Source of the DNA: a virus
Reading direction: 5' to 3' (one strand)
Length of the DNA stretch: 53,693 bases
Virus record (IMG/VR): IMGVR_UViG_3300009376_001622
Location: 1-53,693 of that record
Below are positions 1 to 53,693 of this stretch, piece after piece. Made by a program: the position numbers and the translations under genes. Every line of letters begins with the position of its first letter. Position 1 is the stretch's first letter. The notes under the pieces are model-generated. The model ran no database searches. It worked only from the letters and a program-made list of their open reading frames with translations, and was not told the DNA's origin.

Positions 1-167
1 AGCATCTGTGGGCGAGGATCACCACGAATGAGTATATTGATGGAAAGCCATACTACACTCTCTCTCGTGGGCGTATTCAATTACAATTGACTCTAAAGGG
101 AATGAGTTATGTGGATCTGACCCTTGTGGAGAAGCTGACAGAATGCAATGATTTTGCAGAACTGTAG
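1..167 (+). CDS. C-terminal end of a gene cut by the window edge
   Basis: Reading in the frame that begins at base 3 gives 54 codons without a stop, ending at TAG 165-167. The fragment contains KPYYTLSRGRIQLQLTLKG and ends LTECNDFAEL. It is not recognised. It is followed by a strong terminator, so it closes a transcription unit separate from the tagged-gene block. The open frame runs to the window edge and the composition is protein-like, so a real gene end is likely, but the function cannot be given. Confidence 0.6.
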   Translation, partial: HLWARITTNEYIDGKPYYTLSRGRIQLQLTLKGMSYVDLTLVEKLTECNDFAEL

Positions 168-222
168 CGATTAACCCAAATAACTATATCAATGTGGTGA
201 GTTCTCTGGTTAGCCTGTTAAA

Positions 223-250
223 GCGGCCGGCGGGGCCAGCCGCATTTTTT
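223..250 (+). terminator. Rho-independent terminator
   Basis: GCGGC (223-227) pairs with GCCGC (239-243) around a GC-rich loop and is followed by six T residues (245-250). It ends the unit of the truncated first gene. Bases 251-346 hold a GC-rich run (about 262-279) and an AT-rich leader but no gene. Confidence 0.75.
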
Positions 251-346
251 GCTTTTTGCCCTGGGCCCCCGGGCCCCCTAAAGGTCCCCTAAATACCAAA
301 AAATAGATTCGAGACTAATAATTAGATTTAACACTTGGAGATTAAA

Positions 347-913
347 ATGCCGAATAGAATGAATGAAGCTCTAAGGGTTCTAGCCCGCCGCGGTAGAATG
401 TTGCGAGAGCAGGCCGAGAGCCCGATTGATTATGATCACCCTGCCGATGTAGAGCCTGATGAGGATGTATGGTCTGGTGGCGAGAACATTGAATTAGCGC
501 TTGACATCGCTCATGTTCACCATGGAGCCGACGAACAGGTTACTGAACCCGAAGTAATGGAGATCACTGAACTTCGTAAGTTCGTCTTAGAACAGCTTGG
601 GAAAGGTGGAGGGCTACCTACAAAAGAGTTCGCGCAAAATCAAGCTGGAATGGGAGTAGAGGACTGGGCTCCTGGAGTTCCTTATGACCCTGAACATGAT
701 ATGAAAATGGAATACATGGTTGAAGACCTGTTAGAACACGGCGAATTACATGATGATGTCCATGTCCTTGAAGACCTTTATGACTTCATTGAGATTAACC
801 AAATCTTAGACATAAACAACATAAGCATAAGCTCTGCGGGTCCAGCACCAGCGGACGGTTACATAATGGAGTATCACGGCCCCGTTACACTTGACCAATA
901 TTCGCCGAGATAA
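347..913 (+). CDS. Acidic hypothetical protein heading the tagged-gene block
   Basis: 188 residues from ATG 347, chosen because GGAG lies 8 bases upstream; a TTG at 335 is the only earlier in-frame start. The first 22 residues (MPNRMNEALRVLARRGRMLR) are basic and helical, and the rest is strongly acidic with many Asp, Glu and His. This split of basic N-terminus and acidic body resembles the tagged proteins that follow, but the exact tag is absent. It lies 3 nt before the next gene. No known domain was recognised. Confidence 0.7.
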   Translation: MPNRMNEALRVLARRGRMLREQAESPIDYDHPADVEPDEDVWSGGENIELALDIAHVHHGADEQVTEPEVMEITELRKFVLEQLGKGGGLPTKEFAQNQAGMGVEDWAPGVPYDPEHDMKMEYMVEDLLEHGELHDDVHVLEDLYDFIEINQILDINNISISSAGPAPADGYIMEYHGPVTLDQYSPR

Positions 914-916
914 CAA

Positions 917-1999
917 ATGAAAGTTACTAGAAATCAGTTAAGAAGGATTATTAGGCAAACCCTCTTAGAGCGTCGACAGGATTCTAGAGGATATGCTACC
1001 TCCGAGGGAGATACCCTAACTGATCAAGAAGCCATTGAAGTTCTTGAGAACGAGCTAGATACGTCAGAAGGCGTTATTGAAGTAAAAGATTTCCTTAATA
1101 GCCCTGAGGGATCAGACTCTAAAGTTCGAGATTTCCTTACCCAAACAAACGACCCTTCGGAAAAGATCTCCGTTGTAGATGACACTATTCAAATCTCAAA
1201 AAACTCCCCAAAACCAACTCAAAACGAAATTAGTATTTTTAATTCGATCGGTTGGCCATTGAGTAAAATGGAGTCTTTAAGAAACATTAAATCAGGAGAC
1301 CCAACTGGTGGCCATGGGAATGACCCAAATGAAGACGGCTCCGTAGATCCAAACAGAGTTATAATCTCGGGTGACCTTGTAATCGACGGTCACCATCGTT
1401 GGTCCCAAGTCTTTGCGATTGGTGGACCAGGAAATGACTTAATGGTTAAAGACATTGGCCTGCCCGGTGGAACAGCTAACGAGAAACTGGCCGTTGCACA
1501 AGTTGCTATTGTAGCCACTATGGGAGACCCTGACCGTGGTAAAGTAGACAAAGGTCCGGTACCATCTAAGGGAGGAAGCGGCTTACCAGACAACATTCTT
1601 GGAGTAGATAAGACCAGCATTAAAGAAATGATTCTTGGTAGCGTTGGTCAAAATATGGACAGTGGACTTCCAATGATGGGCCCTGAATGGATTGCTGAAG
1701 CAAGAACTGATGCCGCGGCGCAGGGGTTCTTTGGTATTACTGAGGACATGAGGGATGAAGACGTTATTGAGACTGTTGCAGAAAAGGTAGCAGACAATTT
1801 AGCAAACTTGCCTGGTATGGCGGCTGGTGCACCTGCAAGGGAGCACATGCCCCAATTTGATATGAAGACTGACCCAAACGATGTATTCGACAAAATGGAT
1901 TCTGGCGGTGTTAACTTTAAGCCTCCTTTTGATCCTGGTCTTGACGAATCAGTGTCCTTAAAAAGATGGCAACGTTTGGCCGGCCTTCTTAAAGATTAA
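917..1999 (+). CDS. Tagged protein with a ParB/sulfiredoxin-like motif
   Basis: 360 residues. Residues 1-14 are MKVTRNQLRRIIRQ, a variant of the shared N-terminal tag, with Gln where most copies have Glu. Residues 148-165 contain VIDGHHRWSQV. This matches the D-G-(H/N)-H-R signature of the ParB/Srx fold, which binds nucleotide or phosphate; it is a motif match only. The C-terminus ends LKRWQRLAGLLKD, an amphipathic helix. It is the largest member of the first tagged block, spaced 3 nt from the gene before and 10 nt from the next. A virion-internal role is inferred from the tag; an enzyme activity is possible but unproven. Confidence 0.75.
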   Translation: MKVTRNQLRRIIRQTLLERRQDSRGYATSEGDTLTDQEAIEVLENELDTSEGVIEVKDFLNSPEGSDSKVRDFLTQTNDPSEKISVVDDTIQISKNSPKPTQNEISIFNSIGWPLSKMESLRNIKSGDPTGGHGNDPNEDGSVDPNRVIISGDLVIDGHHRWSQVFAIGGPGNDLMVKDIGLPGGTANEKLAVAQVAIVATMGDPDRGKVDKGPVPSKGGSGLPDNILGVDKTSIKEMILGSVGQNMDSGLPMMGPEWIAEARTDAAAQGFFGITEDMRDEDVIETVAEKVADNLANLPGMAAGAPAREHMPQFDMKTDPNDVFDKMDSGGVNFKPPFDPGLDESVSLKRWQRLAGLLKD

Positions 2000-2009
2000 G
2001 GAACCTAAA

Positions 2010-2360
2010 ATGAAAATTACAAAGCGACAACTTCGAAGAATTATTAGGGAAGCAATGCCATCCGGTGGCGTGCCAGATGTGCTTGGCACGATGGGTGGAG
2101 GAAAATTCCAACCGCGGGAAGAGATTGATTTGTATCTGGATTTAGGTAGCGCCGGTGACTTTCCTACCCTGACCGATTCAGAGACTGGCACGCAATGGGA
2201 AGTCCCTTACTTCACTAGCGCAGAAGACTTTCTTGATGAGGTTCTTTCACAGCTTCCTGGTTCTACACCTGACACAATCGTTTACGGCGAAGAGATGGAT
2301 TTACCAGATTTGCCTTTATCTCAAGTATGGGATGCTGTCATGGTGGGAGCGAGAAGATGA
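2010..2360 (+). CDS. Tagged small protein, unknown function
   Basis: 116 residues. It begins with the consensus tag MKITKRQLRRIIRE followed by Ala, which would be a good T4-type prohead-protease site (I-R-E then A). The remainder is acidic and rich in Pro and Gly, with no recognised domain. Its last codons run into the next gene through an ATGA overlap (start 2357, stop 2358-2360), implying translational coupling. The tag and position suggest it travels with the other tagged proteins. Confidence 0.8.
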   Translation: MKITKRQLRRIIREAMPSGGVPDVLGTMGGGKFQPREEIDLYLDLGSAGDFPTLTDSETGTQWEVPYFTSAEDFLDEVLSQLPGSTPDTIVYGEEMDLPDLPLSQVWDAVMVGARR

Positions 2361-2764
2361 AAATCACAAAAAGCCAATTAAGGCGTATCGTTAGAGAATG
2401 GGGTGGTGATTATAAAGAAGACATCACAAGAACGCCCGAAGTTCAGGCAGCCTTACAGGCAGCCGGCTTTAATGCTGATGGCAGCTTTGGTATGGACGGT
2501 TATCCAGGCCCGAGCGACTGGCAACTATATACACCAGAGTCTATGGAACAAGTTGACAGATGGATTGATGCTGCTGTTTTCATGAATGAAGCCTTGAGGA
2601 AAGCAGAGATAGCGCTGGATCGAGGCGAGTATCAAAGCGCCCAAGATGCCTGGTTTGAGATTGTTTATCCAGTACAAAAAGAGTATGGCGATACTGGTGC
2701 AGCAGATACCGAGGGCCGCGAAGTTGCTGGTAGCTGGTTAGAGCAATCAGGGTTTGCGTGGTAG
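2357..2764 (+). CDS. Tagged small protein, unknown function
   Basis: 135 residues from ATG 2357, which overlaps the previous stop as ATGA. An upstream in-frame extension exists, but this start restores the tag MKITKSQLRRIVRE. The body is acidic and mostly helical (residues about 55-135, many Glu, Ala and Gln). No family is recognised. The following Trp at the predicted cleavage point is less typical than Ala or Gly for a T4-type site. Confidence 0.8.
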   Translation: MKITKSQLRRIVREWGGDYKEDITRTPEVQAALQAAGFNADGSFGMDGYPGPSDWQLYTPESMEQVDRWIDAAVFMNEALRKAEIALDRGEYQSAQDAWFEIVYPVQKEYGDTGAADTEGREVAGSWLEQSGFAW

Positions 2765-2766
2765 CG

Positions 2767-3129
2767 ATGAAGATTACAAGACGCCAACTAAGAAGAATTA
2801 TCAAGGAAGCCATGGCGGATGGCCATCAAGTTACCAGTGCTGCAGGTAGGGATCGGTACATTGGTAAAGGTTCGATTGATCAAATGAGAGAACTTGTTAA
2901 GTACAGCGAAGCTGCTACGTCATTTTTAGACTCCGCTGCAGAAAAAGCAGAAGAGTTTCATGCAGAGTATGGAAACAATCCAGACGCTTGGGCAGAAACG
3001 TACGAAGATCATGCCAGTTACACAAACGCTTTTAACGTGCCCAAGAGCCTTTATAAAGACGTGTTCTTTTATATTGCCGAAGAAGGCATGAGCGTTAGAG
3101 ACTTTCAAAGAAAAATATCGGGATTATAA
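2767..3129 (+). CDS. Tagged small protein, unknown function
   Basis: 120 residues from ATG 2767, 2 nt after the previous stop; this start gives the tag MKITRRQLRRIIKE followed by Ala. The rest is a mixed-charge helical sequence with aromatic residues towards the C-terminus (DVFFYIAEEGMSVRDF). No domain is recognised. It has the same spacing and size class as its neighbours, so it is likely part of one polycistronic unit. Confidence 0.8.
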   Translation: MKITRRQLRRIIKEAMADGHQVTSAAGRDRYIGKGSIDQMRELVKYSEAATSFLDSAAEKAEEFHAEYGNNPDAWAETYEDHASYTNAFNVPKSLYKDVFFYIAEEGMSVRDFQRKISGL

Positions 3130-3130
3130 A

Positions 3131-3877
3131 ATGAAAATTACGAGACGACAACTAAGAGGGATTATTAGGGAATATGCAGAAGCACTTCCTGGTATCGCAG
3201 TTCCTAGTTGGCCCGAAAGACACTTCGCTTGGCGAGATGTAGTTTTCACCAACGATGGAGATGTTCGTTACATTAACGATATTGCTGACCCAGAAACTGT
3301 AAGTGCAGCCAACTCGATAGGGGAACCATTTCCCCCAGGTACTAATGTAATCTACATAAAGGGTGCTTTCGATCCTGATGGTACTCCCGGACAGAATGGG
3401 AATGCCGAAATGGTTTACGTGCACGATTCAGAATTGCTTCAGATTATTGACGCAGAAGGTTGGCATCTTCGTCCGCCACCGGAAGGTGCTATCTCTGGCT
3501 TTTGGGATGCCAGAGGCGAATGGTCAGAAGACCCCGACCCTGATGATCGTGATTGGGATTTGCCCCCTGATGAAGATCTCCCCCTGGCCGCGCCTTTGGT
3601 GGAGCGAAAGAAGATAAAAATTACTCGTCGTCAACTTAGGAAAATTGTTCGAGAAACTCGAGACAGCTATGGTAGGCTAGATACCCACAATATGTCTGCC
3701 AATGAAGCGGCTGAACTTATGGCGGTACTACGAGAGTTTGGGTATTCTCTATTCATACCGCCAACTGCTGATTCTAATAACACAGCGATTGACGACGCAT
3801 TGACAGGGTATCCTGGTGAGTTTACATATGACGATCTTATAACGGCGATTAATATTACACAGGGGCGTGGAGCATGA
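3131..3877 (+). CDS. Fusion-like protein carrying two tags, one internal
   Basis: 248 residues. The N-terminus has the tag MKITRRQLRGIIRE. A second copy, IKITRRQLRKIVRE, starts at residue 162 (base 3614), where the expected ATG is ATA. The bases GGAGCGAAAGAAGATAA around 3601-3617 closely match the junction before the gene at 2357 (GGAGCGAGAAGATGA), where one gene stops and the next starts. Here a TAA at 3615-3617 would have closed a gene in another frame. The sequence therefore looks like two neighbouring tagged genes joined by start-codon loss plus a frame change. Separate translation from the ATA, or a frameshift, cannot be excluded. Confidence 0.7.
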   Translation: MKITRRQLRGIIREYAEALPGIAVPSWPERHFAWRDVVFTNDGDVRYINDIADPETVSAANSIGEPFPPGTNVIYIKGAFDPDGTPGQNGNAEMVYVHDSELLQIIDAEGWHLRPPPEGAISGFWDARGEWSEDPDPDDRDWDLPPDEDLPLAAPLVERKKIKITRRQLRKIVRETRDSYGRLDTHNMSANEAAELMAVLREFGYSLFIPPTADSNNTAIDDALTGYPGEFTYDDLITAINITQGRGA

Positions 3878-4428
3878 AAATTACAAAGAGACAGCTTAGA
3901 AGAATTATTAGAGAAGCCATCGACATTATGAATGCCGAGACTGGCGAGCTTATGATTTTCGATGAGATGGAAGGCGGCGCTGATGCTCCTGAAGCTGCGG
4001 CTCGTGACATACTACGTAGGCTACGAATAACTCCGCTTGAGTCTTCTCACACATATGATGACGATCCTGATGTTGAGATCATCGAAGTCAGTCCCGAAGA
4101 CTTCGCAGTCATTGATACTGAGATCCATGGAAAACGTAAGTACCGGCACGCCAAAAAAGAAGATGCCCGTTTAAACACCGACAACCTCTTTGCAAGACTA
4201 GATCGATGGATTGCAGATGCAGGATCCGACTATGCCTCTGATAACCCAGAGATGGACATGCAAGGTGTAGCCCCGGACCTTGCCGCAAGTGCAGAGTTCG
4301 AATTTCGTAAGGACGAATGGGATGAGCTAATTTGGCACTTTGATAGTCAGCTTGATTATGAACTCGACAGAGGAATGACTGGTGAGGATGCGCTAATGAC
4401 ATACATTGCAGATGGGCTAGCGGGATAA
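3874..4428 (+). CDS. Tagged acidic protein, unknown function
   Basis: 184 residues; the ATG overlaps the previous TGA (ATGA). The tag is MKITKRQLRRIIRE followed by Ala. The body is acidic, with a short Lys/Arg-rich patch near residues 87-97 (HGKRKYRHAKKED) and a helical C-terminus. No family is recognised. The last base of its TAA is shared with the next ATG, so coupled translation with the small membrane protein downstream is likely. Confidence 0.8.
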   Translation: MKITKRQLRRIIREAIDIMNAETGELMIFDEMEGGADAPEAAARDILRRLRITPLESSHTYDDDPDVEIIEVSPEDFAVIDTEIHGKRKYRHAKKEDARLNTDNLFARLDRWIADAGSDYASDNPEMDMQGVAPDLAASAEFEFRKDEWDELIWHFDSQLDYELDRGMTGEDALMTYIADGLAG

Positions 4429-4619
4429 TGGAGATGACTTTCGATGTTAAGACGCTAATTACGGTGGGTGGAGTTATTGCTATTCTCGGTGGGTTTTATT
4501 ATTCTACTCAGCACCGGCTAGAGTCGTTAGAAGGTCAACTAGACCATGTTTCGTCGCAGCTAGACAAACAGTCTGGTGAGCTTAATCAAATCAAGAAACA
4601 GCTGAAGAAAATCAAATGA
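4428..4619 (+). CDS. Small membrane protein with coiled-coil tail
   Basis: 63 residues. Residues 8-26 form one hydrophobic segment (about TLITVGGVIAILGGFYYS), and residues 30-63 are a heptad-like charged coiled coil (LESLEGQLDHVSSQLDKQ). This layout is shared by small phage lysis or envelope proteins such as one-helix holins and spanin-like proteins, but no specific family is recognised. It is one of two untagged genes set among tagged ones (the other is at 26385). It overlaps both neighbours by 1-4 nt. Confidence 0.75.
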   Translation: MEMTFDVKTLITVGGVIAILGGFYYSTQHRLESLEGQLDHVSSQLDKQSGELNQIKKQLKKIK

Positions 4620-5101
4620 AGATTACAAGACGCCAGCTCAGAAAAATTATCAAAGAATGTCTATTAAAAGAAAACACTCTTTATGTTATCAATAGGACGT
4701 ATGGTCCAACTATAACAGCCGGTCCAGCCGGTAGCTCCGAAGAAGAAAGAGAGTGGATCGGTATAGGTGAAATGATTCGAGAGCTTCTTGCTGCAGGTTC
4801 CGACGATATTTTTAATGCTCCTCAAGGCGTAAATCCAAAAGCATTACAAAAACTTTTACAACAAGACCAAGAGAACGAACAAGGCTCTATTGAAAATTGG
4901 GATAATACTGTATTCTCGGATTATTATTCTGTAGATCTAGATCGGGTAATCAGGCTTTATGCTAAGTTAACGAACCATGATGTTGAAGAGGTATCGAATG
5001 AGCCAGAGTATTCCGAAGATGAATGGGATCTGAACATGAGTCAAGAAGACTTAGACCAGGCTGCAAAAGATGAATTCGAATTCGAAAGCTACTATTCCTA
5101 A
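4616..5101 (+). CDS. Tagged acidic protein, unknown function
   Basis: 161 residues; the start overlaps the preceding stop (ATGA). The tag is MKITRRQLRKIIKE, followed by Cys. The body is acidic, and the last 40 residues are dominated by Asp and Glu. No known domain. It is the last gene of the first tagged block; a short AT-rich gap with a promoter-like element follows. Confidence 0.8.
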   Translation: MKITRRQLRKIIKECLLKENTLYVINRTYGPTITAGPAGSSEEEREWIGIGEMIRELLAAGSDDIFNAPQGVNPKALQKLLQQDQENEQGSIENWDNTVFSDYYSVDLDRVIRLYAKLTNHDVEEVSNEPEYSEDEWDLNMSQEDLDQAAKDEFEFESYYS

Positions 5102-5150
5102 AGCCTATAAAACATTATTAAATGTTAATAGTATAAACTAAGTTTATCCT

Positions 5151-5159
5151 TGCTATAAT
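5151..5159 (+). promoter_or_regulatory. Extended -10 promoter, possibly giving a leaderless mRNA
   Basis: TGCTATAAT is a perfect extended -10 element (TG, one base, TATAAT). Transcription would start near 5166, at the second in-frame ATG (5167) of the next gene. No Shine-Dalgarno sequence is present, so the mRNA could be leaderless. Confidence 0.5.
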
Positions 5160-5160
5160 A

Positions 5161-5382
5161 ATGAATATGAAGATTGGGGATCTAGTTTTATTTAAGCCAC
5201 AAGGCGGAATGTCTGTAGGTGCGCTAACTGCTGTGAAGTTCTACGAAAGAATTCGCAAACAAACTGGTGGGCTATCTGGTATAATTGTTTCAGACAATGG
5301 AGATAGTTGCGTTGTGGCATTTGGAGAGAAGAGTTTAGTTATAAACAAACATCACCTCGAGGTCATCAATGGATGTGGGTAG
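5161..5382 (+). CDS. Small SH3-like beta-barrel protein
   Basis: 73 residues from ATG 5161, or 71 from ATG 5167 (MKIGDLVLFK). The pattern of a GDLV-type opening strand, a central GIIV strand and a closing HLEVIN strand is that of the small SH3/KOW-like proteins common in marine T4-like phages. Their function is unknown. The gene overlaps the next by 14 nt. Similar proteins occur here at 5369, 23549, 24595 and 25387. Confidence 0.7.
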   Translation: MNMKIGDLVLFKPQGGMSVGALTAVKFYERIRKQTGGLSGIIVSDNGDSCVVAFGEKSLVINKHHLEVINGCG

Positions 5383-5596
5383 TGTTTGCGTGGTAACATC
5401 TAAAGATGCGTCTTTGGTATTACCGGCCGTTGGTTACAAAACTAGAAAGTTTGTGAATAAGACAGGCATTATTATGGAAAAAAATGCACCCCATCCTGCA
5501 AATTTAAATTCTAAGCCTTGGTACGTAGTATTTATCCAAGGCGAGTTATTTAACATCCGAGAGGATGCTATTCAGGAGATTTCAAATGGGCTATAG
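5369..5596 (+). CDS. Small SH3-like beta-barrel protein
   Basis: 75 residues, beginning MDVGSVCVVT with a later strand TGIIMEK and the closing NIREDAIQEI. The predicted all-beta pattern resembles the preceding gene, suggesting a tandem pair of the same fold. It overlaps the preceding gene by 14 nt and the iscU start by 11 nt. The function is unknown. Confidence 0.65.
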   Translation: MDVGSVCVVTSKDASLVLPAVGYKTRKFVNKTGIIMEKNAPHPANLNSKPWYVVFIQGELFNIREDAIQEISNGL

Positions 5597-5975
5597 TTCA
5601 AAAGTTATCGATCATTTCGAAAACCCAAGAAACATGGGGTCCCTGGATCAAACCGATTCCGCCGTTGGGACCGGTATTGTTGGAGCGCCAGCGTGTGGCG
5701 ATGTAATGAAGCTTCAATTAAAAATAAACGAAAACGGTATTATAGAAGATGCAAAGTTTAAGACCTTCGGATGTGGGTCAGCCATTGCGTCTTCATCACT
5801 AATTACAACTATGGTTAAAGGTATGGAGATTTCTGAAGCTTTCGATATAAGAAACTCAGACATCGCAAAAGAGTTAAGCTTGCCGCCTGTTAAAATCCAT
5901 TGTTCTGTCCTTGCAGAAGATGCGATTAAGGCGGCAATTGCCGATTATCAAAACAAACAAAAGGGATCCCAGTGA
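5586..5975 (+). CDS. iscU: IscU-type Fe-S cluster assembly scaffold
   Basis: 129 residues from ATG 5586, preceded by AGGAG at 5573-5577. IscU holds a nascent Fe-S cluster delivered by a cysteine desulfurase and passes it to apoproteins. All ligands are present at the same numbers as in E. coli IscU: Cys37, Asp39, Cys63, His105 and Cys106. The LPPVK motif (99-103) that the HscA chaperone recognises is also intact. The length fits the family. No iscS, hscA or other isc gene is nearby, so it would have to use the host machinery. The Fe-S helicase at 27970 is one possible client. This is a confident family call and an unusual phage gene. Confidence 0.93.
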   Translation: MGYSSKVIDHFENPRNMGSLDQTDSAVGTGIVGAPACGDVMKLQLKINENGIIEDAKFKTFGCGSAIASSSLITTMVKGMEISEAFDIRNSDIAKELSLPPVKIHCSVLAEDAIKAAIADYQNKQKGSQ

Positions 5976-6166
5976 AGATAGATAACATTCACTGGACGTG
6001 GTATATGTGGGTAGGAAATCCTGACCCAGGCCAACGACCTGGTAAATCATTGCCAGACGTTCCTAAACGTAAAGAAAACAAGAAAGTTGAAAAGACGTTA
6101 AAGACATACGATAGAGAAGGCAAAGCAAAAAAAGACAGTAAAAGAAATTTGATTGTAAAAGCTTAA
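5972..6166 (+). CDS. Small basic hypothetical protein
   Basis: 64 residues from GTG 5972, overlapping the iscU stop by 4 nt. It opens with an aromatic stretch (DNIHWTWYMWVGNPDPGQ) and becomes very rich in Lys and Arg (residues 30-62), suggesting nucleic-acid or acidic-protein binding. No family is recognised. Confidence 0.6.
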   Translation: MKIDNIHWTWYMWVGNPDPGQRPGKSLPDVPKRKENKKVEKTLKTYDREGKAKKDSKRNLIVKA

Positions 6167-6182
6167 CAAGGATAACATAGCC

Positions 6183-6437
6183 ATGTATACAGTGGATGCG
6201 CTTAAGCATATGCTGCTAGCATTATATCATCATGAGCCAGATGATTTTGAATGCGAGTTGCGGGAGATCGTACGGTCTATAGCGGCCGATCTCCCATACG
6301 ATAATTGCCCTGGTCTAGAAAAAGAAGACTTAGTGGAATTAGTTAACAAGACACTAGACTGCGTTGAGTACGGGTACATTAGAGAAAGAACTCTTCGAAC
6401 AGCTATCCGAAAAATAATTACTAGCGAACAAGAGTAA
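6183..6437 (+). CDS. Small helical hypothetical protein
   Basis: 84 residues from ATG 6183, with GGAT upstream. It is acidic and predicted helical, with Leu and Glu in regular spacing (LVELVNKTLDCVEYGYI). No domain is recognised. It is the last + strand gene before the strand switch at 6437. Confidence 0.6.
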   Translation: MYTVDALKHMLLALYHHEPDDFECELREIVRSIAADLPYDNCPGLEKEDLVELVNKTLDCVEYGYIRERTLRTAIRKIITSEQE

Positions 6438-6469
6438 AAAAAATGGTGGATAACCGAAGTTATCCACCA
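6436..6469 (-). terminator. Rho-independent terminator for the minus-strand genes
   Basis: A perfect 10-bp stem GGTGGATAAC / GTTATCCACC (6445-6454, 6459-6468) with a CGAA loop is flanked on the left by eight A residues (6436-6443). Read on the minus strand these give a U tract directly after the hairpin. Confidence 0.85.
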
Positions 6470-6492
6470 AACCCCCCGGCGAGACCGGTTGG

Positions 6493-6720
6493 CTATTTCT
6501 TGCTCATTACATGTGCAAGAACCCAGACAGCCACGAGTCCTACCAACCCTTCGCTGCCAAGCTGATTTGTTACTTTCACAACAGATCCAACCACATCTAC
6601 CTGCAAGAAAGGGACCGTAGCGCCAAACAAAATTTGGGCAACGACTCCGAATCCGAGTAGAGCTAGGCCGGCTTCCGTAAGTTCACGTAAGTAACCAGTA
6701 GCTTTTCTTAGTACTTCCAT
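6493..6720 (-). CDS. Small two-helix membrane protein
   Basis: 75 residues from ATG 6718-6720, chosen because GGGGAGGA lies just upstream; the longer reading adds 12 residues without a site. It has two hydrophobic segments (about GLALLGFGVVAQILFG and GLVGLVAVWVLAHVM) separated by a short polar loop. Proteins of this size and pattern recur in marine myophages, from memory, without a known role; a holin is possible. A terminator follows immediately on the same strand. Confidence 0.75.
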   Translation of the reverse strand: MEVLRKATGYLRELTEAGLALLGFGVVAQILFGATVPFLQVDVVGSVVKVTNQLGSEGLVGLVAVWVLAHVMSKK

Positions 6721-6740
6721 AGTTTTTCCTCCCCTATTGG

Positions 6741-6772
6741 AAAAAGAGACAAGCAAGATACCGGTCTCTTTT
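6741..6772 (-). terminator. Hairpin terminator between the two minus-strand genes
   Basis: AAAAGAGAC (6742-6750) pairs with GTCTCTTTT (6764-6772). The A-rich left arm gives a U run on the minus strand just after the thioredoxin-like lipoprotein gene. The T-rich right arm could also serve the + strand. Confidence 0.55.
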
Positions 6773-6796
6773 GCTAATAGGAGATTAGAAAATCCT

Positions 6797-7516
6797 TTAT
6801 CTAACTATTCCAAAAACCTCATCAACCCAGCCGAAAACAGTTGCTTCATTCCAACCAAGTAGTCCATTGTGTATTGTCAGGGTTTCATCAACAACAACCA
6901 ACGTTGGCCAAGATGTAATCGGATAACCATCCGCTGCTGTTGTATCAATAACAGTCCTGTCTCCCACTAATACGGGAGATGTGGTCATTCCATAAGAATT
7001 GACCCAGTCCTGAATTTCAGACTCCGTAGGTGGAGTTCCCCATGCGGGGCCGTCTACTAATACAGTCACCCACAAAAAATCGTAGCCTTTATCTGTATAA
7101 GCATCTTGGTGTGCTTGAGCATCGCCCGCTATACTTCTACAGACGCCACACCAAATTGTCGAAAAATCGAGAACCATGACGGTGCCATAGTTATCGTAAA
7201 GTGACCAGTCATTTCCAAACTGATCTTGAAATGTAAAGTCGCATGCCTTGTCGCCTGGAATTCCACTACAGTCTGTCCAGGTTATTGGCGATGGATCTTC
7301 TTCCTCTTCTTCTTCTACCGCCGAGTCATCGTCGTCAGTAGTTCCAGCAGAATCTTCTTCCTCAGCCGAGTCGTCATTATCGACAGCTGCCGAAGAATCA
7401 TCATCAATGAGCTCTTCAGGCTCTTCTACTTGCTCAGGTTCGTCATCAGTTGCAGGTGCAGGACACCCACCACAAGCCAAAGCAAGACTCAACAAAAACA
7501 AATTTATAAACTTCAT
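6797..7516 (-). CDS. Thioredoxin-fold lipoprotein with Asp/Ser-rich linker
   Basis: 239 residues. A signal sequence with a Cys-containing end (LALACGGC, Cys15 or Cys18) suggests a lipoprotein. Residues about 24-76 are a low-complexity linker of Asp, Glu, Ser and Ala with DDDDSA units, a style common in lipoproteins of Myxococcota-like bacteria. The C-terminal domain is redoxin/TlpA-like with a WCGVC active site (about 121-125) and a cis-Pro region (ITSWPTLVVVD). It probably reduces or forms disulfides in the periplasm. It is transcribed away from the VWA lipoprotein across a shared regulatory gap. The gene looks host-derived. Confidence 0.88.
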   Translation of the reverse strand: MKFINLFLLSLALACGGCPAPATDDEPEQVEEPEELIDDDSSAAVDNDDSAEEEDSAGTTDDDDSAVEEEEEEDPSPITWTDCSGIPGDKACDFTFQDQFGNDWSLYDNYGTVMVLDFSTIWCGVCRSIAGDAQAHQDAYTDKGYDFLWVTVLVDGPAWGTPPTESEIQDWVNSYGMTTSPVLVGDRTVIDTTAADGYPITSWPTLVVVDETLTIHNGLLGWNEATVFGWVDEVFGIVR

Positions 7517-7530
7517 TACTAGTACTCCCT

Positions 7531-7613
7531 CTAAAATTAAGTATACCTGTAAGAAAAAACTAAAAAGTGTTTGATTTGAAGAAAACTCCCAAAATCTTCA
7601 TACTTAATTTTAG
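7531..7613. promoter_or_regulatory. 14-bp inverted repeat between divergent lipoprotein genes
   Basis: CTAAAATTAAGTAT (7531-7544) and its exact reverse complement ATACTTAATTTTAG (7600-7613) lie 55 bp apart. Each divergent gene therefore has ATACTTAATTTTAG upstream in its own reading direction. It may be a shared promoter motif or an operator. Confidence 0.5.
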
Positions 7614-7617
7614 TAGC

Positions 7618-7643
7618 AAAGTTTTTCGTCAAAGTTTTTCGTC
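7618..7643 (+). repeat. Tandem 13-bp direct repeat
   Basis: AAAGTTTTTCGTC occurs twice head to tail at 7618-7630 and 7631-7643, in the leader of the VWA lipoprotein gene and about 20 bases before its ribosome-binding site (GGAGGGAGGG). Confidence 0.7.
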
Positions 7644-7678
7644 ACGTTCATAACCGTTTTTGGAGGGAGGGTTTATGT

Positions 7679-9265
7679 ATGAAGTGGTTGCTAATCTTTA
7701 GTTTGGGTTTTCTAACCTTGGGCTGTTCGGATCATATGATTTCGAAAGTACAGCCAAACGAGCAAGACATTCTGGTTCATCCGGAGCATATTGATTTCGG
7801 TCATTTAGTTTCAGGAGAAGAATCAGGGTCAGATACATTTGCAGTAATCAATGCCGGGGATCATGAGTTAACAATCATGGCTCCCGTTTTAGTTTCCGGT
7901 AATAACAGATTTTCGTTTCTCGTTGAGGAAGGCGAATACGTTATTGAAGAAGGCGAACTGATGGATTTTGAGGTAGGCTATATTCCAGAAACCTTTGAAT
8001 CTAATGGTGCATACATAGAGATTATATCAGATGATCCAGATGAACCTGTGGTCCATGTAACATTAGAAGGCCATGGCGATGCTCCTGTTATTTCTGTAGA
8101 TCCATTGGAATTTGACTATGGCTCTATTTCAATTGGGTGTGATAACGAAGAAAGAATTACTATCGGAAACGATGGAAACCTACCGCTAACCGTTGAGTCA
8201 GTTACTCAAATGGTTACACAGCCTGTAGATATCCTAATGGAATTTGGAGCCCTTCCAGAACCACCATGGACAATTGACCCAGGGTTTGAATTAGATTTTT
8301 TGGTTTCATACATACCCACAGACACTGGGTTGGATTCTAGCGAAATCGAAATTGTTAGTAATGATCCACAAACCCCATTCATTGAGACGATTCAATATGG
8401 GGATGGAGATGTTGAACAGTGGGTTAATGATCAGTTCGAACAAGAAGAGATACCGTTACTTGATATTCTTTGGGTCATCGATAACAGTGGCTCAATGGGG
8501 GTAATTCAATCACACGTTGCTAATAACATGGCTGCATTTATGCCGGTCTTTTTGGCAGCAACCCCAGATTTCCATATGGGATTCATTACAACAGATAGCG
8601 CAGCATTTTCCGGAGGGTATTATTTAGATACTTCGACAGTAGATCCCGAAACTGAAGCTTCTACTATCGTTAACGGGATTGGAACATACGGCTCTGGGTA
8701 TGAGAAGGGAATTGAGTATGCTTATGAGTCAACTAATTCTTCTTCGTACGCAGGTCCCGGTAGTACCTTTTTGCGTGATGATGCTACGCTTGTAATTATT
8801 TTTGTGAGCGATGAACCGGACTATAGTACAGGCGGCTGGTCAAATTATACGACTCACTTCTCTGCCTTAAAAGATCCAGATCGGCTTCATATGGTTTCTA
8901 TCATTGGGGATTATCCGAGCGGATGTACTTATAATAATGGCTCTTATACCAGAACAATCCAACACGGATCCGGCTATTACGATATTACAAATTATTTTGG
9001 AGGAGATGTTCTTTCAATCTGTGCCACCGATTGGGGGCTTCAAATGGAAGACCTAGCTGAAACTGTGTCTTCTAGACGAACGTTCGCCCTGAGCGAAGCT
9101 GACCCCATTGAAGACACAATAGAGGTGTATGTCAATGGGCAATTAGTAACTGGGACATGGACTTATGATCCAACGGATAATGACGTAACATTTAATGCAG
9201 GGGAGGAGCCAGAACCAGGTGACACTATAGAAGTAGTCTACGCCACTTGGGGTTGCGGCGAATAA
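7679..9265 (+). CDS. Lipoprotein with Ig-like anchor repeats and a VWA domain
   Basis: 528 residues from ATG 7679 (GGAGGGAGGG upstream). It has a lipoprotein signal ending FLTLGC (Cys16). Two beta-sandwich repeats of the choice-of-anchor D/ASH type follow (residues about 30-135 and 136-240; DFGHLVSGEESGSDTF and DYGSISIGCDNEE mark their starts). A von Willebrand A domain comes next, with the metal site DNSGS near 268, and a short C-terminal beta domain closes the protein. This layout is typical of surface lipoproteins in Myxococcota-type bacteria and very unusual in a phage. It could alter adhesion or receptor exposure of the infected cell. Confidence 0.88.
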   Translation: MKWLLIFSLGFLTLGCSDHMISKVQPNEQDILVHPEHIDFGHLVSGEESGSDTFAVINAGDHELTIMAPVLVSGNNRFSFLVEEGEYVIEEGELMDFEVGYIPETFESNGAYIEIISDDPDEPVVHVTLEGHGDAPVISVDPLEFDYGSISIGCDNEERITIGNDGNLPLTVESVTQMVTQPVDILMEFGALPEPPWTIDPGFELDFLVSYIPTDTGLDSSEIEIVSNDPQTPFIETIQYGDGDVEQWVNDQFEQEEIPLLDILWVIDNSGSMGVIQSHVANNMAAFMPVFLAATPDFHMGFITTDSAAFSGGYYLDTSTVDPETEASTIVNGIGTYGSGYEKGIEYAYESTNSSSYAGPGSTFLRDDATLVIIFVSDEPDYSTGGWSNYTTHFSALKDPDRLHMVSIIGDYPSGCTYNNGSYTRTIQHGSGYYDITNYFGGDVLSICATDWGLQMEDLAETVSSRRTFALSEADPIEDTIEVYVNGQLVTGTWTYDPTDNDVTFNAGEEPEPGDTIEVVYATWGCGE

Positions 9266-9266
9266 C

Positions 9267-9794
9267 ATGGGGTCATGGCTTAAAAAGATTGCTATAGTAT
9301 TGATTGTTTTTCCACTTGGTCTATTGGCCGGAAATCATGCCATGATAGTATACGAAGCTAATGCATTCAAGCCTTGGCAATGGAATGTAGATGATGCACC
9401 TATCGTAGTTAATTGTTACGGCCCTGAAATGGACATCGGTTATATTCAAGACGCTATTGATTTTTGGAAGCCATATGGAGAAGAGGTAGCTTTCATAATT
9501 GAGGAACCCATGGAAGAGGTCTGTAAAAACGAGATGCTTGATGGGTTTATACTACTTAAGAAAGCTACTCCAAATTATCATGCTGATCATTCTACCTTAG
9601 CCTCAACAGCAAGGAGGGTTCAGCTTCTACAGATCAGAGGCGCCGTTATTCGTTTTAATCCTGGCTCGTATAGACTAGAGAACGTTTTTGAACATGAGAT
9701 GGGCCATGCATTTGGGTATACCCATATTGAACTCGAAGGACACGTGATGCATCCTGAGTTCGAAAAAATGGGCCACAATTTCTGGCTACCTTGA
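9267..9794 (+). CDS. Membrane-anchored metzincin-like zinc protease
   Basis: 175 residues, starting 1 nt after the VWA lipoprotein. An N-terminal hydrophobic segment (residues 6-24) is an anchor or signal peptide. The zinc motif HEMGHAFGYTH gives His143, Glu144, His147, Gly150 and His153, the full HExxHxxGxxH of metzincins. VMHP about 10 residues later fits the Met-turn. The domain is shorter than most matrixins. Location outside the inner membrane is inferred. It could process its neighbour or host envelope proteins. Confidence 0.85.
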   Translation: MGSWLKKIAIVLIVFPLGLLAGNHAMIVYEANAFKPWQWNVDDAPIVVNCYGPEMDIGYIQDAIDFWKPYGEEVAFIIEEPMEEVCKNEMLDGFILLKKATPNYHADHSTLASTARRVQLLQIRGAVIRFNPGSYRLENVFEHEMGHAFGYTHIELEGHVMHPEFEKMGHNFWLP

Positions 9795-11300
9795 TTACTG
9801 CTCGTGTAATATCATCCAACCATTGATTCCATCACACATAATCCATAGGACGCCATGGGCTTGATTGATAACATACGTTAGGCTGCCATCTATTGTATCG
9901 GAGCTGTCTCCATCAATCGTAATATTGTTTGTGCCTGCGTTACCCATTGCATCTTTAATAATTAAGATCTGGCCGGAAGAACTAGATTTCGCCGGGAGCG
10001 TAAGCGTGATAGCCGAGCCATTGATGCACCTAATCACATAGTCGGAAGACAGCAGTGTTATTGAGCTGTTAACATCTCTAAACTTATTCTTTTGTCCGCC
10101 CTGAAAGTCGACATCCCCATTTACATGCAATAATGACAGTGGGCTAGTAGTTCCAATACCGACTCTGCCTGTACTATCTATCGTAAGCCTTGTATTGTTA
10201 TCAATTAGCGATGTTCCAATTTTAAATTTATCTGCGTCCCCGTCATCGACACCCAAAGAAAAAGCCAATGAAGCACCACCGTCCACGCTGAACCCTACAG
10301 CTGAATCACCGTCGGCCGCGTCTGATTGTACTACAAGGCTGCAATGTCCGGCCGAAGTAAAAAAATAACTAGCATGGGAATTGGAGCCTGTCATGGCAAA
10401 GTCTCCAGCTGCAGTAGCTTGGAAATCTACGTATTTAGATCCGTCAGTATGAGTAAGTCTTAGCTGTGGGTCAAAAGGAGTTAAGATATCTAATACTCTA
10501 TCTGGGCCAGACGTTCCGATACCGATTTTGTTATTACCGGAATCAACGAAAAGCATATGGTCTACTTGATCGCTTTCAATTCTAAAATCATTTGTAGCAT
10601 GGCCATCATCATTGAGAACAAGACCGTTTTGGTGCACTGTTATGACTTCACCATGCTGATTATGAATTTTTGTTTTGAAACTATCCTCATCGTGGTTAAT
10701 GTGTAGTACTTCGTTGCCGGAATGAAGATAAATTGCTTTGGCTGCAGCCTGAGATTTTACTATAAAGTCGACATCGGCTGCGCCATCATTAAAGACAATC
10801 TTGTCTTGCGTATCGTCTTCTGTCATGTGGATCATGTCGATACCACCAACTTGAAACTGCATCTGATCATTTGCTGGAAAATCTATGTATGTGTCTCCAT
10901 CTCCAAGGTGTTGCATTCTTCTAGAAATCGCAATGTCTGAAGTATGAGATGAGTTGTCGATACCTACTACGAAAGTACCAGCACCCATACTATCGACACC
11001 GTCCGGACCAAATCCGAAACGCCCATCAGCTCTTGCTCTGAAGATAATATCTCCGTCGCCGTCTTCCATTTCTAAAACCCGGGTATTTGATCCGTTGCCA
11101 TCTGTCAACAGTTTTAGAACATGCGCGCTTGAATTGTGGTCATTATCAACGGTCATAACATAATTGTTTGTAATGTCGGCAATGACTGAAATGCTTCCAG
11201 AGACAATTAACCCGTGTACATCTTTAGCGGCTTGACCTTCTACAATTACACCTTCGTTAAATCTAGCCGTTGCATGGCCCATGTTTTTAATTTTGGGCAT
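9795..11300 (-). CDS. Second tail-fibre-like structural protein
   Basis: 501 residues, converging directly on the protease gene with no gap. It is built of short beta modules of the phage-fibre type: RVGIGTTSPLSLLHVNGDVD, IGIGTSGPDRVLDI, and a module with DTYIDFPANDQMQFQVGG. Its phrasing closely follows the giant fibre at 43238 (DDTYVRFTDDNINIQAGG), so the two share ancestry. The C-terminal 80 residues are typical of a fibre tip, but no endosialidase-type chaperone domain is visible. It lies on the opposite strand inside an island of exported proteins, far from the main fibre. It may be an alternative adhesin or a decoy fibre. Confidence 0.8.
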   Translation of the reverse strand: MPKIKNMGHATARFNEGVIVEGQAAKDVHGLIVSGSISVIADITNNYVMTVDNDHNSSAHVLKLLTDGNGSNTRVLEMEDGDGDIIFRARADGRFGFGPDGVDSMGAGTFVVGIDNSSHTSDIAISRRMQHLGDGDTYIDFPANDQMQFQVGGIDMIHMTEDDTQDKIVFNDGAADVDFIVKSQAAAKAIYLHSGNEVLHINHDEDSFKTKIHNQHGEVITVHQNGLVLNDDGHATNDFRIESDQVDHMLFVDSGNNKIGIGTSGPDRVLDILTPFDPQLRLTHTDGSKYVDFQATAAGDFAMTGSNSHASYFFTSAGHCSLVVQSDAADGDSAVGFSVDGGASLAFSLGVDDGDADKFKIGTSLIDNNTRLTIDSTGRVGIGTTSPLSLLHVNGDVDFQGGQKNKFRDVNSSITLLSSDYVIRCINGSAITLTLPAKSSSSGQILIIKDAMGNAGTNNITIDGDSSDTIDGSLTYVINQAHGVLWIMCDGINGWMILHEQ

Positions 11301-11554
11301 TACCGGATTTCCTTAGTAGATTCTGAAATCTCAATATTAAAGTCTCTTCTTAATTCTATGAGTGGATTAAAAGCGGCAGTCTTTCGTTCTAACAGCAAAG
11401 CACCAGTAGGCTTAATTAGTTGACCTTCTATTTCGAGGCCCTCGAAATCAATTTCAGTTCTTTGCTTATAAACAACCCTTCTTTCTTCAGTTGCTTCCTC
11501 AGCCGGTGGATCACCAGCCATAGCCACAGCAGTAAATAATAAAATACCAAGCAT
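11300..11554 (-). CDS. Small exported protein, unknown function
   Basis: 84 residues with an upstream AGGAG. The N-terminus MLGILLFTAVAMAG is a cleavable-type signal peptide. The mature part is charged and beta-like (RRVVYKQRTEIDFEGLEIEG). I recall similar segments in myxobacterial envelope proteins but cannot name a family. Its stop overlaps the fibre-like start by 1 nt, so the two are probably co-translated and exported together or act at the envelope. Confidence 0.65.
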   Translation of the reverse strand: MLGILLFTAVAMAGDPPAEEATEERRVVYKQRTEIDFEGLEIEGQLIKPTGALLLERKTAAFNPLIELRRDFNIEISESTKEIR

Positions 11555-11665
11555 TTTGTAAATCTCCTATTTTGTGATTATAATTATGACGTTTTAGAGT
11601 TAACACGTGTGCAAATGATTGTATATTGTGTTTTCTCAAAAACCGTTTAACTTAAAGGAGACGTT

Positions 11666-11821
11666 ATGAGAAATCTACTGATTTTAGGTACCATGTTCAT
11701 GGGCCTTGCATTAGTTGGCTGTGGTGATGATGATACAGATGACACAGCTGGTGAAGAGGTTGAAGATACCTCTGTCGAAAATTCAGATGGCGGTGACGCC
11801 GGATCGGAGGAAACAGAATGA
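11666..11821 (+). CDS. Very small lipoprotein
   Basis: 51 residues from ATG 11666, preceded by AAAGGAG (11654-11660). The signal ends LALVGC (Cys19), and the mature part is almost entirely Asp, Glu, Ser and Gly. It resembles the linker of the thioredoxin-like lipoprotein. Its stop overlaps the next start (ATGA), and both proteins begin MRNLL, suggesting duplication of the 5-prime end. The function is unknown. Confidence 0.75.
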   Translation: MRNLLILGTMFMGLALVGCGDDDTDDTAGEEVEDTSVENSDGGDAGSEETE

Positions 11822-12066
11822 GAAATCTTCTAGCAAATAAGAAGGTCCAGATCGGACTTGGTGTAGCAGCAGTGGTTGCCGTTGTTTGGCTATGCGTTGC
11901 TGGTGGCAACAGCGAAAACGTTGAAGAAGCTACCGCTACAGAGATTCCTGCAGAAGTAGTAGCCCCAGAAAAGGTTGATACAGTTATCAATACTTTTGAG
12001 ACTACCGCTCCTGCTGCTGAGGACAAGAAGACCAACGCTGATGCTGATGAAAACACTACCAAGTAA
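11818..12066 (+). CDS. Single-span membrane protein
   Basis: 82 residues. Residues 10-28 form one hydrophobic helix (VQIGLGVAAVVAVVWLCVAG) and the rest is a hydrophilic tail rich in Ala, Glu and Thr. It is coupled to the small lipoprotein by a 4-nt overlap and followed by a strong terminator, so the two make a small bicistronic unit. The function is unknown. Confidence 0.75.
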   Translation: MRNLLANKKVQIGLGVAAVVAVVWLCVAGGNSENVEEATATEIPAEVVAPEKVDTVINTFETTAPAAEDKKTNADADENTTK

Positions 12067-12087
12067 ACAGTAGTTAAATCACATATT

Positions 12088-12121
12088 AAAAGGCCGTTCG
12101 CGAATGCGAACGGCCTTTTTT
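12088..12121 (+). terminator. Rho-independent terminator
   Basis: GGCCGTTCGC (12092-12101) pairs perfectly with GCGAACGGCC (12106-12115) around a GAAT loop, followed by six T residues. It closes the 11666-12066 unit. Confidence 0.92.
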
Positions 12122-12188
12122 CGTTCTAAAATGTTACGAAACAATTGGCACAATAGATCTTATTTATCTGGTATTATAGGATCACAAA

Positions 12189-13127
12189 ATGGAATTACCA
12201 ATAATGTACGGGGCCATAGGTTTCTTCATGGCCGCCTATGCGGTTATTGCAAACGACAGCGCTCAGACTCTTGGAACCTTTATTGCTTCTAATAAAGAAA
12301 CTAAATGGCATTGGCAATGGTTGACAATGGCTTTAGTAATGGTAGCCACTTTATCTTATGGGTATATGTCTGGAGACATTGCACACGGGCGCCTTAATTC
12401 AATTCCTTTACCTGATACATTCCAATGGTATCACCTAGCAGCACCGGCTTTATTATTGGGGCTTACTAGGTTTGGTGTTCCTGTAAGCACCACTATCCTG
12501 ACGCTTAGTGTTTTCTCTAGTTCTTTTATCCTAGAAAAAATCCTGATTAAATCAGCGCTTGGATATGCTCTTGCTGCTGTATCGGCTTATGTTCTGTGGA
12601 ATATTTTGTCTAGGTTCCTCGATGAACGAGGCCCGGTCGCAATAGAGAACCGGTCTAAGTGGCGAGCAGCTCAATGGATTGCGACATGTTTTCTATGGCA
12701 TCAGTGGCTTGCGCATGATATTGCCAATGTCGCAGTCTTCTTGCCAAGGGGTACAGAACTACCTTTGTGGATGTTCGTTAGCTTCATGGCCATTCTCGTG
12801 GCCGGGTTGGCACAATTATTCTATACTCGAGGAGGAAAGATACAGGAGATCGTCTTATCTAAATCTGGTACTCGATTCATGAGGTCTGCAACCATTATAG
12901 ATTTCTCGTACGCTCTAATCCTCTGGTACTTTAAGCAATATAATGATATTCCAATGTCAACAACATGGGTATTTGTCGGGCTGCTATGCGGTCGAGAGCT
13001 AGCTGTTTACAGACACTTTAGGTCTGAAGACGGGATAAGAGTTGTGTTCCCAATGTTGGTCTCGGATTTTCTAAAAATGATGGTCGGTTTGGCTCTTAGC
13101 GTTTTGTTAGTTTGGTTTATTGCATAA
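12189..13127 (+). CDS. PiT-family inorganic phosphate permease
   Basis: 312 residues and about 8-9 hydrophobic segments, so it lies in the inner membrane. It carries both halves of the PiT (PHO4) signature: IANDSAQTLGTFIASN near residue 21 and LAHDIANVAVFLPRG near residue 178. GVPVSTT (about 97) and MSTTWVFVGLLCGRE (about 256) are also present. It is somewhat shorter than typical bacterial PitA. It would import phosphate, often limiting for phage DNA synthesis in the sea; phosphate-uptake genes are known cargo in marine viruses. It stands alone between a terminator and the tmRNA. Confidence 0.88.
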   Translation: MELPIMYGAIGFFMAAYAVIANDSAQTLGTFIASNKETKWHWQWLTMALVMVATLSYGYMSGDIAHGRLNSIPLPDTFQWYHLAAPALLLGLTRFGVPVSTTILTLSVFSSSFILEKILIKSALGYALAAVSAYVLWNILSRFLDERGPVAIENRSKWRAAQWIATCFLWHQWLAHDIANVAVFLPRGTELPLWMFVSFMAILVAGLAQLFYTRGGKIQEIVLSKSGTRFMRSATIIDFSYALILWYFKQYNDIPMSTTWVFVGLLCGRELAVYRHFRSEDGIRVVFPMLVSDFLKMMVGLALSVLLVWFIA

Positions 13128-13196
13128 CGATCAGAATCTTGTACATTAGTATGATATTTAGTATAAAGTATTGTTCATTGAAATTCTAAGTGATAA

Positions 13197-13607
13197 GGGG
13201 GCGCAACGGTTTCGACGGGGTAGAATCCGGGGGAGAGTGCATGTAGGTAAGATACAACCTTAAAAGTTCAAACACAATAATTGCAAATAACAATTACTAT
13301 TACGAATCTGCACGCTTAGCGGCTTAATCGGGTGGTTGTCCTTGACCATCTATCCAATAAGGACTTTAGCGGGTGATTCCGCCGAGAATAAAAGACAATG
13401 GTGTTTAATTCAGAAATGAATAAAAGACAATGGTGTTTTAAAAATCGCAATGGTTACCCAGCTTGTAGCTGGTGGATTTCTAAGGCCACATAGGAAAAGG
13501 GAAAATTGTGGATAGTTTGTTAGTTGACGATATAATTAAACTAAGCATGTGAATGACTCAAACTTTGACTATTGCGGACGCGGGTTCGACTCCCGCCGCC
13601 TCCACCA
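13197..13607 (+). ncRNA. ssrA: tmRNA (one-piece)
   Basis: The 5-prime end GGGGGCG (13197-13203) pairs with CGCCTCC (13597-13603), including a G-U third pair as in alanine tRNA-like domains, and CCA is encoded (13605-13607). The T arm GGGTTCGACTCCC is intact. The internal reading frame starts at GCA 13283 and ends at TAA 13325-13327, encoding ANNNYYYESARLAA, whose LAA end is the usual ClpXP/ClpAP degron. tmRNA frees stalled ribosomes and tags the product. It sits just upstream of a tagged gene and clpS. Confidence 0.96.
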
Positions 13608-13623
13608 CTTATAGGATCGTCGG

Positions 13624-14772
13624 ATGAAATTAACAGAAGCTCAAATCAAACAAGTAATAGAGTCATCTATAGAGGCCCGAAGACCGGTCAAAGTCCACAT
13701 ATTAACGGAACAACAATTACGTAAAGCAGTACGCTATCACTTAAAAACTGGTAGGCCGATAAACGAAGGACTTCTTGATCTGTTAAAAGGAGCATTAGGC
13801 GGATTATTTGACGCATTCTCTGGTGCATTTACTGGCGCTTTAGATGCAGCTGCTGGTTCACTAGGAGATGCCATGGGTTCACTCCAGAGCGAGTTGTCTT
13901 CCGGTATGGACGGCGCGGAAGTTCCGCCCATGGAAGATCTTGAGCCGAGTAAAAACCCTAATGACAAAATGCTCATGGGGGTATACATTGGCGCGTTTGA
14001 GCAAGAGATTAAAAACGCTGCTGATATGATAGAGAATCTTAAAGAAGTAGACAACCCATATCCTCCTACTGATGGATCAGATGCAGAAGAATGGATGGGC
14101 CTATTTGCGCCTAGATGGGAAAATGCAGCTACGGCCGTTGGATATCTGGCCGCAGCTTCCAAAGAGGTTTCAAAACATATCCCAGAAGCCAGGGGTTTAC
14201 AAAAAGAGCTTGAGGCCGCAGGCGAAGATCCAGTTGCTGTTCTCGAAGCCGCAAAAAGCGGAACAGAATTTTGGACAAGCACAATCATCCCTCAATTAAA
14301 AACTGGGGCTGATGAGGGGGCTTTAGAGAAAGCTCACGATATGATGAAATCTATGGTTCAGGACTCAATACATAAGCTTGAAGATATGGATGAACACTTC
14401 AGTTCTATGGCTGCCACTATTGATGAAGTTCTTCCTCAATGGATAGAACAGCGGGATGCTGTCGAAGAGGAAGTCCCAGAAGAAGAACAAGAAGAGGCCG
14501 CTGAAGAAGCTGCGGAAAATGCCGAAGATGCCGGTGAAGACGGCGGTGGTGGCGGTGTCCCAGAAGAAGTCGCCGGCGAAGAAGACGCCTTAGGCGGAGA
14601 GATCGTTGCCGGAGGTGATGATGAAGGGGGCGACGATGGCGGAGACGATGAAGGCCCTGAAGAAAAAGAAGAAAAATTAGAAACGGAAGGCCTAGTTCGT
14701 GTTAATAGTAGGCATATTCTTTTAACAGAAAAACAATTGAAAAGATTGATTCGACGACTTATAATAAATTAA
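13624..14772 (+). CDS. Large tag-related protein with motif at both ends
   Basis: 382 residues, starting 16 nt after the tmRNA. The N-terminus has two tag-like repeats (MKLTEAQIKQVIESSI and HILTEQQLRKAVRYHLKTG), and the extreme C-terminus has a third (HILLTEKQLKRLIRRL). Between them lie a Gly/Ala-rich hydrophobic stretch (residues 46-82, LLKGALGGLFDAFSGAFTG), a helical domain and an acidic low-complexity region (about 280-355) of Glu, Ala, Gly and Asp. This is compatible with a virion-internal or membrane-active ejection protein. No family is recognised. Confidence 0.75.
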   Translation: MKLTEAQIKQVIESSIEARRPVKVHILTEQQLRKAVRYHLKTGRPINEGLLDLLKGALGGLFDAFSGAFTGALDAAAGSLGDAMGSLQSELSSGMDGAEVPPMEDLEPSKNPNDKMLMGVYIGAFEQEIKNAADMIENLKEVDNPYPPTDGSDAEEWMGLFAPRWENAATAVGYLAAASKEVSKHIPEARGLQKELEAAGEDPVAVLEAAKSGTEFWTSTIIPQLKTGADEGALEKAHDMMKSMVQDSIHKLEDMDEHFSSMAATIDEVLPQWIEQRDAVEEEVPEEEQEEAAEEAAENAEDAGEDGGGGGVPEEVAGEEDALGGEIVAGGDDEGGDDGGDDEGPEEKEEKLETEGLVRVNSRHILLTEKQLKRLIRRLIIN

Positions 14773-14784
14773 GCCGGAGGATTT

Positions 14785-15105
14785 ATGCCATCAAAAAAGA
14801 GGGATAAACGCTCAGATGTAGGTGTGATGGATCGTGGTGATAATAAGGTCCAGAAACCTCGAAAATTTAAAGCTGTAATGCTAAACGATGATTATACCCC
14901 TATGGATTTTGTTATCGTAATTCTTGAACACGTTTTTCGTAAATCTTCTGCAGAAGCAACAAGGCTGATGCTAGATGTACATAAGAAAGGCCGGGGAATT
15001 GCAGGTGTTTATACCAGAGAGATTTGCGAAACAAAATGTATGCAAGCCGTTAATTTTGCCAAAGCCGAGGGATATCCGTTCCTGGTACAAATGGAGCCAG
15101 AATGA
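14785..15105 (+). CDS. clpS: ClpS-like protease adaptor
   Basis: 106 residues. The conserved core runs KAVMLNDDYTPMDFVIVILE, then the helix VHKKGRGIAGVYTREICETK and the end YPFLVQMEPE, as in ClpS. ClpS binds the ClpA N-domain, delivers N-end-rule substrates and reduces ClpAP degradation of SsrA-tagged proteins. The 25-residue basic N-terminal arm is unstructured, as in the family. It has a good ribosome-binding site (GGAGG) and overlaps the next gene by 4 nt. Placement near the tmRNA suggests that the phage controls tagged-protein turnover. Confidence 0.93.
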   Translation: MPSKKRDKRSDVGVMDRGDNKVQKPRKFKAVMLNDDYTPMDFVIVILEHVFRKSSAEATRLMLDVHKKGRGIAGVYTREICETKCMQAVNFAKAEGYPFLVQMEPE

Positions 15106-15701
15106 ACCTGAACGATCCTGGGTTTTATTACAATGAGCTTACACATTTTATTTCGGAACGAGTCTTAGAATGTATCAATGAAGGCCTAAAGAGTAATTGG
15201 GGATATGTCTATTGGCCGTACCCAGTAAAAATCCTAGATGACAGTTACACAGTTCTATACAAGTGGGAAATGCATAGAGCAAAACAGGATTACGAGTGGG
15301 ATGTTATCGGTTATGCCGGCCCTAACGAAAGCTATGAGCCTACAGTAGAATTTCATTTCCTTCTTAAGAAAGGGATCTGGTCGAAGAAGGCCGGTATTTC
15401 GAAAGCGGCTATCATTAACGTTGTTGCACATGAGCTTCATCACATTGCCCAAAATTACGAAGGGACTGATAGTGCCATGGATGAAGAAAACCCTTATGAA
15501 TACTTTATGCTTCCACACGAAATAGAAGCGTTCCACATGGGCTTTAGAGCAGAATCGCAATTCTCTGGTAACCCAATGGAAATTCTTATGGCAGACTATC
15601 TGCAAGGACGAATAGATTGTGGGGAATTAACAATAGAACAGTCTAGAGCTGTAATTAGCGCTTGGCTCAACCCGGATTGGAGTCTGATAAATGTTAGCTG
15701 A
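15102..15701 (+). CDS. Putative HExxH zinc metallopeptidase
   Basis: 199 residues. The motif VVAHELHHIAQN carries HExxH, and PHEIEAFHMGF about 30 residues later offers a third acidic ligand as in gluzincin-like enzymes. There is no signal peptide, so it is cytoplasmic or virion-borne. Similar short HELHH proteins of unknown role occur in marine myophages. It overlaps clpS upstream and a small coiled-coil gene downstream. Its role in proteolysis is inferred from the motif. Confidence 0.75.
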   Translation: MNLNDPGFYYNELTHFISERVLECINEGLKSNWGYVYWPYPVKILDDSYTVLYKWEMHRAKQDYEWDVIGYAGPNESYEPTVEFHFLLKKGIWSKKAGISKAAIINVVAHELHHIAQNYEGTDSAMDEENPYEYFMLPHEIEAFHMGFRAESQFSGNPMEILMADYLQGRIDCGELTIEQSRAVISAWLNPDWSLINVS

Positions 15702-15846
15702 CTTGAAAATAATTCTTAGAGAAATAACCGATCTAGAAAAAATACTTCGGCGACGATCTTTGAATACATCAGAGGATCGTGCATCCATAAAAAAATTACA
15801 GGAAATTAAAAAACGGGTTCAGGCTTTAATTGTTCAAGAATTATAA
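15691..15846 (+). CDS. Small coiled-coil protein
   Basis: 51 residues from ATG 15691, overlapping the preceding gene by 11 nt, and ending at TAA 15844-15846. It is almost all helical and charged, with heptad spacing of Leu and Ile (LKIILREITDLEKILRRR). It is the last gene of the clpS unit. It could be a partner of the metallopeptidase. Confidence 0.6.
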   Translation: MLADLKIILREITDLEKILRRRSLNTSEDRASIKKLQEIKKRVQALIVQEL

Positions 15847-15876
15847 AAATAATTTATAAACCCTTATATCCATCTC

Positions 15877-15909
15877 TATAATAGCTGTGTTGGTTGGGTG
15901 CCAGCTATT
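15877..15909 (+). promoter_or_regulatory. Promoter and inverted repeat upstream of hsp20
   Basis: A TATAAT -10 box lies at 15877-15882. AATAGCTG (15880-15887) overlaps it and is matched by CAGCTATT (15902-15909), an 8-bp perfect inverted repeat with a 14-nt spacer. The repeat may act as an operator, or as a leader hairpin in read-through RNA. Confidence 0.5.
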
Positions 15910-15949
15910 TTAACTAAACAATACAAAATAACTTTGGAGTATTTTAAAA

Positions 15950-16414
15950 ATGAAGATTTTTCCTGTAACCCGATTTGGAACTGAGCTTCCAAGTCCATTT
16001 GATATGGTGTCTACTTTTGACAAGATGTTTGATACCTATTTTAACACTCACCCCGTCACCGGTGAGATTTCGCCTAATGGCAATAGTATTACGACTGTGC
16101 CGCGCGCGAACGTCGTAAAGAAGGATAGCGGATATGTTATCGAGCTTGCAGCTCCTGGATTTTCCCGGGACGAGTTTCACATTGACGTGGAAAGCAACAC
16201 TTTGTCGATTGCAGTAAACACCGAGGACACACAGTCCTATAAGGATAGCCTACAGATGCGTGAGTATCGCTACCAGAACTTTTCTCGTAGTTGGACTCTT
16301 CCCGAGGGTGCAAACATCGAGCGTATTAGCGCAAGCTATGAAGCCGGTATCCTTTATGTTGCCATCCCTGTTGAAGGCGTAAAGGATGCTAAGCGCATCA
16401 TTGCTGTTGAATAA
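15950..16414 (+). CDS. hsp20: Hsp20-family small heat shock protein
   Basis: 154 residues. An N-terminal arm (1-45) precedes an alpha-crystallin domain. Its strands include RANVVKKDSGYVIELAAPGF and FSRSWTLPEGANIERISASY, and the closing strand is AGILYVAIP. It binds unfolding proteins without ATP and forms oligomers. Hsp20 is a hallmark of marine T4-like phages, where it is thought to assist virion assembly. It has its own promoter and terminator, and codon choice leans to CGT, CGC and GTC, consistent with strong expression. Start supported by TTGGAG. Confidence 0.95.
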   Translation: MKIFPVTRFGTELPSPFDMVSTFDKMFDTYFNTHPVTGEISPNGNSITTVPRANVVKKDSGYVIELAAPGFSRDEFHIDVESNTLSIAVNTEDTQSYKDSLQMREYRYQNFSRSWTLPEGANIERISASYEAGILYVAIPVEGVKDAKRIIAVE

Positions 16415-16439
16415 ATTAATAAAACTTCAACAAATATTA

Positions 16440-16466
16440 AAGGCCGGTCAAAAAGACCGGCCTTTT
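16440..16466 (+). terminator. Rho-independent terminator after hsp20
   Basis: AAGGCCGGTC (16440-16449) pairs with GACCGGCCTT (16455-16464) around an A5 loop and ends in TTTT. Confidence 0.9.
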
Positions 16467-16506
16467 CTAATTTCAGGAACATAATTACCACAATGGAGGT
16501 CCAGTT

Positions 16507-17001
16507 ATGAGAATAAACGAAAAAATTTTAAGGGCTTATGTTCGCAGAATTCTGATTGAGCAAGAAGAAAAACCAGACGAAGAGATGGAAATGGAAATGG
16601 GTGGCGAAGAAGGCGGTGAGGAAGAAGCCGAGGAAGGCGGGGCCGAATCTGATGGCATCGACAACGACGCCGACGGAGAGACCGACGAAGAAGGCGAGAC
16701 TGCTGAAGAAAAGGGAGAGGCCGAAGAAGAAGAGGCGCTTGAGGACGAAGGCGAAGACGTCGAAAACAAATCTCAGGCTGTCGAAGAATTAAAGGCTTTC
16801 ATCGAAAACGGTATTCCTCAAATTCCTAATGCACAACTGGATGCCCTTATGGACCAATTTAAGATCCTTGCTCAGCAAGCCGCTGAAGGGAAACTGGCCG
16901 CAAAAGAAGAAGAGATCCAAAAAGATGTAGGGCAGAATGTAGGCGATGACGAGGTAGAGGCTGATGCCGCGGAAGCCGAAGGTGCAGAGGATAAACAATA
17001 A
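16507..17001 (+). CDS. Very acidic protein with tag-like N-terminus
   Basis: 164 residues from ATG 16507 (ATGGAGG upstream). The N-terminus MRINEKILRAYVRRILIEQE is a diverged version of the basic tag. Residues 20-90 are a Glu/Gly/Asp low-complexity tract. Residues about 92-130 are a helical segment (VEELKAFIENGIPQIP) and the tail is acidic again. Basic-tag plus acidic-body proteins resemble prohead core or internal proteins. Its last base overlaps the next tagged gene. Confidence 0.7.
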   Translation: MRINEKILRAYVRRILIEQEEKPDEEMEMEMGGEEGGEEEAEEGGAESDGIDNDADGETDEEGETAEEKGEAEEEEALEDEGEDVENKSQAVEELKAFIENGIPQIPNAQLDALMDQFKILAQQAAEGKLAAKEEEIQKDVGQNVGDDEVEADAAEAEGAEDKQ

Positions 17002-17288
17002 TGAGGATTACTCTACGCCAACTTAGAAGAATTATTCGAGAAGAGATCGGAAGGAATTATCATACCTTGGATACTGATCCCTATACTTGGAAAGACTACG
17101 ATGACGTTCACTACGAAGTCCACCCGAGTATTGCTGAAGATGGATGGTACGCAAGCGTAGAGTGCGTCTCAGATCCATCATTATCTACTGGCGAGCACAA
17201 GTTCGCTGATGAGCAGAGTGCCGAACATTGGGCTAGAATGCAGTCTGAAGAAATCCATCGCCTTACTCTTAATGATCAGGAATCGTAA
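17001..17288 (+). CDS. Tagged small protein, unknown function
   Basis: 95 residues with the tag MRITLRQLRRIIRE followed by Glu. The body is rich in Trp, Tyr, His and Asp (YEVHPSIAEDGWYASVECVS), compact and beta-like. The start overlaps the preceding stop (TAATG), so the two are co-translated. No family is recognised. Confidence 0.8.
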   Translation: MRITLRQLRRIIREEIGRNYHTLDTDPYTWKDYDDVHYEVHPSIAEDGWYASVECVSDPSLSTGEHKFADEQSAEHWARMQSEEIHRLTLNDQES

Positions 17289-17324
17289 AGCATTTGTAAA
17301 GTATTTGTAAAGCATTTGTAAAGC
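17286..17324 (+). repeat. 11-bp tandem direct repeats overlapping a promoter
   Basis: TAAAGCATTTG, TAAAGTATTTG and TAAAGCATTTG follow each other at 17286-17318, with a partial fourth unit (TAAAGC). The first unit begins in the stop codon. The 11-bp period puts each copy on one face of the helix. The last TTGTAA (17316-17321) could serve as the -35 of the -10 at 17340. Confidence 0.7.
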
Positions 17325-17339
17325 CGTAGACATTGTAGC

Positions 17340-17345
17340 TATAAT
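17340..17345 (+). promoter_or_regulatory. TATAAT -10 box
   Basis: TATAAT at 17340-17345 lies 18 bp from TTGTAA (17316-17321), within the 11-bp repeats. Transcription would start near 17352, just before the ribosome-binding site GGGGGG and ATG 17363. Confidence 0.55.
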
Positions 17346-17362
17346 TCTTTTATGGGGGGCTT

Positions 17363-17866
17363 ATGGCCGAATTTAAAAGAAGATGTTTATACAGAGCCAC
17401 TAATAGTATGGGTCAAGATGGACCTGAAATGTTCGAGTCGATGTGGGCTTATTCAGTTCAATATCCTGGAGCTGACCATAGGACGCCTGGTCGATATAGA
17501 ATTCGAATTACAAAAATGACTGGCGCTGAATTTATGGCTTTGATGGGCCAACAAGTTGAAGACGCAGAAGTATCCGTCGAATATTCTATGCAAGCTTTTC
17601 TTGAAAAATGGAGCTCGGAAGGATGGGTCCATGCCCTAGATTGGATAGGTAACCCAGATTCTTCAATGACAGAAATCGAAAACGACTTGAACGAAATGTT
17701 TCAGGCCTTTACTACAGGTGAACCTGTTGGTTCTGATTTCCACGGATCAATCGGTCCACCTGGTCCACCAAAGCCTAGGCCTGTAAAGCCAGAACGGAAA
17801 ACACAAACCCCAGAATTCTCAAAGCCACCGGACTCAGCCGAGCCCGATCCTTTTGAATTTGTTTAA
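17363..17866 (+). CDS. Hypothetical protein with Pro-rich tail
   Basis: 167 residues. Residues 1-125 look like a mixed alpha/beta domain with several Trp (SSEGWVHALDWIGNPDSS). Residues 126-167 are Pro-rich (SIGPPGPPKPRPVKPERK) and probably unstructured. No family is recognised. It has its own promoter with upstream direct repeats and is followed by the first of three identical promoter modules. Confidence 0.65.
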   Translation: MAEFKRRCLYRATNSMGQDGPEMFESMWAYSVQYPGADHRTPGRYRIRITKMTGAEFMALMGQQVEDAEVSVEYSMQAFLEKWSSEGWVHALDWIGNPDSSMTEIENDLNEMFQAFTTGEPVGSDFHGSIGPPGPPKPRPVKPERKTQTPEFSKPPDSAEPDPFEFV

Positions 17867-17877
17867 GCTAAAATAAT

Positions 17878-17934
17878 CCCAAGAAACGTGAACTGAGCCT
17901 CTGGATATGTTATATTATACATGTAAAGAGAAAA
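17878..17934 (+). promoter_or_regulatory. Promoter module, copy 1 of 3
   Basis: CCCAAGAAACGTG is followed, 25 bases from the first A to the T, by TATGTTATATTATACATG and TAAAGAGAAAA. The same parts at the same spacing occur at 18503 and 19771. A -10 of TATATT or similar lies in the AT core. The core is nearly palindromic (ATGT...ACAT). Confidence 0.85.
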
Positions 17935-17950
17935 CAACAGCGGAGTTCAC

Positions 17951-18490
17951 ATGCGTCTCGATATGACAATCCTAAAAGCTGCCAAAGCCCAAATCAGAGA
18001 GGCCCGTGAGAACGGTGAGCTCGACGATTTTGATATCGATACTCCTCGCGAGACAGAAATCCTTGATGAGGATGCTCTGTATGAAGTAAAGAGTGCTAAC
18101 GCCAAAAATCGTCACAATCGTGAATATGATTGGGCTGCAATGCAAGCCCGCGGGAGCGTAGAGGATAAGAAGGCTGCTCGTCGAGAGTTCAGAAAGACGG
18201 CTAGAGCTTTCGGTAATGCACAGCGCGAAGAGGCTGTTGAGAACGATGAAGTCCGCATTGAGTGGAACTACCCAGCAGGAACCCTGGTAACAATCAAGGA
18301 ACCTAATCGAACCAATAACTTTACATGGTACCTGAATGATCTCGGTATCTCTCCCGGAGATACTGGTGTTGTCGTTGAAACAGAAGACTCTCCTTATCGG
18401 GGACGGCAACGAGGCCGACACATCTCTGTTCTTGGTCCTCAGGGCCTTCAGACTTGGGATGCTACATGGCTAACTGTCGAGGGAGAATAA
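17951..18490 (+). CDS. Hypothetical protein driven by the repeated promoter
   Basis: 179 residues from ATG 17951 (CGGAG upstream). The N-terminal 110 residues are charged and helical (KAAKAQIREARENGELDD). The C-terminal 70 residues look like an SH3-type barrel (PAGTLVTIKEPN, GDTGVVVETED, HISVLGPQG). No family is recognised. Codon use avoids AGA and TTA compared with flanking genes, matching the two genes downstream that share its promoter. Confidence 0.75.
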   Translation: MRLDMTILKAAKAQIREARENGELDDFDIDTPRETEILDEDALYEVKSANAKNRHNREYDWAAMQARGSVEDKKAARREFRKTARAFGNAQREEAVENDEVRIEWNYPAGTLVTIKEPNRTNNFTWYLNDLGISPGDTGVVVETEDSPYRGRQRGRHISVLGPQGLQTWDATWLTVEGE

Positions 18491-18502
18491 AAAATTCTTT
18501 TT

Positions 18503-18559
18503 CCCAAGAAACGTGGGAATGCCTCGATAATATGTTATATTATACATGTAAAGAGAAAA
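18503..18559 (+). promoter_or_regulatory. Promoter module, copy 2 of 3
   Basis: CCCAAGAAACGTG at 18503-18515 and TATGTTATATTATACATG at 18531-18548, again 25 bases apart, are followed by TAAAGAGAAAA. The module lies upstream of the AAA+ ATPase gene, with a leader of about 55 bases rich in A and C. Confidence 0.85.
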
Positions 18560-18613
18560 ACAAACCAATAACCTTTTAACCTTTTAAAAAACCAACCAAC
18601 CACGGAGTCCCAA

Positions 18614-19696
18614 ATGGACATCAAAACTTTCAACATCGTCGCCCCCTCTCTTCCCGCAGGAATCGCAATCCTTATGCGTGGACCGACGGGTGTCGGTAAA
18701 TCTCACCTCGGTAAGGCTGTTGCTGATACGCACGGTCTCCCTTTCATCGACGTCCGCGGCTCGACTATGAGCGAAGGTGATGTCGGTGGTTATCCTGACA
18801 TCGAAGGTATGAAGGAATCCGGCGTGATGACCTTCTGCATGCCTTCCTGGTTTGTCAGAGCTTGCAATGAGCCTGTCGTCCTGATGCTCGATGAGCTTAA
18901 CCGCTCGCTGCCTGGTGTTCAGCAGTCTTTCTTCCAGTTGGTCCTTGACCGTGAACTTGGTAATGATAAGAATGGTGTGCCTTATCGGCTGCACCCTGAC
19001 ACTCGCGTCATCGCTGCTGTGAACTTTGGTTCTGAGTATGACGTCAACGAAATGGACCCTGCGCTTCTGCGTAGGTTCTGGGTTGCTGACATTGAGCCTA
19101 CGGCTACTGACTGGATTGATTGGGCTATTGCTCATGACATCGACTCTGTCCTTGTCGACTTCATTCGTCAGAACGAAATGCACCTTCGGGTGGATCCTGC
19201 TTCGGTTGAGCCTGGTACGGTTTGTCCGAATCCTGCCTCTTGGCATCGCGTCGATGAGTGCCTTAAGCACATGGGTATGGCTCCTAGTGAAATCGCAGGT
19301 CAGCCTGCTCCTGGTGGCTTCTATGCTCTTCTGCTTGGTCTCGTTGGAACTGAGGCTGCTATCGCCTTCACTTCCTTCGTTAAGGAATACGAGCGTCAGG
19401 TTAGCGCCGAAGACGTAGTTGATGGTAAGGTTAAGGCTGAAGAAATCGCAAGTCTTCCAAACTCCACCTTGAACGGTGTTATCGACAAGGTCGGTGCACA
19501 CTGCTCTGAGAATGAGTGGAATGCTAAGCAGAGCAAGAACGTTGCCGCATTCGCTAAGGCGCTGCCTGGTGAAATGATGGTTCAAGTCTGGAATGTTGTA
19601 ACCGCGTCTGGTAACATCAAGAACATCCAGAAGCTTCACAAGCTTATGGGTCAAGAAGTTGTCAAGGCTGTTCAGGCTTCCCGCAATCTTAAGTAA
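18614..19696 (+). CDS. MoxR-type AAA+ ATPase
   Basis: 360 residues from ATG 18614 (CGGAG upstream). Walker A is GPTGVGKS (23-30) and Walker B is VLMLDELN (about 89-96); a sensor-like region VIAAVNFGSEYDVNEMDPA follows. This is the MoxR/AAA_5 class, which acts with VWA-domain partners to remodel or insert metal into proteins. The VWA partner is the next gene. It has its own promoter module and its own terminator. Codon choice is strongly biased to CTT, CGT and GGT, suggesting high expression. Long open frames on the other strand are a by-product of that bias. Confidence 0.92.
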   Translation: MDIKTFNIVAPSLPAGIAILMRGPTGVGKSHLGKAVADTHGLPFIDVRGSTMSEGDVGGYPDIEGMKESGVMTFCMPSWFVRACNEPVVLMLDELNRSLPGVQQSFFQLVLDRELGNDKNGVPYRLHPDTRVIAAVNFGSEYDVNEMDPALLRRFWVADIEPTATDWIDWAIAHDIDSVLVDFIRQNEMHLRVDPASVEPGTVCPNPASWHRVDECLKHMGMAPSEIAGQPAPGGFYALLLGLVGTEAAIAFTSFVKEYERQVSAEDVVDGKVKAEEIASLPNSTLNGVIDKVGAHCSENEWNAKQSKNVAAFAKALPGEMMVQVWNVVTASGNIKNIQKLHKLMGQEVVKAVQASRNLK

Positions 19697-19714
19697 CAAC
19701 TGTGGTTGGTTGTT

Positions 19715-19742
19715 GGTGGCCCGGGAAACCGGGTCGCCTTTT
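19715..19742 (+). terminator. Terminator with GNRA loop after the AAA+ gene
   Basis: GGTGGCCCGG (19715-19724) pairs over all ten positions, with two G-U pairs, with CCGGGTCGCC (19729-19738). The loop is GAAA and TTTT follows. It separates the ATPase gene from promoter module 3. Confidence 0.8.
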
Positions 19743-19770
19743 ACTTCCTCCACAAATAAAAAAACATTTT

Positions 19771-19827
19771 CCCAAGAAACGTGAAAACATCTCTACAATA
19801 TGTTATATTATACATGTAAAGAGAAAA
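19771..19827 (+). promoter_or_regulatory. Promoter module, copy 3 of 3
   Basis: CCCAAGAAACGTG at 19771-19783, TATGTTATATTATACATG at 19799-19816 and TAAAGAGAAAA at 19817-19827, with the same 25-base spacing as the other copies. It drives the VWA/metallopeptidase-like gene. Confidence 0.85.
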
Positions 19828-19843
19828 ACAAAGAGGTTTTCGA

Positions 19844-21256
19844 ATGAGTAACAAATCTACCGCCAACGACGCTCTCACCTCCCGCGAAGTGACAGACGCT
19901 GAAGCTGCTGCTTTCAAGCTGGCGCCATACCTCATCAACTTGATGTGGGATGAGCCTTTCTTCGCACGAGTCCTCCGAGGAATCACTAAAATTAAAACCG
20001 ATGCTATTCCAACTGCTGGCGTCCTCGCTAAGGACGGTGAGGTTAAGTTCTGGTGGAATCCAAAGTTTGTTGCTGGTCTCGGAGCCCCGAAGGTTAAAGG
20101 GCTTATCAAGCACGAATGTTACCACCTTGTTTTCGATCACACGACTTCGCGTCGTCGCGATCCTCACATTGTTTGGAACTACGCTACTGACTTGGCAATC
20201 AACTCTTTGATTGATGAGGCTGAACTTCCCGAAGGCGGTCTTATTCCTGGCAAGGCTTTTAAGGAGCTTACCGAAGAGCAACGCACTCAAATGGGCCCGA
20301 AGGCTGCTGAGCGTTACGAAAAGATTAGCGCTAAGATTGCTAGCTTTCCTAAGAACAAGCATTCCGAGTGGTACTTCTCCGAGTTGATGAAGGACCCAGA
20401 AATGAAGGACATGCTCGAGCAATCCCAAGGTATGGGTGGTAAGAGCCTCGAACAAGCCCTCGCTGATGGCGACGTCAAGGTCGACGAGAACGGAAATCTC
20501 GTTGATGGTGATGGAAACCCTGTGACTGTCGTCCCTGGTAACGGTGCCGATGGCGCTGGTATGGATGACCATAGTGGATGGGATCAACTTTCTGATGAAG
20601 AGCGTGAACTCGTTAAGGGTCAGATTAAGCAGGCTATGGAAGCTGCGGTTCGCGAATGTGACAATAAGGGCCAATGGGGTTCGGTTGGTGCTGGTATGCG
20701 AGCGAAGCTTCGTGAAATGATTTCTAAGGAAATCCCTTGGCAATCAGTTCTTAAGCAGTTCTGTGGAATGACTCGCCGAGCGGATCGTTCTTCCTCCATC
20801 CGTAGAATGCATCGCAAGTATCCCGGTATCCATCCCGGAAGCTTCCGCGATTATGTGTCTAGTATCGCAGTTTACGTCGACCAGTCTGGCTCTGTGTCTG
20901 ACAGCGATTTGGAACTCCTGGCTGGTGAGCTCTCAAGCTTGGCCAAGCGAGTTGAGTTCACTCTGTTTAACTTCGATACCGAGGTTGATGAAGCAAGTGA
21001 GCGAGTTCTCAAGAAGGGACGTCCTGTCCGTCTCGAGCGGACTCGCTGTGGCGGTACCGACTTCAAGTGTGTTCAGGTGCACGCAAACAAAAACTCTCAT
21101 CGGTTCGACGGCTACTTGGTCCTCACCGATGGTTATGCGGGTGACCCCGGTATCTCTCGATTGAAGAGAGGTTGGGTTATTACTCCCGATGGCAAGCTCT
21201 GCTTCGATAAGAAGAAGAAGGATTTTCTCATTGCAATGAAAGGCAAGAACAAGTAA
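19844..21256 (+). CDS. DUF2201-like protein: HExxH domain plus VWA
   Basis: 470 residues from ATG 19844. The N-terminal domain carries IKHECYHLVFDH (HExxH at His90) and ATDLAINSLI, as in the putative metallopeptidase part of DUF2201. A charged middle region (about 175-270) is Asp/Gly-rich. The C-terminal VWA-like domain has VDQSGSVSDSD (about 344) and ends in LVLTDGYAG. Such proteins are encoded beside MoxR ATPases and act as their adaptor. It follows the ATPase and shares its promoter type and codon bias, so the two are probably made in step. Confidence 0.88.
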   Translation: MSNKSTANDALTSREVTDAEAAAFKLAPYLINLMWDEPFFARVLRGITKIKTDAIPTAGVLAKDGEVKFWWNPKFVAGLGAPKVKGLIKHECYHLVFDHTTSRRRDPHIVWNYATDLAINSLIDEAELPEGGLIPGKAFKELTEEQRTQMGPKAAERYEKISAKIASFPKNKHSEWYFSELMKDPEMKDMLEQSQGMGGKSLEQALADGDVKVDENGNLVDGDGNPVTVVPGNGADGAGMDDHSGWDQLSDEERELVKGQIKQAMEAAVRECDNKGQWGSVGAGMRAKLREMISKEIPWQSVLKQFCGMTRRADRSSSIRRMHRKYPGIHPGSFRDYVSSIAVYVDQSGSVSDSDLELLAGELSSLAKRVEFTLFNFDTEVDEASERVLKKGRPVRLERTRCGGTDFKCVQVHANKNSHRFDGYLVLTDGYAGDPGISRLKRGWVITPDGKLCFDKKKKDFLIAMKGKNK

Positions 21257-21267
21257 GGAGGTTCGAG

Positions 21268-21534
21268 ATGAGAATTAAGGATGCGATCACCAAAATCGAA
21301 AGATATTGGCAACACTGTGCTGGGCCAGAAATGGTCAAGGAAGCTAAACGGGACCACCAATTGGCTCTTAGGGAGTTGTCTACTAAGGGTTATACTTGGG
21401 GGCTAAAACACCAATTGCCGTTTGAGTTTACGGATTTGTCGTTTACAAAAAACGATTATAAAATTATGCTGAATGTTTTGTTTGGTAAGAGTCAAAAACG
21501 ACGACAAGACTATCAGAAGAAAAATGGAAAATAA
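21268..21534 (+). CDS. Small basic hypothetical protein
   Basis: 88 residues, 11 nt after the VWA gene (AAGGAGG upstream). It is basic, with a Lys/Arg-rich C-terminus (GKSQKRRQDYQKK), and helical. Codon use returns to the AT-rich phage norm, unlike the gene before it. It may be a small partner of the ATPase system or a nucleic-acid binder; no family is recognised. Confidence 0.65.
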   Translation: MRIKDAITKIERYWQHCAGPEMVKEAKRDHQLALRELSTKGYTWGLKHQLPFEFTDLSFTKNDYKIMLNVLFGKSQKRRQDYQKKNGK

Positions 21535-21564
21535 AATTTATTCATACAAAGCATAAAACTTTCG

Positions 21565-21570
21565 TATAAT
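21565..21570 (+). promoter_or_regulatory. TATAAT -10 box with no gene behind it
   Basis: CGTATAATAAAT places a -10 at 21565-21570. The next + strand signal is a terminator about 45 bases beyond the expected start (21577), so a short RNA would be made. Confidence 0.5.
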
Positions 21571-21576
21571 AAATTT

Positions 21577-21661
21577 ATAAAAGTAAAGGTCCTAGACTCC
21601 TTGGTTGGTTGTGGGTTAGGGGCGCGGGTTATTTCGATCTTTCTCCCGCGCCCCCTTTTTT
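21577..21661 (+). ncRNA. Candidate small RNA of about 85 nt
   Basis: Between the -10 at 21565 and the T-run of the terminator lie about 85 bases with no start-stop frame of use. The 5-prime part holds a G/T-rich stretch (CTTGGTTGGTTGTGGG). The 3-prime part is a stable GC hairpin with U8. This is an inference from signals only. Confidence 0.35.
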
Positions 21662-21663
21662 TT
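21619..21663 (+). terminator. Strong rho-independent terminator
   Basis: GGGGCGCGGG (21619-21628) pairs with CCCGCGCCCC (21645-21654) and is followed by eight T residues (21656-21663). It also separates the + genes from the convergent protease gene. Confidence 0.9.
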
Positions 21664-22432
21664 ATTCATTAATTTCGTTTCGGGCCCACAAAAGGAACTC
21701 TTCGAGTTTTACCCACGAGGTGCCAAGACCCACGTGTTTAAACTCAACTAAACCTGCAGTTACAATACCAACTATCTCACCGTTACGATTTACGATAGCT
21801 CCGCCACTGCTGCCAGGAGCAACCGGGATTGTTGTCATCATCGTACCGCCAGGATCTGTCCCTGCGTAATAACCATCAAACAATAGTGGCATTTCTTTCA
21901 CAAATAGTCCTAGTGGACTTGCAGCAAGAAACAATTGGTCTCCTACAACAGGATCCTTTGAAGCTATTTCTAACTCATCTGGAAATTCCACATTTTCGAT
22001 CTGTAGTAAACACAAATCGTTTTCGTGATCAATAGCACGAATATCTGCTTTCCATCCGTCGCCTCTCCAATCATAAGCATAAATTTCAAAATTCTTAAAT
22101 GGACCGGCCATGGCTAAATCTGATGAATCACATACGTGCCCTGCTGTTACAATCTCGGTATATCCGTCATTTTCAATAACAGCACCTGAACCCATTGCTA
22201 CAAACATATTCTTCAGATATTCATACTGCTCTTTTGGAAACTGATCAACAAGTCGCATATCGTCTTTCGGAACAACCTTAATGTGGACAAATGCCTCATA
22301 AGGAAACAGATTATCAGATGCTGTCGGTGGAAGTGGTGGAACTTTCTTAGCACAACACGAAACTAAACCTACGCTACTCAAACTTAGTAAACAAAACAAA
22401 TTAAACCAAAGCAATCTTTTTTTTAAAGACAC
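21662..22432 (-). CDS. Trypsin-like serine protease lipoprotein
   Basis: 256 residues from GTG 22430-22432, with GGAGGAGGG upstream. The signal peptide ends in a perfect lipobox LVSC (Cys26). The catalytic triad of the DegP/trypsin class is complete: His99 in TAGHVC, Asp139 in HENDLCLL and Ser209 in APGSSGGAIV. No PDZ domain follows, so it is smaller than DegP. It should sit in the envelope, tethered by lipid. With the thioredoxin-like, VWA and metzincin genes it forms a set of exported proteins that look host-derived. Confidence 0.92.
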   Translation of the reverse strand: MSLKKRLLWFNLFCLLSLSSVGLVSCCAKKVPPLPPTASDNLFPYEAFVHIKVVPKDDMRLVDQFPKEQYEYLKNMFVAMGSGAVIENDGYTEIVTAGHVCDSSDLAMAGPFKNFEIYAYDWRGDGWKADIRAIDHENDLCLLQIENVEFPDELEIASKDPVVGDQLFLAASPLGLFVKEMPLLFDGYYAGTDPGGTMMTTIPVAPGSSGGAIVNRNGEIVGIVTAGLVEFKHVGLGTSWVKLEEFLLWARNEINE

Positions 22433-22514
22433 ATCAAGCCCTCCTCCCCGCGGGGGACAAAATACAATTCCCCAAATTTAAGTATAATGTTTTTGACCTC
22501 ATCGGAGACTAATC

Positions 22515-23291
22515 GTGATAATTTTATTTGATATGGATGGAACTTTAACGCCTTCGCGCAAACTAATGAGTCATGGCATGGCAAAAAAGATCGGAGAACT
22601 ATCAAGAAAATTTGATGTAGGAATTGTTACGGGCAGTGGATTAAACTACATTTTAGAACAGTGTAGCATTTTGAAAGAGACTTTCGAAATCGATTGGGAA
22701 AGAATTTATCTTCTCCCGTGTAATGGAACTCAGCTATACCGAATGAATAAAGGAGAGCCAGTACAGGTTTTTTCTGCCGATATGAAAGAAACTATTGGTG
22801 AAGACGTGTATAAATCTCTGGTTGCAAAATTGTGTTACGAACAAACAGTGTTTAGTTCCAATTTAGGTGACCTCAGTATCTTCGGAACATTCATTCAGTA
22901 TAGGAAATCATTACTAAATTGGTGCCCTATTGGAAGAGATTCTGATTATGATACAAACGCTCGAGAAAAATTTGTAAATTTTGATAGAAATACTGGTTTT
23001 CGATTGAACGCATTAAGCGACCTTGAGAATTATTTTGAAAAAAATAGTATAGAAGGATTAACGATCGTGCTCGGAGGCGATACAAGTTTTGATATCTACC
23101 CAAACGGTTGGGATAAGACATACGCGCTAAAGCACTTCAGCACTAAAGATAAAATTGTTTTTGTTGGAGATCGATGTCAAAATAACGGAAACGATCAAAC
23201 TATTTATGAAGCATGCTTACCAGACGCTTATGAAACGACAGGGCCAGATAACACCATTGAACTTATTCAGCAGTTTTTAGATGAGTCGTAA
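22515..23291 (+). CDS. Eukaryote-type phosphomannomutase (HAD fold)
   Basis: 258 residues from GTG 22515 (GGAG upstream). The nucleophile motif is FDMDGTLT (Asp6, Asp8). The family-specific parts are present: WCPIGRDSDYD, GGDTSFDIYPNGWDKTYALK, and FVGDRCQNNGNDQTIYE. These match the PMM1/PMM2 family rather than the unrelated bacterial ManB type. It interconverts mannose 6- and 1-phosphate, the step before GDP-mannose. The mannose-6-phosphate isomerase-like cupin at 30650 could supply substrate. It overlaps the next gene by 11 nt. Confidence 0.88.
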   Translation: MIILFDMDGTLTPSRKLMSHGMAKKIGELSRKFDVGIVTGSGLNYILEQCSILKETFEIDWERIYLLPCNGTQLYRMNKGEPVQVFSADMKETIGEDVYKSLVAKLCYEQTVFSSNLGDLSIFGTFIQYRKSLLNWCPIGRDSDYDTNAREKFVNFDRNTGFRLNALSDLENYFEKNSIEGLTIVLGGDTSFDIYPNGWDKTYALKHFSTKDKIVFVGDRCQNNGNDQTIYEACLPDAYETTGPDNTIELIQQFLDES

Positions 23292-23568
23292 GAAAGAGAA
23301 GATATCAAAACAAGAAATAATAGAAAAAATCGATGAAATCTGTATAGACCAGATCGGGGAAGAATACAGGGCGATACTCGAAAGCGACGATGGCGGGTTT
23401 CATGTTTCGGTTTACTTTGAAGAAAAGTGCCCAGAACTAGCTAAAAAAATATTCCACGGAAATTTTTTTGGATGGCGAACAATTATGATAATAGTGCCCA
23501 AAGGGTATTTAGAAGTGTTTCATCCAATTAAGCCAAAAGATGATTTTGATGAAATTCAAGAGTGGTGA
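23281..23568 (+). CDS. Hypothetical protein
   Basis: 95 residues overlapping the phosphomannomutase end. The N-terminus is basic (SRKKEKISKQEIIEKID), and an alpha/beta part has aromatic residues (FHGNFFGWRTIMIIVPKGY). No family is recognised. It overlaps the following SH3-like gene by about 20 nt. Confidence 0.6.
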   Translation: MSRKKEKISKQEIIEKIDEICIDQIGEEYRAILESDDGGFHVSVYFEEKCPELAKKIFHGNFFGWRTIMIIVPKGYLEVFHPIKPKDDFDEIQEW

Positions 23569-23758
23569 TCTCGTTAAATTTGTGCATTCATCAAACCTGT
23601 TAATGGGAATACACTCTGGCCTTATAGGAAAAGTGGGCATCGTTATTGAACAAATGGATCCTGATAGCCTTGAATCGTTTTACCTTGTATCGTTCCCAGA
23701 TAGAATGGTATCAGTAGCTCAGCATCAAATTGTTGCTGCTACTATCACATACACATAG
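23549..23758 (+). CDS. Small SH3-like beta-barrel protein
   Basis: 69 residues from ATG 23549 (MKFKSGDLVKF), preferred over ATG 23540 because it aligns with the related small proteins at 5161 and 24595. It shows GDLVKF, then KVGIVIEQ, then YLVSFPD and a closing SVAQHQIV strand. The function is unknown. Confidence 0.65.
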   Translation: MKFKSGDLVKFVHSSNLLMGIHSGLIGKVGIVIEQMDPDSLESFYLVSFPDRMVSVAQHQIVAATITYT

Positions 23759-23768
23759 GAGAAATAAA

Positions 23769-23984
23769 ATGGGTGATAAGAATAAAAGCGGATACGAGCT
23801 CCGTACTGAACTGCTCGGAATGGCAATCGGAATTTTGCAAGACCGCCAAAATAGACAAGAATGCAATGAGCATTTTAAGGCAGAAAACAATAGCACTTAT
23901 CAACGAGTGCCAGTAAGCCCTTATGCAACAGAAGACGTTTTAGACGTTGCCGAAAAACTTTATCACTTCGTCCAAAAGAAGTAG
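23769..23984 (+). CDS. Conserved small marine-phage protein
   Basis: 71 residues from ATG 23769, with AGGAG upstream. It begins MGDKNKSGYELRTELLGMAI and ends EDVLDVAEKLYHFVQKK. From memory, proteins opening with SGYELR and ending in AEKLY-F are widespread in marine T4-like phages; their role is unknown. It converges tail to tail with the Nudix gene. Confidence 0.75.
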   Translation: MGDKNKSGYELRTELLGMAIGILQDRQNRQECNEHFKAENNSTYQRVPVSPYATEDVLDVAEKLYHFVQKK

Positions 23985-24509
23985 TTAGAGGCTTGTATTT
24001 CTTAAGGTAAATTTAACACCGAAATGCAGTGGGAGTTGGTTTAATTCTTTAATGGGTGCCCAAATAAAATCTTGGGTCTCTCCATCAAGGGCAATCAACT
24101 CCCACATTTCTTTATCAGCCAAGCTAATGCTATAAACAAAAGTCTTGTATTTGAATCCTTGATCTTCGAACATAGTCTCGTCGAAAATATTAGACATTGA
24201 AAACCCAGGCGGTAAACTCCCGCACTCCTCTTGCACTTCTCGACGAGCACCGTTTAAAAACACTGGGTCGCCATCTGGGACAGGCTCTGCTATCGGGAGT
24301 GCAAACCATTGATCTTCAGTTACACTACCACCAGGAATACCCCAGGTTCCACCCTGCGCTACCCAATCGGCCCTATGCAGAAGTAGCATAGTGTTATCTT
24401 CTCTACAGATAAACATCATGCCTGCTGCAGCGCGGCCCCAATATTGCTTGGGCTCAACTCCATCAACGATCAGTTTCCTGATGTATGTTCTTAGCATTTG
24501 TAAACTCAT
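23985..24509 (-). CDS. Nudix hydrolase
   Basis: 174 residues. The Nudix box is recognisable as GIPGGSVTED plus GARREVQEECG. About 25 residues are inserted between its first Gly/Glu part and the REVQEE helix, which is unusual but seen in some ADP-ribose or coenzyme pyrophosphatase branches. The expected metal ligands of REVQEE are intact. The substrate cannot be predicted. It is the only minus-strand gene in this stretch. Confidence 0.82.
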   Translation of the reverse strand: MSLQMLRTYIRKLIVDGVEPKQYWGRAAAGMMFICREDNTMLLLHRADWVAQGGTWGIPGGSVTEDQWFALPIAEPVPDGDPVFLNGARREVQEECGSLPPGFSMSNIFDETMFEDQGFKYKTFVYSISLADKEMWELIALDGETQDFIWAPIKELNQLPLHFGVKFTLRNTSL

Positions 24510-24594
24510 CCTATTCTAATTATTATATTAAAGACTATTAGTGGAAAATACAAAAATGATTAGGTTTAATTTTGTGCCTTGGTGGGGGGTAATA

Positions 24595-24870
24595 ATGCAA
24601 GTTGGAGATATGGTAAGAATAGATCCGTATACAGAGATGATAGATGACCGAGGGATGTCATACGTTTGTGGTGAAGAACTCATTGCAATGATTACATCCT
24701 TGGCTGATTGGCGGCATCATTATGAATTACAGTTATTGTGTAATGGAGAAATTTTATACCTAAAAGATAATTGGGATAAAGTATCTTGGGCATTTAGGAG
24801 GCTAGAAGATGATAACAGCGATAGGCGACGTTATGCGACGAGCATACGAAAAGGGTTGGATAACAACTAG
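24595..24870 (+). CDS. Small SH3-like beta-barrel protein
   Basis: 91 residues from ATG 24595, chosen because GGGGGG sits just upstream and it gives MQVGDMVRIDP, the usual opening of this group. Later strands are ELIAMITSLAD, YELQLLCNGEI and the closing WAFRRLED. It overlaps the aldolase start by about 60 nt. The function is unknown. Confidence 0.65.
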   Translation: MQVGDMVRIDPYTEMIDDRGMSYVCGEELIAMITSLADWRHHYELQLLCNGEILYLKDNWDKVSWAFRRLEDDNSDRRRYATSIRKGLDNN

Positions 24871-25435
24871 AGACGGAAACATAAGTCTGCGTAGATCGAA
24901 ATCCAATATTATGTATATTACGCCGAGCGGATGGCGTAAGTCTATTATCCATCCGGAGCATATGCTTAAATGTAGGATTAGTCCAAATAATTCTGACGAA
25001 CCGTTTTTTATTATTAACGATCTTACTAGTAAGCCTTCTGGTGAAATACAGATGCATTATCTATTACAAAAAGATGCAGTAAAGACACGAGCAGTTGTAC
25101 ATTTGCATCCAACAAATATCATTGCAGCAATGTTTGCCGGTTGGGATCTTCAGAGATTGGCAAGCCAATTTCCTGAAGTTAGTCGGTATACACGAGTCGG
25201 ACCATCTGTTCCTGTCTTACCGGCTACCTCTCAGCGGCTGGCTGATGCAACTTATAAAAATTTTGCGTCCAAAAATTCTGATTCCCGGCTTACTTATGAT
25301 ATAGTTGGCCAGGCAAATCATGGTGTCTGTGCTGTTGGAGACAATCCCTGGGACGCATACGAGCACATCGAACGACTAGAACACATTTGCGAAATCGTGT
25401 TGAAGTCAGGGGTCACCCCTACGCAGGTGATTTAG
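24809..25435 (+). CDS. Class II aldolase/adducin-family protein
   Basis: 208 residues from ATG 24809 (AGGAGG upstream). Conserved features are DGNISLR (22-28), TPSG (38-41), KPSGE with Glu79, the zinc site HLHPTN (His98, His100) and NHG with His171. This matches L-fuculose-1-phosphate aldolase and methylthioribulose-phosphate dehydratase relatives. The sugar substrate is unknown. Its neighbours in sugar phosphate chemistry (22515, 25596, 29563, 30650) suggest a role in making or salvaging a modified sugar. Confidence 0.85.
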   Translation: MITAIGDVMRRAYEKGWITTRDGNISLRRSKSNIMYITPSGWRKSIIHPEHMLKCRISPNNSDEPFFIINDLTSKPSGEIQMHYLLQKDAVKTRAVVHLHPTNIIAAMFAGWDLQRLASQFPEVSRYTRVGPSVPVLPATSQRLADATYKNFASKNSDSRLTYDIVGQANHGVCAVGDNPWDAYEHIERLEHICEIVLKSGVTPTQVI

Positions 25436-25593
25436 TATGGGTGTTAGATGGCCCTGAGTGTCTTTTAGGGATTGTCATCGAAGTAGAGGGCAGCATCTAT
25501 AATTTGCATCTCGCTGACTGGAGATATATTTTACTAGTTGAGGGCTCTGTCAAAAAATTCAAAGGATGGCGCCTTGAACTGATTGGAGAATAG
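25387..25593 (+). CDS. Small SH3-like beta-barrel protein, TTG start
   Basis: 68 residues if it begins at TTG 25387. No ATG or GTG precedes the first strand AGDLVWVLDGP, so the start is uncertain; the overlap with the aldolase is 49 nt. It has GIVIEVEG and WRLELIG strands as in the others of this group. It is followed closely by a ribosome-binding site and the cytidylyltransferase. Confidence 0.5.
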   Translation: MRNRVEVRGHPYAGDLVWVLDGPECLLGIVIEVEGSIYNLHLADWRYILLVEGSVKKFKGWRLELIGE

Positions 25594-25595
25594 TT

Positions 25596-26027
25596 ATGGA
25601 TAATTTTGTTATTGGTTTTACGTGTGGCTCGATGGATTTGCTACACGCAGGTCACGTGTTAATGTTAAAAGAAGCCAAGGACTGTTGCGATTATCTAATC
25701 GTCGGATTGCATACAGACCCAACCATAGATCGGCCGGAGAAGAATCGGCCGATACAAGATCTAGAAGAAAGAATAATTCAGCTTGAGGGCTGTAAATACG
25801 TCGACAACATTATGACGTACGATACTGAAGACGATCTCAGAAATTTATTGATAAAACTTACATCAGAATATCCGAGCTTTGTAAGAATAATTGGGCAAGA
25901 CTGGCAAGGAAAACAATTTACTGGGTGTGATTTGCCTATTCAACTAATATTTAACTCTAGAACGCATAATTATTCAAGTTCAGAGCTAAGGAGAAGGATC
26001 TATGAGGCTGAAAAAGAAACAGATTAA
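25596..26027 (+). CDS. Cytidylyltransferase-like nucleotidylyltransferase
   Basis: 143 residues. The HxGH motif is HAGH (17-20) after GFTCGSMDLL, and the C-terminal SSSELRRRI corresponds to the family ISTT-type motif. The size fits glycerol-3-phosphate cytidylyltransferase (TagD) and related transferases. It would join CTP or ATP to a small phosphorylated alcohol or sugar. The substrate is unknown. The end overlaps the first gene of the second tagged block by 26 nt. Confidence 0.85.
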   Translation: MDNFVIGFTCGSMDLLHAGHVLMLKEAKDCCDYLIVGLHTDPTIDRPEKNRPIQDLEERIIQLEGCKYVDNIMTYDTEDDLRNLLIKLTSEYPSFVRIIGQDWQGKQFTGCDLPIQLIFNSRTHNYSSSELRRRIYEAEKETD

Positions 26028-26388
26028 GCAGATCATCCGAGAGGAAAAACTGCGACTTATTATGGAACAAATGGAAGACGTTCAGATGGATTCTGAAGGT
26101 GCACCAGGCGAAGGCACCGATCATCATTGGCCGCGCACTGATTGGTCAAGCGCTGTTGGTGACATTACAGATAAATGGTCAGACCTAGAAATTAAAGCTT
26201 TCGAACCAGATCCATCTAATACTAAAGACGGTGAACTTTCCAATGCTGAAGCTAAGGCTTGGTGGGGAGAGCAGGTTGAGTCTGCTTCTATGGATTTAGA
26301 AAACGAGCTGACAGTTGAAATTCGTAAAGTTGCTCTTGAGGCCATGAAGAGAATTACCAGTCAGCTTATAAATGGTGATTACGAATGA
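26002..26388 (+). CDS. Tagged acidic protein, unknown function
   Basis: 128 residues. The tag variant MRLKKKQIKQIIREEKLRLI has Lys in place of Arg and is longer. The body is acidic and helical at the C-terminus. It opens the second tagged block. ATGA overlaps with the next small gene at 26385. No family is recognised. Confidence 0.75.
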   Translation: MRLKKKQIKQIIREEKLRLIMEQMEDVQMDSEGAPGEGTDHHWPRTDWSSAVGDITDKWSDLEIKAFEPDPSNTKDGELSNAEAKAWWGEQVESASMDLENELTVEIRKVALEAMKRITSQLINGDYE

Positions 26389-26522
26389 AAAAATTAATTC
26401 GATTACACAAGGTTCTGATCGAAGATTTCGCCCTCCGCTTTGGCCTTTCAGCATATCAGGTCACATGGATTGCTTTCGGAAAAGGCCTAGTTATCGGTTT
26501 TCTAGCAGGAGTATGGCTATGA
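26385..26522 (+). CDS. 45-residue membrane peptide
   Basis: ATG 26385 overlaps the preceding stop (ATGA) and TGA 26520-26522 overlaps the next start (ATG 26519). The N-terminus is basic (MKKLIRLHKVLIEDFALRFG), and residues 25-45 form a transmembrane helix with GKGLVIGFLAGVWL. The double overlap strongly supports a real gene and also fixes the start of the next one. The function is unknown. Confidence 0.75.
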   Translation: MKKLIRLHKVLIEDFALRFGLSAYQVTWIAFGKGLVIGFLAGVWL

Positions 26523-26938
26523 AAGTTTCAAAGAAACAACTAAAAAGAATTATCAAAGAAGAAAAGAAGAAGCTTCTTAACGAAAACGGTGTAGGAATTG
26601 GGTTCGCTAATTGGAGCGTAAACAAAAGCCCAGACTTTGCAAAGGCCTATGGCAAGGATGCTCGAGTTCTCCACGACTTTGGTTCGAACTCAGCACGACA
26701 AAATAGACTTAAACAAGAACAAAATCAGGTTCGTCAGCCATGGAGTCCGGGACAGCCTTCTGAAGATCCTGGTTTATCTGTTGATTCTGATGCGTACATG
26801 GACGCCGTCGATGATTTAGATATGGAGCTTAGAAACGCACTTGCTGTAGCTATTGATAAAGGCCTTATTATTGATGACCTGGAAGACGCTTGGGTGAATG
26901 CGATGGCTTTTGTCGAAGACCTCCAGAGGGTGGAGTAA
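26519..26938 (+). CDS. Tagged protein, unknown function
   Basis: 139 residues from ATG 26519, which overlaps the small membrane gene; a longer in-frame reading exists but is not supported. The tag is MKVSKKQLKRIIKEEKKKLL. The middle is basic and polar (SARQNRLKQEQNQVRQ), and the C-terminal 55 residues are acidic and helical. No family is recognised. Confidence 0.75.
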   Translation: MKVSKKQLKRIIKEEKKKLLNENGVGIGFANWSVNKSPDFAKAYGKDARVLHDFGSNSARQNRLKQEQNQVRQPWSPGQPSEDPGLSVDSDAYMDAVDDLDMELRNALAVAIDKGLIIDDLEDAWVNAMAFVEDLQRVE

Positions 26939-26942
26939 AATT

Positions 26943-27191
26943 ATGAAGATCACGAAGAAACAATTAAAAAGAATCGTTCTCGAAGAAAAAGTCAAGCTTA
27001 TGAAAGAACAAGGCAGATCACCAGGCGATGCGATTGAAGCCGTCGAAATGGGCCTAGCAGCTATTATGTTAGAAAAAGTTTTCGCGGGACAGTTTGCTGA
27101 TGAAATCTATCAATACATGTACGACATTGGCTTTGAAGATCACGATACTATGGCAGCATTAGACCAGCTCCGAGATAGGTATAACCTATGA
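26943..27191 (+). CDS. Tagged small helical protein
   Basis: 82 residues from ATG 26943. The tag is MKITKKQLKRIVLEEKVKLM. The rest is helical with hydrophobic residues (MGLAAIMLEKVFAGQF). ATGA overlaps with the next gene. No domain is recognised. Confidence 0.75.
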   Translation: MKITKKQLKRIVLEEKVKLMKEQGRSPGDAIEAVEMGLAAIMLEKVFAGQFADEIYQYMYDIGFEDHDTMAALDQLRDRYNL

Positions 27192-27493
27192 AAGTTTCAA
27201 AAAAACAGCTTAAGAAAATCATCCGAGAAATGTGCGGAGATATGGCGGACGAAATGTCTGCCGAAGTGCCGGTATCAATGGAAGAACCGATGGCAGCGAT
27301 GCCGTGTCCTCATGCAACAGCGGATTCGTTACGAAGTTCCGGAGCGTCAGATGCTGAAGTCCTCGAATGGGTTGGTACCTTACTTTCATCCTTCCAGGCC
27401 GAGGACGAATTTTCTTTTACTGGCGACGTTGGTGAGCTCGGAGGAGACGAGGCTTTTGGTGTTGGCTATGAAGCAGGATCAAGGGGGTTATAA
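27188..27493 (+). CDS. Tagged acidic small protein
   Basis: 101 residues. The tag is MKVSKKQLKKIIREMCGD. The body is acidic and rich in Met, Ala and Gly. The start and stop overlap both neighbours by 1-4 nt. No domain is recognised. Confidence 0.75.
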   Translation: MKVSKKQLKKIIREMCGDMADEMSAEVPVSMEEPMAAMPCPHATADSLRSSGASDAEVLEWVGTLLSSFQAEDEFSFTGDVGELGGDEAFGVGYEAGSRGL

Positions 27494-27912
27494 TGAAGAT
27501 TTCTAAAAGGCGGCTGAAAGGAATTATTAAAGAAGAGATCGATCGCCTATTGCATGAGCAGGCAGTCGCGGTCGGTATGCCTATTGTCCAGGTTGTTGAT
27601 TGGTCTAACGAATATGATCAGACCCGTTATATTGCTGATGTAGACGGCAAAGAAGTAGAGGTCTGGACATCTGGCACTGCTGACATAGAATGGTTGATTG
27701 AAAATCTTACTATGGAAATTTTAGACGATTTATACCCAGACGTTGAAGATCACGAATACGAAATGCCACAAGAGTGGAGCGAAATGCAGGCCCACGTTTC
27801 AGAATCGGTAAAAAGCAATAGCGAACTCATGCGTGCTATCCCTGAATTAGAGCAGGCCATTAGTGATTATGCAGCGGGAGACCAAGGAAGAACTCCGAGG
27901 CACGGCTTTTAG
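27493..27912 (+). CDS. Tagged acidic protein, last of the second block
   Basis: 139 residues. The tag is MKISKRRLKGIIKEEIDRLL. The middle is a beta-like segment (TRYIADVDGKEVEVWTSG) and then acidic helices. Similar tagged proteins precede it. A regulatory hairpin lies just after the stop. Confidence 0.75.
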   Translation: MKISKRRLKGIIKEEIDRLLHEQAVAVGMPIVQVVDWSNEYDQTRYIADVDGKEVEVWTSGTADIEWLIENLTMEILDDLYPDVEDHEYEMPQEWSEMQAHVSESVKSNSELMRAIPELEQAISDYAAGDQGRTPRHGF

Positions 27913-27928
27913 TAATTAATGTTATAAA

Positions 27929-27964
27929 TCCCTCCTCTTAAGAATATAATATGTTCAGGAGGGA
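27929..27964 (+). promoter_or_regulatory. Hairpin masking the helicase ribosome-binding site, with a -10 in its loop
   Basis: TCCCTCCT (27929-27936) is the exact complement of AGGAGGGA (27957-27964), the Shine-Dalgarno of the ATG at 27970. The 20-nt loop contains TATAAT (27945-27950). Read-through RNA from the tagged block would hide the site. RNA starting from the loop promoter (about 27957) would not. This is the same logic as T4 gene e (lysozyme). Confidence 0.7.
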
Positions 27965-27969
27965 CCCAC

Positions 27970-29550
27970 ATGACATTTAATTACCAACCAAAATTTCCTT
28001 ACAAGACAGTTAGGTCAGAACAAGATCAGGCCATTAATTTTGCATTAGACGCTTTCCAGACCCAAGGAAAGCGTTTTGTAATTATTGAAGCTGGAACAGG
28101 GGTTGGGAAGTCAGCCATTGGCTTTACGGTTGCTAAGATGCTCGGTACCGGTGCATATTTTTTAACAACGCAAAAAGTCTTGCAAGATCAATATGTACGA
28201 GACTTCGGCCATCTTGGCCTGAAGTCTATTAAATCATCGACAAATTTTCGGTGCAAATACTACAAAGGCAAAGATTGCAGTTCGGCATTAAGGGAACTAA
28301 AGGTTTCCAAGGATCCGAAATTCAAGGCATGTTGTGGTGGCGGATGTATTTATAAAGCCACAAAGAGAACTTTTCTAAATGCAGAACTCGGAACTACTAA
28401 CTTTCCGTATTTTCTTGCCGAAACAAATTATTCAGCACAGCTAGAGCCACGAGGGCTTCTTGTTGTAGACGAGTGTCATAATGCAGAAATCCAACTAGGT
28501 AAATTTATTTCGATTGAAATATCAGAACACTTTGCGGAGTCCGCACTTAAATTAAAGATGCCACAAATGACAACCATGTATCAGGTAGTTACGTGGTTAA
28601 AGAAAACTTATCTGCCAAAGCTCTCGCAGATTAAGCGGCACATGGAAGCGCAGATTGAAAAGTTTTCTCTTGGTACTAGAATGCAGGACTTTGTGCAACT
28701 AGCTAAACGATATGAGCTTATCGATAAACACTTGTGCAAACTAAATCGATTCATGGAAGTCTTCGATAAAGATAATTGGGTCATGAATACATTGACTACA
28801 GAAAAACGGGGAAAGAAGAAATACGAATTTAAGCCGATAGACATCTCTCCGTTCTCAGAAAACAACCTGTTTAGGTCCGGCGAAAAAGTACTTCTCATGA
28901 GCGCTACTGTTATGAACAAGGATGCATTCTGCGAGATCCTCGGGATTCCAAAAGAAGAGTGTGCATTCATCTCTATCCCTAGCCCGTTTCCCGTTTCTAA
29001 TCGGCCGATCATTTTTTCACCGATAGCATCGATGACGAAAAGAAACATTGACCAAGGTTTGCCGAAAATGGCTGAAGCTGTAAGGGCAATTCTCGAAGAG
29101 CATAAAGACGATAAAGGAATTATCCATTGTCATTCCTATAAAATAGCAAACTACTTAAAGAGAAACATACGATCCAGTCGGCTACTTCTTCATGACTCGA
29201 CTAATCGAGACAAGGTACTTTATAGACACATGAATGGCCCACAACCTACTGTACTACTTTCTCCTAGTATGTCTGAGGGTGTGGACTTGAAAGGTGACAC
29301 GAGTCGATTTCAGATTCTTTGTAAGGTTCCTTACCCGTACCTAGGAGATAAGCTTGTCAGTAAAAGAATGCATAAATGGAAATGGTGGTATCCTTTACAG
29401 ACAGCAAAGTCAATTGTACAATCGGTTGGTAGGAGTGTGCGTTCTACAACAGACCACGCAGTCACTTATATTTTAGACGCGGATTGGGAACGATTTTATG
29501 GAAAAAACAAAGGCGTCTTCCCTGAAGATTTTAAACAATGCATAAAATAG
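27970..29550 (+). CDS. XPD/DinG-like Fe-S DNA helicase
   Basis: 526 residues. Walker A is AGTGVGKSA (41-49) and the DEAH-like box is DECH (167-170). Between them are Cys95, Cys103, Cys121/122 and Cys126, the four-Cys Fe-S cluster domain of XPD/DinG helicases. The second RecA domain has SATVMNKDAF, PSMSEGVDLKGD and VQSVGRSVRS. It unwinds DNA 5 to 3 in the known family. A Fe-S cofactor links it to the phage IscU. Expression seems gated by the hairpin and loop promoter just upstream. Confidence 0.93.
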   Translation: MTFNYQPKFPYKTVRSEQDQAINFALDAFQTQGKRFVIIEAGTGVGKSAIGFTVAKMLGTGAYFLTTQKVLQDQYVRDFGHLGLKSIKSSTNFRCKYYKGKDCSSALRELKVSKDPKFKACCGGGCIYKATKRTFLNAELGTTNFPYFLAETNYSAQLEPRGLLVVDECHNAEIQLGKFISIEISEHFAESALKLKMPQMTTMYQVVTWLKKTYLPKLSQIKRHMEAQIEKFSLGTRMQDFVQLAKRYELIDKHLCKLNRFMEVFDKDNWVMNTLTTEKRGKKKYEFKPIDISPFSENNLFRSGEKVLLMSATVMNKDAFCEILGIPKEECAFISIPSPFPVSNRPIIFSPIASMTKRNIDQGLPKMAEAVRAILEEHKDDKGIIHCHSYKIANYLKRNIRSSRLLLHDSTNRDKVLYRHMNGPQPTVLLSPSMSEGVDLKGDTSRFQILCKVPYPYLGDKLVSKRMHKWKWWYPLQTAKSIVQSVGRSVRSTTDHAVTYILDADWERFYGKNKGVFPEDFKQCIK

Positions 29551-29562
29551 GAGGCTAGCTTT

Positions 29563-30084
29563 ATGGCAGTAGTTCAAAACATTGAGTACCTATTACATTA
29601 TTTGCTAGGCAGAGAATGGAATGAGCGAGACATTTTCATGACATCGGGTGGCTTTGATCCGATTCATGTGGGTCACGTCAGGTGTATTCAAGAAACAGCC
29701 AAGATGGCTAGAAACCCAGATGTCTATCCACATAGCCACACTGGATTAGTTGTCGTGGTTGTAAATGCAGATTCTTTCTTAATCCGAAAAAAAGGCTATG
29801 CGTTTATGCCGTGTAGAGAAAGAATGGAAATAATAGATGCAATCAAAGGAGTTGATTTTGTTGTTCCGTGGGAAACGGATGAAGACCAAACAGTTATCGG
29901 TGCCCTTGGGTTATTAAAGCCTAAGTTTTTTACCAAAGGTGGCGATCGTTTCGATGCATCTACAATTCCAGAATGGCAAATTTGCCAGGAAATTAATTGT
30001 CAAATAATAACGGGCGTTGGAGGTGAGAAAGTCCAAAGCTCAAGTACACTAGTGGAGGAAAGCCGTGTACATACAGAAAAATAA
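29563..30084 (+). CDS. Nucleotidylyltransferase (HIGH-type, HldE C-terminal-like)
   Basis: 173 residues with GAGG upstream. SGGFDPIHVGHVR gives the HxGH motif (His35, His38), and the C-terminal QSSSTLVEE is the SST-type motif. The nearest relatives by motif are the ADP-heptose synthase or pantetheine/nicotinate adenylyltransferase branches. The substrate is unknown, likely a sugar phosphate given the neighbours. It overlaps the HAD gene by 20 nt. Confidence 0.85.
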   Translation: MAVVQNIEYLLHYLLGREWNERDIFMTSGGFDPIHVGHVRCIQETAKMARNPDVYPHSHTGLVVVVVNADSFLIRKKGYAFMPCRERMEIIDAIKGVDFVVPWETDEDQTVIGALGLLKPKFFTKGGDRFDASTIPEWQICQEINCQIITGVGGEKVQSSSTLVEESRVHTEK

Positions 30085-30646
30085 GAGATTAGCTATTTAT
30101 GATTTTGATCATACACTATGTTTTAGTGATGGAACAGTAAAGGTTATCGATAAACTTACAAACGAAGTAACTGGTACGCTAACTGCAATGGAGTACACAG
30201 CCTACAGAGAAACAGATTCATTTGATCCAGTAACCCAAGAATTTAACTTTGAAGATTTTCAAGGGCTTCCTAAGAATGGAAAACCAATTCATTGGACAAT
30301 GAGCAAACTGAGATTAGACCTTAAAGATCCAGATTGTCAAGTTGCTTTAGTAACGGGTCGAGATGATCTTATAGGTCCTAAATTATGGTTGAACCAAGAA
30401 GGGATCGATACCGACAACATGATCCTGATGTGCTCGGGTGATCCAAACAAGAGTTTTTGTTATGAGTCTTTGATGATTAATTTAGATCCGTCATTGGTCG
30501 AGCTTTATGAAGACGGGAAAGCCTATGTAATGCAGTGTATTGACATTTGCCAAAAATATGAGAAGCCATGTGATGCCTATCTTATTACCGAAGAAATAAT
30601 TCAAAACCATAATTCTGGTTCTGTTTCATTATACATGGCGAGATGA
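30065..30646 (+). CDS. HAD-like hydrolase
   Basis: 193 residues from GTG 30065. The catalytic motif is YDFDHTLCFSDG (Asp13, Asp15), and VTGRDD is motif II. It is a small phosphatase related to those acting on sugar or polynucleotide 5-prime phosphates; the exact substrate is unknown. It sits between the nucleotidylyltransferase and the cupin, consistent with one pathway. Confidence 0.8.
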   Translation: MYIQKNKRLAIYDFDHTLCFSDGTVKVIDKLTNEVTGTLTAMEYTAYRETDSFDPVTQEFNFEDFQGLPKNGKPIHWTMSKLRLDLKDPDCQVALVTGRDDLIGPKLWLNQEGIDTDNMILMCSGDPNKSFCYESLMINLDPSLVELYEDGKAYVMQCIDICQKYEKPCDAYLITEEIIQNHNSGSVSLYMAR

Positions 30647-30649
30647 GGG

Positions 30650-31021
30650 ATGCTAGAGCAAAAAACACTTAAGATAGTTAAGAAGCCATGGGGTATGGAA
30701 GAGATTTGGGGTTACGTTCCGGAAAAATACTTAGGCAAAACGATAACCATTATCGATAACCATAGGCTTAGTAGGCAGTTCCACAAAGAAAAAGAAGAGA
30801 CGATCTACATCATTAAGGGGTTTTTACGGCTTGAAATAGGGTGGGATGAATTAAAAAAATCTCCAGAGAAAGTTTTGATAATGGGGGTCGGGGATCATTT
30901 TCACATCTCGCCAGGATTAATTCATAGATTTTGTGCGCACAAAGGCTCAGTAACCATGTGTGAAGTCAGTACTTATTATCCAGAAGACGTAGTAAGGTTG
31001 GAAGACGACTATGGGAGATAA
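30650..31021 (+). CDS. Mannose-6-phosphate isomerase-like cupin
   Basis: 123 residues. It contains KPWGMEEIWGYV, SRQFHKEKEETIYII (metal-binding His and Glu) and the ending EVSTYYPEDVVRLEDDYGR. That ending is characteristic of the cupin domain of type II phosphomannose isomerases. It converts or binds a phosphorylated hexose; with the phosphomannomutase it could feed mannose 1-phosphate synthesis. Confidence 0.88.
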   Translation: MLEQKTLKIVKKPWGMEEIWGYVPEKYLGKTITIIDNHRLSRQFHKEKEETIYIIKGFLRLEIGWDELKKSPEKVLIMGVGDHFHISPGLIHRFCAHKGSVTMCEVSTYYPEDVVRLEDDYGR

Positions 31022-31023
31022 GT

Positions 31024-31434
31024 GTGGCTGTCGATGGTGCGGGTCTGATTTTAGTCAGAGAGATTGATGGAAAGAAAAAATTTTTAGGATTGATTGGCCC
31101 TACTAAAATGCAAAAGCGAAGTAGTGGGATTTTTGATATCCCAAAGGGCTGCCTAGATGTCGGCGAGAGTCTATGGGAATGTGCAGTAAGAGAGTGTTGG
31201 GAAGAGGCCGAAGTGCGGGTCGGAAAATCCGACATCATTGCAGGCCCGTTTAGAATACTGTGGTTAACTGTTTGGTTATGCAAAACAGATCAAGATCCAA
31301 TAATTAAGCCTAATCCTCATAACGGTCATTTAGAACATGATGGCTATGAATGGCTAGAACCGCAAGAGTTAAGTGGTTTAAGTTATATTTATCTAAAACC
31401 ATTCATTGATTGGGCGATTCAGGAGCTAGCATGA
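31024..31434 (+). CDS. Nudix hydrolase
   Basis: 136 residues from GTG 31024. The Nudix box GCLDVGESLWECAVREC is near-canonical: Gly42, Glu48, Arg56, Glu57, Glu60, Glu61, followed by AEV where many have a Gly. It would hydrolyse a nucleoside diphosphate linked to another group, possibly a sugar nucleotide from this cluster. It has a 4-nt overlap with the next gene. Confidence 0.88.
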   Translation: MAVDGAGLILVREIDGKKKFLGLIGPTKMQKRSSGIFDIPKGCLDVGESLWECAVRECWEEAEVRVGKSDIIAGPFRILWLTVWLCKTDQDPIIKPNPHNGHLEHDGYEWLEPQELSGLSYIYLKPFIDWAIQELA

Positions 31435-32411
31435 AAAGCAAATTGTTACACGAGCACTCGATGGCAGAGTACCTCTATACAAAGCCAGAACTTTTGGAAG
31501 AAGGTAAAGCCCAGGACATGTGGGACGTAATAAAAAACCCTGATTTGTATAAAGATGCCTTTGACGAGCTTGTCACAGGTCACGCGACAGGGGAAGACTA
31601 CAAGTCTACCCTGGAAGATATCGGTGATGAAGTCGAACAAAAGTTGCCGGACTGGATGATTTCCCAGGCAAGAAAAAAGGCAAAACAAGTAGAAAATAGC
31701 AACGATACCATGATCAAAACTATTAGAAGTTCAGATACCATTTGGGGAGATATCCTTCAGAGGCCGAACCTCAAATCAATGAAACGCGCCTTCAAACATC
31801 GAGGTATCGAGGAAACAGAAGAATTGGCAACGATTGCATTGTACTTAATAGATATTCAGACGCGAGATCATGCAGGTGCTGCTGCTCTGGCGAAAGAGTG
31901 GATCCGAGACCTGGGTGGTGCTGGGCCGGGGAGAGGTTCGAAACTGCTTGGTTTTGGCCTAGCTGCCTTTGCGATTGGCGCTTCTATATTGGTGTGGTTG
32001 AGTGGGGGCACCCTTGCGCCGGCGGCCATAAAAGGCTTTGGTTGGGCTATGGCGGCTCTGGGAGTAGTCACGACTGGGTCGGGGGTGATGGGCGGTGAAG
32101 AAAAAGACATCATAAAATTCATTCGGGAGACCCTAGGGGACGATGATCTGGCCAACAGGATGGAAGAGAATTTCAGTCCGTGGCTTATTCAGCAAATTTA
32201 TTGGGATTATGAATCCTATTTTCTTAGTGAGATTATCTCGATGGGCGACGTCGGCCTCAAGGTTATAGATGGTTTGGGCCCGAAGCCTCGGGAATATTCG
32301 ATGGAAAACTTCGTTGCTCCGACGGGATTTATTGAATGGTACAAAAGCTATGATGTAAAAGGAGACTCCGTCGGAAAAACAGATCTTGATAAGGGACAAA
32401 AAAATGCCTGA
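31431..32411 (+). CDS. Membrane-associated hypothetical protein
   Basis: 326 residues from ATG 31431 (MKSKLLHEHSMAEYLY). Residues 1-160 are helical and acidic. Residues about 170-220 hold two close hydrophobic helices (GFGLAAFAIGASILVWLSGG and GFGWAMAALGVVTTGSGVM). The C-terminal 110 residues are helical. It may span the membrane twice or insert as a hairpin. No family is recognised. It overlaps the next gene by 8 nt. Confidence 0.7.
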   Translation: MKSKLLHEHSMAEYLYTKPELLEEGKAQDMWDVIKNPDLYKDAFDELVTGHATGEDYKSTLEDIGDEVEQKLPDWMISQARKKAKQVENSNDTMIKTIRSSDTIWGDILQRPNLKSMKRAFKHRGIEETEELATIALYLIDIQTRDHAGAAALAKEWIRDLGGAGPGRGSKLLGFGLAAFAIGASILVWLSGGTLAPAAIKGFGWAMAALGVVTTGSGVMGGEEKDIIKFIRETLGDDDLANRMEENFSPWLIQQIYWDYESYFLSEIISMGDVGLKVIDGLGPKPREYSMENFVAPTGFIEWYKSYDVKGDSVGKTDLDKGQKNA

Positions 32412-32754
32412 TCTAAAATACGGAATAATTGTAAGGAACAGCAGAATCCCAAAGCTGCTCAGCTGGTTCATTTCTATCCGAGCTATTACACTCTGGCCGT
32501 GGATCATCTTCAGGGATGACGCTGATGACATCACAATCAACCATGAGCGTATCCACATCCGTCAGCAAGCTGAACTATTGGTTCTTCCTTTCTATGTGCT
32601 GTACGCGGGTTTCTGGTTGTTCAATAAAATCAAGGGCCAATCGAACTCAGAGGCTTACATGAATATTCCATTTGAGAAAGAGGCCTACGAAAATCAGAAA
32701 GATTGGGCCTACGTCCTAAACCGAAAACGATTTGCTTGGAAGAACTACGTTTAA
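32404..32754 (+). CDS. Putative membrane-linked HExxH protein
   Basis: 116 residues from ATG 32404. It has ITINHERIHIRQQAEL (His47, Glu48, His51, an HExxH), then a hydrophobic helix (LLVLPFYVLYAGFWL), then SEAYMNIPFEKEAYENQ, where the second Glu cluster could supply a zinc ligand. This order is found in a family of small bacterial putative peptidases. It is the fourth HExxH protein in the window. The activity is unproven. Confidence 0.7.
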   Translation: MPDLKYGIIVRNSRIPKLLSWFISIRAITLWPWIIFRDDADDITINHERIHIRQQAELLVLPFYVLYAGFWLFNKIKGQSNSEAYMNIPFEKEAYENQKDWAYVLNRKRFAWKNYV

Positions 32755-32780
32755 TGTCTGATTGCACAAAATGACCACGG

Positions 32781-32797
32781 TTATTTATTATAAATAA
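32781..32797 (+). promoter_or_regulatory. T4 late-type promoter within an inverted repeat
   Basis: TATAAATA (32789-32796) is a perfect match to the T4 late promoter consensus and lies 25 bases before the DUF444 gene. It forms part of the inverted repeat TTATTTA-TTA-TAAATAA (32781-32797). If the phage uses a T4-like late sigma, the next three genes are late genes. Confidence 0.55.
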
Positions 32798-32820
32798 TAA
32801 TTATTTTTTGAGGAACAATA

Positions 32821-33990
32821 ATGGGTAGTGTTTTTAGCCATCACAGAACAACAGCAGACAGAAGTGCCAGTGATCGACGTCGCCATAAAGAAAAGATCGA
32901 ACGTGCAATTCGCGAAGGGGTTCACGATATTGTGGCTGAAGAGTCCATTATTGGTCAAGACGGGAAGAAAAAAATAAAAATTCCTGTTAGAGGAATAAAA
33001 GAATATAAGTTCGTATACGGCCAAAACGATAATGGAGTCGGGGCCGGTGGAGATGCTGACATCTCACGTGGACAAAAAATAAGTACCAGACGACGCCAGG
33101 GTAAACCTGGTAAACCAGATAAGCCCGGTGACGAACAGGGCGAAGAATATTATGAAGTAGAGGTTACTCTCGAAGAGCTAGCGGACTATCTTTTCCGTGA
33201 TCTTGAATTGCCTGATCTAGAAAAGAAGAAAATGAAAGAAATAGTCCAGGAAAAATTCCAAAGAAAGGGCTATAGAAACGATGGTATCCGTCCAAGGCTA
33301 AGCAAGAAAGAAACTGCTAAACGAAGAATCCGTAGAAAGAAGGCTGCCGAAAGGGCCGGGACTTATGATCCTGATAGTGATGAATCATTTACTTTTAGAG
33401 AACAAGACTTACGATATAAACATATCCAGACTACGAAAAAATACGCAACTAATGCCGCTATCTTTTTCATCATGGACATTTCTGGCTCGATGACGAAAGA
33501 TAAAAAATATCTTGCAAGGAGTTTCTTTTTTCTGTTATATCATTTCATACGATCAAGGTATGAAAAAACAGAAATCGTTTTCGTTGCTCATGATACGCAT
33601 GCTTATGAAACCGATGAGGACAAGTTTTTTGGTAGAGGCTCTAGTGGAGGAACAATGGTAAGCCCTGCACTTGACCATGTTTTGGAACAAATCGAAAAAA
33701 GATTTAACCCAGCGTCATGGAACCTATATGCTTTTCATTGTTCAGATGGAGATAACTGGCCATCAGACATGGAAAGAGCTGTTATCGCTTCTGAAAAATT
33801 AAAGTCAATCTGCCAACTTTATGGCTACTGTGAAATTGAGCCAGAGCGAGAAGCCATTAAATGGCTAAACGAAACTACCCTTAGTAAGGCTTATGAATAT
33901 CTGGATGGTGGTAGCTTTAAGATGGCTAGAATAAGAACGCCTCAAGATGTCTGGCCTGCGTTTAAGAAATTTTTTGGGGGGCAATCATGA
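32821..33990 (+). CDS. yeaH: DUF444 protein, YeaH/YhbH family
   Basis: 389 residues. It begins with an Arg-rich helix (SASDRRRHKEKIERAIREGV). It has the characteristic basic middle region (ISTRRRQGKPGK and KETAKRRIRRKKAAE) and a C-terminal VWA-like domain with FFIMDISGSM (Asp218), ending DVWPAFKKFF. In bacteria YeaH/YhbH is co-expressed with PrkA and SpoVR in stationary phase or sporulation. Here it is the first gene of the same trio. It overlaps SpoVR by 4 nt. Confidence 0.93.
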   Translation: MGSVFSHHRTTADRSASDRRRHKEKIERAIREGVHDIVAEESIIGQDGKKKIKIPVRGIKEYKFVYGQNDNGVGAGGDADISRGQKISTRRRQGKPGKPDKPGDEQGEEYYEVEVTLEELADYLFRDLELPDLEKKKMKEIVQEKFQRKGYRNDGIRPRLSKKETAKRRIRRKKAAERAGTYDPDSDESFTFREQDLRYKHIQTTKKYATNAAIFFIMDISGSMTKDKKYLARSFFFLLYHFIRSRYEKTEIVFVAHDTHAYETDEDKFFGRGSSGGTMVSPALDHVLEQIEKRFNPASWNLYAFHCSDGDNWPSDMERAVIASEKLKSICQLYGYCEIEPEREAIKWLNETTLSKAYEYLDGGSFKMARIRTPQDVWPAFKKFFGGQS

Positions 33991-35294
33991 CTAGCTGGAG
34001 CCTTAAAGATCTAGAGGATTGGGATGAAAAAATCTGTGAGATTGCTAGAAGCCATAATCTAGATTGGTATCCCATAACTTATGAGACTTGTGATTATTAT
34101 GAGATGATTGGTAATATGTCTTATCACGGAATGCCAACACATTATGGGCATTGGAGTTATGGTAAGTCTTTTGAAATTCAACATAGTCAATATAATGCCG
34201 GAGCTACGGGACTTCCATATGAATTAATCATTAATTCTGATCCGTGCATCTCTTATCTAATGCTTGAAAATCCGCTTTATTTGCAAGTTTTAATAATGGC
34301 CCACTGTGTAGGTCATTCAGACTTCTTCAAGCAAAATAGAAATTTTATGTATACTAGAGCTGATACTGTAGTCCCTAGAATGCGCAATGCAAAAAAACGA
34401 ATTCAAAAATACATTGAAGACCCTAGCATTGGAATCGCATCTGTAGAACAGATGATTGATTCATGTCACGCTATTTCTTATCAGGTGCCCAGATTTCCAA
34501 CTAGCATTAGAGAAATCGAAGAAGAAAGACAGCGATGGATCGAGGGCGCTGTGTCCATAGATGATCATGGGCTTACTGAAGAAGCTCTTAACAAAATACC
34601 GTTTGAAGAAGAATATGACATCTTAGGGTTTATTGGAGAATATGCAAATAACCTTAGTGAATGGAAGCGCGATGTTATCCAAATAGTTCAGGACGAAGCC
34701 TATTACTTTATGCCACAAATCAGAACGAAAATTATGAATGAGGGTTGGGCTTGTTTTTGGCATTATAAAATTCTACACGAATTAGATTTGCCACAAGGAT
34801 TGCATATTCCGTTCTTGAAATCACATAACCAAGTAGTTAGGCCACATGTAGGCAGAATTAATCCGTATCACCTTGGGTTTCACCTATTTAACAAAATCGA
34901 AGAACGATACGATTTAGAAGAATGTTTTATTGCACGAGAGGTTCACAATGATGAAAGCTTCATAAGGCAATATTTAACTCAAGAAGATTGCGAAGAGCTT
35001 AATTTATTTTCCTACGGAGAAAAGGAAGACCATATCGTGGTAACTGATGTATCTGATGACATAGGGTGGAAGGACGTGAAGAATAGGTTGATAAAGCAAA
35101 TAGGCGGAAATTCAATACCGACTATTTATGTTAACGATCTTGAAGAAAATAACGTCCTTATCTTACATCACGAACACGATGGGAGAGACCTCCAGTTGAA
35201 CTACGCTAAAAAAGTTGTAGAACATACTAAACACATTTGGGAAAATGATGTAAAATTATTAACTATGGTGGACGACGCACCGTTTGAAATTTAA
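33987..35294 (+). CDS. spoVR: SpoVR family protein
   Basis: 435 residues. The hallmarks are YEMIGNMSYHGMPTHYGHWS near residue 31, IMAHCVGHSDFFKQN near residue 107, GWACFWHYKILHELDLPQG near 252 and RINPYHLGFHLF near 290. SpoVR (YcgB) proteins are needed for the spore cortex in Bacillus and act with YeaH and PrkA (YeaG) elsewhere; the biochemistry is unsettled. The length is normal and the gene looks intact. It is coupled to DUF444 (ATGA) and lies 15 nt before prkA. Confidence 0.94.
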   Translation: MTSWSLKDLEDWDEKICEIARSHNLDWYPITYETCDYYEMIGNMSYHGMPTHYGHWSYGKSFEIQHSQYNAGATGLPYELIINSDPCISYLMLENPLYLQVLIMAHCVGHSDFFKQNRNFMYTRADTVVPRMRNAKKRIQKYIEDPSIGIASVEQMIDSCHAISYQVPRFPTSIREIEEERQRWIEGAVSIDDHGLTEEALNKIPFEEEYDILGFIGEYANNLSEWKRDVIQIVQDEAYYFMPQIRTKIMNEGWACFWHYKILHELDLPQGLHIPFLKSHNQVVRPHVGRINPYHLGFHLFNKIEERYDLEECFIAREVHNDESFIRQYLTQEDCEELNLFSYGEKEDHIVVTDVSDDIGWKDVKNRLIKQIGGNSIPTIYVNDLEENNVLILHHEHDGRDLQLNYAKKVVEHTKHIWENDVKLLTMVDDAPFEI

Positions 35295-35309
35295 AAGGGG
35301 TTTAGGATT

Positions 35310-37238
35310 ATGGATAAGTCCAAGTTTTTAGAACTTATAGAAAAGCAAAGAAAAATTCGGGGACCGGAGAAGTTTCAGGGTACATTTTTAGAATACCTGT
35401 CTCGGGTCTCTGAAGATTCTGATATTGTAAAATTGGCACATAAAAGGCTTTACGATGCTGTTTGTGAAAAGGGCGTATCTGAATTTGAAGAAGGAAGTGA
35501 TAGAAAGAGAAAGATTTTTAACGGAGATAATGTTAAAATTTACGATTATTTCAAAACAGAATTTTATGGTAATGAACGAGTAATTGAAAGAATCATGAGA
35601 TTCTTAAAAGGAGCAGCATTAAGAGGAGAGGAAAGCAGGCAGGTTCTTCTACTAATGGGGCCTGTTGGTGCAGGTAAAAGTGCACTAACAGAACACATTA
35701 AGAGTGCGCTAGACGGTGAAAAATATTATCACCTAGAAGGCGACCCCCAGAGAGGCGAACCTCTACAACTTCTCCCGCGATCCCTCCGGGCACAGTTTGA
35801 GGAAATGCTGGGAGTTAAAATCGAAGGAGACCTAAGCCCCGTTGCACGATGGAAGCTTTTGAACGAGCAAGACGGTCACTACGAAAACTTCCCAGTAGTT
35901 CAGTCGTCGTTTTCTCAGCGTGGTCGTCGGGGGATCGCATCTGTTCCACCAATGGATGCCAATAGTCAAGACGTATCTGTTTTGATTGGGTCTGAAGATA
36001 TTTCAAAGCTGGATAAATATTCTGAAGATGACCCGCGGGTACTGAATCTAACCGGTGCATTCAATGTTGGCAACAGGGGAATTGTAGAGCTTATCGAGGT
36101 TTTCAAGAACGAGATTGAGTTTCTTCATACAATCATCACCGCTACTCAGGAGAAACGTGTGCCAGCGCCAGGTAAACACGACATGGTACACTTTGACGGT
36201 GTTATCCTTGCACACTGTAACGAAAGCGAATGGAATAGGTTTAAGAGCGAACATACAAACGAGGCAATTTTAGATCGTGTTGTAAAGATCAACGTTCCGT
36301 ATGTATTAGAGCTTGATCAGGAAATCAAAATTTACGAAAAGATTCTTCGACGTTCTGATTTTAACGCCCACATTGCTCCGCATACAATCAAGGTTGCATC
36401 AATGTTTTCTGTCATGAGTCGCCTCAAGCAATCTCAAAAGTGTGACGTCTTAACAAAAATGAAAATCTACAACGGTGAAGAAGTCATCGAAAAAGGCCGA
36501 GTGAAAAAAATTGATATAACCGACCTTAGAGAAGAATCTCGTGGCGAAGGAATGAAAGGCATTTCTACAAGGTTTATTATGAAAGCAATAGACTACGCGC
36601 TTTGTGAATCAGACTCCGGTTGCGTGACGCCTATTGGGGTAATGTCGTCTATTACAAAGATGGTTAAAGAACAGATCGTCGATGAAGACTTCAGGGAAAA
36701 GTGTCTAGAGCTTATCAGAAAGGTAGTGAGAGAAGAATATCTCAGCATTCTAGAAACAGAAATTGCGAAAGCATTTATTACAGCCTACGAAGAACAAGCG
36801 CAGTCTTTGTTTGACACATACCTTGATAATGCAGAGGCATTCAGTACTCGTAGCAAAATGAGAGATAACGTAACGAGAGAAGAACGTATGCCAGACGAAA
36901 CATTCATGAAATCTATCGAAGAGGTTATTGGAATTACTGGTTCTTCTAAGCAAGGATTCAGGTCTGACGTTACCGCCTATATGTTTGCTAAGATGCGCAG
37001 AAAAGAAAAGGTAGACTATAAGTCTTATGAACCTCTTAAAGAGGCTATTGAGTCATACCTCATTAATTCTGTTAAGGATATGGCCAGAATTGTAACCAAA
37101 TCCAAGACAAGAGATGAAGAGCAGAGGAAAAAATATAGTGAAATGGTTTGTACACTTATGACCGAATATGGTTATAATGAACAGTCAGCAGAAGAAATTT
37201 TAACTTATGCTAGTAATAATCTCTGGAGGGATTCATGA
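35310..37238 (+). CDS. prkA: PrkA/YeaG serine protein kinase, AAA+
   Basis: 642 residues, the normal length of the family. Walker A is GPVGAGKSA (about 117-125). The PrkA-specific motifs YHLEGDPQRGEPLQLLPRSL and the conserved SEYESFK-like region (NESEWNRFKSEH) are present, and the C-terminal PrkA domain (about 400-642) is complete. It phosphorylates proteins in response to starvation or entry into sporulation. Together with the two genes before it, it would give the phage a full stationary-phase module. It overlaps the next gene by 4 nt. Confidence 0.95.
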   Translation: MDKSKFLELIEKQRKIRGPEKFQGTFLEYLSRVSEDSDIVKLAHKRLYDAVCEKGVSEFEEGSDRKRKIFNGDNVKIYDYFKTEFYGNERVIERIMRFLKGAALRGEESRQVLLLMGPVGAGKSALTEHIKSALDGEKYYHLEGDPQRGEPLQLLPRSLRAQFEEMLGVKIEGDLSPVARWKLLNEQDGHYENFPVVQSSFSQRGRRGIASVPPMDANSQDVSVLIGSEDISKLDKYSEDDPRVLNLTGAFNVGNRGIVELIEVFKNEIEFLHTIITATQEKRVPAPGKHDMVHFDGVILAHCNESEWNRFKSEHTNEAILDRVVKINVPYVLELDQEIKIYEKILRRSDFNAHIAPHTIKVASMFSVMSRLKQSQKCDVLTKMKIYNGEEVIEKGRVKKIDITDLREESRGEGMKGISTRFIMKAIDYALCESDSGCVTPIGVMSSITKMVKEQIVDEDFREKCLELIRKVVREEYLSILETEIAKAFITAYEEQAQSLFDTYLDNAEAFSTRSKMRDNVTREERMPDETFMKSIEEVIGITGSSKQGFRSDVTAYMFAKMRRKEKVDYKSYEPLKEAIESYLINSVKDMARIVTKSKTRDEEQRKKYSEMVCTLMTEYGYNEQSAEEILTYASNNLWRDS

Positions 37239-37498
37239 AAATAGCTTTTGGAATGTCAGAAATATTGGTGCTATCCGGTGTATATCTCTACTCCTCGGCA
37301 TTTGCGTTTAGCTTAACGCTAGTCGGATTAGGGCTACTGGGTAAACTGGTAGCTCTAGGGATGGAGAAGGCTGAAGAAGAAAGCCGACGAGAAACAGCAG
37401 AAAAATCTATTCGAAATGTTGTGGATACAATCATCGGTGCCGTTAATAATGCCACTGATTTGAAAGCCAGTGGTTCGAAGAATGGAACATTTCATTAA
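37235..37498 (+). CDS. Small membrane protein
   Basis: 87 residues overlapping prkA by 4 nt. Residues 6-43 are hydrophobic and may make two short helices (MSEILVLSGVYLYSSAFAFS and LTLVGLGLLGKLVALGM). The C-terminal half is charged and helical. The function is unknown. Position suggests a link to the PrkA operon or to the chaperonin gene it overlaps. Confidence 0.7.
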   Translation: MKIAFGMSEILVLSGVYLYSSAFAFSLTLVGLGLLGKLVALGMEKAEEESRRETAEKSIRNVVDTIIGAVNNATDLKASGSKNGTFH

Positions 37499-38729
37499 GA
37501 CATCAGTCCACGATGTTAATACAAAAGATTTTCTTCCAATAAAAAAAATTTGCAGTGATGTCTTAAACCAAAGAGTAATATTAAAAGACGGAAAAAAAAT
37601 ACCTGCCAACATTGGTACGATTCATTCCTTATTAAAGCTCTATTGCAAAAACACCGTTGAAGAAAGAGTATGCGAAATAATTGCAGACTCAATTGTGTTT
37701 TGTGAAAAAAGATTCCCCACTAGCGGGATTGCTTTGATCGCAATGATAAACGAATCTCTTAAAGAGACGTCAGAATTTTCTAAAAGGGTTTCGTTTTCTG
37801 AAGCGAAAAAATCTGCAATTTCTACAATCAACGGTAGACTAGCCAAGTTTTTATTTGCAGAAATAATAACCATTACAGGCGCAGATTCAAAAATTTCAGT
37901 AACAAGGCAACCTGTAGAAAAACCAATCATTAGGGTTAAATCTAAACCAGAAGTAAGGATTCAGATCCCAGAAAAATTTATTGGAATAGATTTTGCATTG
38001 CCGCAAGAAATCTCCGATGTTTATTTCTTTATGATTAACGGAGCTGCAGCTGAGGTTGCTGAACTTGAATTTCTTTTCAATCGTTCTTATGACTCAAATG
38101 CCAATTTTATAATAGCGGCGAGATCATTTACTGACGAGATACTAGAAGTATTAAAAATAAATTTTCTCGCGAAGAAACTAAAAATAATTCCAGCAGAATT
38201 TGGGTTTGACCTAGACTCTATTAATTCTATTGCTGACCTAACTGCAGTCGTAGGCGGGTTGCCTATTTCTTCTGATCTAGGAGATATCATTTCTGGGGAT
38301 CATTCGTCACGTTTTGGTTATAGCGAAAAAGTTATTCTAGAAAAAGAGTCATTTCAATTTTATGGAAAAAATCTAGGTAATGTAGATAATCAAATTATGG
38401 CCTTAAAAAACAAAATAAAGAATGCTAATTCACAAGACAAACAGGAGTTGTTAACTCGGAGATTAAGCAACTTAACAAGTAATTCTTGTGAGGTAATTTT
38501 GCCTAGTGGAGAATTGTTTGATGCCGTTGCAAGAGAGTTGGGGATCGCATTTAGCATATTAAAAACATGTTGCGCTTATTTATGTAAAGAGGTTTCTGTT
38601 TCTCAGAATCTAGAAAATGTTTATTTTCCTGAGCCTTCTTTACAAATAGCAGCATTACAATTTGTTGAGGTTTGTAAGATTTTTCAAAATACAAATCGAG
38701 CGGTTGTAAGGGATGATGTTCACCAATGA
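37482..38729 (+). CDS. Shortened, diverged GroEL-like chaperonin
   Basis: 415 residues from ATG 37482 (GroEL has about 548). Residues 168-280 follow the GroEL apical domain: GIDFALPQEISDVYFFMING, then NFIIAARSFTDEILEVLKIN, then IADLTAVVGGLPISSDLGDI. Residues 280-340 follow the descending intermediate helix region (ALKNKIKNANSQDKQELLTR then LSNLTSNSCEVIL). The N-terminal equatorial part is recognisable but lacks the GDGTTT ATP-binding motif (RFPTSGIALIA at that place). The final equatorial domain is cut short. It is unlikely to be a normal ATP-driven folding machine; it could cap, inhibit or redirect host GroEL. The homology is read by eye. Confidence 0.72.
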   Translation: MEHFIKTSVHDVNTKDFLPIKKICSDVLNQRVILKDGKKIPANIGTIHSLLKLYCKNTVEERVCEIIADSIVFCEKRFPTSGIALIAMINESLKETSEFSKRVSFSEAKKSAISTINGRLAKFLFAEIITITGADSKISVTRQPVEKPIIRVKSKPEVRIQIPEKFIGIDFALPQEISDVYFFMINGAAAEVAELEFLFNRSYDSNANFIIAARSFTDEILEVLKINFLAKKLKIIPAEFGFDLDSINSIADLTAVVGGLPISSDLGDIISGDHSSRFGYSEKVILEKESFQFYGKNLGNVDNQIMALKNKIKNANSQDKQELLTRRLSNLTSNSCEVILPSGELFDAVARELGIAFSILKTCCAYLCKEVSVSQNLENVYFPEPSLQIAALQFVEVCKIFQNTNRAVVRDDVHQ

Positions 38730-39183
38730 TCAGATAGATAAATTAAAATGGAGAAATGGTGAAGAAGAAATTCTATTAGATGATTTCATAAATAGAAATA
38801 AAAAAATAATAAAATGCTATGTAGGTACAGACTCTCAACCTTGCGGTTCATACACTAAATTTGCAATCTCTGTATGCATTCAAGTAAACACTGGTATAAA
38901 ATTTGTCGTACATACGTTTAGATTTCAGAATTATAAGAACTTTAGTATTGAACAAAGGCTAATGAAAGAAATAGAAATTAGCATAATGATTGCAAATTAT
39001 TTAACAACCAGAAAGCTATTGGGTGTAATTGAAATACATGCAGACATAAATTGTAATCCAAAATATAGGAGTTATCGATGTATGCATTCTGCCAAAGGGT
39101 TTGTTGAAGGCATGGGATTCCAATATGTTGGAAAACCCTATTCCTGGGCCGCGTCAAGCATAGCCGATTGGTTTACAAAATAA
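38713..39183 (+). CDS. DUF458/YkuK-type RNase H-fold protein
   Basis: 156 residues, overlapping the chaperonin gene by 17 nt. CYVGTDSQPCGSYTKFAISV, RLMKEIEISIMIANYL, IEIHADINCNPKYRSYRC and GKPYSWAASSIADWFTK are the conserved blocks of the YkuK family, which has an RNase H-like fold. The Asp and Glu residues in VGTDSQ and IEIHADIN are the probable active-site acids. The biological substrate is unknown, possibly structured RNA or DNA-RNA hybrid. Confidence 0.85.
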   Translation: MMFTNDQIDKLKWRNGEEEILLDDFINRNKKIIKCYVGTDSQPCGSYTKFAISVCIQVNTGIKFVVHTFRFQNYKNFSIEQRLMKEIEISIMIANYLTTRKLLGVIEIHADINCNPKYRSYRCMHSAKGFVEGMGFQYVGKPYSWAASSIADWFTK

Positions 39184-39217
39184 TTGCAACCTTTAAAATA
39201 ATAAAGAGGAGAATCTC

Positions 39218-39424
39218 ATGAGAAGGAGTTCAAAAAAACAAATGGAAAAATTATCAGCGCTTAGAGATCTGCAAGAGATCTCAAAGGTAAAACTTGCTAA
39301 TGTCGTATTCGAAGCAGTCAACACTGAAGCTGTTGAGATGTCTCAGGATGATGCAGGCAAACTAATTAAGGTTATTCATGCTGTTATGGATGATTGTTTT
39401 TCATTAGTCGCATCACGACAATAA
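39218..39424 (+). CDS. Small hypothetical protein
   Basis: 68 residues with AGAGGAG upstream. The N-terminus is basic (MRRSSKKQMEKLSALRD); the rest is helical. It sits in a run of small genes (39218-40293) that resembles a conserved cluster of marine T4-like phages. No domain is recognised. Confidence 0.6.
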   Translation: MRRSSKKQMEKLSALRDLQEISKVKLANVVFEAVNTEAVEMSQDDAGKLIKVIHAVMDDCFSLVASRQ

Positions 39425-39429
39425 CAATT

Positions 39430-39891
39430 ATGAAGGGTATAAAGCACACCATTAAGTGCCATTGCATTCTGCCGCAATTTAGAACCAGCCCAAATCCACC
39501 TATTCATGAATTTGTTGTATTTTCGGTTTTAGATGATTCGGATACTGTAATGCCAAAAACAGTTCAATGCAATAATTGCGGCGTGATTCACCAGGTCATT
39601 GATTTGTGTAGATCAGAAATTGTTACTGGTAGAGAAGACTGTTCGCTCGTAACTAAAAAGGATGTGGCTTTTATGTTGCCGAGCCAGGTTGCAGAAGTAT
39701 TAGAAAATTATAATTGCGATCTACCAACATGGGAGCAATCATTGTTCTTGTTTCAAGAACGTCAATGGGGCAATTTTGTTATTTTAGAAAGAAAAGAGAA
39801 TGATACAGGCACCGAAGGTAAGCTTTTAAAATTTCATTCATACGAAAGATTTACTATTGAACCGTATATTGACAGGAGAGATCTACCATGA
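39430..39891 (+). CDS. Conserved marine-phage protein with Cys motif
   Basis: 153 residues from ATG 39430. It contains HTIKCHCILPQF and VQCNNCGVIHQVIDLC, so four or more Cys/His could bind zinc. From memory, proteins of this form with a CNNCGVIH-V-DLC core are found in marine T4-like phages. A four-base overlap with the next gene supports co-translation. The role is unknown. Confidence 0.7.
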   Translation: MKGIKHTIKCHCILPQFRTSPNPPIHEFVVFSVLDDSDTVMPKTVQCNNCGVIHQVIDLCRSEIVTGREDCSLVTKKDVAFMLPSQVAEVLENYNCDLPTWEQSLFLFQERQWGNFVILERKENDTGTEGKLLKFHSYERFTIEPYIDRRDLP

Positions 39892-40103
39892 AAATAGAAA
39901 ACGAGGAAGCTGAAGATCTATTAGAAAACGCAGCTGCTCGAGAAATTACACAAGAGATAATGAGGTTTGGTGTGTCACAGCAACAAATTATTCAAATCAT
40001 TAATTTACTTGCATTAGAATTGGAGGATAATAATCTAATGAAAGATATTAGAAACCTAATAACTCATTCAAAGCAAAAATCAGAGGAGGCAATTCATGTC
40101 TAA
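39888..40103 (+). CDS. Small acidic helical protein
   Basis: 71 residues. It is predicted fully helical and acidic at the N-terminus (MKIENEEAEDLLENAAARE). The start overlaps the preceding stop (ATGA) and the end overlaps the H1-like gene. No domain is recognised. Confidence 0.6.
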   Translation: MKIENEEAEDLLENAAAREITQEIMRFGVSQQQIIQIINLLALELEDNNLMKDIRNLITHSKQKSEEAIHV

Positions 40104-40293
40104 CATTTTGAATAAGTGGGAGGAATTAAAAACTCTCGTTGAAAGCATCGATCTCGATGTTAACAAGAATGCTGGAGGCAATGCCTCCGCTGGCGTTCGC
40201 GCACGGAAAGGATTACGGCTTTTAAAGAAGGAAGCTGCTGATCTTGTGAAAATGACTGTAGAAGCCGATAAGGAAAGGAAGGCGACTAAGTAA
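40096..40293 (+). CDS. Histone H1-like phage protein
   Basis: 65 residues. Residues about 24-53 (NAGGNASAGVRARKGLRLLK and then KEAADLVK) match the small T4-like phage proteins annotated as histone H1-like. It is basic and probably binds DNA. A strong terminator follows. Confidence 0.75.
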   Translation: MSNILNKWEELKTLVESIDLDVNKNAGGNASAGVRARKGLRLLKKEAADLVKMTVEADKERKATK

Positions 40294-40324
40294 CGCCTAA
40301 TTTCCTATTAGTAAGGTCATTTTT

Positions 40325-40355
40325 AAAGGTTCTCTTTTTGAGAACCTTTTTTTTT
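40325..40355 (+). terminator. Rho-independent terminator
   Basis: AAAGGTTCTC (40325-40334) pairs with GAGAACCTTT (40340-40349) around TTTTT, followed by a run of T to 40355. Confidence 0.92.
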
Positions 40356-40361
40356 GCATAA

Positions 40362-40613
40362 TTATTCATGATCTATAATGAAGTTTTCCTTAATTTTTTT
40401 TATAGCATTCTTTTCAATTTGACAAATGCGCATACGAGTTAAACCAAATAAATCGCCTATCTTCTGTAATGTCATTGGTCCGGCTTCAGCTGCTAGTATA
40501 GTGCAATTAAGGTTTTCTTTAGAATCAAACCAGGATCTACACAGGCTATTGGTGCATTGTTTATTGGCACTTTTGCAATTCGAAAAACAGGTCTTCTTAG
40601 TCACGTCTTCCAT
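40362..40613 (-). CDS. Small Cys-rich protein with sigma-70 region 4 helix-turn-helix
   Basis: 83 residues from ATG 40611-40613 (GGAGG upstream); a longer reading of 12 residues is less likely. The N-terminus has a Cys cluster (CFSNCKSANKQCTNSLC) that could bind zinc or a Fe-S cluster. The C-terminus MTLQKIGDLFGLTRMRICQI is a sigma region 4-type helix-turn-helix. Proteins of this type occur in marine T4-like phages. It may be a truncated sigma or anti-sigma-like regulator acting on host RNA polymerase. It is divergent from phoH. Confidence 0.85.
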   Translation of the reverse strand: MEDVTKKTCFSNCKSANKQCTNSLCRSWFDSKENLNCTILAAEAGPMTLQKIGDLFGLTRMRICQIEKNAIKKIKENFIIDHE

Positions 40614-40633
40614 TTTACCTCCACGATTAACCC

Positions 40634-40639
40634 TATAAT
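40634..40639 (+). promoter_or_regulatory. TATAAT -10 box for phoH
   Basis: TATAAT at 40634-40639 would start RNA near 40646. That leaves ACGGAG (40659-40664) as the ribosome site for TTG 40671 and argues against ATG 40656 as the start. Confidence 0.5.
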
Positions 40640-40670
40640 ACAACAACATTACTAAATGTACGGAGTTACT

Positions 40671-41978
40671 TTGTCTAGAAAAATTTTTATAATCGATACA
40701 TCGGTTCTTTTATACGATAAAACCTCAATTCATTCCTTCCCCGGTAACGATATCGTATTACCAATGGCGGTCTTGGAAGAGCTAGATAGGTTTAAAGACA
40801 AACCAGGCCTTCTTGGTGAGTCTGCTAGGTATGTTAACAGATACCTAGATGAACTTCGCTCTGTGGCCATTGTGGATGACTGGAAGCTGGTTGAAGAATA
40901 TGATCACAGATATGCTTTCGATACGTCCACTGAAAACGGCCATCGGGCTTCAAGAAGTCTAGATAAGGCAAAAAACGATAATAAGATTATTGCTTGTGCA
41001 TTAAGAACTATTGACTCAAACAAAAAAACCAAAGTCACAGTAATTACAAAAGATATTAACCTTAGGGTTAAATGCGACGCCCTGGGTGTAAAGTCAGAGG
41101 ACTACTATAAGGATCACATAGAAAACGATTTAGGCGATTATCGCGGGTGGGTTGATTTAACGCTCAATGATCACGATATCGACAAGTTCTATTCGGATAA
41201 AAAACTGGAGCAGGAGTCTGAACTAGACCCTAACGTATTTGTGGTTGGTAAAGGAAATAATGGTAAAAGCCTTCTTGCAAAAAATAAGAATGGACTTTTA
41301 AGACCGTTAGTTCAAGAAATGTGTTCACTATACCAGGTCGAACCACGCAACAGCGAGCAACGGTTCGCCATAGAGGCGTTGCTAGACCCAGATATAAAAT
41401 TAGTTACCCTGACCGGGTTAGCTGGATCGGGCAAAACATTCTTGTCGCTAATGGCTGCGCTAAATAGTACAAAGGGCGGCGCAATCGCAGAGCAGATGGG
41501 TGTTAAAAAACGATTGGTAATAACAAGAACACTCCAGCCGGTTGGTAGGGATCTAGGATATCTTCCCGGTAGTATGGAAGACAAGATGGCTCCGTGGCTG
41601 GCGCCCATTATGGATAACGTCAGACACGCGTTTAATGACCTTTCGTACTTCCAGCACATGATTACTAAGGGAGACATTGAAATAGCGCCCATCCCATACA
41701 TACGCGGCCGTACGTTCTCGGATGCGTTCATTATTGTTGATGAAGCACAAAATGCCACCATTCATGAACTAAAGACAATAATCACAAGAGTTGGCCAAAA
41801 TAGCAAAGTGGTTTTGCTAGGAGACGTCGATCAAATTGATACACCATATATCGACAAGAGATCTAATGGTTTGAGCATAGTTATAGATAGATTTAGGCAA
41901 TCCAATTTAGCTGCACACGTGCATCTCTCAAAAGGACAGCGTTCTGATCTAGCTACGGAAGCCGGAAAAATTCTTTAG
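40671..41978 (+). CDS. phoH: PIN-PhoH protein (YlaK-type)
   Basis: 435 residues from TTG 40671 (MSRKIFIIDTSVLLYD), preferred over ATG 40656 because CGGAG lies 7 bases upstream. An N-terminal PIN domain (Asp9 and other acids, nuclease fold; residues about 1-150) is fused to a C-terminal PhoH ATPase with Walker A GLAGSGKTF (about 249) and DEAQN (about 360). PIN-PhoH proteins are widespread in marine phages; an RNA helicase/nuclease role is suggested in bacteria. phoH is common in marine phages and is often linked to phosphate stress, as is the PiT gene here. Confidence 0.93.
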   Translation: MSRKIFIIDTSVLLYDKTSIHSFPGNDIVLPMAVLEELDRFKDKPGLLGESARYVNRYLDELRSVAIVDDWKLVEEYDHRYAFDTSTENGHRASRSLDKAKNDNKIIACALRTIDSNKKTKVTVITKDINLRVKCDALGVKSEDYYKDHIENDLGDYRGWVDLTLNDHDIDKFYSDKKLEQESELDPNVFVVGKGNNGKSLLAKNKNGLLRPLVQEMCSLYQVEPRNSEQRFAIEALLDPDIKLVTLTGLAGSGKTFLSLMAALNSTKGGAIAEQMGVKKRLVITRTLQPVGRDLGYLPGSMEDKMAPWLAPIMDNVRHAFNDLSYFQHMITKGDIEIAPIPYIRGRTFSDAFIIVDEAQNATIHELKTIITRVGQNSKVVLLGDVDQIDTPYIDKRSNGLSIVIDRFRQSNLAAHVHLSKGQRSDLATEAGKIL

Positions 41979-42032
41979 CGTTAAGTTCTTTGTTACATAG
42001 TAATTATTCTAAGACACAACTAGGAGTGGACT

Positions 42033-42371
42033 ATGGCATTTAGCACATTTAGAAGAAGGGATGGACAGAGGTTTCGAAAAGTCTATCCAAGAATTCGTAA
42101 AACCCCAAGATATTTTACCATCTCAGATGAACAGATGTCTGTAGAATCTACGAGGGTTGGTGTTACGAACGATTCGTCGGGCACCTATAATTTCACGTTA
42201 AGTTACACTTCAATTCCAACAGTTTCGTTATCTGCCGAATTAGGCGAAGATAGCCAAGGTATGGTTAATGTATTTATTACCAGGCTTGACGTGAATGGGT
42301 TCGACTGGGAAGCTTCTGCTCCATTTACAGGCAACATTCATATTCAGGTCTTCTTAATCGGAGATAGTTGA
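42033..42371 (+). CDS. Small beta-rich structural protein
   Basis: 112 residues with TAGGAG upstream. The N-terminus is Arg-rich (MAFSTFRRRDGQRFRKVYPR) and the remainder is a beta-sandwich-like run (VGVTNDSSGTYNFTLSYTSI and GNIHIQVFLIG). It lies directly before the fibre genes with a 1-nt overlap, so it is likely a fibre-base or head-decoration component. No named family. Confidence 0.65.
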   Translation: MAFSTFRRRDGQRFRKVYPRIRKTPRYFTISDEQMSVESTRVGVTNDSSGTYNFTLSYTSIPTVSLSAELGEDSQGMVNVFITRLDVNGFDWEASAPFTGNIHIQVFLIGDS

Positions 42372-43213
42372 TGCCACAAACAACTAGAGGGTCAATTGAA
42401 GAAGGCTCTGCACAGTTTCAAAACCAAGACTATAAGGACGTTTCATTCGATACAAACTCAGCAGGAAGATCACACAGGGGCCAGGTATCCATTAAGTGTA
42501 CAGGCGTAGACATGATACCATACGATAATCCTTTGCGAAGCGGAGTGATTGTTTCTACGTGGACGGCTTCTGCTGGAGTTACTGCTGCGCTAACTATTGC
42601 AGACTCGGTAGCAACAAGTTGGGGCTTGCCAGTTTTAAAAGCCAAAACCGCAACAATAAGATTCGAAGAAGATAATGCGCCTTATGACTCGTCGCTTACG
42701 ACGACTTCAAAAATCCAAGTGCCAAAGTATAGAATATCTTGGCGAGCTTCTGAAGGTTCAAATTTCTATGGCGGTAGTGGACTTTGCGATGAGTTCGACT
42801 ACTTCAAAATCCAGATTTCTCCGGACGGCACTACTTGGACCAATGTAGCATCACCAGTTTATAGGGCGTATTCCGAAGACATGTCATATACGGCTCTATC
42901 GACTGGCGATGGTCAATTCAATGGTGACGATACGCATTCCGAGCGATTTTATCATTTCTATATCGATGTAGATCAGAGTGGGCAACATGAATCAGCAAAT
43001 TATTTAAGGTTTTTTCTAGACTCTAATTCGGTTAATGATGGATACGCAATTTATGACTTGCAAATAAGTGGCCTTGCATCAGGCCAGGACATGGGTTTAA
43101 GTAACGCCAATATTGGGATTTCGTTCACGAATATCACGGACACGGGCTTTAGAATTGAACTTTCTTCCAAATTAACCGGTTATGTGAGATATTTAATTTC
43201 AGCCTACGAGTAG
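42371..43213 (+). CDS. Structural protein near the tail fibre
   Basis: 280 residues from ATG 42371 (a TTG one codon earlier is not needed). It is rich in Ser, Thr, Asp and Gly, with a beta pattern (YDVSFDT-like opening, TWTNVASPVYRAYSED and FYHFYIDVDQSG), and ends GYVRYLISAYE. It is probably a baseplate-fibre connector or a fibre tip protein, inferred from position. No named family. Confidence 0.65.
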   Translation: MPQTTRGSIEEGSAQFQNQDYKDVSFDTNSAGRSHRGQVSIKCTGVDMIPYDNPLRSGVIVSTWTASAGVTAALTIADSVATSWGLPVLKAKTATIRFEEDNAPYDSSLTTTSKIQVPKYRISWRASEGSNFYGGSGLCDEFDYFKIQISPDGTTWTNVASPVYRAYSEDMSYTALSTGDGQFNGDDTHSERFYHFYIDVDQSGQHESANYLRFFLDSNSVNDGYAIYDLQISGLASGQDMGLSNANIGISFTNITDTGFRIELSSKLTGYVRYLISAYE

Positions 43214-43237
43214 TTTTGTAATTTTAAGGGATAAGTT

Positions 43238-46200
43238 ATGTCAAGAGATTTCCGTTCACAGCAAATGAGAATAAGCCAATTGATAGCATCCGGCACAACG
43301 CCGTTTGCTTCTCCTGCGCTTACCATTTATAGTGCAAGTGCCGCTGACGACGATCAGGGTACAATGAACACTAAGTTGCTTCAATATGTCGGAAACGACG
43401 TCTGGTTCTTTATTTCAGGATCAGAGCCCAATGTAATGCAGCCACTTCATTATTTAACCGCATCGATGACTTCGAATGGTGGCTCGCGGGAGGCTGTAAC
43501 TTTATTCGGCGGGCGGGTGGCCGTAAGCGGTGCACTAAACTTTGTTAGTAATAATAAATCACTTAGTGCGATTCATGGTGCATCAGGTAGTAATGTAGGT
43601 ATTTTTTCCGATAGAAGCGTTTTTGTAAGTCTTGATCGACTAAAACTATATTCTGGAGATCTGGCAAAATTTGCTATACGAAACGAAGACCTAGATGAGG
43701 TTTTTGTTGTCGGTGAAAACGGAAATGTTGGCACTATCGGAACAGGTAGTTTTCATGGTGGTGAAGTTATCATTAACCAGAGGTCAGCAGGCAATGACGC
43801 GGAACTAACGTTTCAGCTTAACGGTAGTGATGAATGGGTAGCAGGTGTCGACGCTTCCGATAGTGATAAGTTTAAAATCCATTCCGCGGGATCACTAGCC
43901 AATGCCTCTAACTTTGAAATTGATTCTTCTGGAAATGCTACTGTTCTCGGAGACCTCACTGTTACTGGCGGAGACATCTATGGCACAACGGATGGAGATC
44001 TAAATATCAGATCCGATGGCAATATGGTTCTTCACCTGGATAATGACAATGATGAAACCAGTCAATCCCTCCAGATCTATAGTAATAACGCTACTTCACT
44101 TTTTGCGGTTACTGATACCGGAGACACGTCTGCGATTGGAAGCCTATCTATTACAAAAGGCGGTGTAATCAATGAATCTGGCAATAACCATGATTTCCGA
44201 GTGGAAACTGCAGCACTTTCGGCTGCGATTCAGACAATCGGTGATCAGAATGCAGTTACATTTTTAAGAAATTCGACTGCCGATATTGCTCAAAATGATG
44301 TAAACTTTTATGTAAAAGGTATTGCCGGTGGAAAAAACGTAGTAGGCACTAGGGGTGTTTCGCTGTTTACCGGAGACGTTGTTATCTCTGGTACCCTGTA
44401 TGCAGAAAAGCAAGTCATGGAAGTCGACATGACACAAACTGGTCACCTAAACATGTCCGGCGCAATTACATTTGACGACCAGGGTGCTGCACCGAGTAGC
44501 CAAGGAAATACAAACCTAACTATTCCAGCTGGAGACGGTTCGATCTTCGCAGCCACAGGATCAATGTATGTAAGAATGGCTGATCTTGCTGGGAATACTT
44601 CTGAATTTTCAATTGGTAGAAACTATCACGGCGGTAATGGTCTTGCAGTGCAACATCACGCAACACCCGATACAGTATTCTCTTTGGACATTCAGGAACT
44701 GACAAGTTCTTTCAGTAACAGTAATCTGGACGGAAATGATTGGCTAGCTATTGCCGATAATTCTCAGCAAATAGCCGGTACTATGGGCCTTAGGGAAACA
44801 AAAAGAATTCATGTAGATAATTTTGTTAAAAACCTGACTGGTAACGGAATAAGAAATGCATCGAAGACCTCTGCGTTTTCGGGAAGCCAGGGCACAAGGT
44901 TTATGACGGATGATGGCATTGTTGCCCACTTATCGGGTGCAATCTTTCCGGGATCTGTTGGCATAACTGGTTCTCATGCGGGCTATGCTTTATCTACAGT
45001 AGGAAAAGTTGGCGTAGGTGTCGCGGATCCTTCAGCTCAGCTTGAGGTCTTCTCCACTAGCCAGCAACTTAAGCTTTCTTATGATGCTGCCAACTTTTCG
45101 AATTTTAGTGTAGATAGTTCTGGTAATTTAACTATTCTTGCAGACCAAACAGATGCAAACGGCGACACGAGTATAATCTTTCAAACAGACTATAGAGAAA
45201 CAGACGCGACCAAGTTAACTCTTGCCCAGGCCGCCGCCACTTTTACAACAAATTTGTTTGTCGATTCTTCGTCAGGCACAGCAGGCTCGAACCGATTAGA
45301 TAATGATGGTGGCGGAATTACAACGACCAAGGCCATCGACAACGCTACCTGCGCCGATCTCATGTTTAAAAAATCCCGAGGCACCGTAGGTTCAGAGTCT
45401 GTTGTATCTGTAGAAGACAATCTTGGGTCAGTAAGCTTTTGGGGTTATGATTCTGGTCAATTTAGAAGAGCCGCATCGATCAAGGGTATGGCTGATGCAG
45501 CTTGGGGTTCCGTTGATGCTCCGTCTAGACTAACGTTTAGCACTACACCAGATGGTTCTGGGACCGAAGTAGAAAGGCTTCGAATCAAAAACGACGGGAG
45601 TATTGGGGTCGGTACAATAACTCCGGCAAACAAGCACGTAGTATCATCAGGGTCAGCAGAAACTTATGGCGGGGACCTAATTATCAATAGGGCAGTCGGT
45701 AGCGATGTTCTTCAAAGATTTCAGAAGGCATCACAAGATTTCTGGGTCATGGGGATTGACCATAGTGATAGTGATAAATTCAAGATTAACAGCGCAGCTG
45801 CGTTGGTCGATGCTTCTGATTTTATTCTAGACTCTTCTGGTAACGTAACCCTTGGTGGTACTCTTAGGCTCCAGGGCAACATTATTAAAGCTTCCGACGG
45901 TGGTTCAACAATTACCTTAGATACCGATGACAACGTTACAATCGCTGGGGATCTTCGGGTCAGTGGTGGTGATATTAGTGGCCCAGTTGATGCAGCTCTT
46001 CGTCTCAAGTCAGACCTAGGGGTTGTTGTCCACCTAGATGAAGATAACGATGGGACGAATAACTTCCAGGTTATGGACGGTGCAAATGCCGTAATCTTCC
46101 AGGTCTCTGAAGCAGGTGATGCGACTGTCGCTGGCGACTTAAGTGTCGATGGAGGAGATGTTTTTGATTCAGGCAATGTTGCCGCGATCCATCTCTCCGG

Positions 46201-49200
46201 TTCCGGCGACGTTGGCATTTGGGGTGATCTTACAGTTTGGGGTAATGACATTAAGGATCACAGTGGTAATATTGCTATTACCTTTGACGGCGCCCAGAAT
46301 ACGGAAATTAAAGGACATCTAAAGGTAGACGGAAACATCCTTGGTGATGCTGACGAATCTAAAGTAATTTTTACCCAATCGACTTCAGCAGGATCTACTA
46401 TTACGCTTGGCGGTGGTGGTAAGGTTATTACGACTGGAGACCTGCAGGTTTCCGGTAACGATATTCTTATGGCCGGTGCTCAATCGGCTATAACCTTCTC
46501 TGGTACTGGTGATGTAGCCACTACTGGTGACCTTAAAGTCGGCGGTAACGATATTAAAAACAGTGCTGGCGGAACAGTTGTTACGTTTAGCTCTACAGAA
46601 ACTCAGCTAGCCGGGAATCTTAAGGTTGGCGGAAATGTTATCAAGGCCTCTGATGGTGGTTCGACAATCACCATGGATACTGACGACAATGTTACAATCG
46701 CAGGAGACCTTACGGTTAGTGGCGGAGACATCAGCGGCCCAGAAGATGGAGACTTGACAGTCAAAACTGATGGGAACATGACATTTAGGATTGACGGAGA
46801 CAATGATGAAACAAGTCAATATTTCGCATTCCAAAATAATGCTTCTACTGAAGTTGCAAGATTAACCGAAGGCGGTAGCCTACAACTAGACGGGACTATC
46901 AGGGTTGACGGAAACGAAATCCATGATGCTGGTGGAGCTACTGCAATTTCTTTTGACGGTAGCCAAAATACAGTATTTGCAGGAGACATATTTGTACCAA
47001 GCACCATTCAGCACGTCGGTGATACAGATACAAGAATAACTTTTACTGACAACCTTATTGAAGTTAACTCTGGTGGTACATCGATGATTAAGCTAGATGG
47101 CACTAGCACTACTAGAAACGTCGTCATTAACGAAGATTCAAGAGACTTAAACTTCCGGGTTGAAACCGACAACAAACCATATGCTATTTTAACCAGTGGA
47201 AGTGCAGATCAGGTACTGATCTTATCTGGTGGAGATTCCACATCTTACGATGAAGCTCGAGGACTTGATGTTGCGTTCTACATATCTGGATCTAGTTCGA
47301 CTTATGGTACATCAGCTCATGGTCATCGGGGTACTACAGTCATCGGTGGAGATCTAGTTGTATCTGGTTCTATCCTAAATCATGAACACAGTATTTTGAA
47401 TCGAGACTCTATTAGCGAAAGTGGAACCGGCTGGAATCCATCTGCTACAAATACAAATACAATTGCAATAGGAAAAAATGCTGTCGCATCCGGAAACTAC
47501 TCTATCGCATTGGGTAGTAGTGAGACGAACCAGACCGATGCTACTGGGCTTCATGCTGCGGCCATCGGTGGTGACGATGCAACAGCAAGTGGGGATTACT
47601 CATCGACATTAGGTGGCTATGGAAATACAGCTAGCGGAAACTATTCAACTACTGTTGGAGGAACAAGCCATACAGTTTCAGGCCAATATAGTTTCTCAGC
47701 AGGAAATGCCAATACAGTAACCGGAAATAACGCTTTTGCCTTAGGGCGAGGATTAACGGTTAATGAAAATAATACCTTCGCGATTGGTAAGTCTGACGCG
47801 AGTAGCGTGATTGCCTTAAGCGGTTCAGCCAAGGTTGTTGGCGGAAATCTTCAAATTGCAGAATACCTTAAGCATTTAGGAGACGATGATACCTATGTTC
47901 GATTTACAGATGACAACATAAACATTCAGGCCGGAGGCGTTAACTTCATAACGATTTCCGAAAATGATTCTCAAGATGTTATTGTGTTTAATCAAGACAG
48001 CGCGGACATTGACTTCCGAGTAGAGACTAATGCTAGAACGCACGGTTTATTTGTCGATGCTGGAAACGAAAGAGTTCTGATCCTGTCTGGTGGTCACCAA
48101 GACGCCGAAAACACTGGTCAAGCTCTCGATGTAAACTTCTTTGTTTCGGGTTCAATTGGCTATGATGGTTATAATCGAGGAAAAACGGCATTCGGTGGGG
48201 ATGTACATGTTTCCGGGTCTGTATCTGGCCCGAGTACAGTTGCGCTTGGGGTAAATGATAGCGTCAAAATTTATAGAACTGCAAACACATTGTATTTCAA
48301 GGATGGGGAAAATGTTGCGAAGACATTAAGCGTGCTTTCATCTGATACGGCCTCTACAGACTTTTTTGCTGGGGTACACGGGTCCACTCCTGCGACTGCC
48401 AAATTAAAGGCCACTGGATCTATTGCGTTTGCAGGTAATTCTGATAACTTTGTTGACGGTCTTACGGCTGAAGGCGTTGGGCAAGATGTCTTCTGTTTCT
48501 TCTCTGGTTCTATTGGAGCAAAGGCTGGCTGGAATACACCTGGTGCAAACCGGTTTAAAACCGACGGCAGAGGGGTCATATTGTTTGGTGGCGACTCGCA
48601 CTTCTCCGGTTCAACTGGGTTTACTGATGTCTTAGCAACTACTAATGTCGTAGCATCTGGATCATTAATTGCCGGTGGTGATGTCATCAAAAACTCTAAT
48701 GGTGACACAAGCATTAAATTCAGTGCAACAGATTCTAACGTATTATTTGGAGATGCATCTGTTATAGATCACACACCACAATCGATTATCCAAATTGAAA
48801 AAGCTACAAATGCTCAGGCTGCAGCAGCAAATGCATACGGTGCCTTTGGATTATCATTGAGGAACGACTCGGTCCAAACCGACGCTTTCGCAGGAATCGC
48901 ATTCGATATATCTACAGAGACAGAAGCAGATTCTATTGGTGCAGCAATCCGAGCCCAGAGAGATACATCTGCAAGCACAGATGAAACCTTGCACGATGCA
49001 AACCTTACTTTTGCTACAAATGATGCAGGAGATTCTGGTCTAACTGAACGTATGAGAATTACGCATGATGGAAAAGTTGGGATTGGAATAAATGACCCTG
49101 CAACAACATTGCACATTTCTGCTACAGACTCAATGGTTGTCCCAGTTGGAACAACGGGCCAGCGGGGAACGGCTACCCAAGGCGGTATCCGATACAATAC

Positions 49201-52200
49201 ATCAACCTCTGTATTCGAAGGCTACAATGGTTCTTCATGGGCTTCGTTAGGTGAAACTAAGGATGTTGACCAAGATACATACGTACGAGCTGAGACAGTT
49301 GCTGGCGCAGATAACGATGATTTAGTATTTGTAACCAATGGTACGCAAAGGATGTCCATCGACCATCTTGGTGTTACCGCAGTTACAGGAAGTTTCGAAA
49401 CATCAACGCATGTTACTGTTGGCGGAAACCTAACTGTCTCCGGGAATGATATTAAAGACTCCGGTGGAAATGTTGCTATTTCGTTTAATGGCTCTGGCCA
49501 AATTGATAATCAAATAGAATTTGGAAGTACAGTTAACGTATCCCAGTATATTCAACATATTGGTGATACTAATACAAGACTGAAGTTTAATAACCAGGCA
49601 ATTTATGTAGAGACTGGTGGAGTAGCAAATCAGTCTTGGGGTACAACCGCGACGGTATTTAATGAAGCCGGAGCAGACATAGATTTCCGAGTTGAATCGG
49701 ATAATAACCCACACATGATATTTGTCAATGCCCAAAACGATAGAGTGGGTATAGGTATGGACTCACCTCAGGCCGCATTGCATATTAAAGGTGATGTTTA
49801 CTTTAAGGATGAAGATTCTTCGAACGATGTTCTTCGAATTACCGACGATGGATCTGCTGGAATTATTGAACTTCGCAGTGGAGGTGCAGCAACAGGATAT
49901 CTAAAGTCATCAGGTGATTCATACTTGCCAGGAAAACTAGGCATTGGTGGTACAACTCCAGAAAATGCTCTGACAGTAAGGCATACTGGCGCCGATACAA
50001 ATGATGGTGTTCTAGTTGTAAGAGCGGATTCAACAACAAATGATGGCGATATTCTTGGTGGAATCGGGTTTGATTCGACCGATGGTAATGTCCCAAGTTC
50101 TATTACAGAAGCTTCAGCGTTTATTGCTGCTTATGCGGCAGAAGCTCATACAACTGGTGATAAGGGTGGTGACCTTGTGTTTGGGACATCAGCGATTAAC
50201 GACGACGACGATACTGTTTCAACTGAACACATGAGAATTCTTGATAGTGGGCTGATCGGGATGGGTGTAAGCGACCCAGATGCTGGTCTCGAAGTCATGA
50301 ATACATCATCTCAGTTGAAACTTTCTTATAACGGCACTAACGCCGCGGCGTTTACAGTTAGTAGTGGTGGCGATCTAACAGTTGTGCCTTCTGGTGGCGA
50401 TGTTGCGATAATCGGTAACTTAGATGTTTCTGTAAATGCTGCGATAGGTAGTGGTGCCAGTGTATCTTCGAACACTGCCTTAGAAATCGATAATGCTCAT
50501 ACGATGACGGCCGCAGGGGTCGGCCAACTTCGTATTAGAGGTGCCCTAACAACAAACAATAATGCTACAGCTACTAACAATAATACGAGATTCTTTTCAG
50601 TGTGGCCAGATAGTACAACTCTAGCTGGTGATGTTGATACTATTTCTGTTGCAAAAATTCTAGGACCTCAAGTTTCGCTCAGCGGGCATAGTTTAAATGA
50701 AGCAATGAGTCTAGAGATGTGGGGTATGGCATCTGAAGCAACAGGTCATCAGTTACATCCTTCCGGATCTACAAAATTCCAAAATAATTGGCAGATTTGG
50801 GGAAGTAGTAAATCGCAATTTGCCGAGGCTTGGATCGGTAATGATAAAAGCACAGCTAGCAACAGCCTTTATAGTAGTAATACATCTACCGCCGACTACG
50901 GGGATTTTACTGTATTCAGCACCAGCGGATACACAGCCCTGGGACCGAGGCGGGCGAGGCTAAAGTCAACGTTTGATGGCGTCAGCACTTCTTACTATGC
51001 AACTGCTTTTTGTGGGCATAATTCATCGATTGTTTCCGGAAGTTACCATCGAGAGTATAAAGGAGCCGGAGTTCTTACCTATGTAAACGAAGGCGCCCAG
51101 GTGACTTCCCAGACTTGGCCACCGCAAAATAGCAATGCGCCGACAAAAGAAGATGGTTCCAATTTGGACTACGGCAGCAATGCTTACGGGTCGTACATGG
51201 GCCCAACTGATAGTAACGGTGATGATCCGGAATGGTACATTGATATTGTTCCAGCCTCAGGCACAGACACTAAACTTATAGTTTATTTTGCTATGAAAAA
51301 CGACTCTTCCAATCCTGTGAGCTCGACCACGGATTACATTCGATGCTATCCCCGGACTGCAGGCGGATCAAGTTTAAGTAATTTTACCGCCCAGGAATAT
51401 AGACAGAGATCTAACACGACTTGGTACGCGACTTATAGTGCTTCTCCTGGTACAACTTATGTTAATGTTGCAAGTCCAAGGTATGATGGGGATAGTACTG
51501 GCAATTCGGATGATGCAGTCGGTTGGCGTAAATTAGTATTTACCGGAGATGATCTTCACAGCATCGGTCGGTTGCATTTTGATGGGATTGCCATAGATTC
51601 GGGAGAAGCATTCTATGTGCACAATACCCACCAAATTGAATATCTTCAAGGCCCGCCTGACGATGTGGCTGGGTCAACTAACGGTTCTACAAACGGTTTC
51701 TCTGCTGGCCTCCTGTATGAAGATGCACTAATGGATGGTACCAGCCGAGTATCTGAAATAGCTTATTTATGTTTGTCCCTCGCCAAAGGAGACGGAACAT
51801 CATTCGAACGAACTGTTGATACTACTGCGCTGGCTGCCTTGGATGCGTCAGATGCAATGATATTACAGTTCTCATTTGATAATGGTACAAATTGGGAATT
51901 AGCAAATAATAAATTTTATAAAAAGGGCACTGGAATCGGAGCTGGATCTGAACAGCCATCTCAAACAACAATGAAGCAAGATTATACAGAACTTTCTACT
52001 GTAGGCAAGATCTTGGGTTCTGAAATGTCTAACTCTCAATGGGATTCGTTTGTTTACCCGATGCCACTTCATAGCGACAGAAACATGGATAATTTCCAGT
52101 GGAGAATTGCATGTGATGGAACAGACATTACGAAGGGCTTCGTTATCCACAAGGCCAGCATTGCGTGGTGGTTCGAGCGCGGAATGAGACTATATAAGTC

Positions 52201-52741
52201 TGGTCAAAATAGCGTTATAAAACATTATAACACCTGGGGTGATCTAAAGATCACCGGACCAGATTATGATGCTAGTGGATCAGAACATGAGTGGATGCAC
52301 TTCGAAGCATCGTCCTCAAATAATATCGGTATCAATGATAGTACTCCATCTTATACGTTAGACACAAATGGGGACATCAACGCTACAGGTGAAGTCAGAA
52401 ATTCTGGATCTGCACTTACATCTGATAAACGACTGAAAGAAAATGTTGCTGACATGGATCCAATGTTAGAAAAGGTCCTCGCATTAAGGCCGGTAGAATT
52501 TGATTGGAAAGAAGGTTCTAGAGGCGGCCGATTAAATAGAGCCGAATATCGTTCCGGTGATTTCGGGTTTATTGCTCAGGAAATGACTGGATCTTTACCT
52601 AACATGGTATCAACTGGTGATGACCCAGATGAAACAATGGGTGTGAATTATGCTAAGATGGTATGTGTGTTAACAAAAGCCGTTCAAGAACTGAACGACA
52701 AAATAGTAGCACTAGAGTCACAGCTGTCAGGTTCTTCTTAG
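43238..52741 (+). CDS. Giant tail fibre with YadA-like repeats and S74 chaperone
   Basis: 3167 residues. The N-terminal about 120 residues are the likely baseplate attachment. A long shaft of repeated beta modules follows (phrases such as GDLTVSGGDISGP, FRVET and LFVDAGNERVLILSGG). At about 1408-1530 there are YadA-head-like repeats (AIGKNAVASGNYSIALGSSE, TVSGQYSFSAGN). Residues about 2620-3010 are a unique beta domain, probably the receptor-binding part. The C-terminus is a peptidase S74/endosialidase chaperone: SDKRLKENV with Ser3062 as the probable self-cleavage point. The final helix (LTKAVQELNDKIVALESQL) makes a trimeric coiled coil. After self-cleavage the fibre would be about 3061 residues. 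Confidence 0.93.
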   Translation: MSRDFRSQQMRISQLIASGTTPFASPALTIYSASAADDDQGTMNTKLLQYVGNDVWFFISGSEPNVMQPLHYLTASMTSNGGSREAVTLFGGRVAVSGALNFVSNNKSLSAIHGASGSNVGIFSDRSVFVSLDRLKLYSGDLAKFAIRNEDLDEVFVVGENGNVGTIGTGSFHGGEVIINQRSAGNDAELTFQLNGSDEWVAGVDASDSDKFKIHSAGSLANASNFEIDSSGNATVLGDLTVTGGDIYGTTDGDLNIRSDGNMVLHLDNDNDETSQSLQIYSNNATSLFAVTDTGDTSAIGSLSITKGGVINESGNNHDFRVETAALSAAIQTIGDQNAVTFLRNSTADIAQNDVNFYVKGIAGGKNVVGTRGVSLFTGDVVISGTLYAEKQVMEVDMTQTGHLNMSGAITFDDQGAAPSSQGNTNLTIPAGDGSIFAATGSMYVRMADLAGNTSEFSIGRNYHGGNGLAVQHHATPDTVFSLDIQELTSSFSNSNLDGNDWLAIADNSQQIAGTMGLRETKRIHVDNFVKNLTGNGIRNASKTSAFSGSQGTRFMTDDGIVAHLSGAIFPGSVGITGSHAGYALSTVGKVGVGVADPSAQLEVFSTSQQLKLSYDAANFSNFSVDSSGNLTILADQTDANGDTSIIFQTDYRETDATKLTLAQAAATFTTNLFVDSSSGTAGSNRLDNDGGGITTTKAIDNATCADLMFKKSRGTVGSESVVSVEDNLGSVSFWGYDSGQFRRAASIKGMADAAWGSVDAPSRLTFSTTPDGSGTEVERLRIKNDGSIGVGTITPANKHVVSSGSAETYGGDLIINRAVGSDVLQRFQKASQDFWVMGIDHSDSDKFKINSAAALVDASDFILDSSGNVTLGGTLRLQGNIIKASDGGSTITLDTDDNVTIAGDLRVSGGDISGPVDAALRLKSDLGVVVHLDEDNDGTNNFQVMDGANAVIFQVSEAGDATVAGDLSVDGGDVFDSGNVAAIHLSGSGDVGIWGDLTVWGNDIKDHSGNIAITFDGAQNTEIKGHLKVDGNILGDADESKVIFTQSTSAGSTITLGGGGKVITTGDLQVSGNDILMAGAQSAITFSGTGDVATTGDLKVGGNDIKNSAGGTVVTFSSTETQLAGNLKVGGNVIKASDGGSTITMDTDDNVTIAGDLTVSGGDISGPEDGDLTVKTDGNMTFRIDGDNDETSQYFAFQNNASTEVARLTEGGSLQLDGTIRVDGNEIHDAGGATAISFDGSQNTVFAGDIFVPSTIQHVGDTDTRITFTDNLIEVNSGGTSMIKLDGTSTTRNVVINEDSRDLNFRVETDNKPYAILTSGSADQVLILSGGDSTSYDEARGLDVAFYISGSSSTYGTSAHGHRGTTVIGGDLVVSGSILNHEHSILNRDSISESGTGWNPSATNTNTIAIGKNAVASGNYSIALGSSETNQTDATGLHAAAIGGDDATASGDYSSTLGGYGNTASGNYSTTVGGTSHTVSGQYSFSAGNANTVTGNNAFALGRGLTVNENNTFAIGKSDASSVIALSGSAKVVGGNLQIAEYLKHLGDDDTYVRFTDDNINIQAGGVNFITISENDSQDVIVFNQDSADIDFRVETNARTHGLFVDAGNERVLILSGGHQDAENTGQALDVNFFVSGSIGYDGYNRGKTAFGGDVHVSGSVSGPSTVALGVNDSVKIYRTANTLYFKDGENVAKTLSVLSSDTASTDFFAGVHGSTPATAKLKATGSIAFAGNSDNFVDGLTAEGVGQDVFCFFSGSIGAKAGWNTPGANRFKTDGRGVILFGGDSHFSGSTGFTDVLATTNVVASGSLIAGGDVIKNSNGDTSIKFSATDSNVLFGDASVIDHTPQSIIQIEKATNAQAAAANAYGAFGLSLRNDSVQTDAFAGIAFDISTETEADSIGAAIRAQRDTSASTDETLHDANLTFATNDAGDSGLTERMRITHDGKVGIGINDPATTLHISATDSMVVPVGTTGQRGTATQGGIRYNTSTSVFEGYNGSSWASLGETKDVDQDTYVRAETVAGADNDDLVFVTNGTQRMSIDHLGVTAVTGSFETSTHVTVGGNLTVSGNDIKDSGGNVAISFNGSGQIDNQIEFGSTVNVSQYIQHIGDTNTRLKFNNQAIYVETGGVANQSWGTTATVFNEAGADIDFRVESDNNPHMIFVNAQNDRVGIGMDSPQAALHIKGDVYFKDEDSSNDVLRITDDGSAGIIELRSGGAATGYLKSSGDSYLPGKLGIGGTTPENALTVRHTGADTNDGVLVVRADSTTNDGDILGGIGFDSTDGNVPSSITEASAFIAAYAAEAHTTGDKGGDLVFGTSAINDDDDTVSTEHMRILDSGLIGMGVSDPDAGLEVMNTSSQLKLSYNGTNAAAFTVSSGGDLTVVPSGGDVAIIGNLDVSVNAAIGSGASVSSNTALEIDNAHTMTAAGVGQLRIRGALTTNNNATATNNNTRFFSVWPDSTTLAGDVDTISVAKILGPQVSLSGHSLNEAMSLEMWGMASEATGHQLHPSGSTKFQNNWQIWGSSKSQFAEAWIGNDKSTASNSLYSSNTSTADYGDFTVFSTSGYTALGPRRARLKSTFDGVSTSYYATAFCGHNSSIVSGSYHREYKGAGVLTYVNEGAQVTSQTWPPQNSNAPTKEDGSNLDYGSNAYGSYMGPTDSNGDDPEWYIDIVPASGTDTKLIVYFAMKNDSSNPVSSTTDYIRCYPRTAGGSSLSNFTAQEYRQRSNTTWYATYSASPGTTYVNVASPRYDGDSTGNSDDAVGWRKLVFTGDDLHSIGRLHFDGIAIDSGEAFYVHNTHQIEYLQGPPDDVAGSTNGSTNGFSAGLLYEDALMDGTSRVSEIAYLCLSLAKGDGTSFERTVDTTALAALDASDAMILQFSFDNGTNWELANNKFYKKGTGIGAGSEQPSQTTMKQDYTELSTVGKILGSEMSNSQWDSFVYPMPLHSDRNMDNFQWRIACDGTDITKGFVIHKASIAWWFERGMRLYKSGQNSVIKHYNTWGDLKITGPDYDASGSEHEWMHFEASSSNNIGINDSTPSYTLDTNGDINATGEVRNSGSALTSDKRLKENVADMDPMLEKVLALRPVEFDWKEGSRGGRLNRAEYRSGDFGFIAQEMTGSLPNMVSTGDDPDETMGVNYAKMVCVLTKAVQELNDKIVALESQLSGSS
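45878..45985 (+). repeat. Fibre repeat module, copy A
   Basis: A 36-codon module (residues 881-916) that recurs almost residue for residue at 46634-46741. Both contain IKASDGGSTIT, TDDNVTIAGDL and SGGDISGP, but the codons differ at many third positions. Confidence 0.8.
46634..46741 (+). repeat. Fibre repeat module, copy B
   Basis: Second copy of the 36-codon module (residues 1133-1168), nearly identical in protein to 45878-45985 with many synonymous differences. Confidence 0.8.
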
Positions 52742-52762
52742 GGGCCTCTACTATAGTATATA

Positions 52763-52768
52763 TATAAT
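52763..52768 (+). promoter_or_regulatory. TATAAT -10 box upstream of the glycosyltransferase
   Basis: TATAAT at 52763-52768, in an AT-rich run, begins a leader of about 140 bases. The leader has CAGTAATT twice (near 52799 and 52816) and no gene. Confidence 0.45.
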
Positions 52769-52914
52769 TAGAGACTGAAGAAGCAGGATACCAGAAAACA
52801 GTAATTCAGAATTCCAGTAATTAATTGGTAAAGCCAAAATCTGAATTGTACAAATAAAATTTCTGATTTAATTTAGATACGTTCAATTCGACTGTCTGTT
52901 CAGAGGTTTTAATT

Positions 52915-53693
52915 ATGTTTACAAGTCCATTTGGTCAGAAGGAAGTTCATTTGATTCCTTCAGACTGTGACGTCGTGTTTGTTGCTGATATGTTTGCTGA
53001 GGATTACCTCGGTGGAGCAGAGCTAACAACAGAGGCGCTCATCAAATCATCACCCTTTAAGATCCACAAAGTTTTAGCTAGAGATATCTCCATGGAGACA
53101 TTAGAATCTGGTTATAACAAGTACTGGATCTTTACAAATTTCTCATCTATCAATGCTGAACTACTTCCATCGGTTGTTGCCAATATTAAATACACCATTA
53201 TTGAGTATGACTATAAGTTTTGTAGGTATCGAAGTATTGAGAAACATAAGTCGATTGAGATGTCAGATTGCGATTGTCATAATGAAATGCATGGCAAATT
53301 AATCTCGGCATTCTTCCACGGTGCAAAGACAGTGTTCTATATGTCATATGCCCAGATGCAACGATACCATGACCGTTTTCCCTTTATGGCAGATGAAACA
53401 GAGGGCAGTCAACAGCAAGTACTAAGCTCAGTTTTCTCCGATGAGTTTTTTGCAACTGTGAAATCGCTTAACGAACAGTATAAAGATCACGAACGTTCCG
53501 GTTGGCTAGTGTTAGGGTCAACATCTTGGATTAAGGGTTCTCAAGATGCAATAGAATGGTGTGAGGCTAATGACAAGGAATATAAGATCCTCCAGGGTAT
53601 GTCTCATGCAGAAGTTCTGGAAGAAATGGCTCAAGCTGAAGGCTTTGTTTATCTGCCACTAGGTGGAGATACATGTCCCAGAATGGTGATTGA
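52915..53693 (+). CDS. Glycosyltransferase (GT4-like), cut by the window end
   Basis: The frame from ATG 52915 stays open to the end of the window, about 259 residues. It has an N-terminal ADMFAEDYLGGAELTTEALI, typical of the first Rossmann domain of GT-B enzymes. Its end is FVYLPLGGDTCPRMVI, typical of the donor-sugar binding part of the second domain (E-x7-E region just beyond the window). It would transfer a sugar from a nucleotide donor, possibly using products of the mannose genes. The substrate is unknown and the C-terminus is missing. Confidence 0.85.
   Translation, partial: MFTSPFGQKEVHLIPSDCDVVFVADMFAEDYLGGAELTTEALIKSSPFKIHKVLARDISMETLESGYNKYWIFTNFSSINAELLPSVVANIKYTIIEYDYKFCRYRSIEKHKSIEMSDCDCHNEMHGKLISAFFHGAKTVFYMSYAQMQRYHDRFPFMADETEGSQQQVLSSVFSDEFFATVKSLNEQYKDHERSGWLVLGSTSWIKGSQDAIEWCEANDKEYKILQGMSHAEVLEEMAQAEGFVYLPLGGDTCPRMVI

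Follow-up and report, generated by a model that had tools for sequence, protein, structure and literature searches.

A PrkA-YeaH-SpoVR gene cassette in the core genome of a T4-capsid jumbo-phage lineage

Introduction

The genes for PrkA, YeaH and SpoVR have long been annotated as sporulation or starvation genes in bacteria. There they form a module (YeaG-YeaH-YcgB in E. coli, PrkA/YhbH/SpoVR in Bacillus, and the corresponding genes of Thermomicrobium), and most bacterial loci are ordered PrkA-YeaH-SpoVR. The trio is also found in phages. Sets from the Thermus phages phiYS40, TMA, phiLo, MN1 and Lalka have already been deposited, with SpoVR and PrkA annotated in the phiYS40 record, and four huge phages (LR745206, LR756502, LR756504 and LR756511) carry a full phage-borne trio, mostly in the bacterial order. 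For the Ralstonia jumbo myophage RsoM2USA, compared here by description only, a SpoVR family protein and PrkA are annotated (ORF28 and ORF30, with bacterial best matches), and the passages of the report that deal with them name no YeaH (PMC8504454). A comparable pairing is provided by NorQ-NorD and CbbQ-CbbO, in which an AAA+ ATPase is joined by a VWA/MIDAS protein as in PrkA-YeaH (PMC13036017; PMC9976466 for NorQD). The NorQD pair inserts metal into its target (PMC13036017).

Here we analyse a virus record of 53,693 bases from IMG/VR (in the following, the window) and its relatives, all of which belong to a lineage of large phages. Its trio comprises the same three Pfam families as the bacterial module and shares with it the Walker A and MIDAS residues and the HxxxH and NEGW residues of SpoVR. 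However, the genes are ordered YeaH-SpoVR-PrkA instead of PrkA-YeaH-SpoVR, the proteins are at most about 37% identical to the bacterial ones found and form a separate clade, and SpoVR is shorter, without the insert found in the myxobacterial proteins. The Thermus phages share the phage-borne state and the gene order with the lineage, yet their PrkA is only 30-33% identical and sits on a separate branch, and in phiYS40, unlike in the lineage, SpoVR and PrkA are separated by an additional gene.

Results

Organization of the trio in the window

The three genes had been described from the sequence as complete and tightly coupled in the order YeaH-SpoVR-PrkA, and this description holds. The gene for YeaH/YhbH (DUF444), a VWA protein, lies at 32821..33990 (+ strand) and encodes 389 aa (Pfam PF04285, 6.6e-111); it is followed by spoVR at 33987..35294 (+; 435 aa; PF04293, 1.7e-120) and by prkA at 35310..37238 (+; 642 aa), whose product has an AAA_PrkA and a C-terminal PrkA domain (PF08298, 3.5e-133; PF06798, 7.9e-77). 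All three families are full-length, and the intact ORFs adjoin each other in the same orientation: YeaH and SpoVR share a 4-base ATGA overlap, and the spacing between SpoVR and PrkA is 15 nt. Since the end of PrkA overlaps the start of the next ORF (37235) by another ATGA, the operon continues beyond 37238, where the sequence-only reading had let it end. This small coupled ORF (37235..37498, +) is weakly conserved and has matches in some relatives. Downstream of prkA there is also a fast-evolving ORF (37470..38729, +), which is weakly similar to a GroEL family of phages (phrog_5725, E 1.8e-7) and has 20-34% matches near the trio in many relatives. A DNA helicase gene upstream (27970..29550, +; phrog_2488, 4e-114) and a PhoH-like gene downstream (40656..41978, +; phrog_2765, 2.8e-95) served as synteny anchors.

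Core status of the trio in a jumbo-phage lineage

When IMG/VR was scanned with PrkA, 162 stretches proved to encode a relative of the window protein, the best 80 of these 162 being 70-84% identical to it. The PrkA, SpoVR, helicase and genome scans combined gave 88 other distinct records. The full trio in the order YeaH-SpoVR-PrkA is present in 84 of the 88; in the remaining four (L007, L011, L014 and L028) it is cut by contig ends. In many lineage records the trio lies between helicase and PhoH, and in more distant members, mainly those of low similarity, only one anchor or neither could be located in the stretch retrieved.

Searches anchored on other genes gave the same picture. The trio was present at all seven lineage loci found through the helicase. 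With the Gp23-type capsid gene, which occurs on at least 600 contigs, PrkA was found in three of three contigs that reach far enough upstream, one of them already known through the PrkA scan, and nine capsid contigs without PrkA end before, or barely at, the position where it would be expected. Trio and capsid gene are about 63-110 kb apart in the lineage, and the neighbourhood of the trio consists of helicase, PhoH and nucleotide-related genes. The longest lineage records measure 273-361 kb. One member of the lineage is a phage contig of 305,838 bases that has been binned in the MAG Methylococcaceae bacterium TMED69 (in the following, the 306-kb phage); it and much of the window are collinear. 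As far as can be judged from the contigs, the trio is a near-invariant core cassette that is inherited vertically in a widespread lineage of jumbo phages with T4-type capsids.

In the literature searched, which covers few subscription journals, no paper was found that describes the trio as core equipment of a whole lineage of jumbo phages, and a survey of marine jumbo phages does not mention the trio genes (PMC9123017). The lineage-wide core status thus appears to be unreported in that literature. The sequence-only reading, for its part, had missed the vertical inheritance of the cassette in a large phage lineage.

Conservation and selection

Across the lineage PrkA is 69-84% identical, which is above the values for PhoH (46-61%) and helicase (49-71%). 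Where dS could be measured, pairwise dN/dS of the trio comes to about 0.01-0.04; the majority of dS values are saturated. Residue invariance was assessed in 95-102 sequences from the lineage, a set that includes some duplicates of one contig. In PrkA, the Walker A motif GPVGAGKS occupies residues 117-124, and both K123 (K116 in E. coli YeaG) and K425 (K426 in YeaG) are invariant (102/102 each). The MIDAS residues D219, S221, S223, T278 and D309 of YeaH do not vary among 95 of 95 proteins, nor do H106, H110, E252 and H259 of SpoVR among 99 of 99. The trio is under strong purifying selection, and the catalytic residues compared are conserved.

The upstream octamer and the promoter question

The octamer TATAAATA (32789..32796, +) upstream of YeaH had been taken for a perfect T4 late-type promoter. 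The octamer itself is present, but its identity as a T4 late promoter is not borne out, because it is rarer than expected by chance and is missing upstream of YeaH in relatives. Counting both strands, the window contains two copies versus 3.12 expected from shuffles, and the second copy lies in antisense within the helicase gene. No copy occurred in the 70 bases upstream of YeaH at any of the 96 related loci examined, or in any of 153 intergenic upstream regions of the 306-kb phage. In view of these counts and of the absence from relatives, the reading as a T4 late promoter is unsupported and was rejected.

An EM motif search over 69 de-duplicated upstreams revealed a different, weak motif, ATANTTA, which is unlike TATAAATA and common to the YeaH upstreams of the lineage (log-likelihood 71.9 versus 22-29 in shuffles). 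Its match in the window, TAATAATTA (32795..32803, +), is a putative promoter element; within the window the motif has no bias to the coding strand. Distant, weak matches to a gp55-type sigma factor (phrog_234) were detected in five of eight records (best E 6.7e-8), whereas the 53.7-kb window fragment had none. Phages of the lineage may therefore possess a T4-like late system, but TATAAATA is no evidence for it.

Origin and repeated capture

In trees of PrkA, SpoVR and YeaH (the last built with FastTree only) the lineage forms one clade in each case. The closest bacterial PrkAs found are those of Bacillus licheniformis (37%) and Thermomicrobium (36%), with myxobacteria at about 32%; because of its patterns the genome-contig scan picked up few bacteria, so that a closer relative may have been missed. 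The Thermus phages branch apart from the lineage, although both have the order YeaH-SpoVR-PrkA. Of the huge phages, three group with Pseudomonadota and the fourth with Myxococcota, which points to separate captures. Taken together, the separate branches of the lineage, the Thermus phages and the huge phages imply that the trio entered phages on at least four occasions, with the qualification that several branches are long and bacterial sampling is limited. A supposed dormancy module can thus be core viral equipment that has been captured by phages several times.

PrkA may not deserve the name of a kinase

A kinase-dead active site, which the sequence-only reading had named as evidence that would speak against it, was not found: the Walker A lysine K123 and K425 are retained throughout the lineage. 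The function of E. coli YeaG requires the corresponding residues K116 and K426, and R232 is needed as well (PMC4664914). At the position of R232 the lineage has Ser, as do Bacillus and Thermomicrobium, and the mechanism may hence differ from that of E. coli YeaG. The position of K426 is occupied by Asn in Bacillus and Thermomicrobium and by Asp in the PrkA proteins of myxobacteria and Thermus phages. After careful purification, PrkA of Bacillus anthracis had only negligible activity as a kinase or a protease (PMC13001217). Because of this negligible activity and the variability of the K426 position across the family, it is premature to label the phage PrkA a kinase; kinase activity is disputed between the two studies (PMC4664914, PMC13001217).

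Predicted structures of SpoVR and YeaH

A sequence search retrieved a solved structure of PrkA (9xip) and none of SpoVR or YeaH. The AF2 model of SpoVR has a mean pLDDT of 84.9. Foldseek gave no significant match for it in the PDB (none with E below 0.001). VIA-align, on the other hand, returned mostly metallopeptidases of several families as top matches, with Z from 11.4 down to about 6, where values of 9-11 for a helical model such as this one can reflect a common arrangement. SpoVR may accordingly adopt a zincin-like metallopeptidase fold, as far as the model can tell. In the predicted structure, H106xxxH110 belongs to one helix and E252 to a subsequent one, and H106, H110 and E252 would fit the ligands of a putative gluzincin metal site. 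The catalytic Glu of HExxH is absent; in nearly all lineage members H106 is followed by Cys (HCxGH). Bacterial SpoVR has HVxxH, likewise without the catalytic Glu, and keeps both His residues and the downstream Glu. Since this Glu is missing in phages and bacteria alike, peptidase activity of SpoVR may be absent. In one relative (L055), SpoVR is interrupted within the invariant NEGW...H motif by an intein that contains a LAGLIDADG domain and is inserted precisely after NEGWA and before the invariant His. Inteins are, as a rule, located in conserved motifs at the active sites of proteins that are needed.

The model of YeaH is a VWA domain, and chain G of the NorQD complex ranks second among its PDB matches. 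YeaH is thus predicted to be a MIDAS/VWA protein that resembles NorD. It is important to note that this VWA/MIDAS partner is encoded in the same operon beside the AAA+ protein PrkA.

A second AAA+/VWA module in the same phages

A second pair of the same machine type is located outside the trio. A MoxR-like AAA+ ATPase (AAA_5; 18614..19696, +; PF07728, 2.9e-13; 80% identical in the 306-kb phage) is adjoined by a gene for a putative metallopeptidase domain fused to VWA (DUF2201; 19844..21256, +; PF13203, 1.7e-16; PF09967, 6e-9; 77% identical in the 306-kb phage). The trio and this pair are the most conserved proteins common to the window and the 306-kb phage (72-82%).

Discussion

Large phages of this lineage retain all three genes in a single operon, where selection on them is very strong, and so offer a compact natural system for probing the function of the trio. 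We propose that PrkA, as the AAA+ ATPase, and YeaH, as the VWA/MIDAS protein, would form an ATP-driven remodelling machine comparable in type to NorQ-NorD or CbbQ-CbbO. SpoVR, with a possible zincin-like fold, would be their dedicated, metal-binding client, which PrkA-YeaH might remodel or load with metal. The outcome could be an active atypical metalloenzyme that helps infected cells to stay productive when the host is slow or starved. We infer the complex and the client relation from the likeness to NorQD, the residues and possible fold of SpoVR, the intein of L055 and the second AAA+/VWA/metallopeptidase module. Against this reading, PrkA is not of the MoxR class to which NorQ and CbbQ belong but forms its own family, so that its kinship to NorQ is only at the AAA+ level, and its client is putative. 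The missing catalytic Glu of SpoVR, the absence of a significant Foldseek match for it and the Ser at the position of YeaG R232 count against the reading as well. That the core cassette encodes such a machine, acting on SpoVR and aiding infection of starved hosts, seems to us about evenly balanced between right and wrong.

A more far-reaching version can be offered only tentatively, and we would sooner doubt it than rely on it: SpoVR would be an atypical metalloenzyme with zincin fold that lacks the classical Glu, PrkA-YeaH its dedicated AAA+/VWA activator, and the whole, beside the second module, a core part of jumbo-phage infection and no borrowed dormancy switch. If this were true, the phage would reveal the general biochemical function of the bacterial trio.

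The sequence-only reading had favoured control of the host state. According to this explanation, the phage trio mimics starvation regulators of the host, by phosphorylation or otherwise, and steers dormancy in such a way that starving cells make virions. The bacterial orthologues indeed act in nitrogen starvation (YeaG, PMC4664914) and in osmotic stress and sporulation (PMC13001217), and the lineage keeps the equivalent of the K426 lysine in all 102 sequences. Yet this lysine varies across the family and the kinase activity is disputed (PMC13001217), and an identity of at most about 37% to any bacterial trio found disfavours docking into one host pathway. We regard this explanation as unlikely, albeit worth keeping in mind.

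A role in counter-defence, in which the trio dampens toxin-antitoxin or abortive-infection responses, would fit the repeated capture by unrelated phages, as expected of a conflict gene, and in starved E. coli YeaG keeps expression of the toxin-antitoxin pairs mqsRA and dinJ-yafQ repressed (PMC4664914). Typical counter-defence genes, however, evolve fast, whereas the trio is extremely conserved and holds a core syntenic position next to helicase and PhoH, and not in a variable accessory region, which makes this role improbable. We rate equally low a role in virion morphogenesis, with structural proteins being remodelled or matured by the trio in the late phase of infection. Assembly could be a target for an AAA+/VWA machine, and in Thermus phages the trio is near genes for a portal/minor head protein and terminase, but in the lineage it is far removed from the capsid gene, among genes for helicase, PhoH and nucleotide-related functions, and the supposed late promoter TATAAATA is not conserved.

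Finally, contamination or a recent functionless passenger copy of host genes, as exemplified by Enterobacter phage LAU1, where yeaG-yeaH lies at the record end and groups with the host genes, is ruled out for practical purposes in the lineage, whose trio is monophyletic, syntenic, strongly selected and intact throughout.

Putative proteostasis genes of the window

Besides the YeaH-SpoVR-PrkA trio (32821-37238), the window carries a phage-encoded tmRNA (13197-13607; tag ANNNYYYESARLAA), a ClpS adaptor gene (14785-15105) and an Hsp20 gene (15950-16414). A second AAA+/VWA pair is located at 18614-21256, where a MoxR-like AAA+ ATPase adjoins a putative metallopeptidase-VWA fusion protein (DUF2201). 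The family of the latter is named HNH endonuclease in PHROGs, a label that looks wrong. Since ClpS, Hsp20 and the tmRNA are combined with two AAA+/VWA modules, the PrkA-YeaH part of the trio being the other, the gene content suggests a proteostasis kit. An ORF a short way downstream of the trio (37470-38729) weakly matches a phage GroEL family (E 1.8e-7) and evolves rapidly among relatives.

Related phages and records

One jumbo phage of the trio-bearing lineage, the 305,838-base contig NHDW01000006.1, was binned into a Methylococcaceae MAG (TMED69), and Legionellales and Halobacteriovorax MAGs hold two further phage contigs. The Methylococcaceae-binned phage, which is the related 306-kb phage, likewise encodes a tmRNA (L246, a locus on this contig, 11716-12106; tag ANNNYHYESARLAA). 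In the record of Enterobacter phage LAU1, yeaG-yeaH are located at the end and cluster with host genes; this stretch is probably host DNA. In the lineage relative L055 (3255-5813 of that locus), SpoVR harbors an intein with a LAGLIDADG homing endonuclease domain, the insertion point of which, NEGWA/C, lies inside the invariant NEGW...H motif.

Other window genes

On comparison with the related 306-kb phage, the NifU-like Fe-S assembly protein (5565-5975) has no match, and a tail-fibre-like protein of 3167 aa (43238-52741) shows low conservation. A gene matching eukaryotic-type phosphomannomutase (22515-23291; E 1.3e-34) is unusual for a phage.
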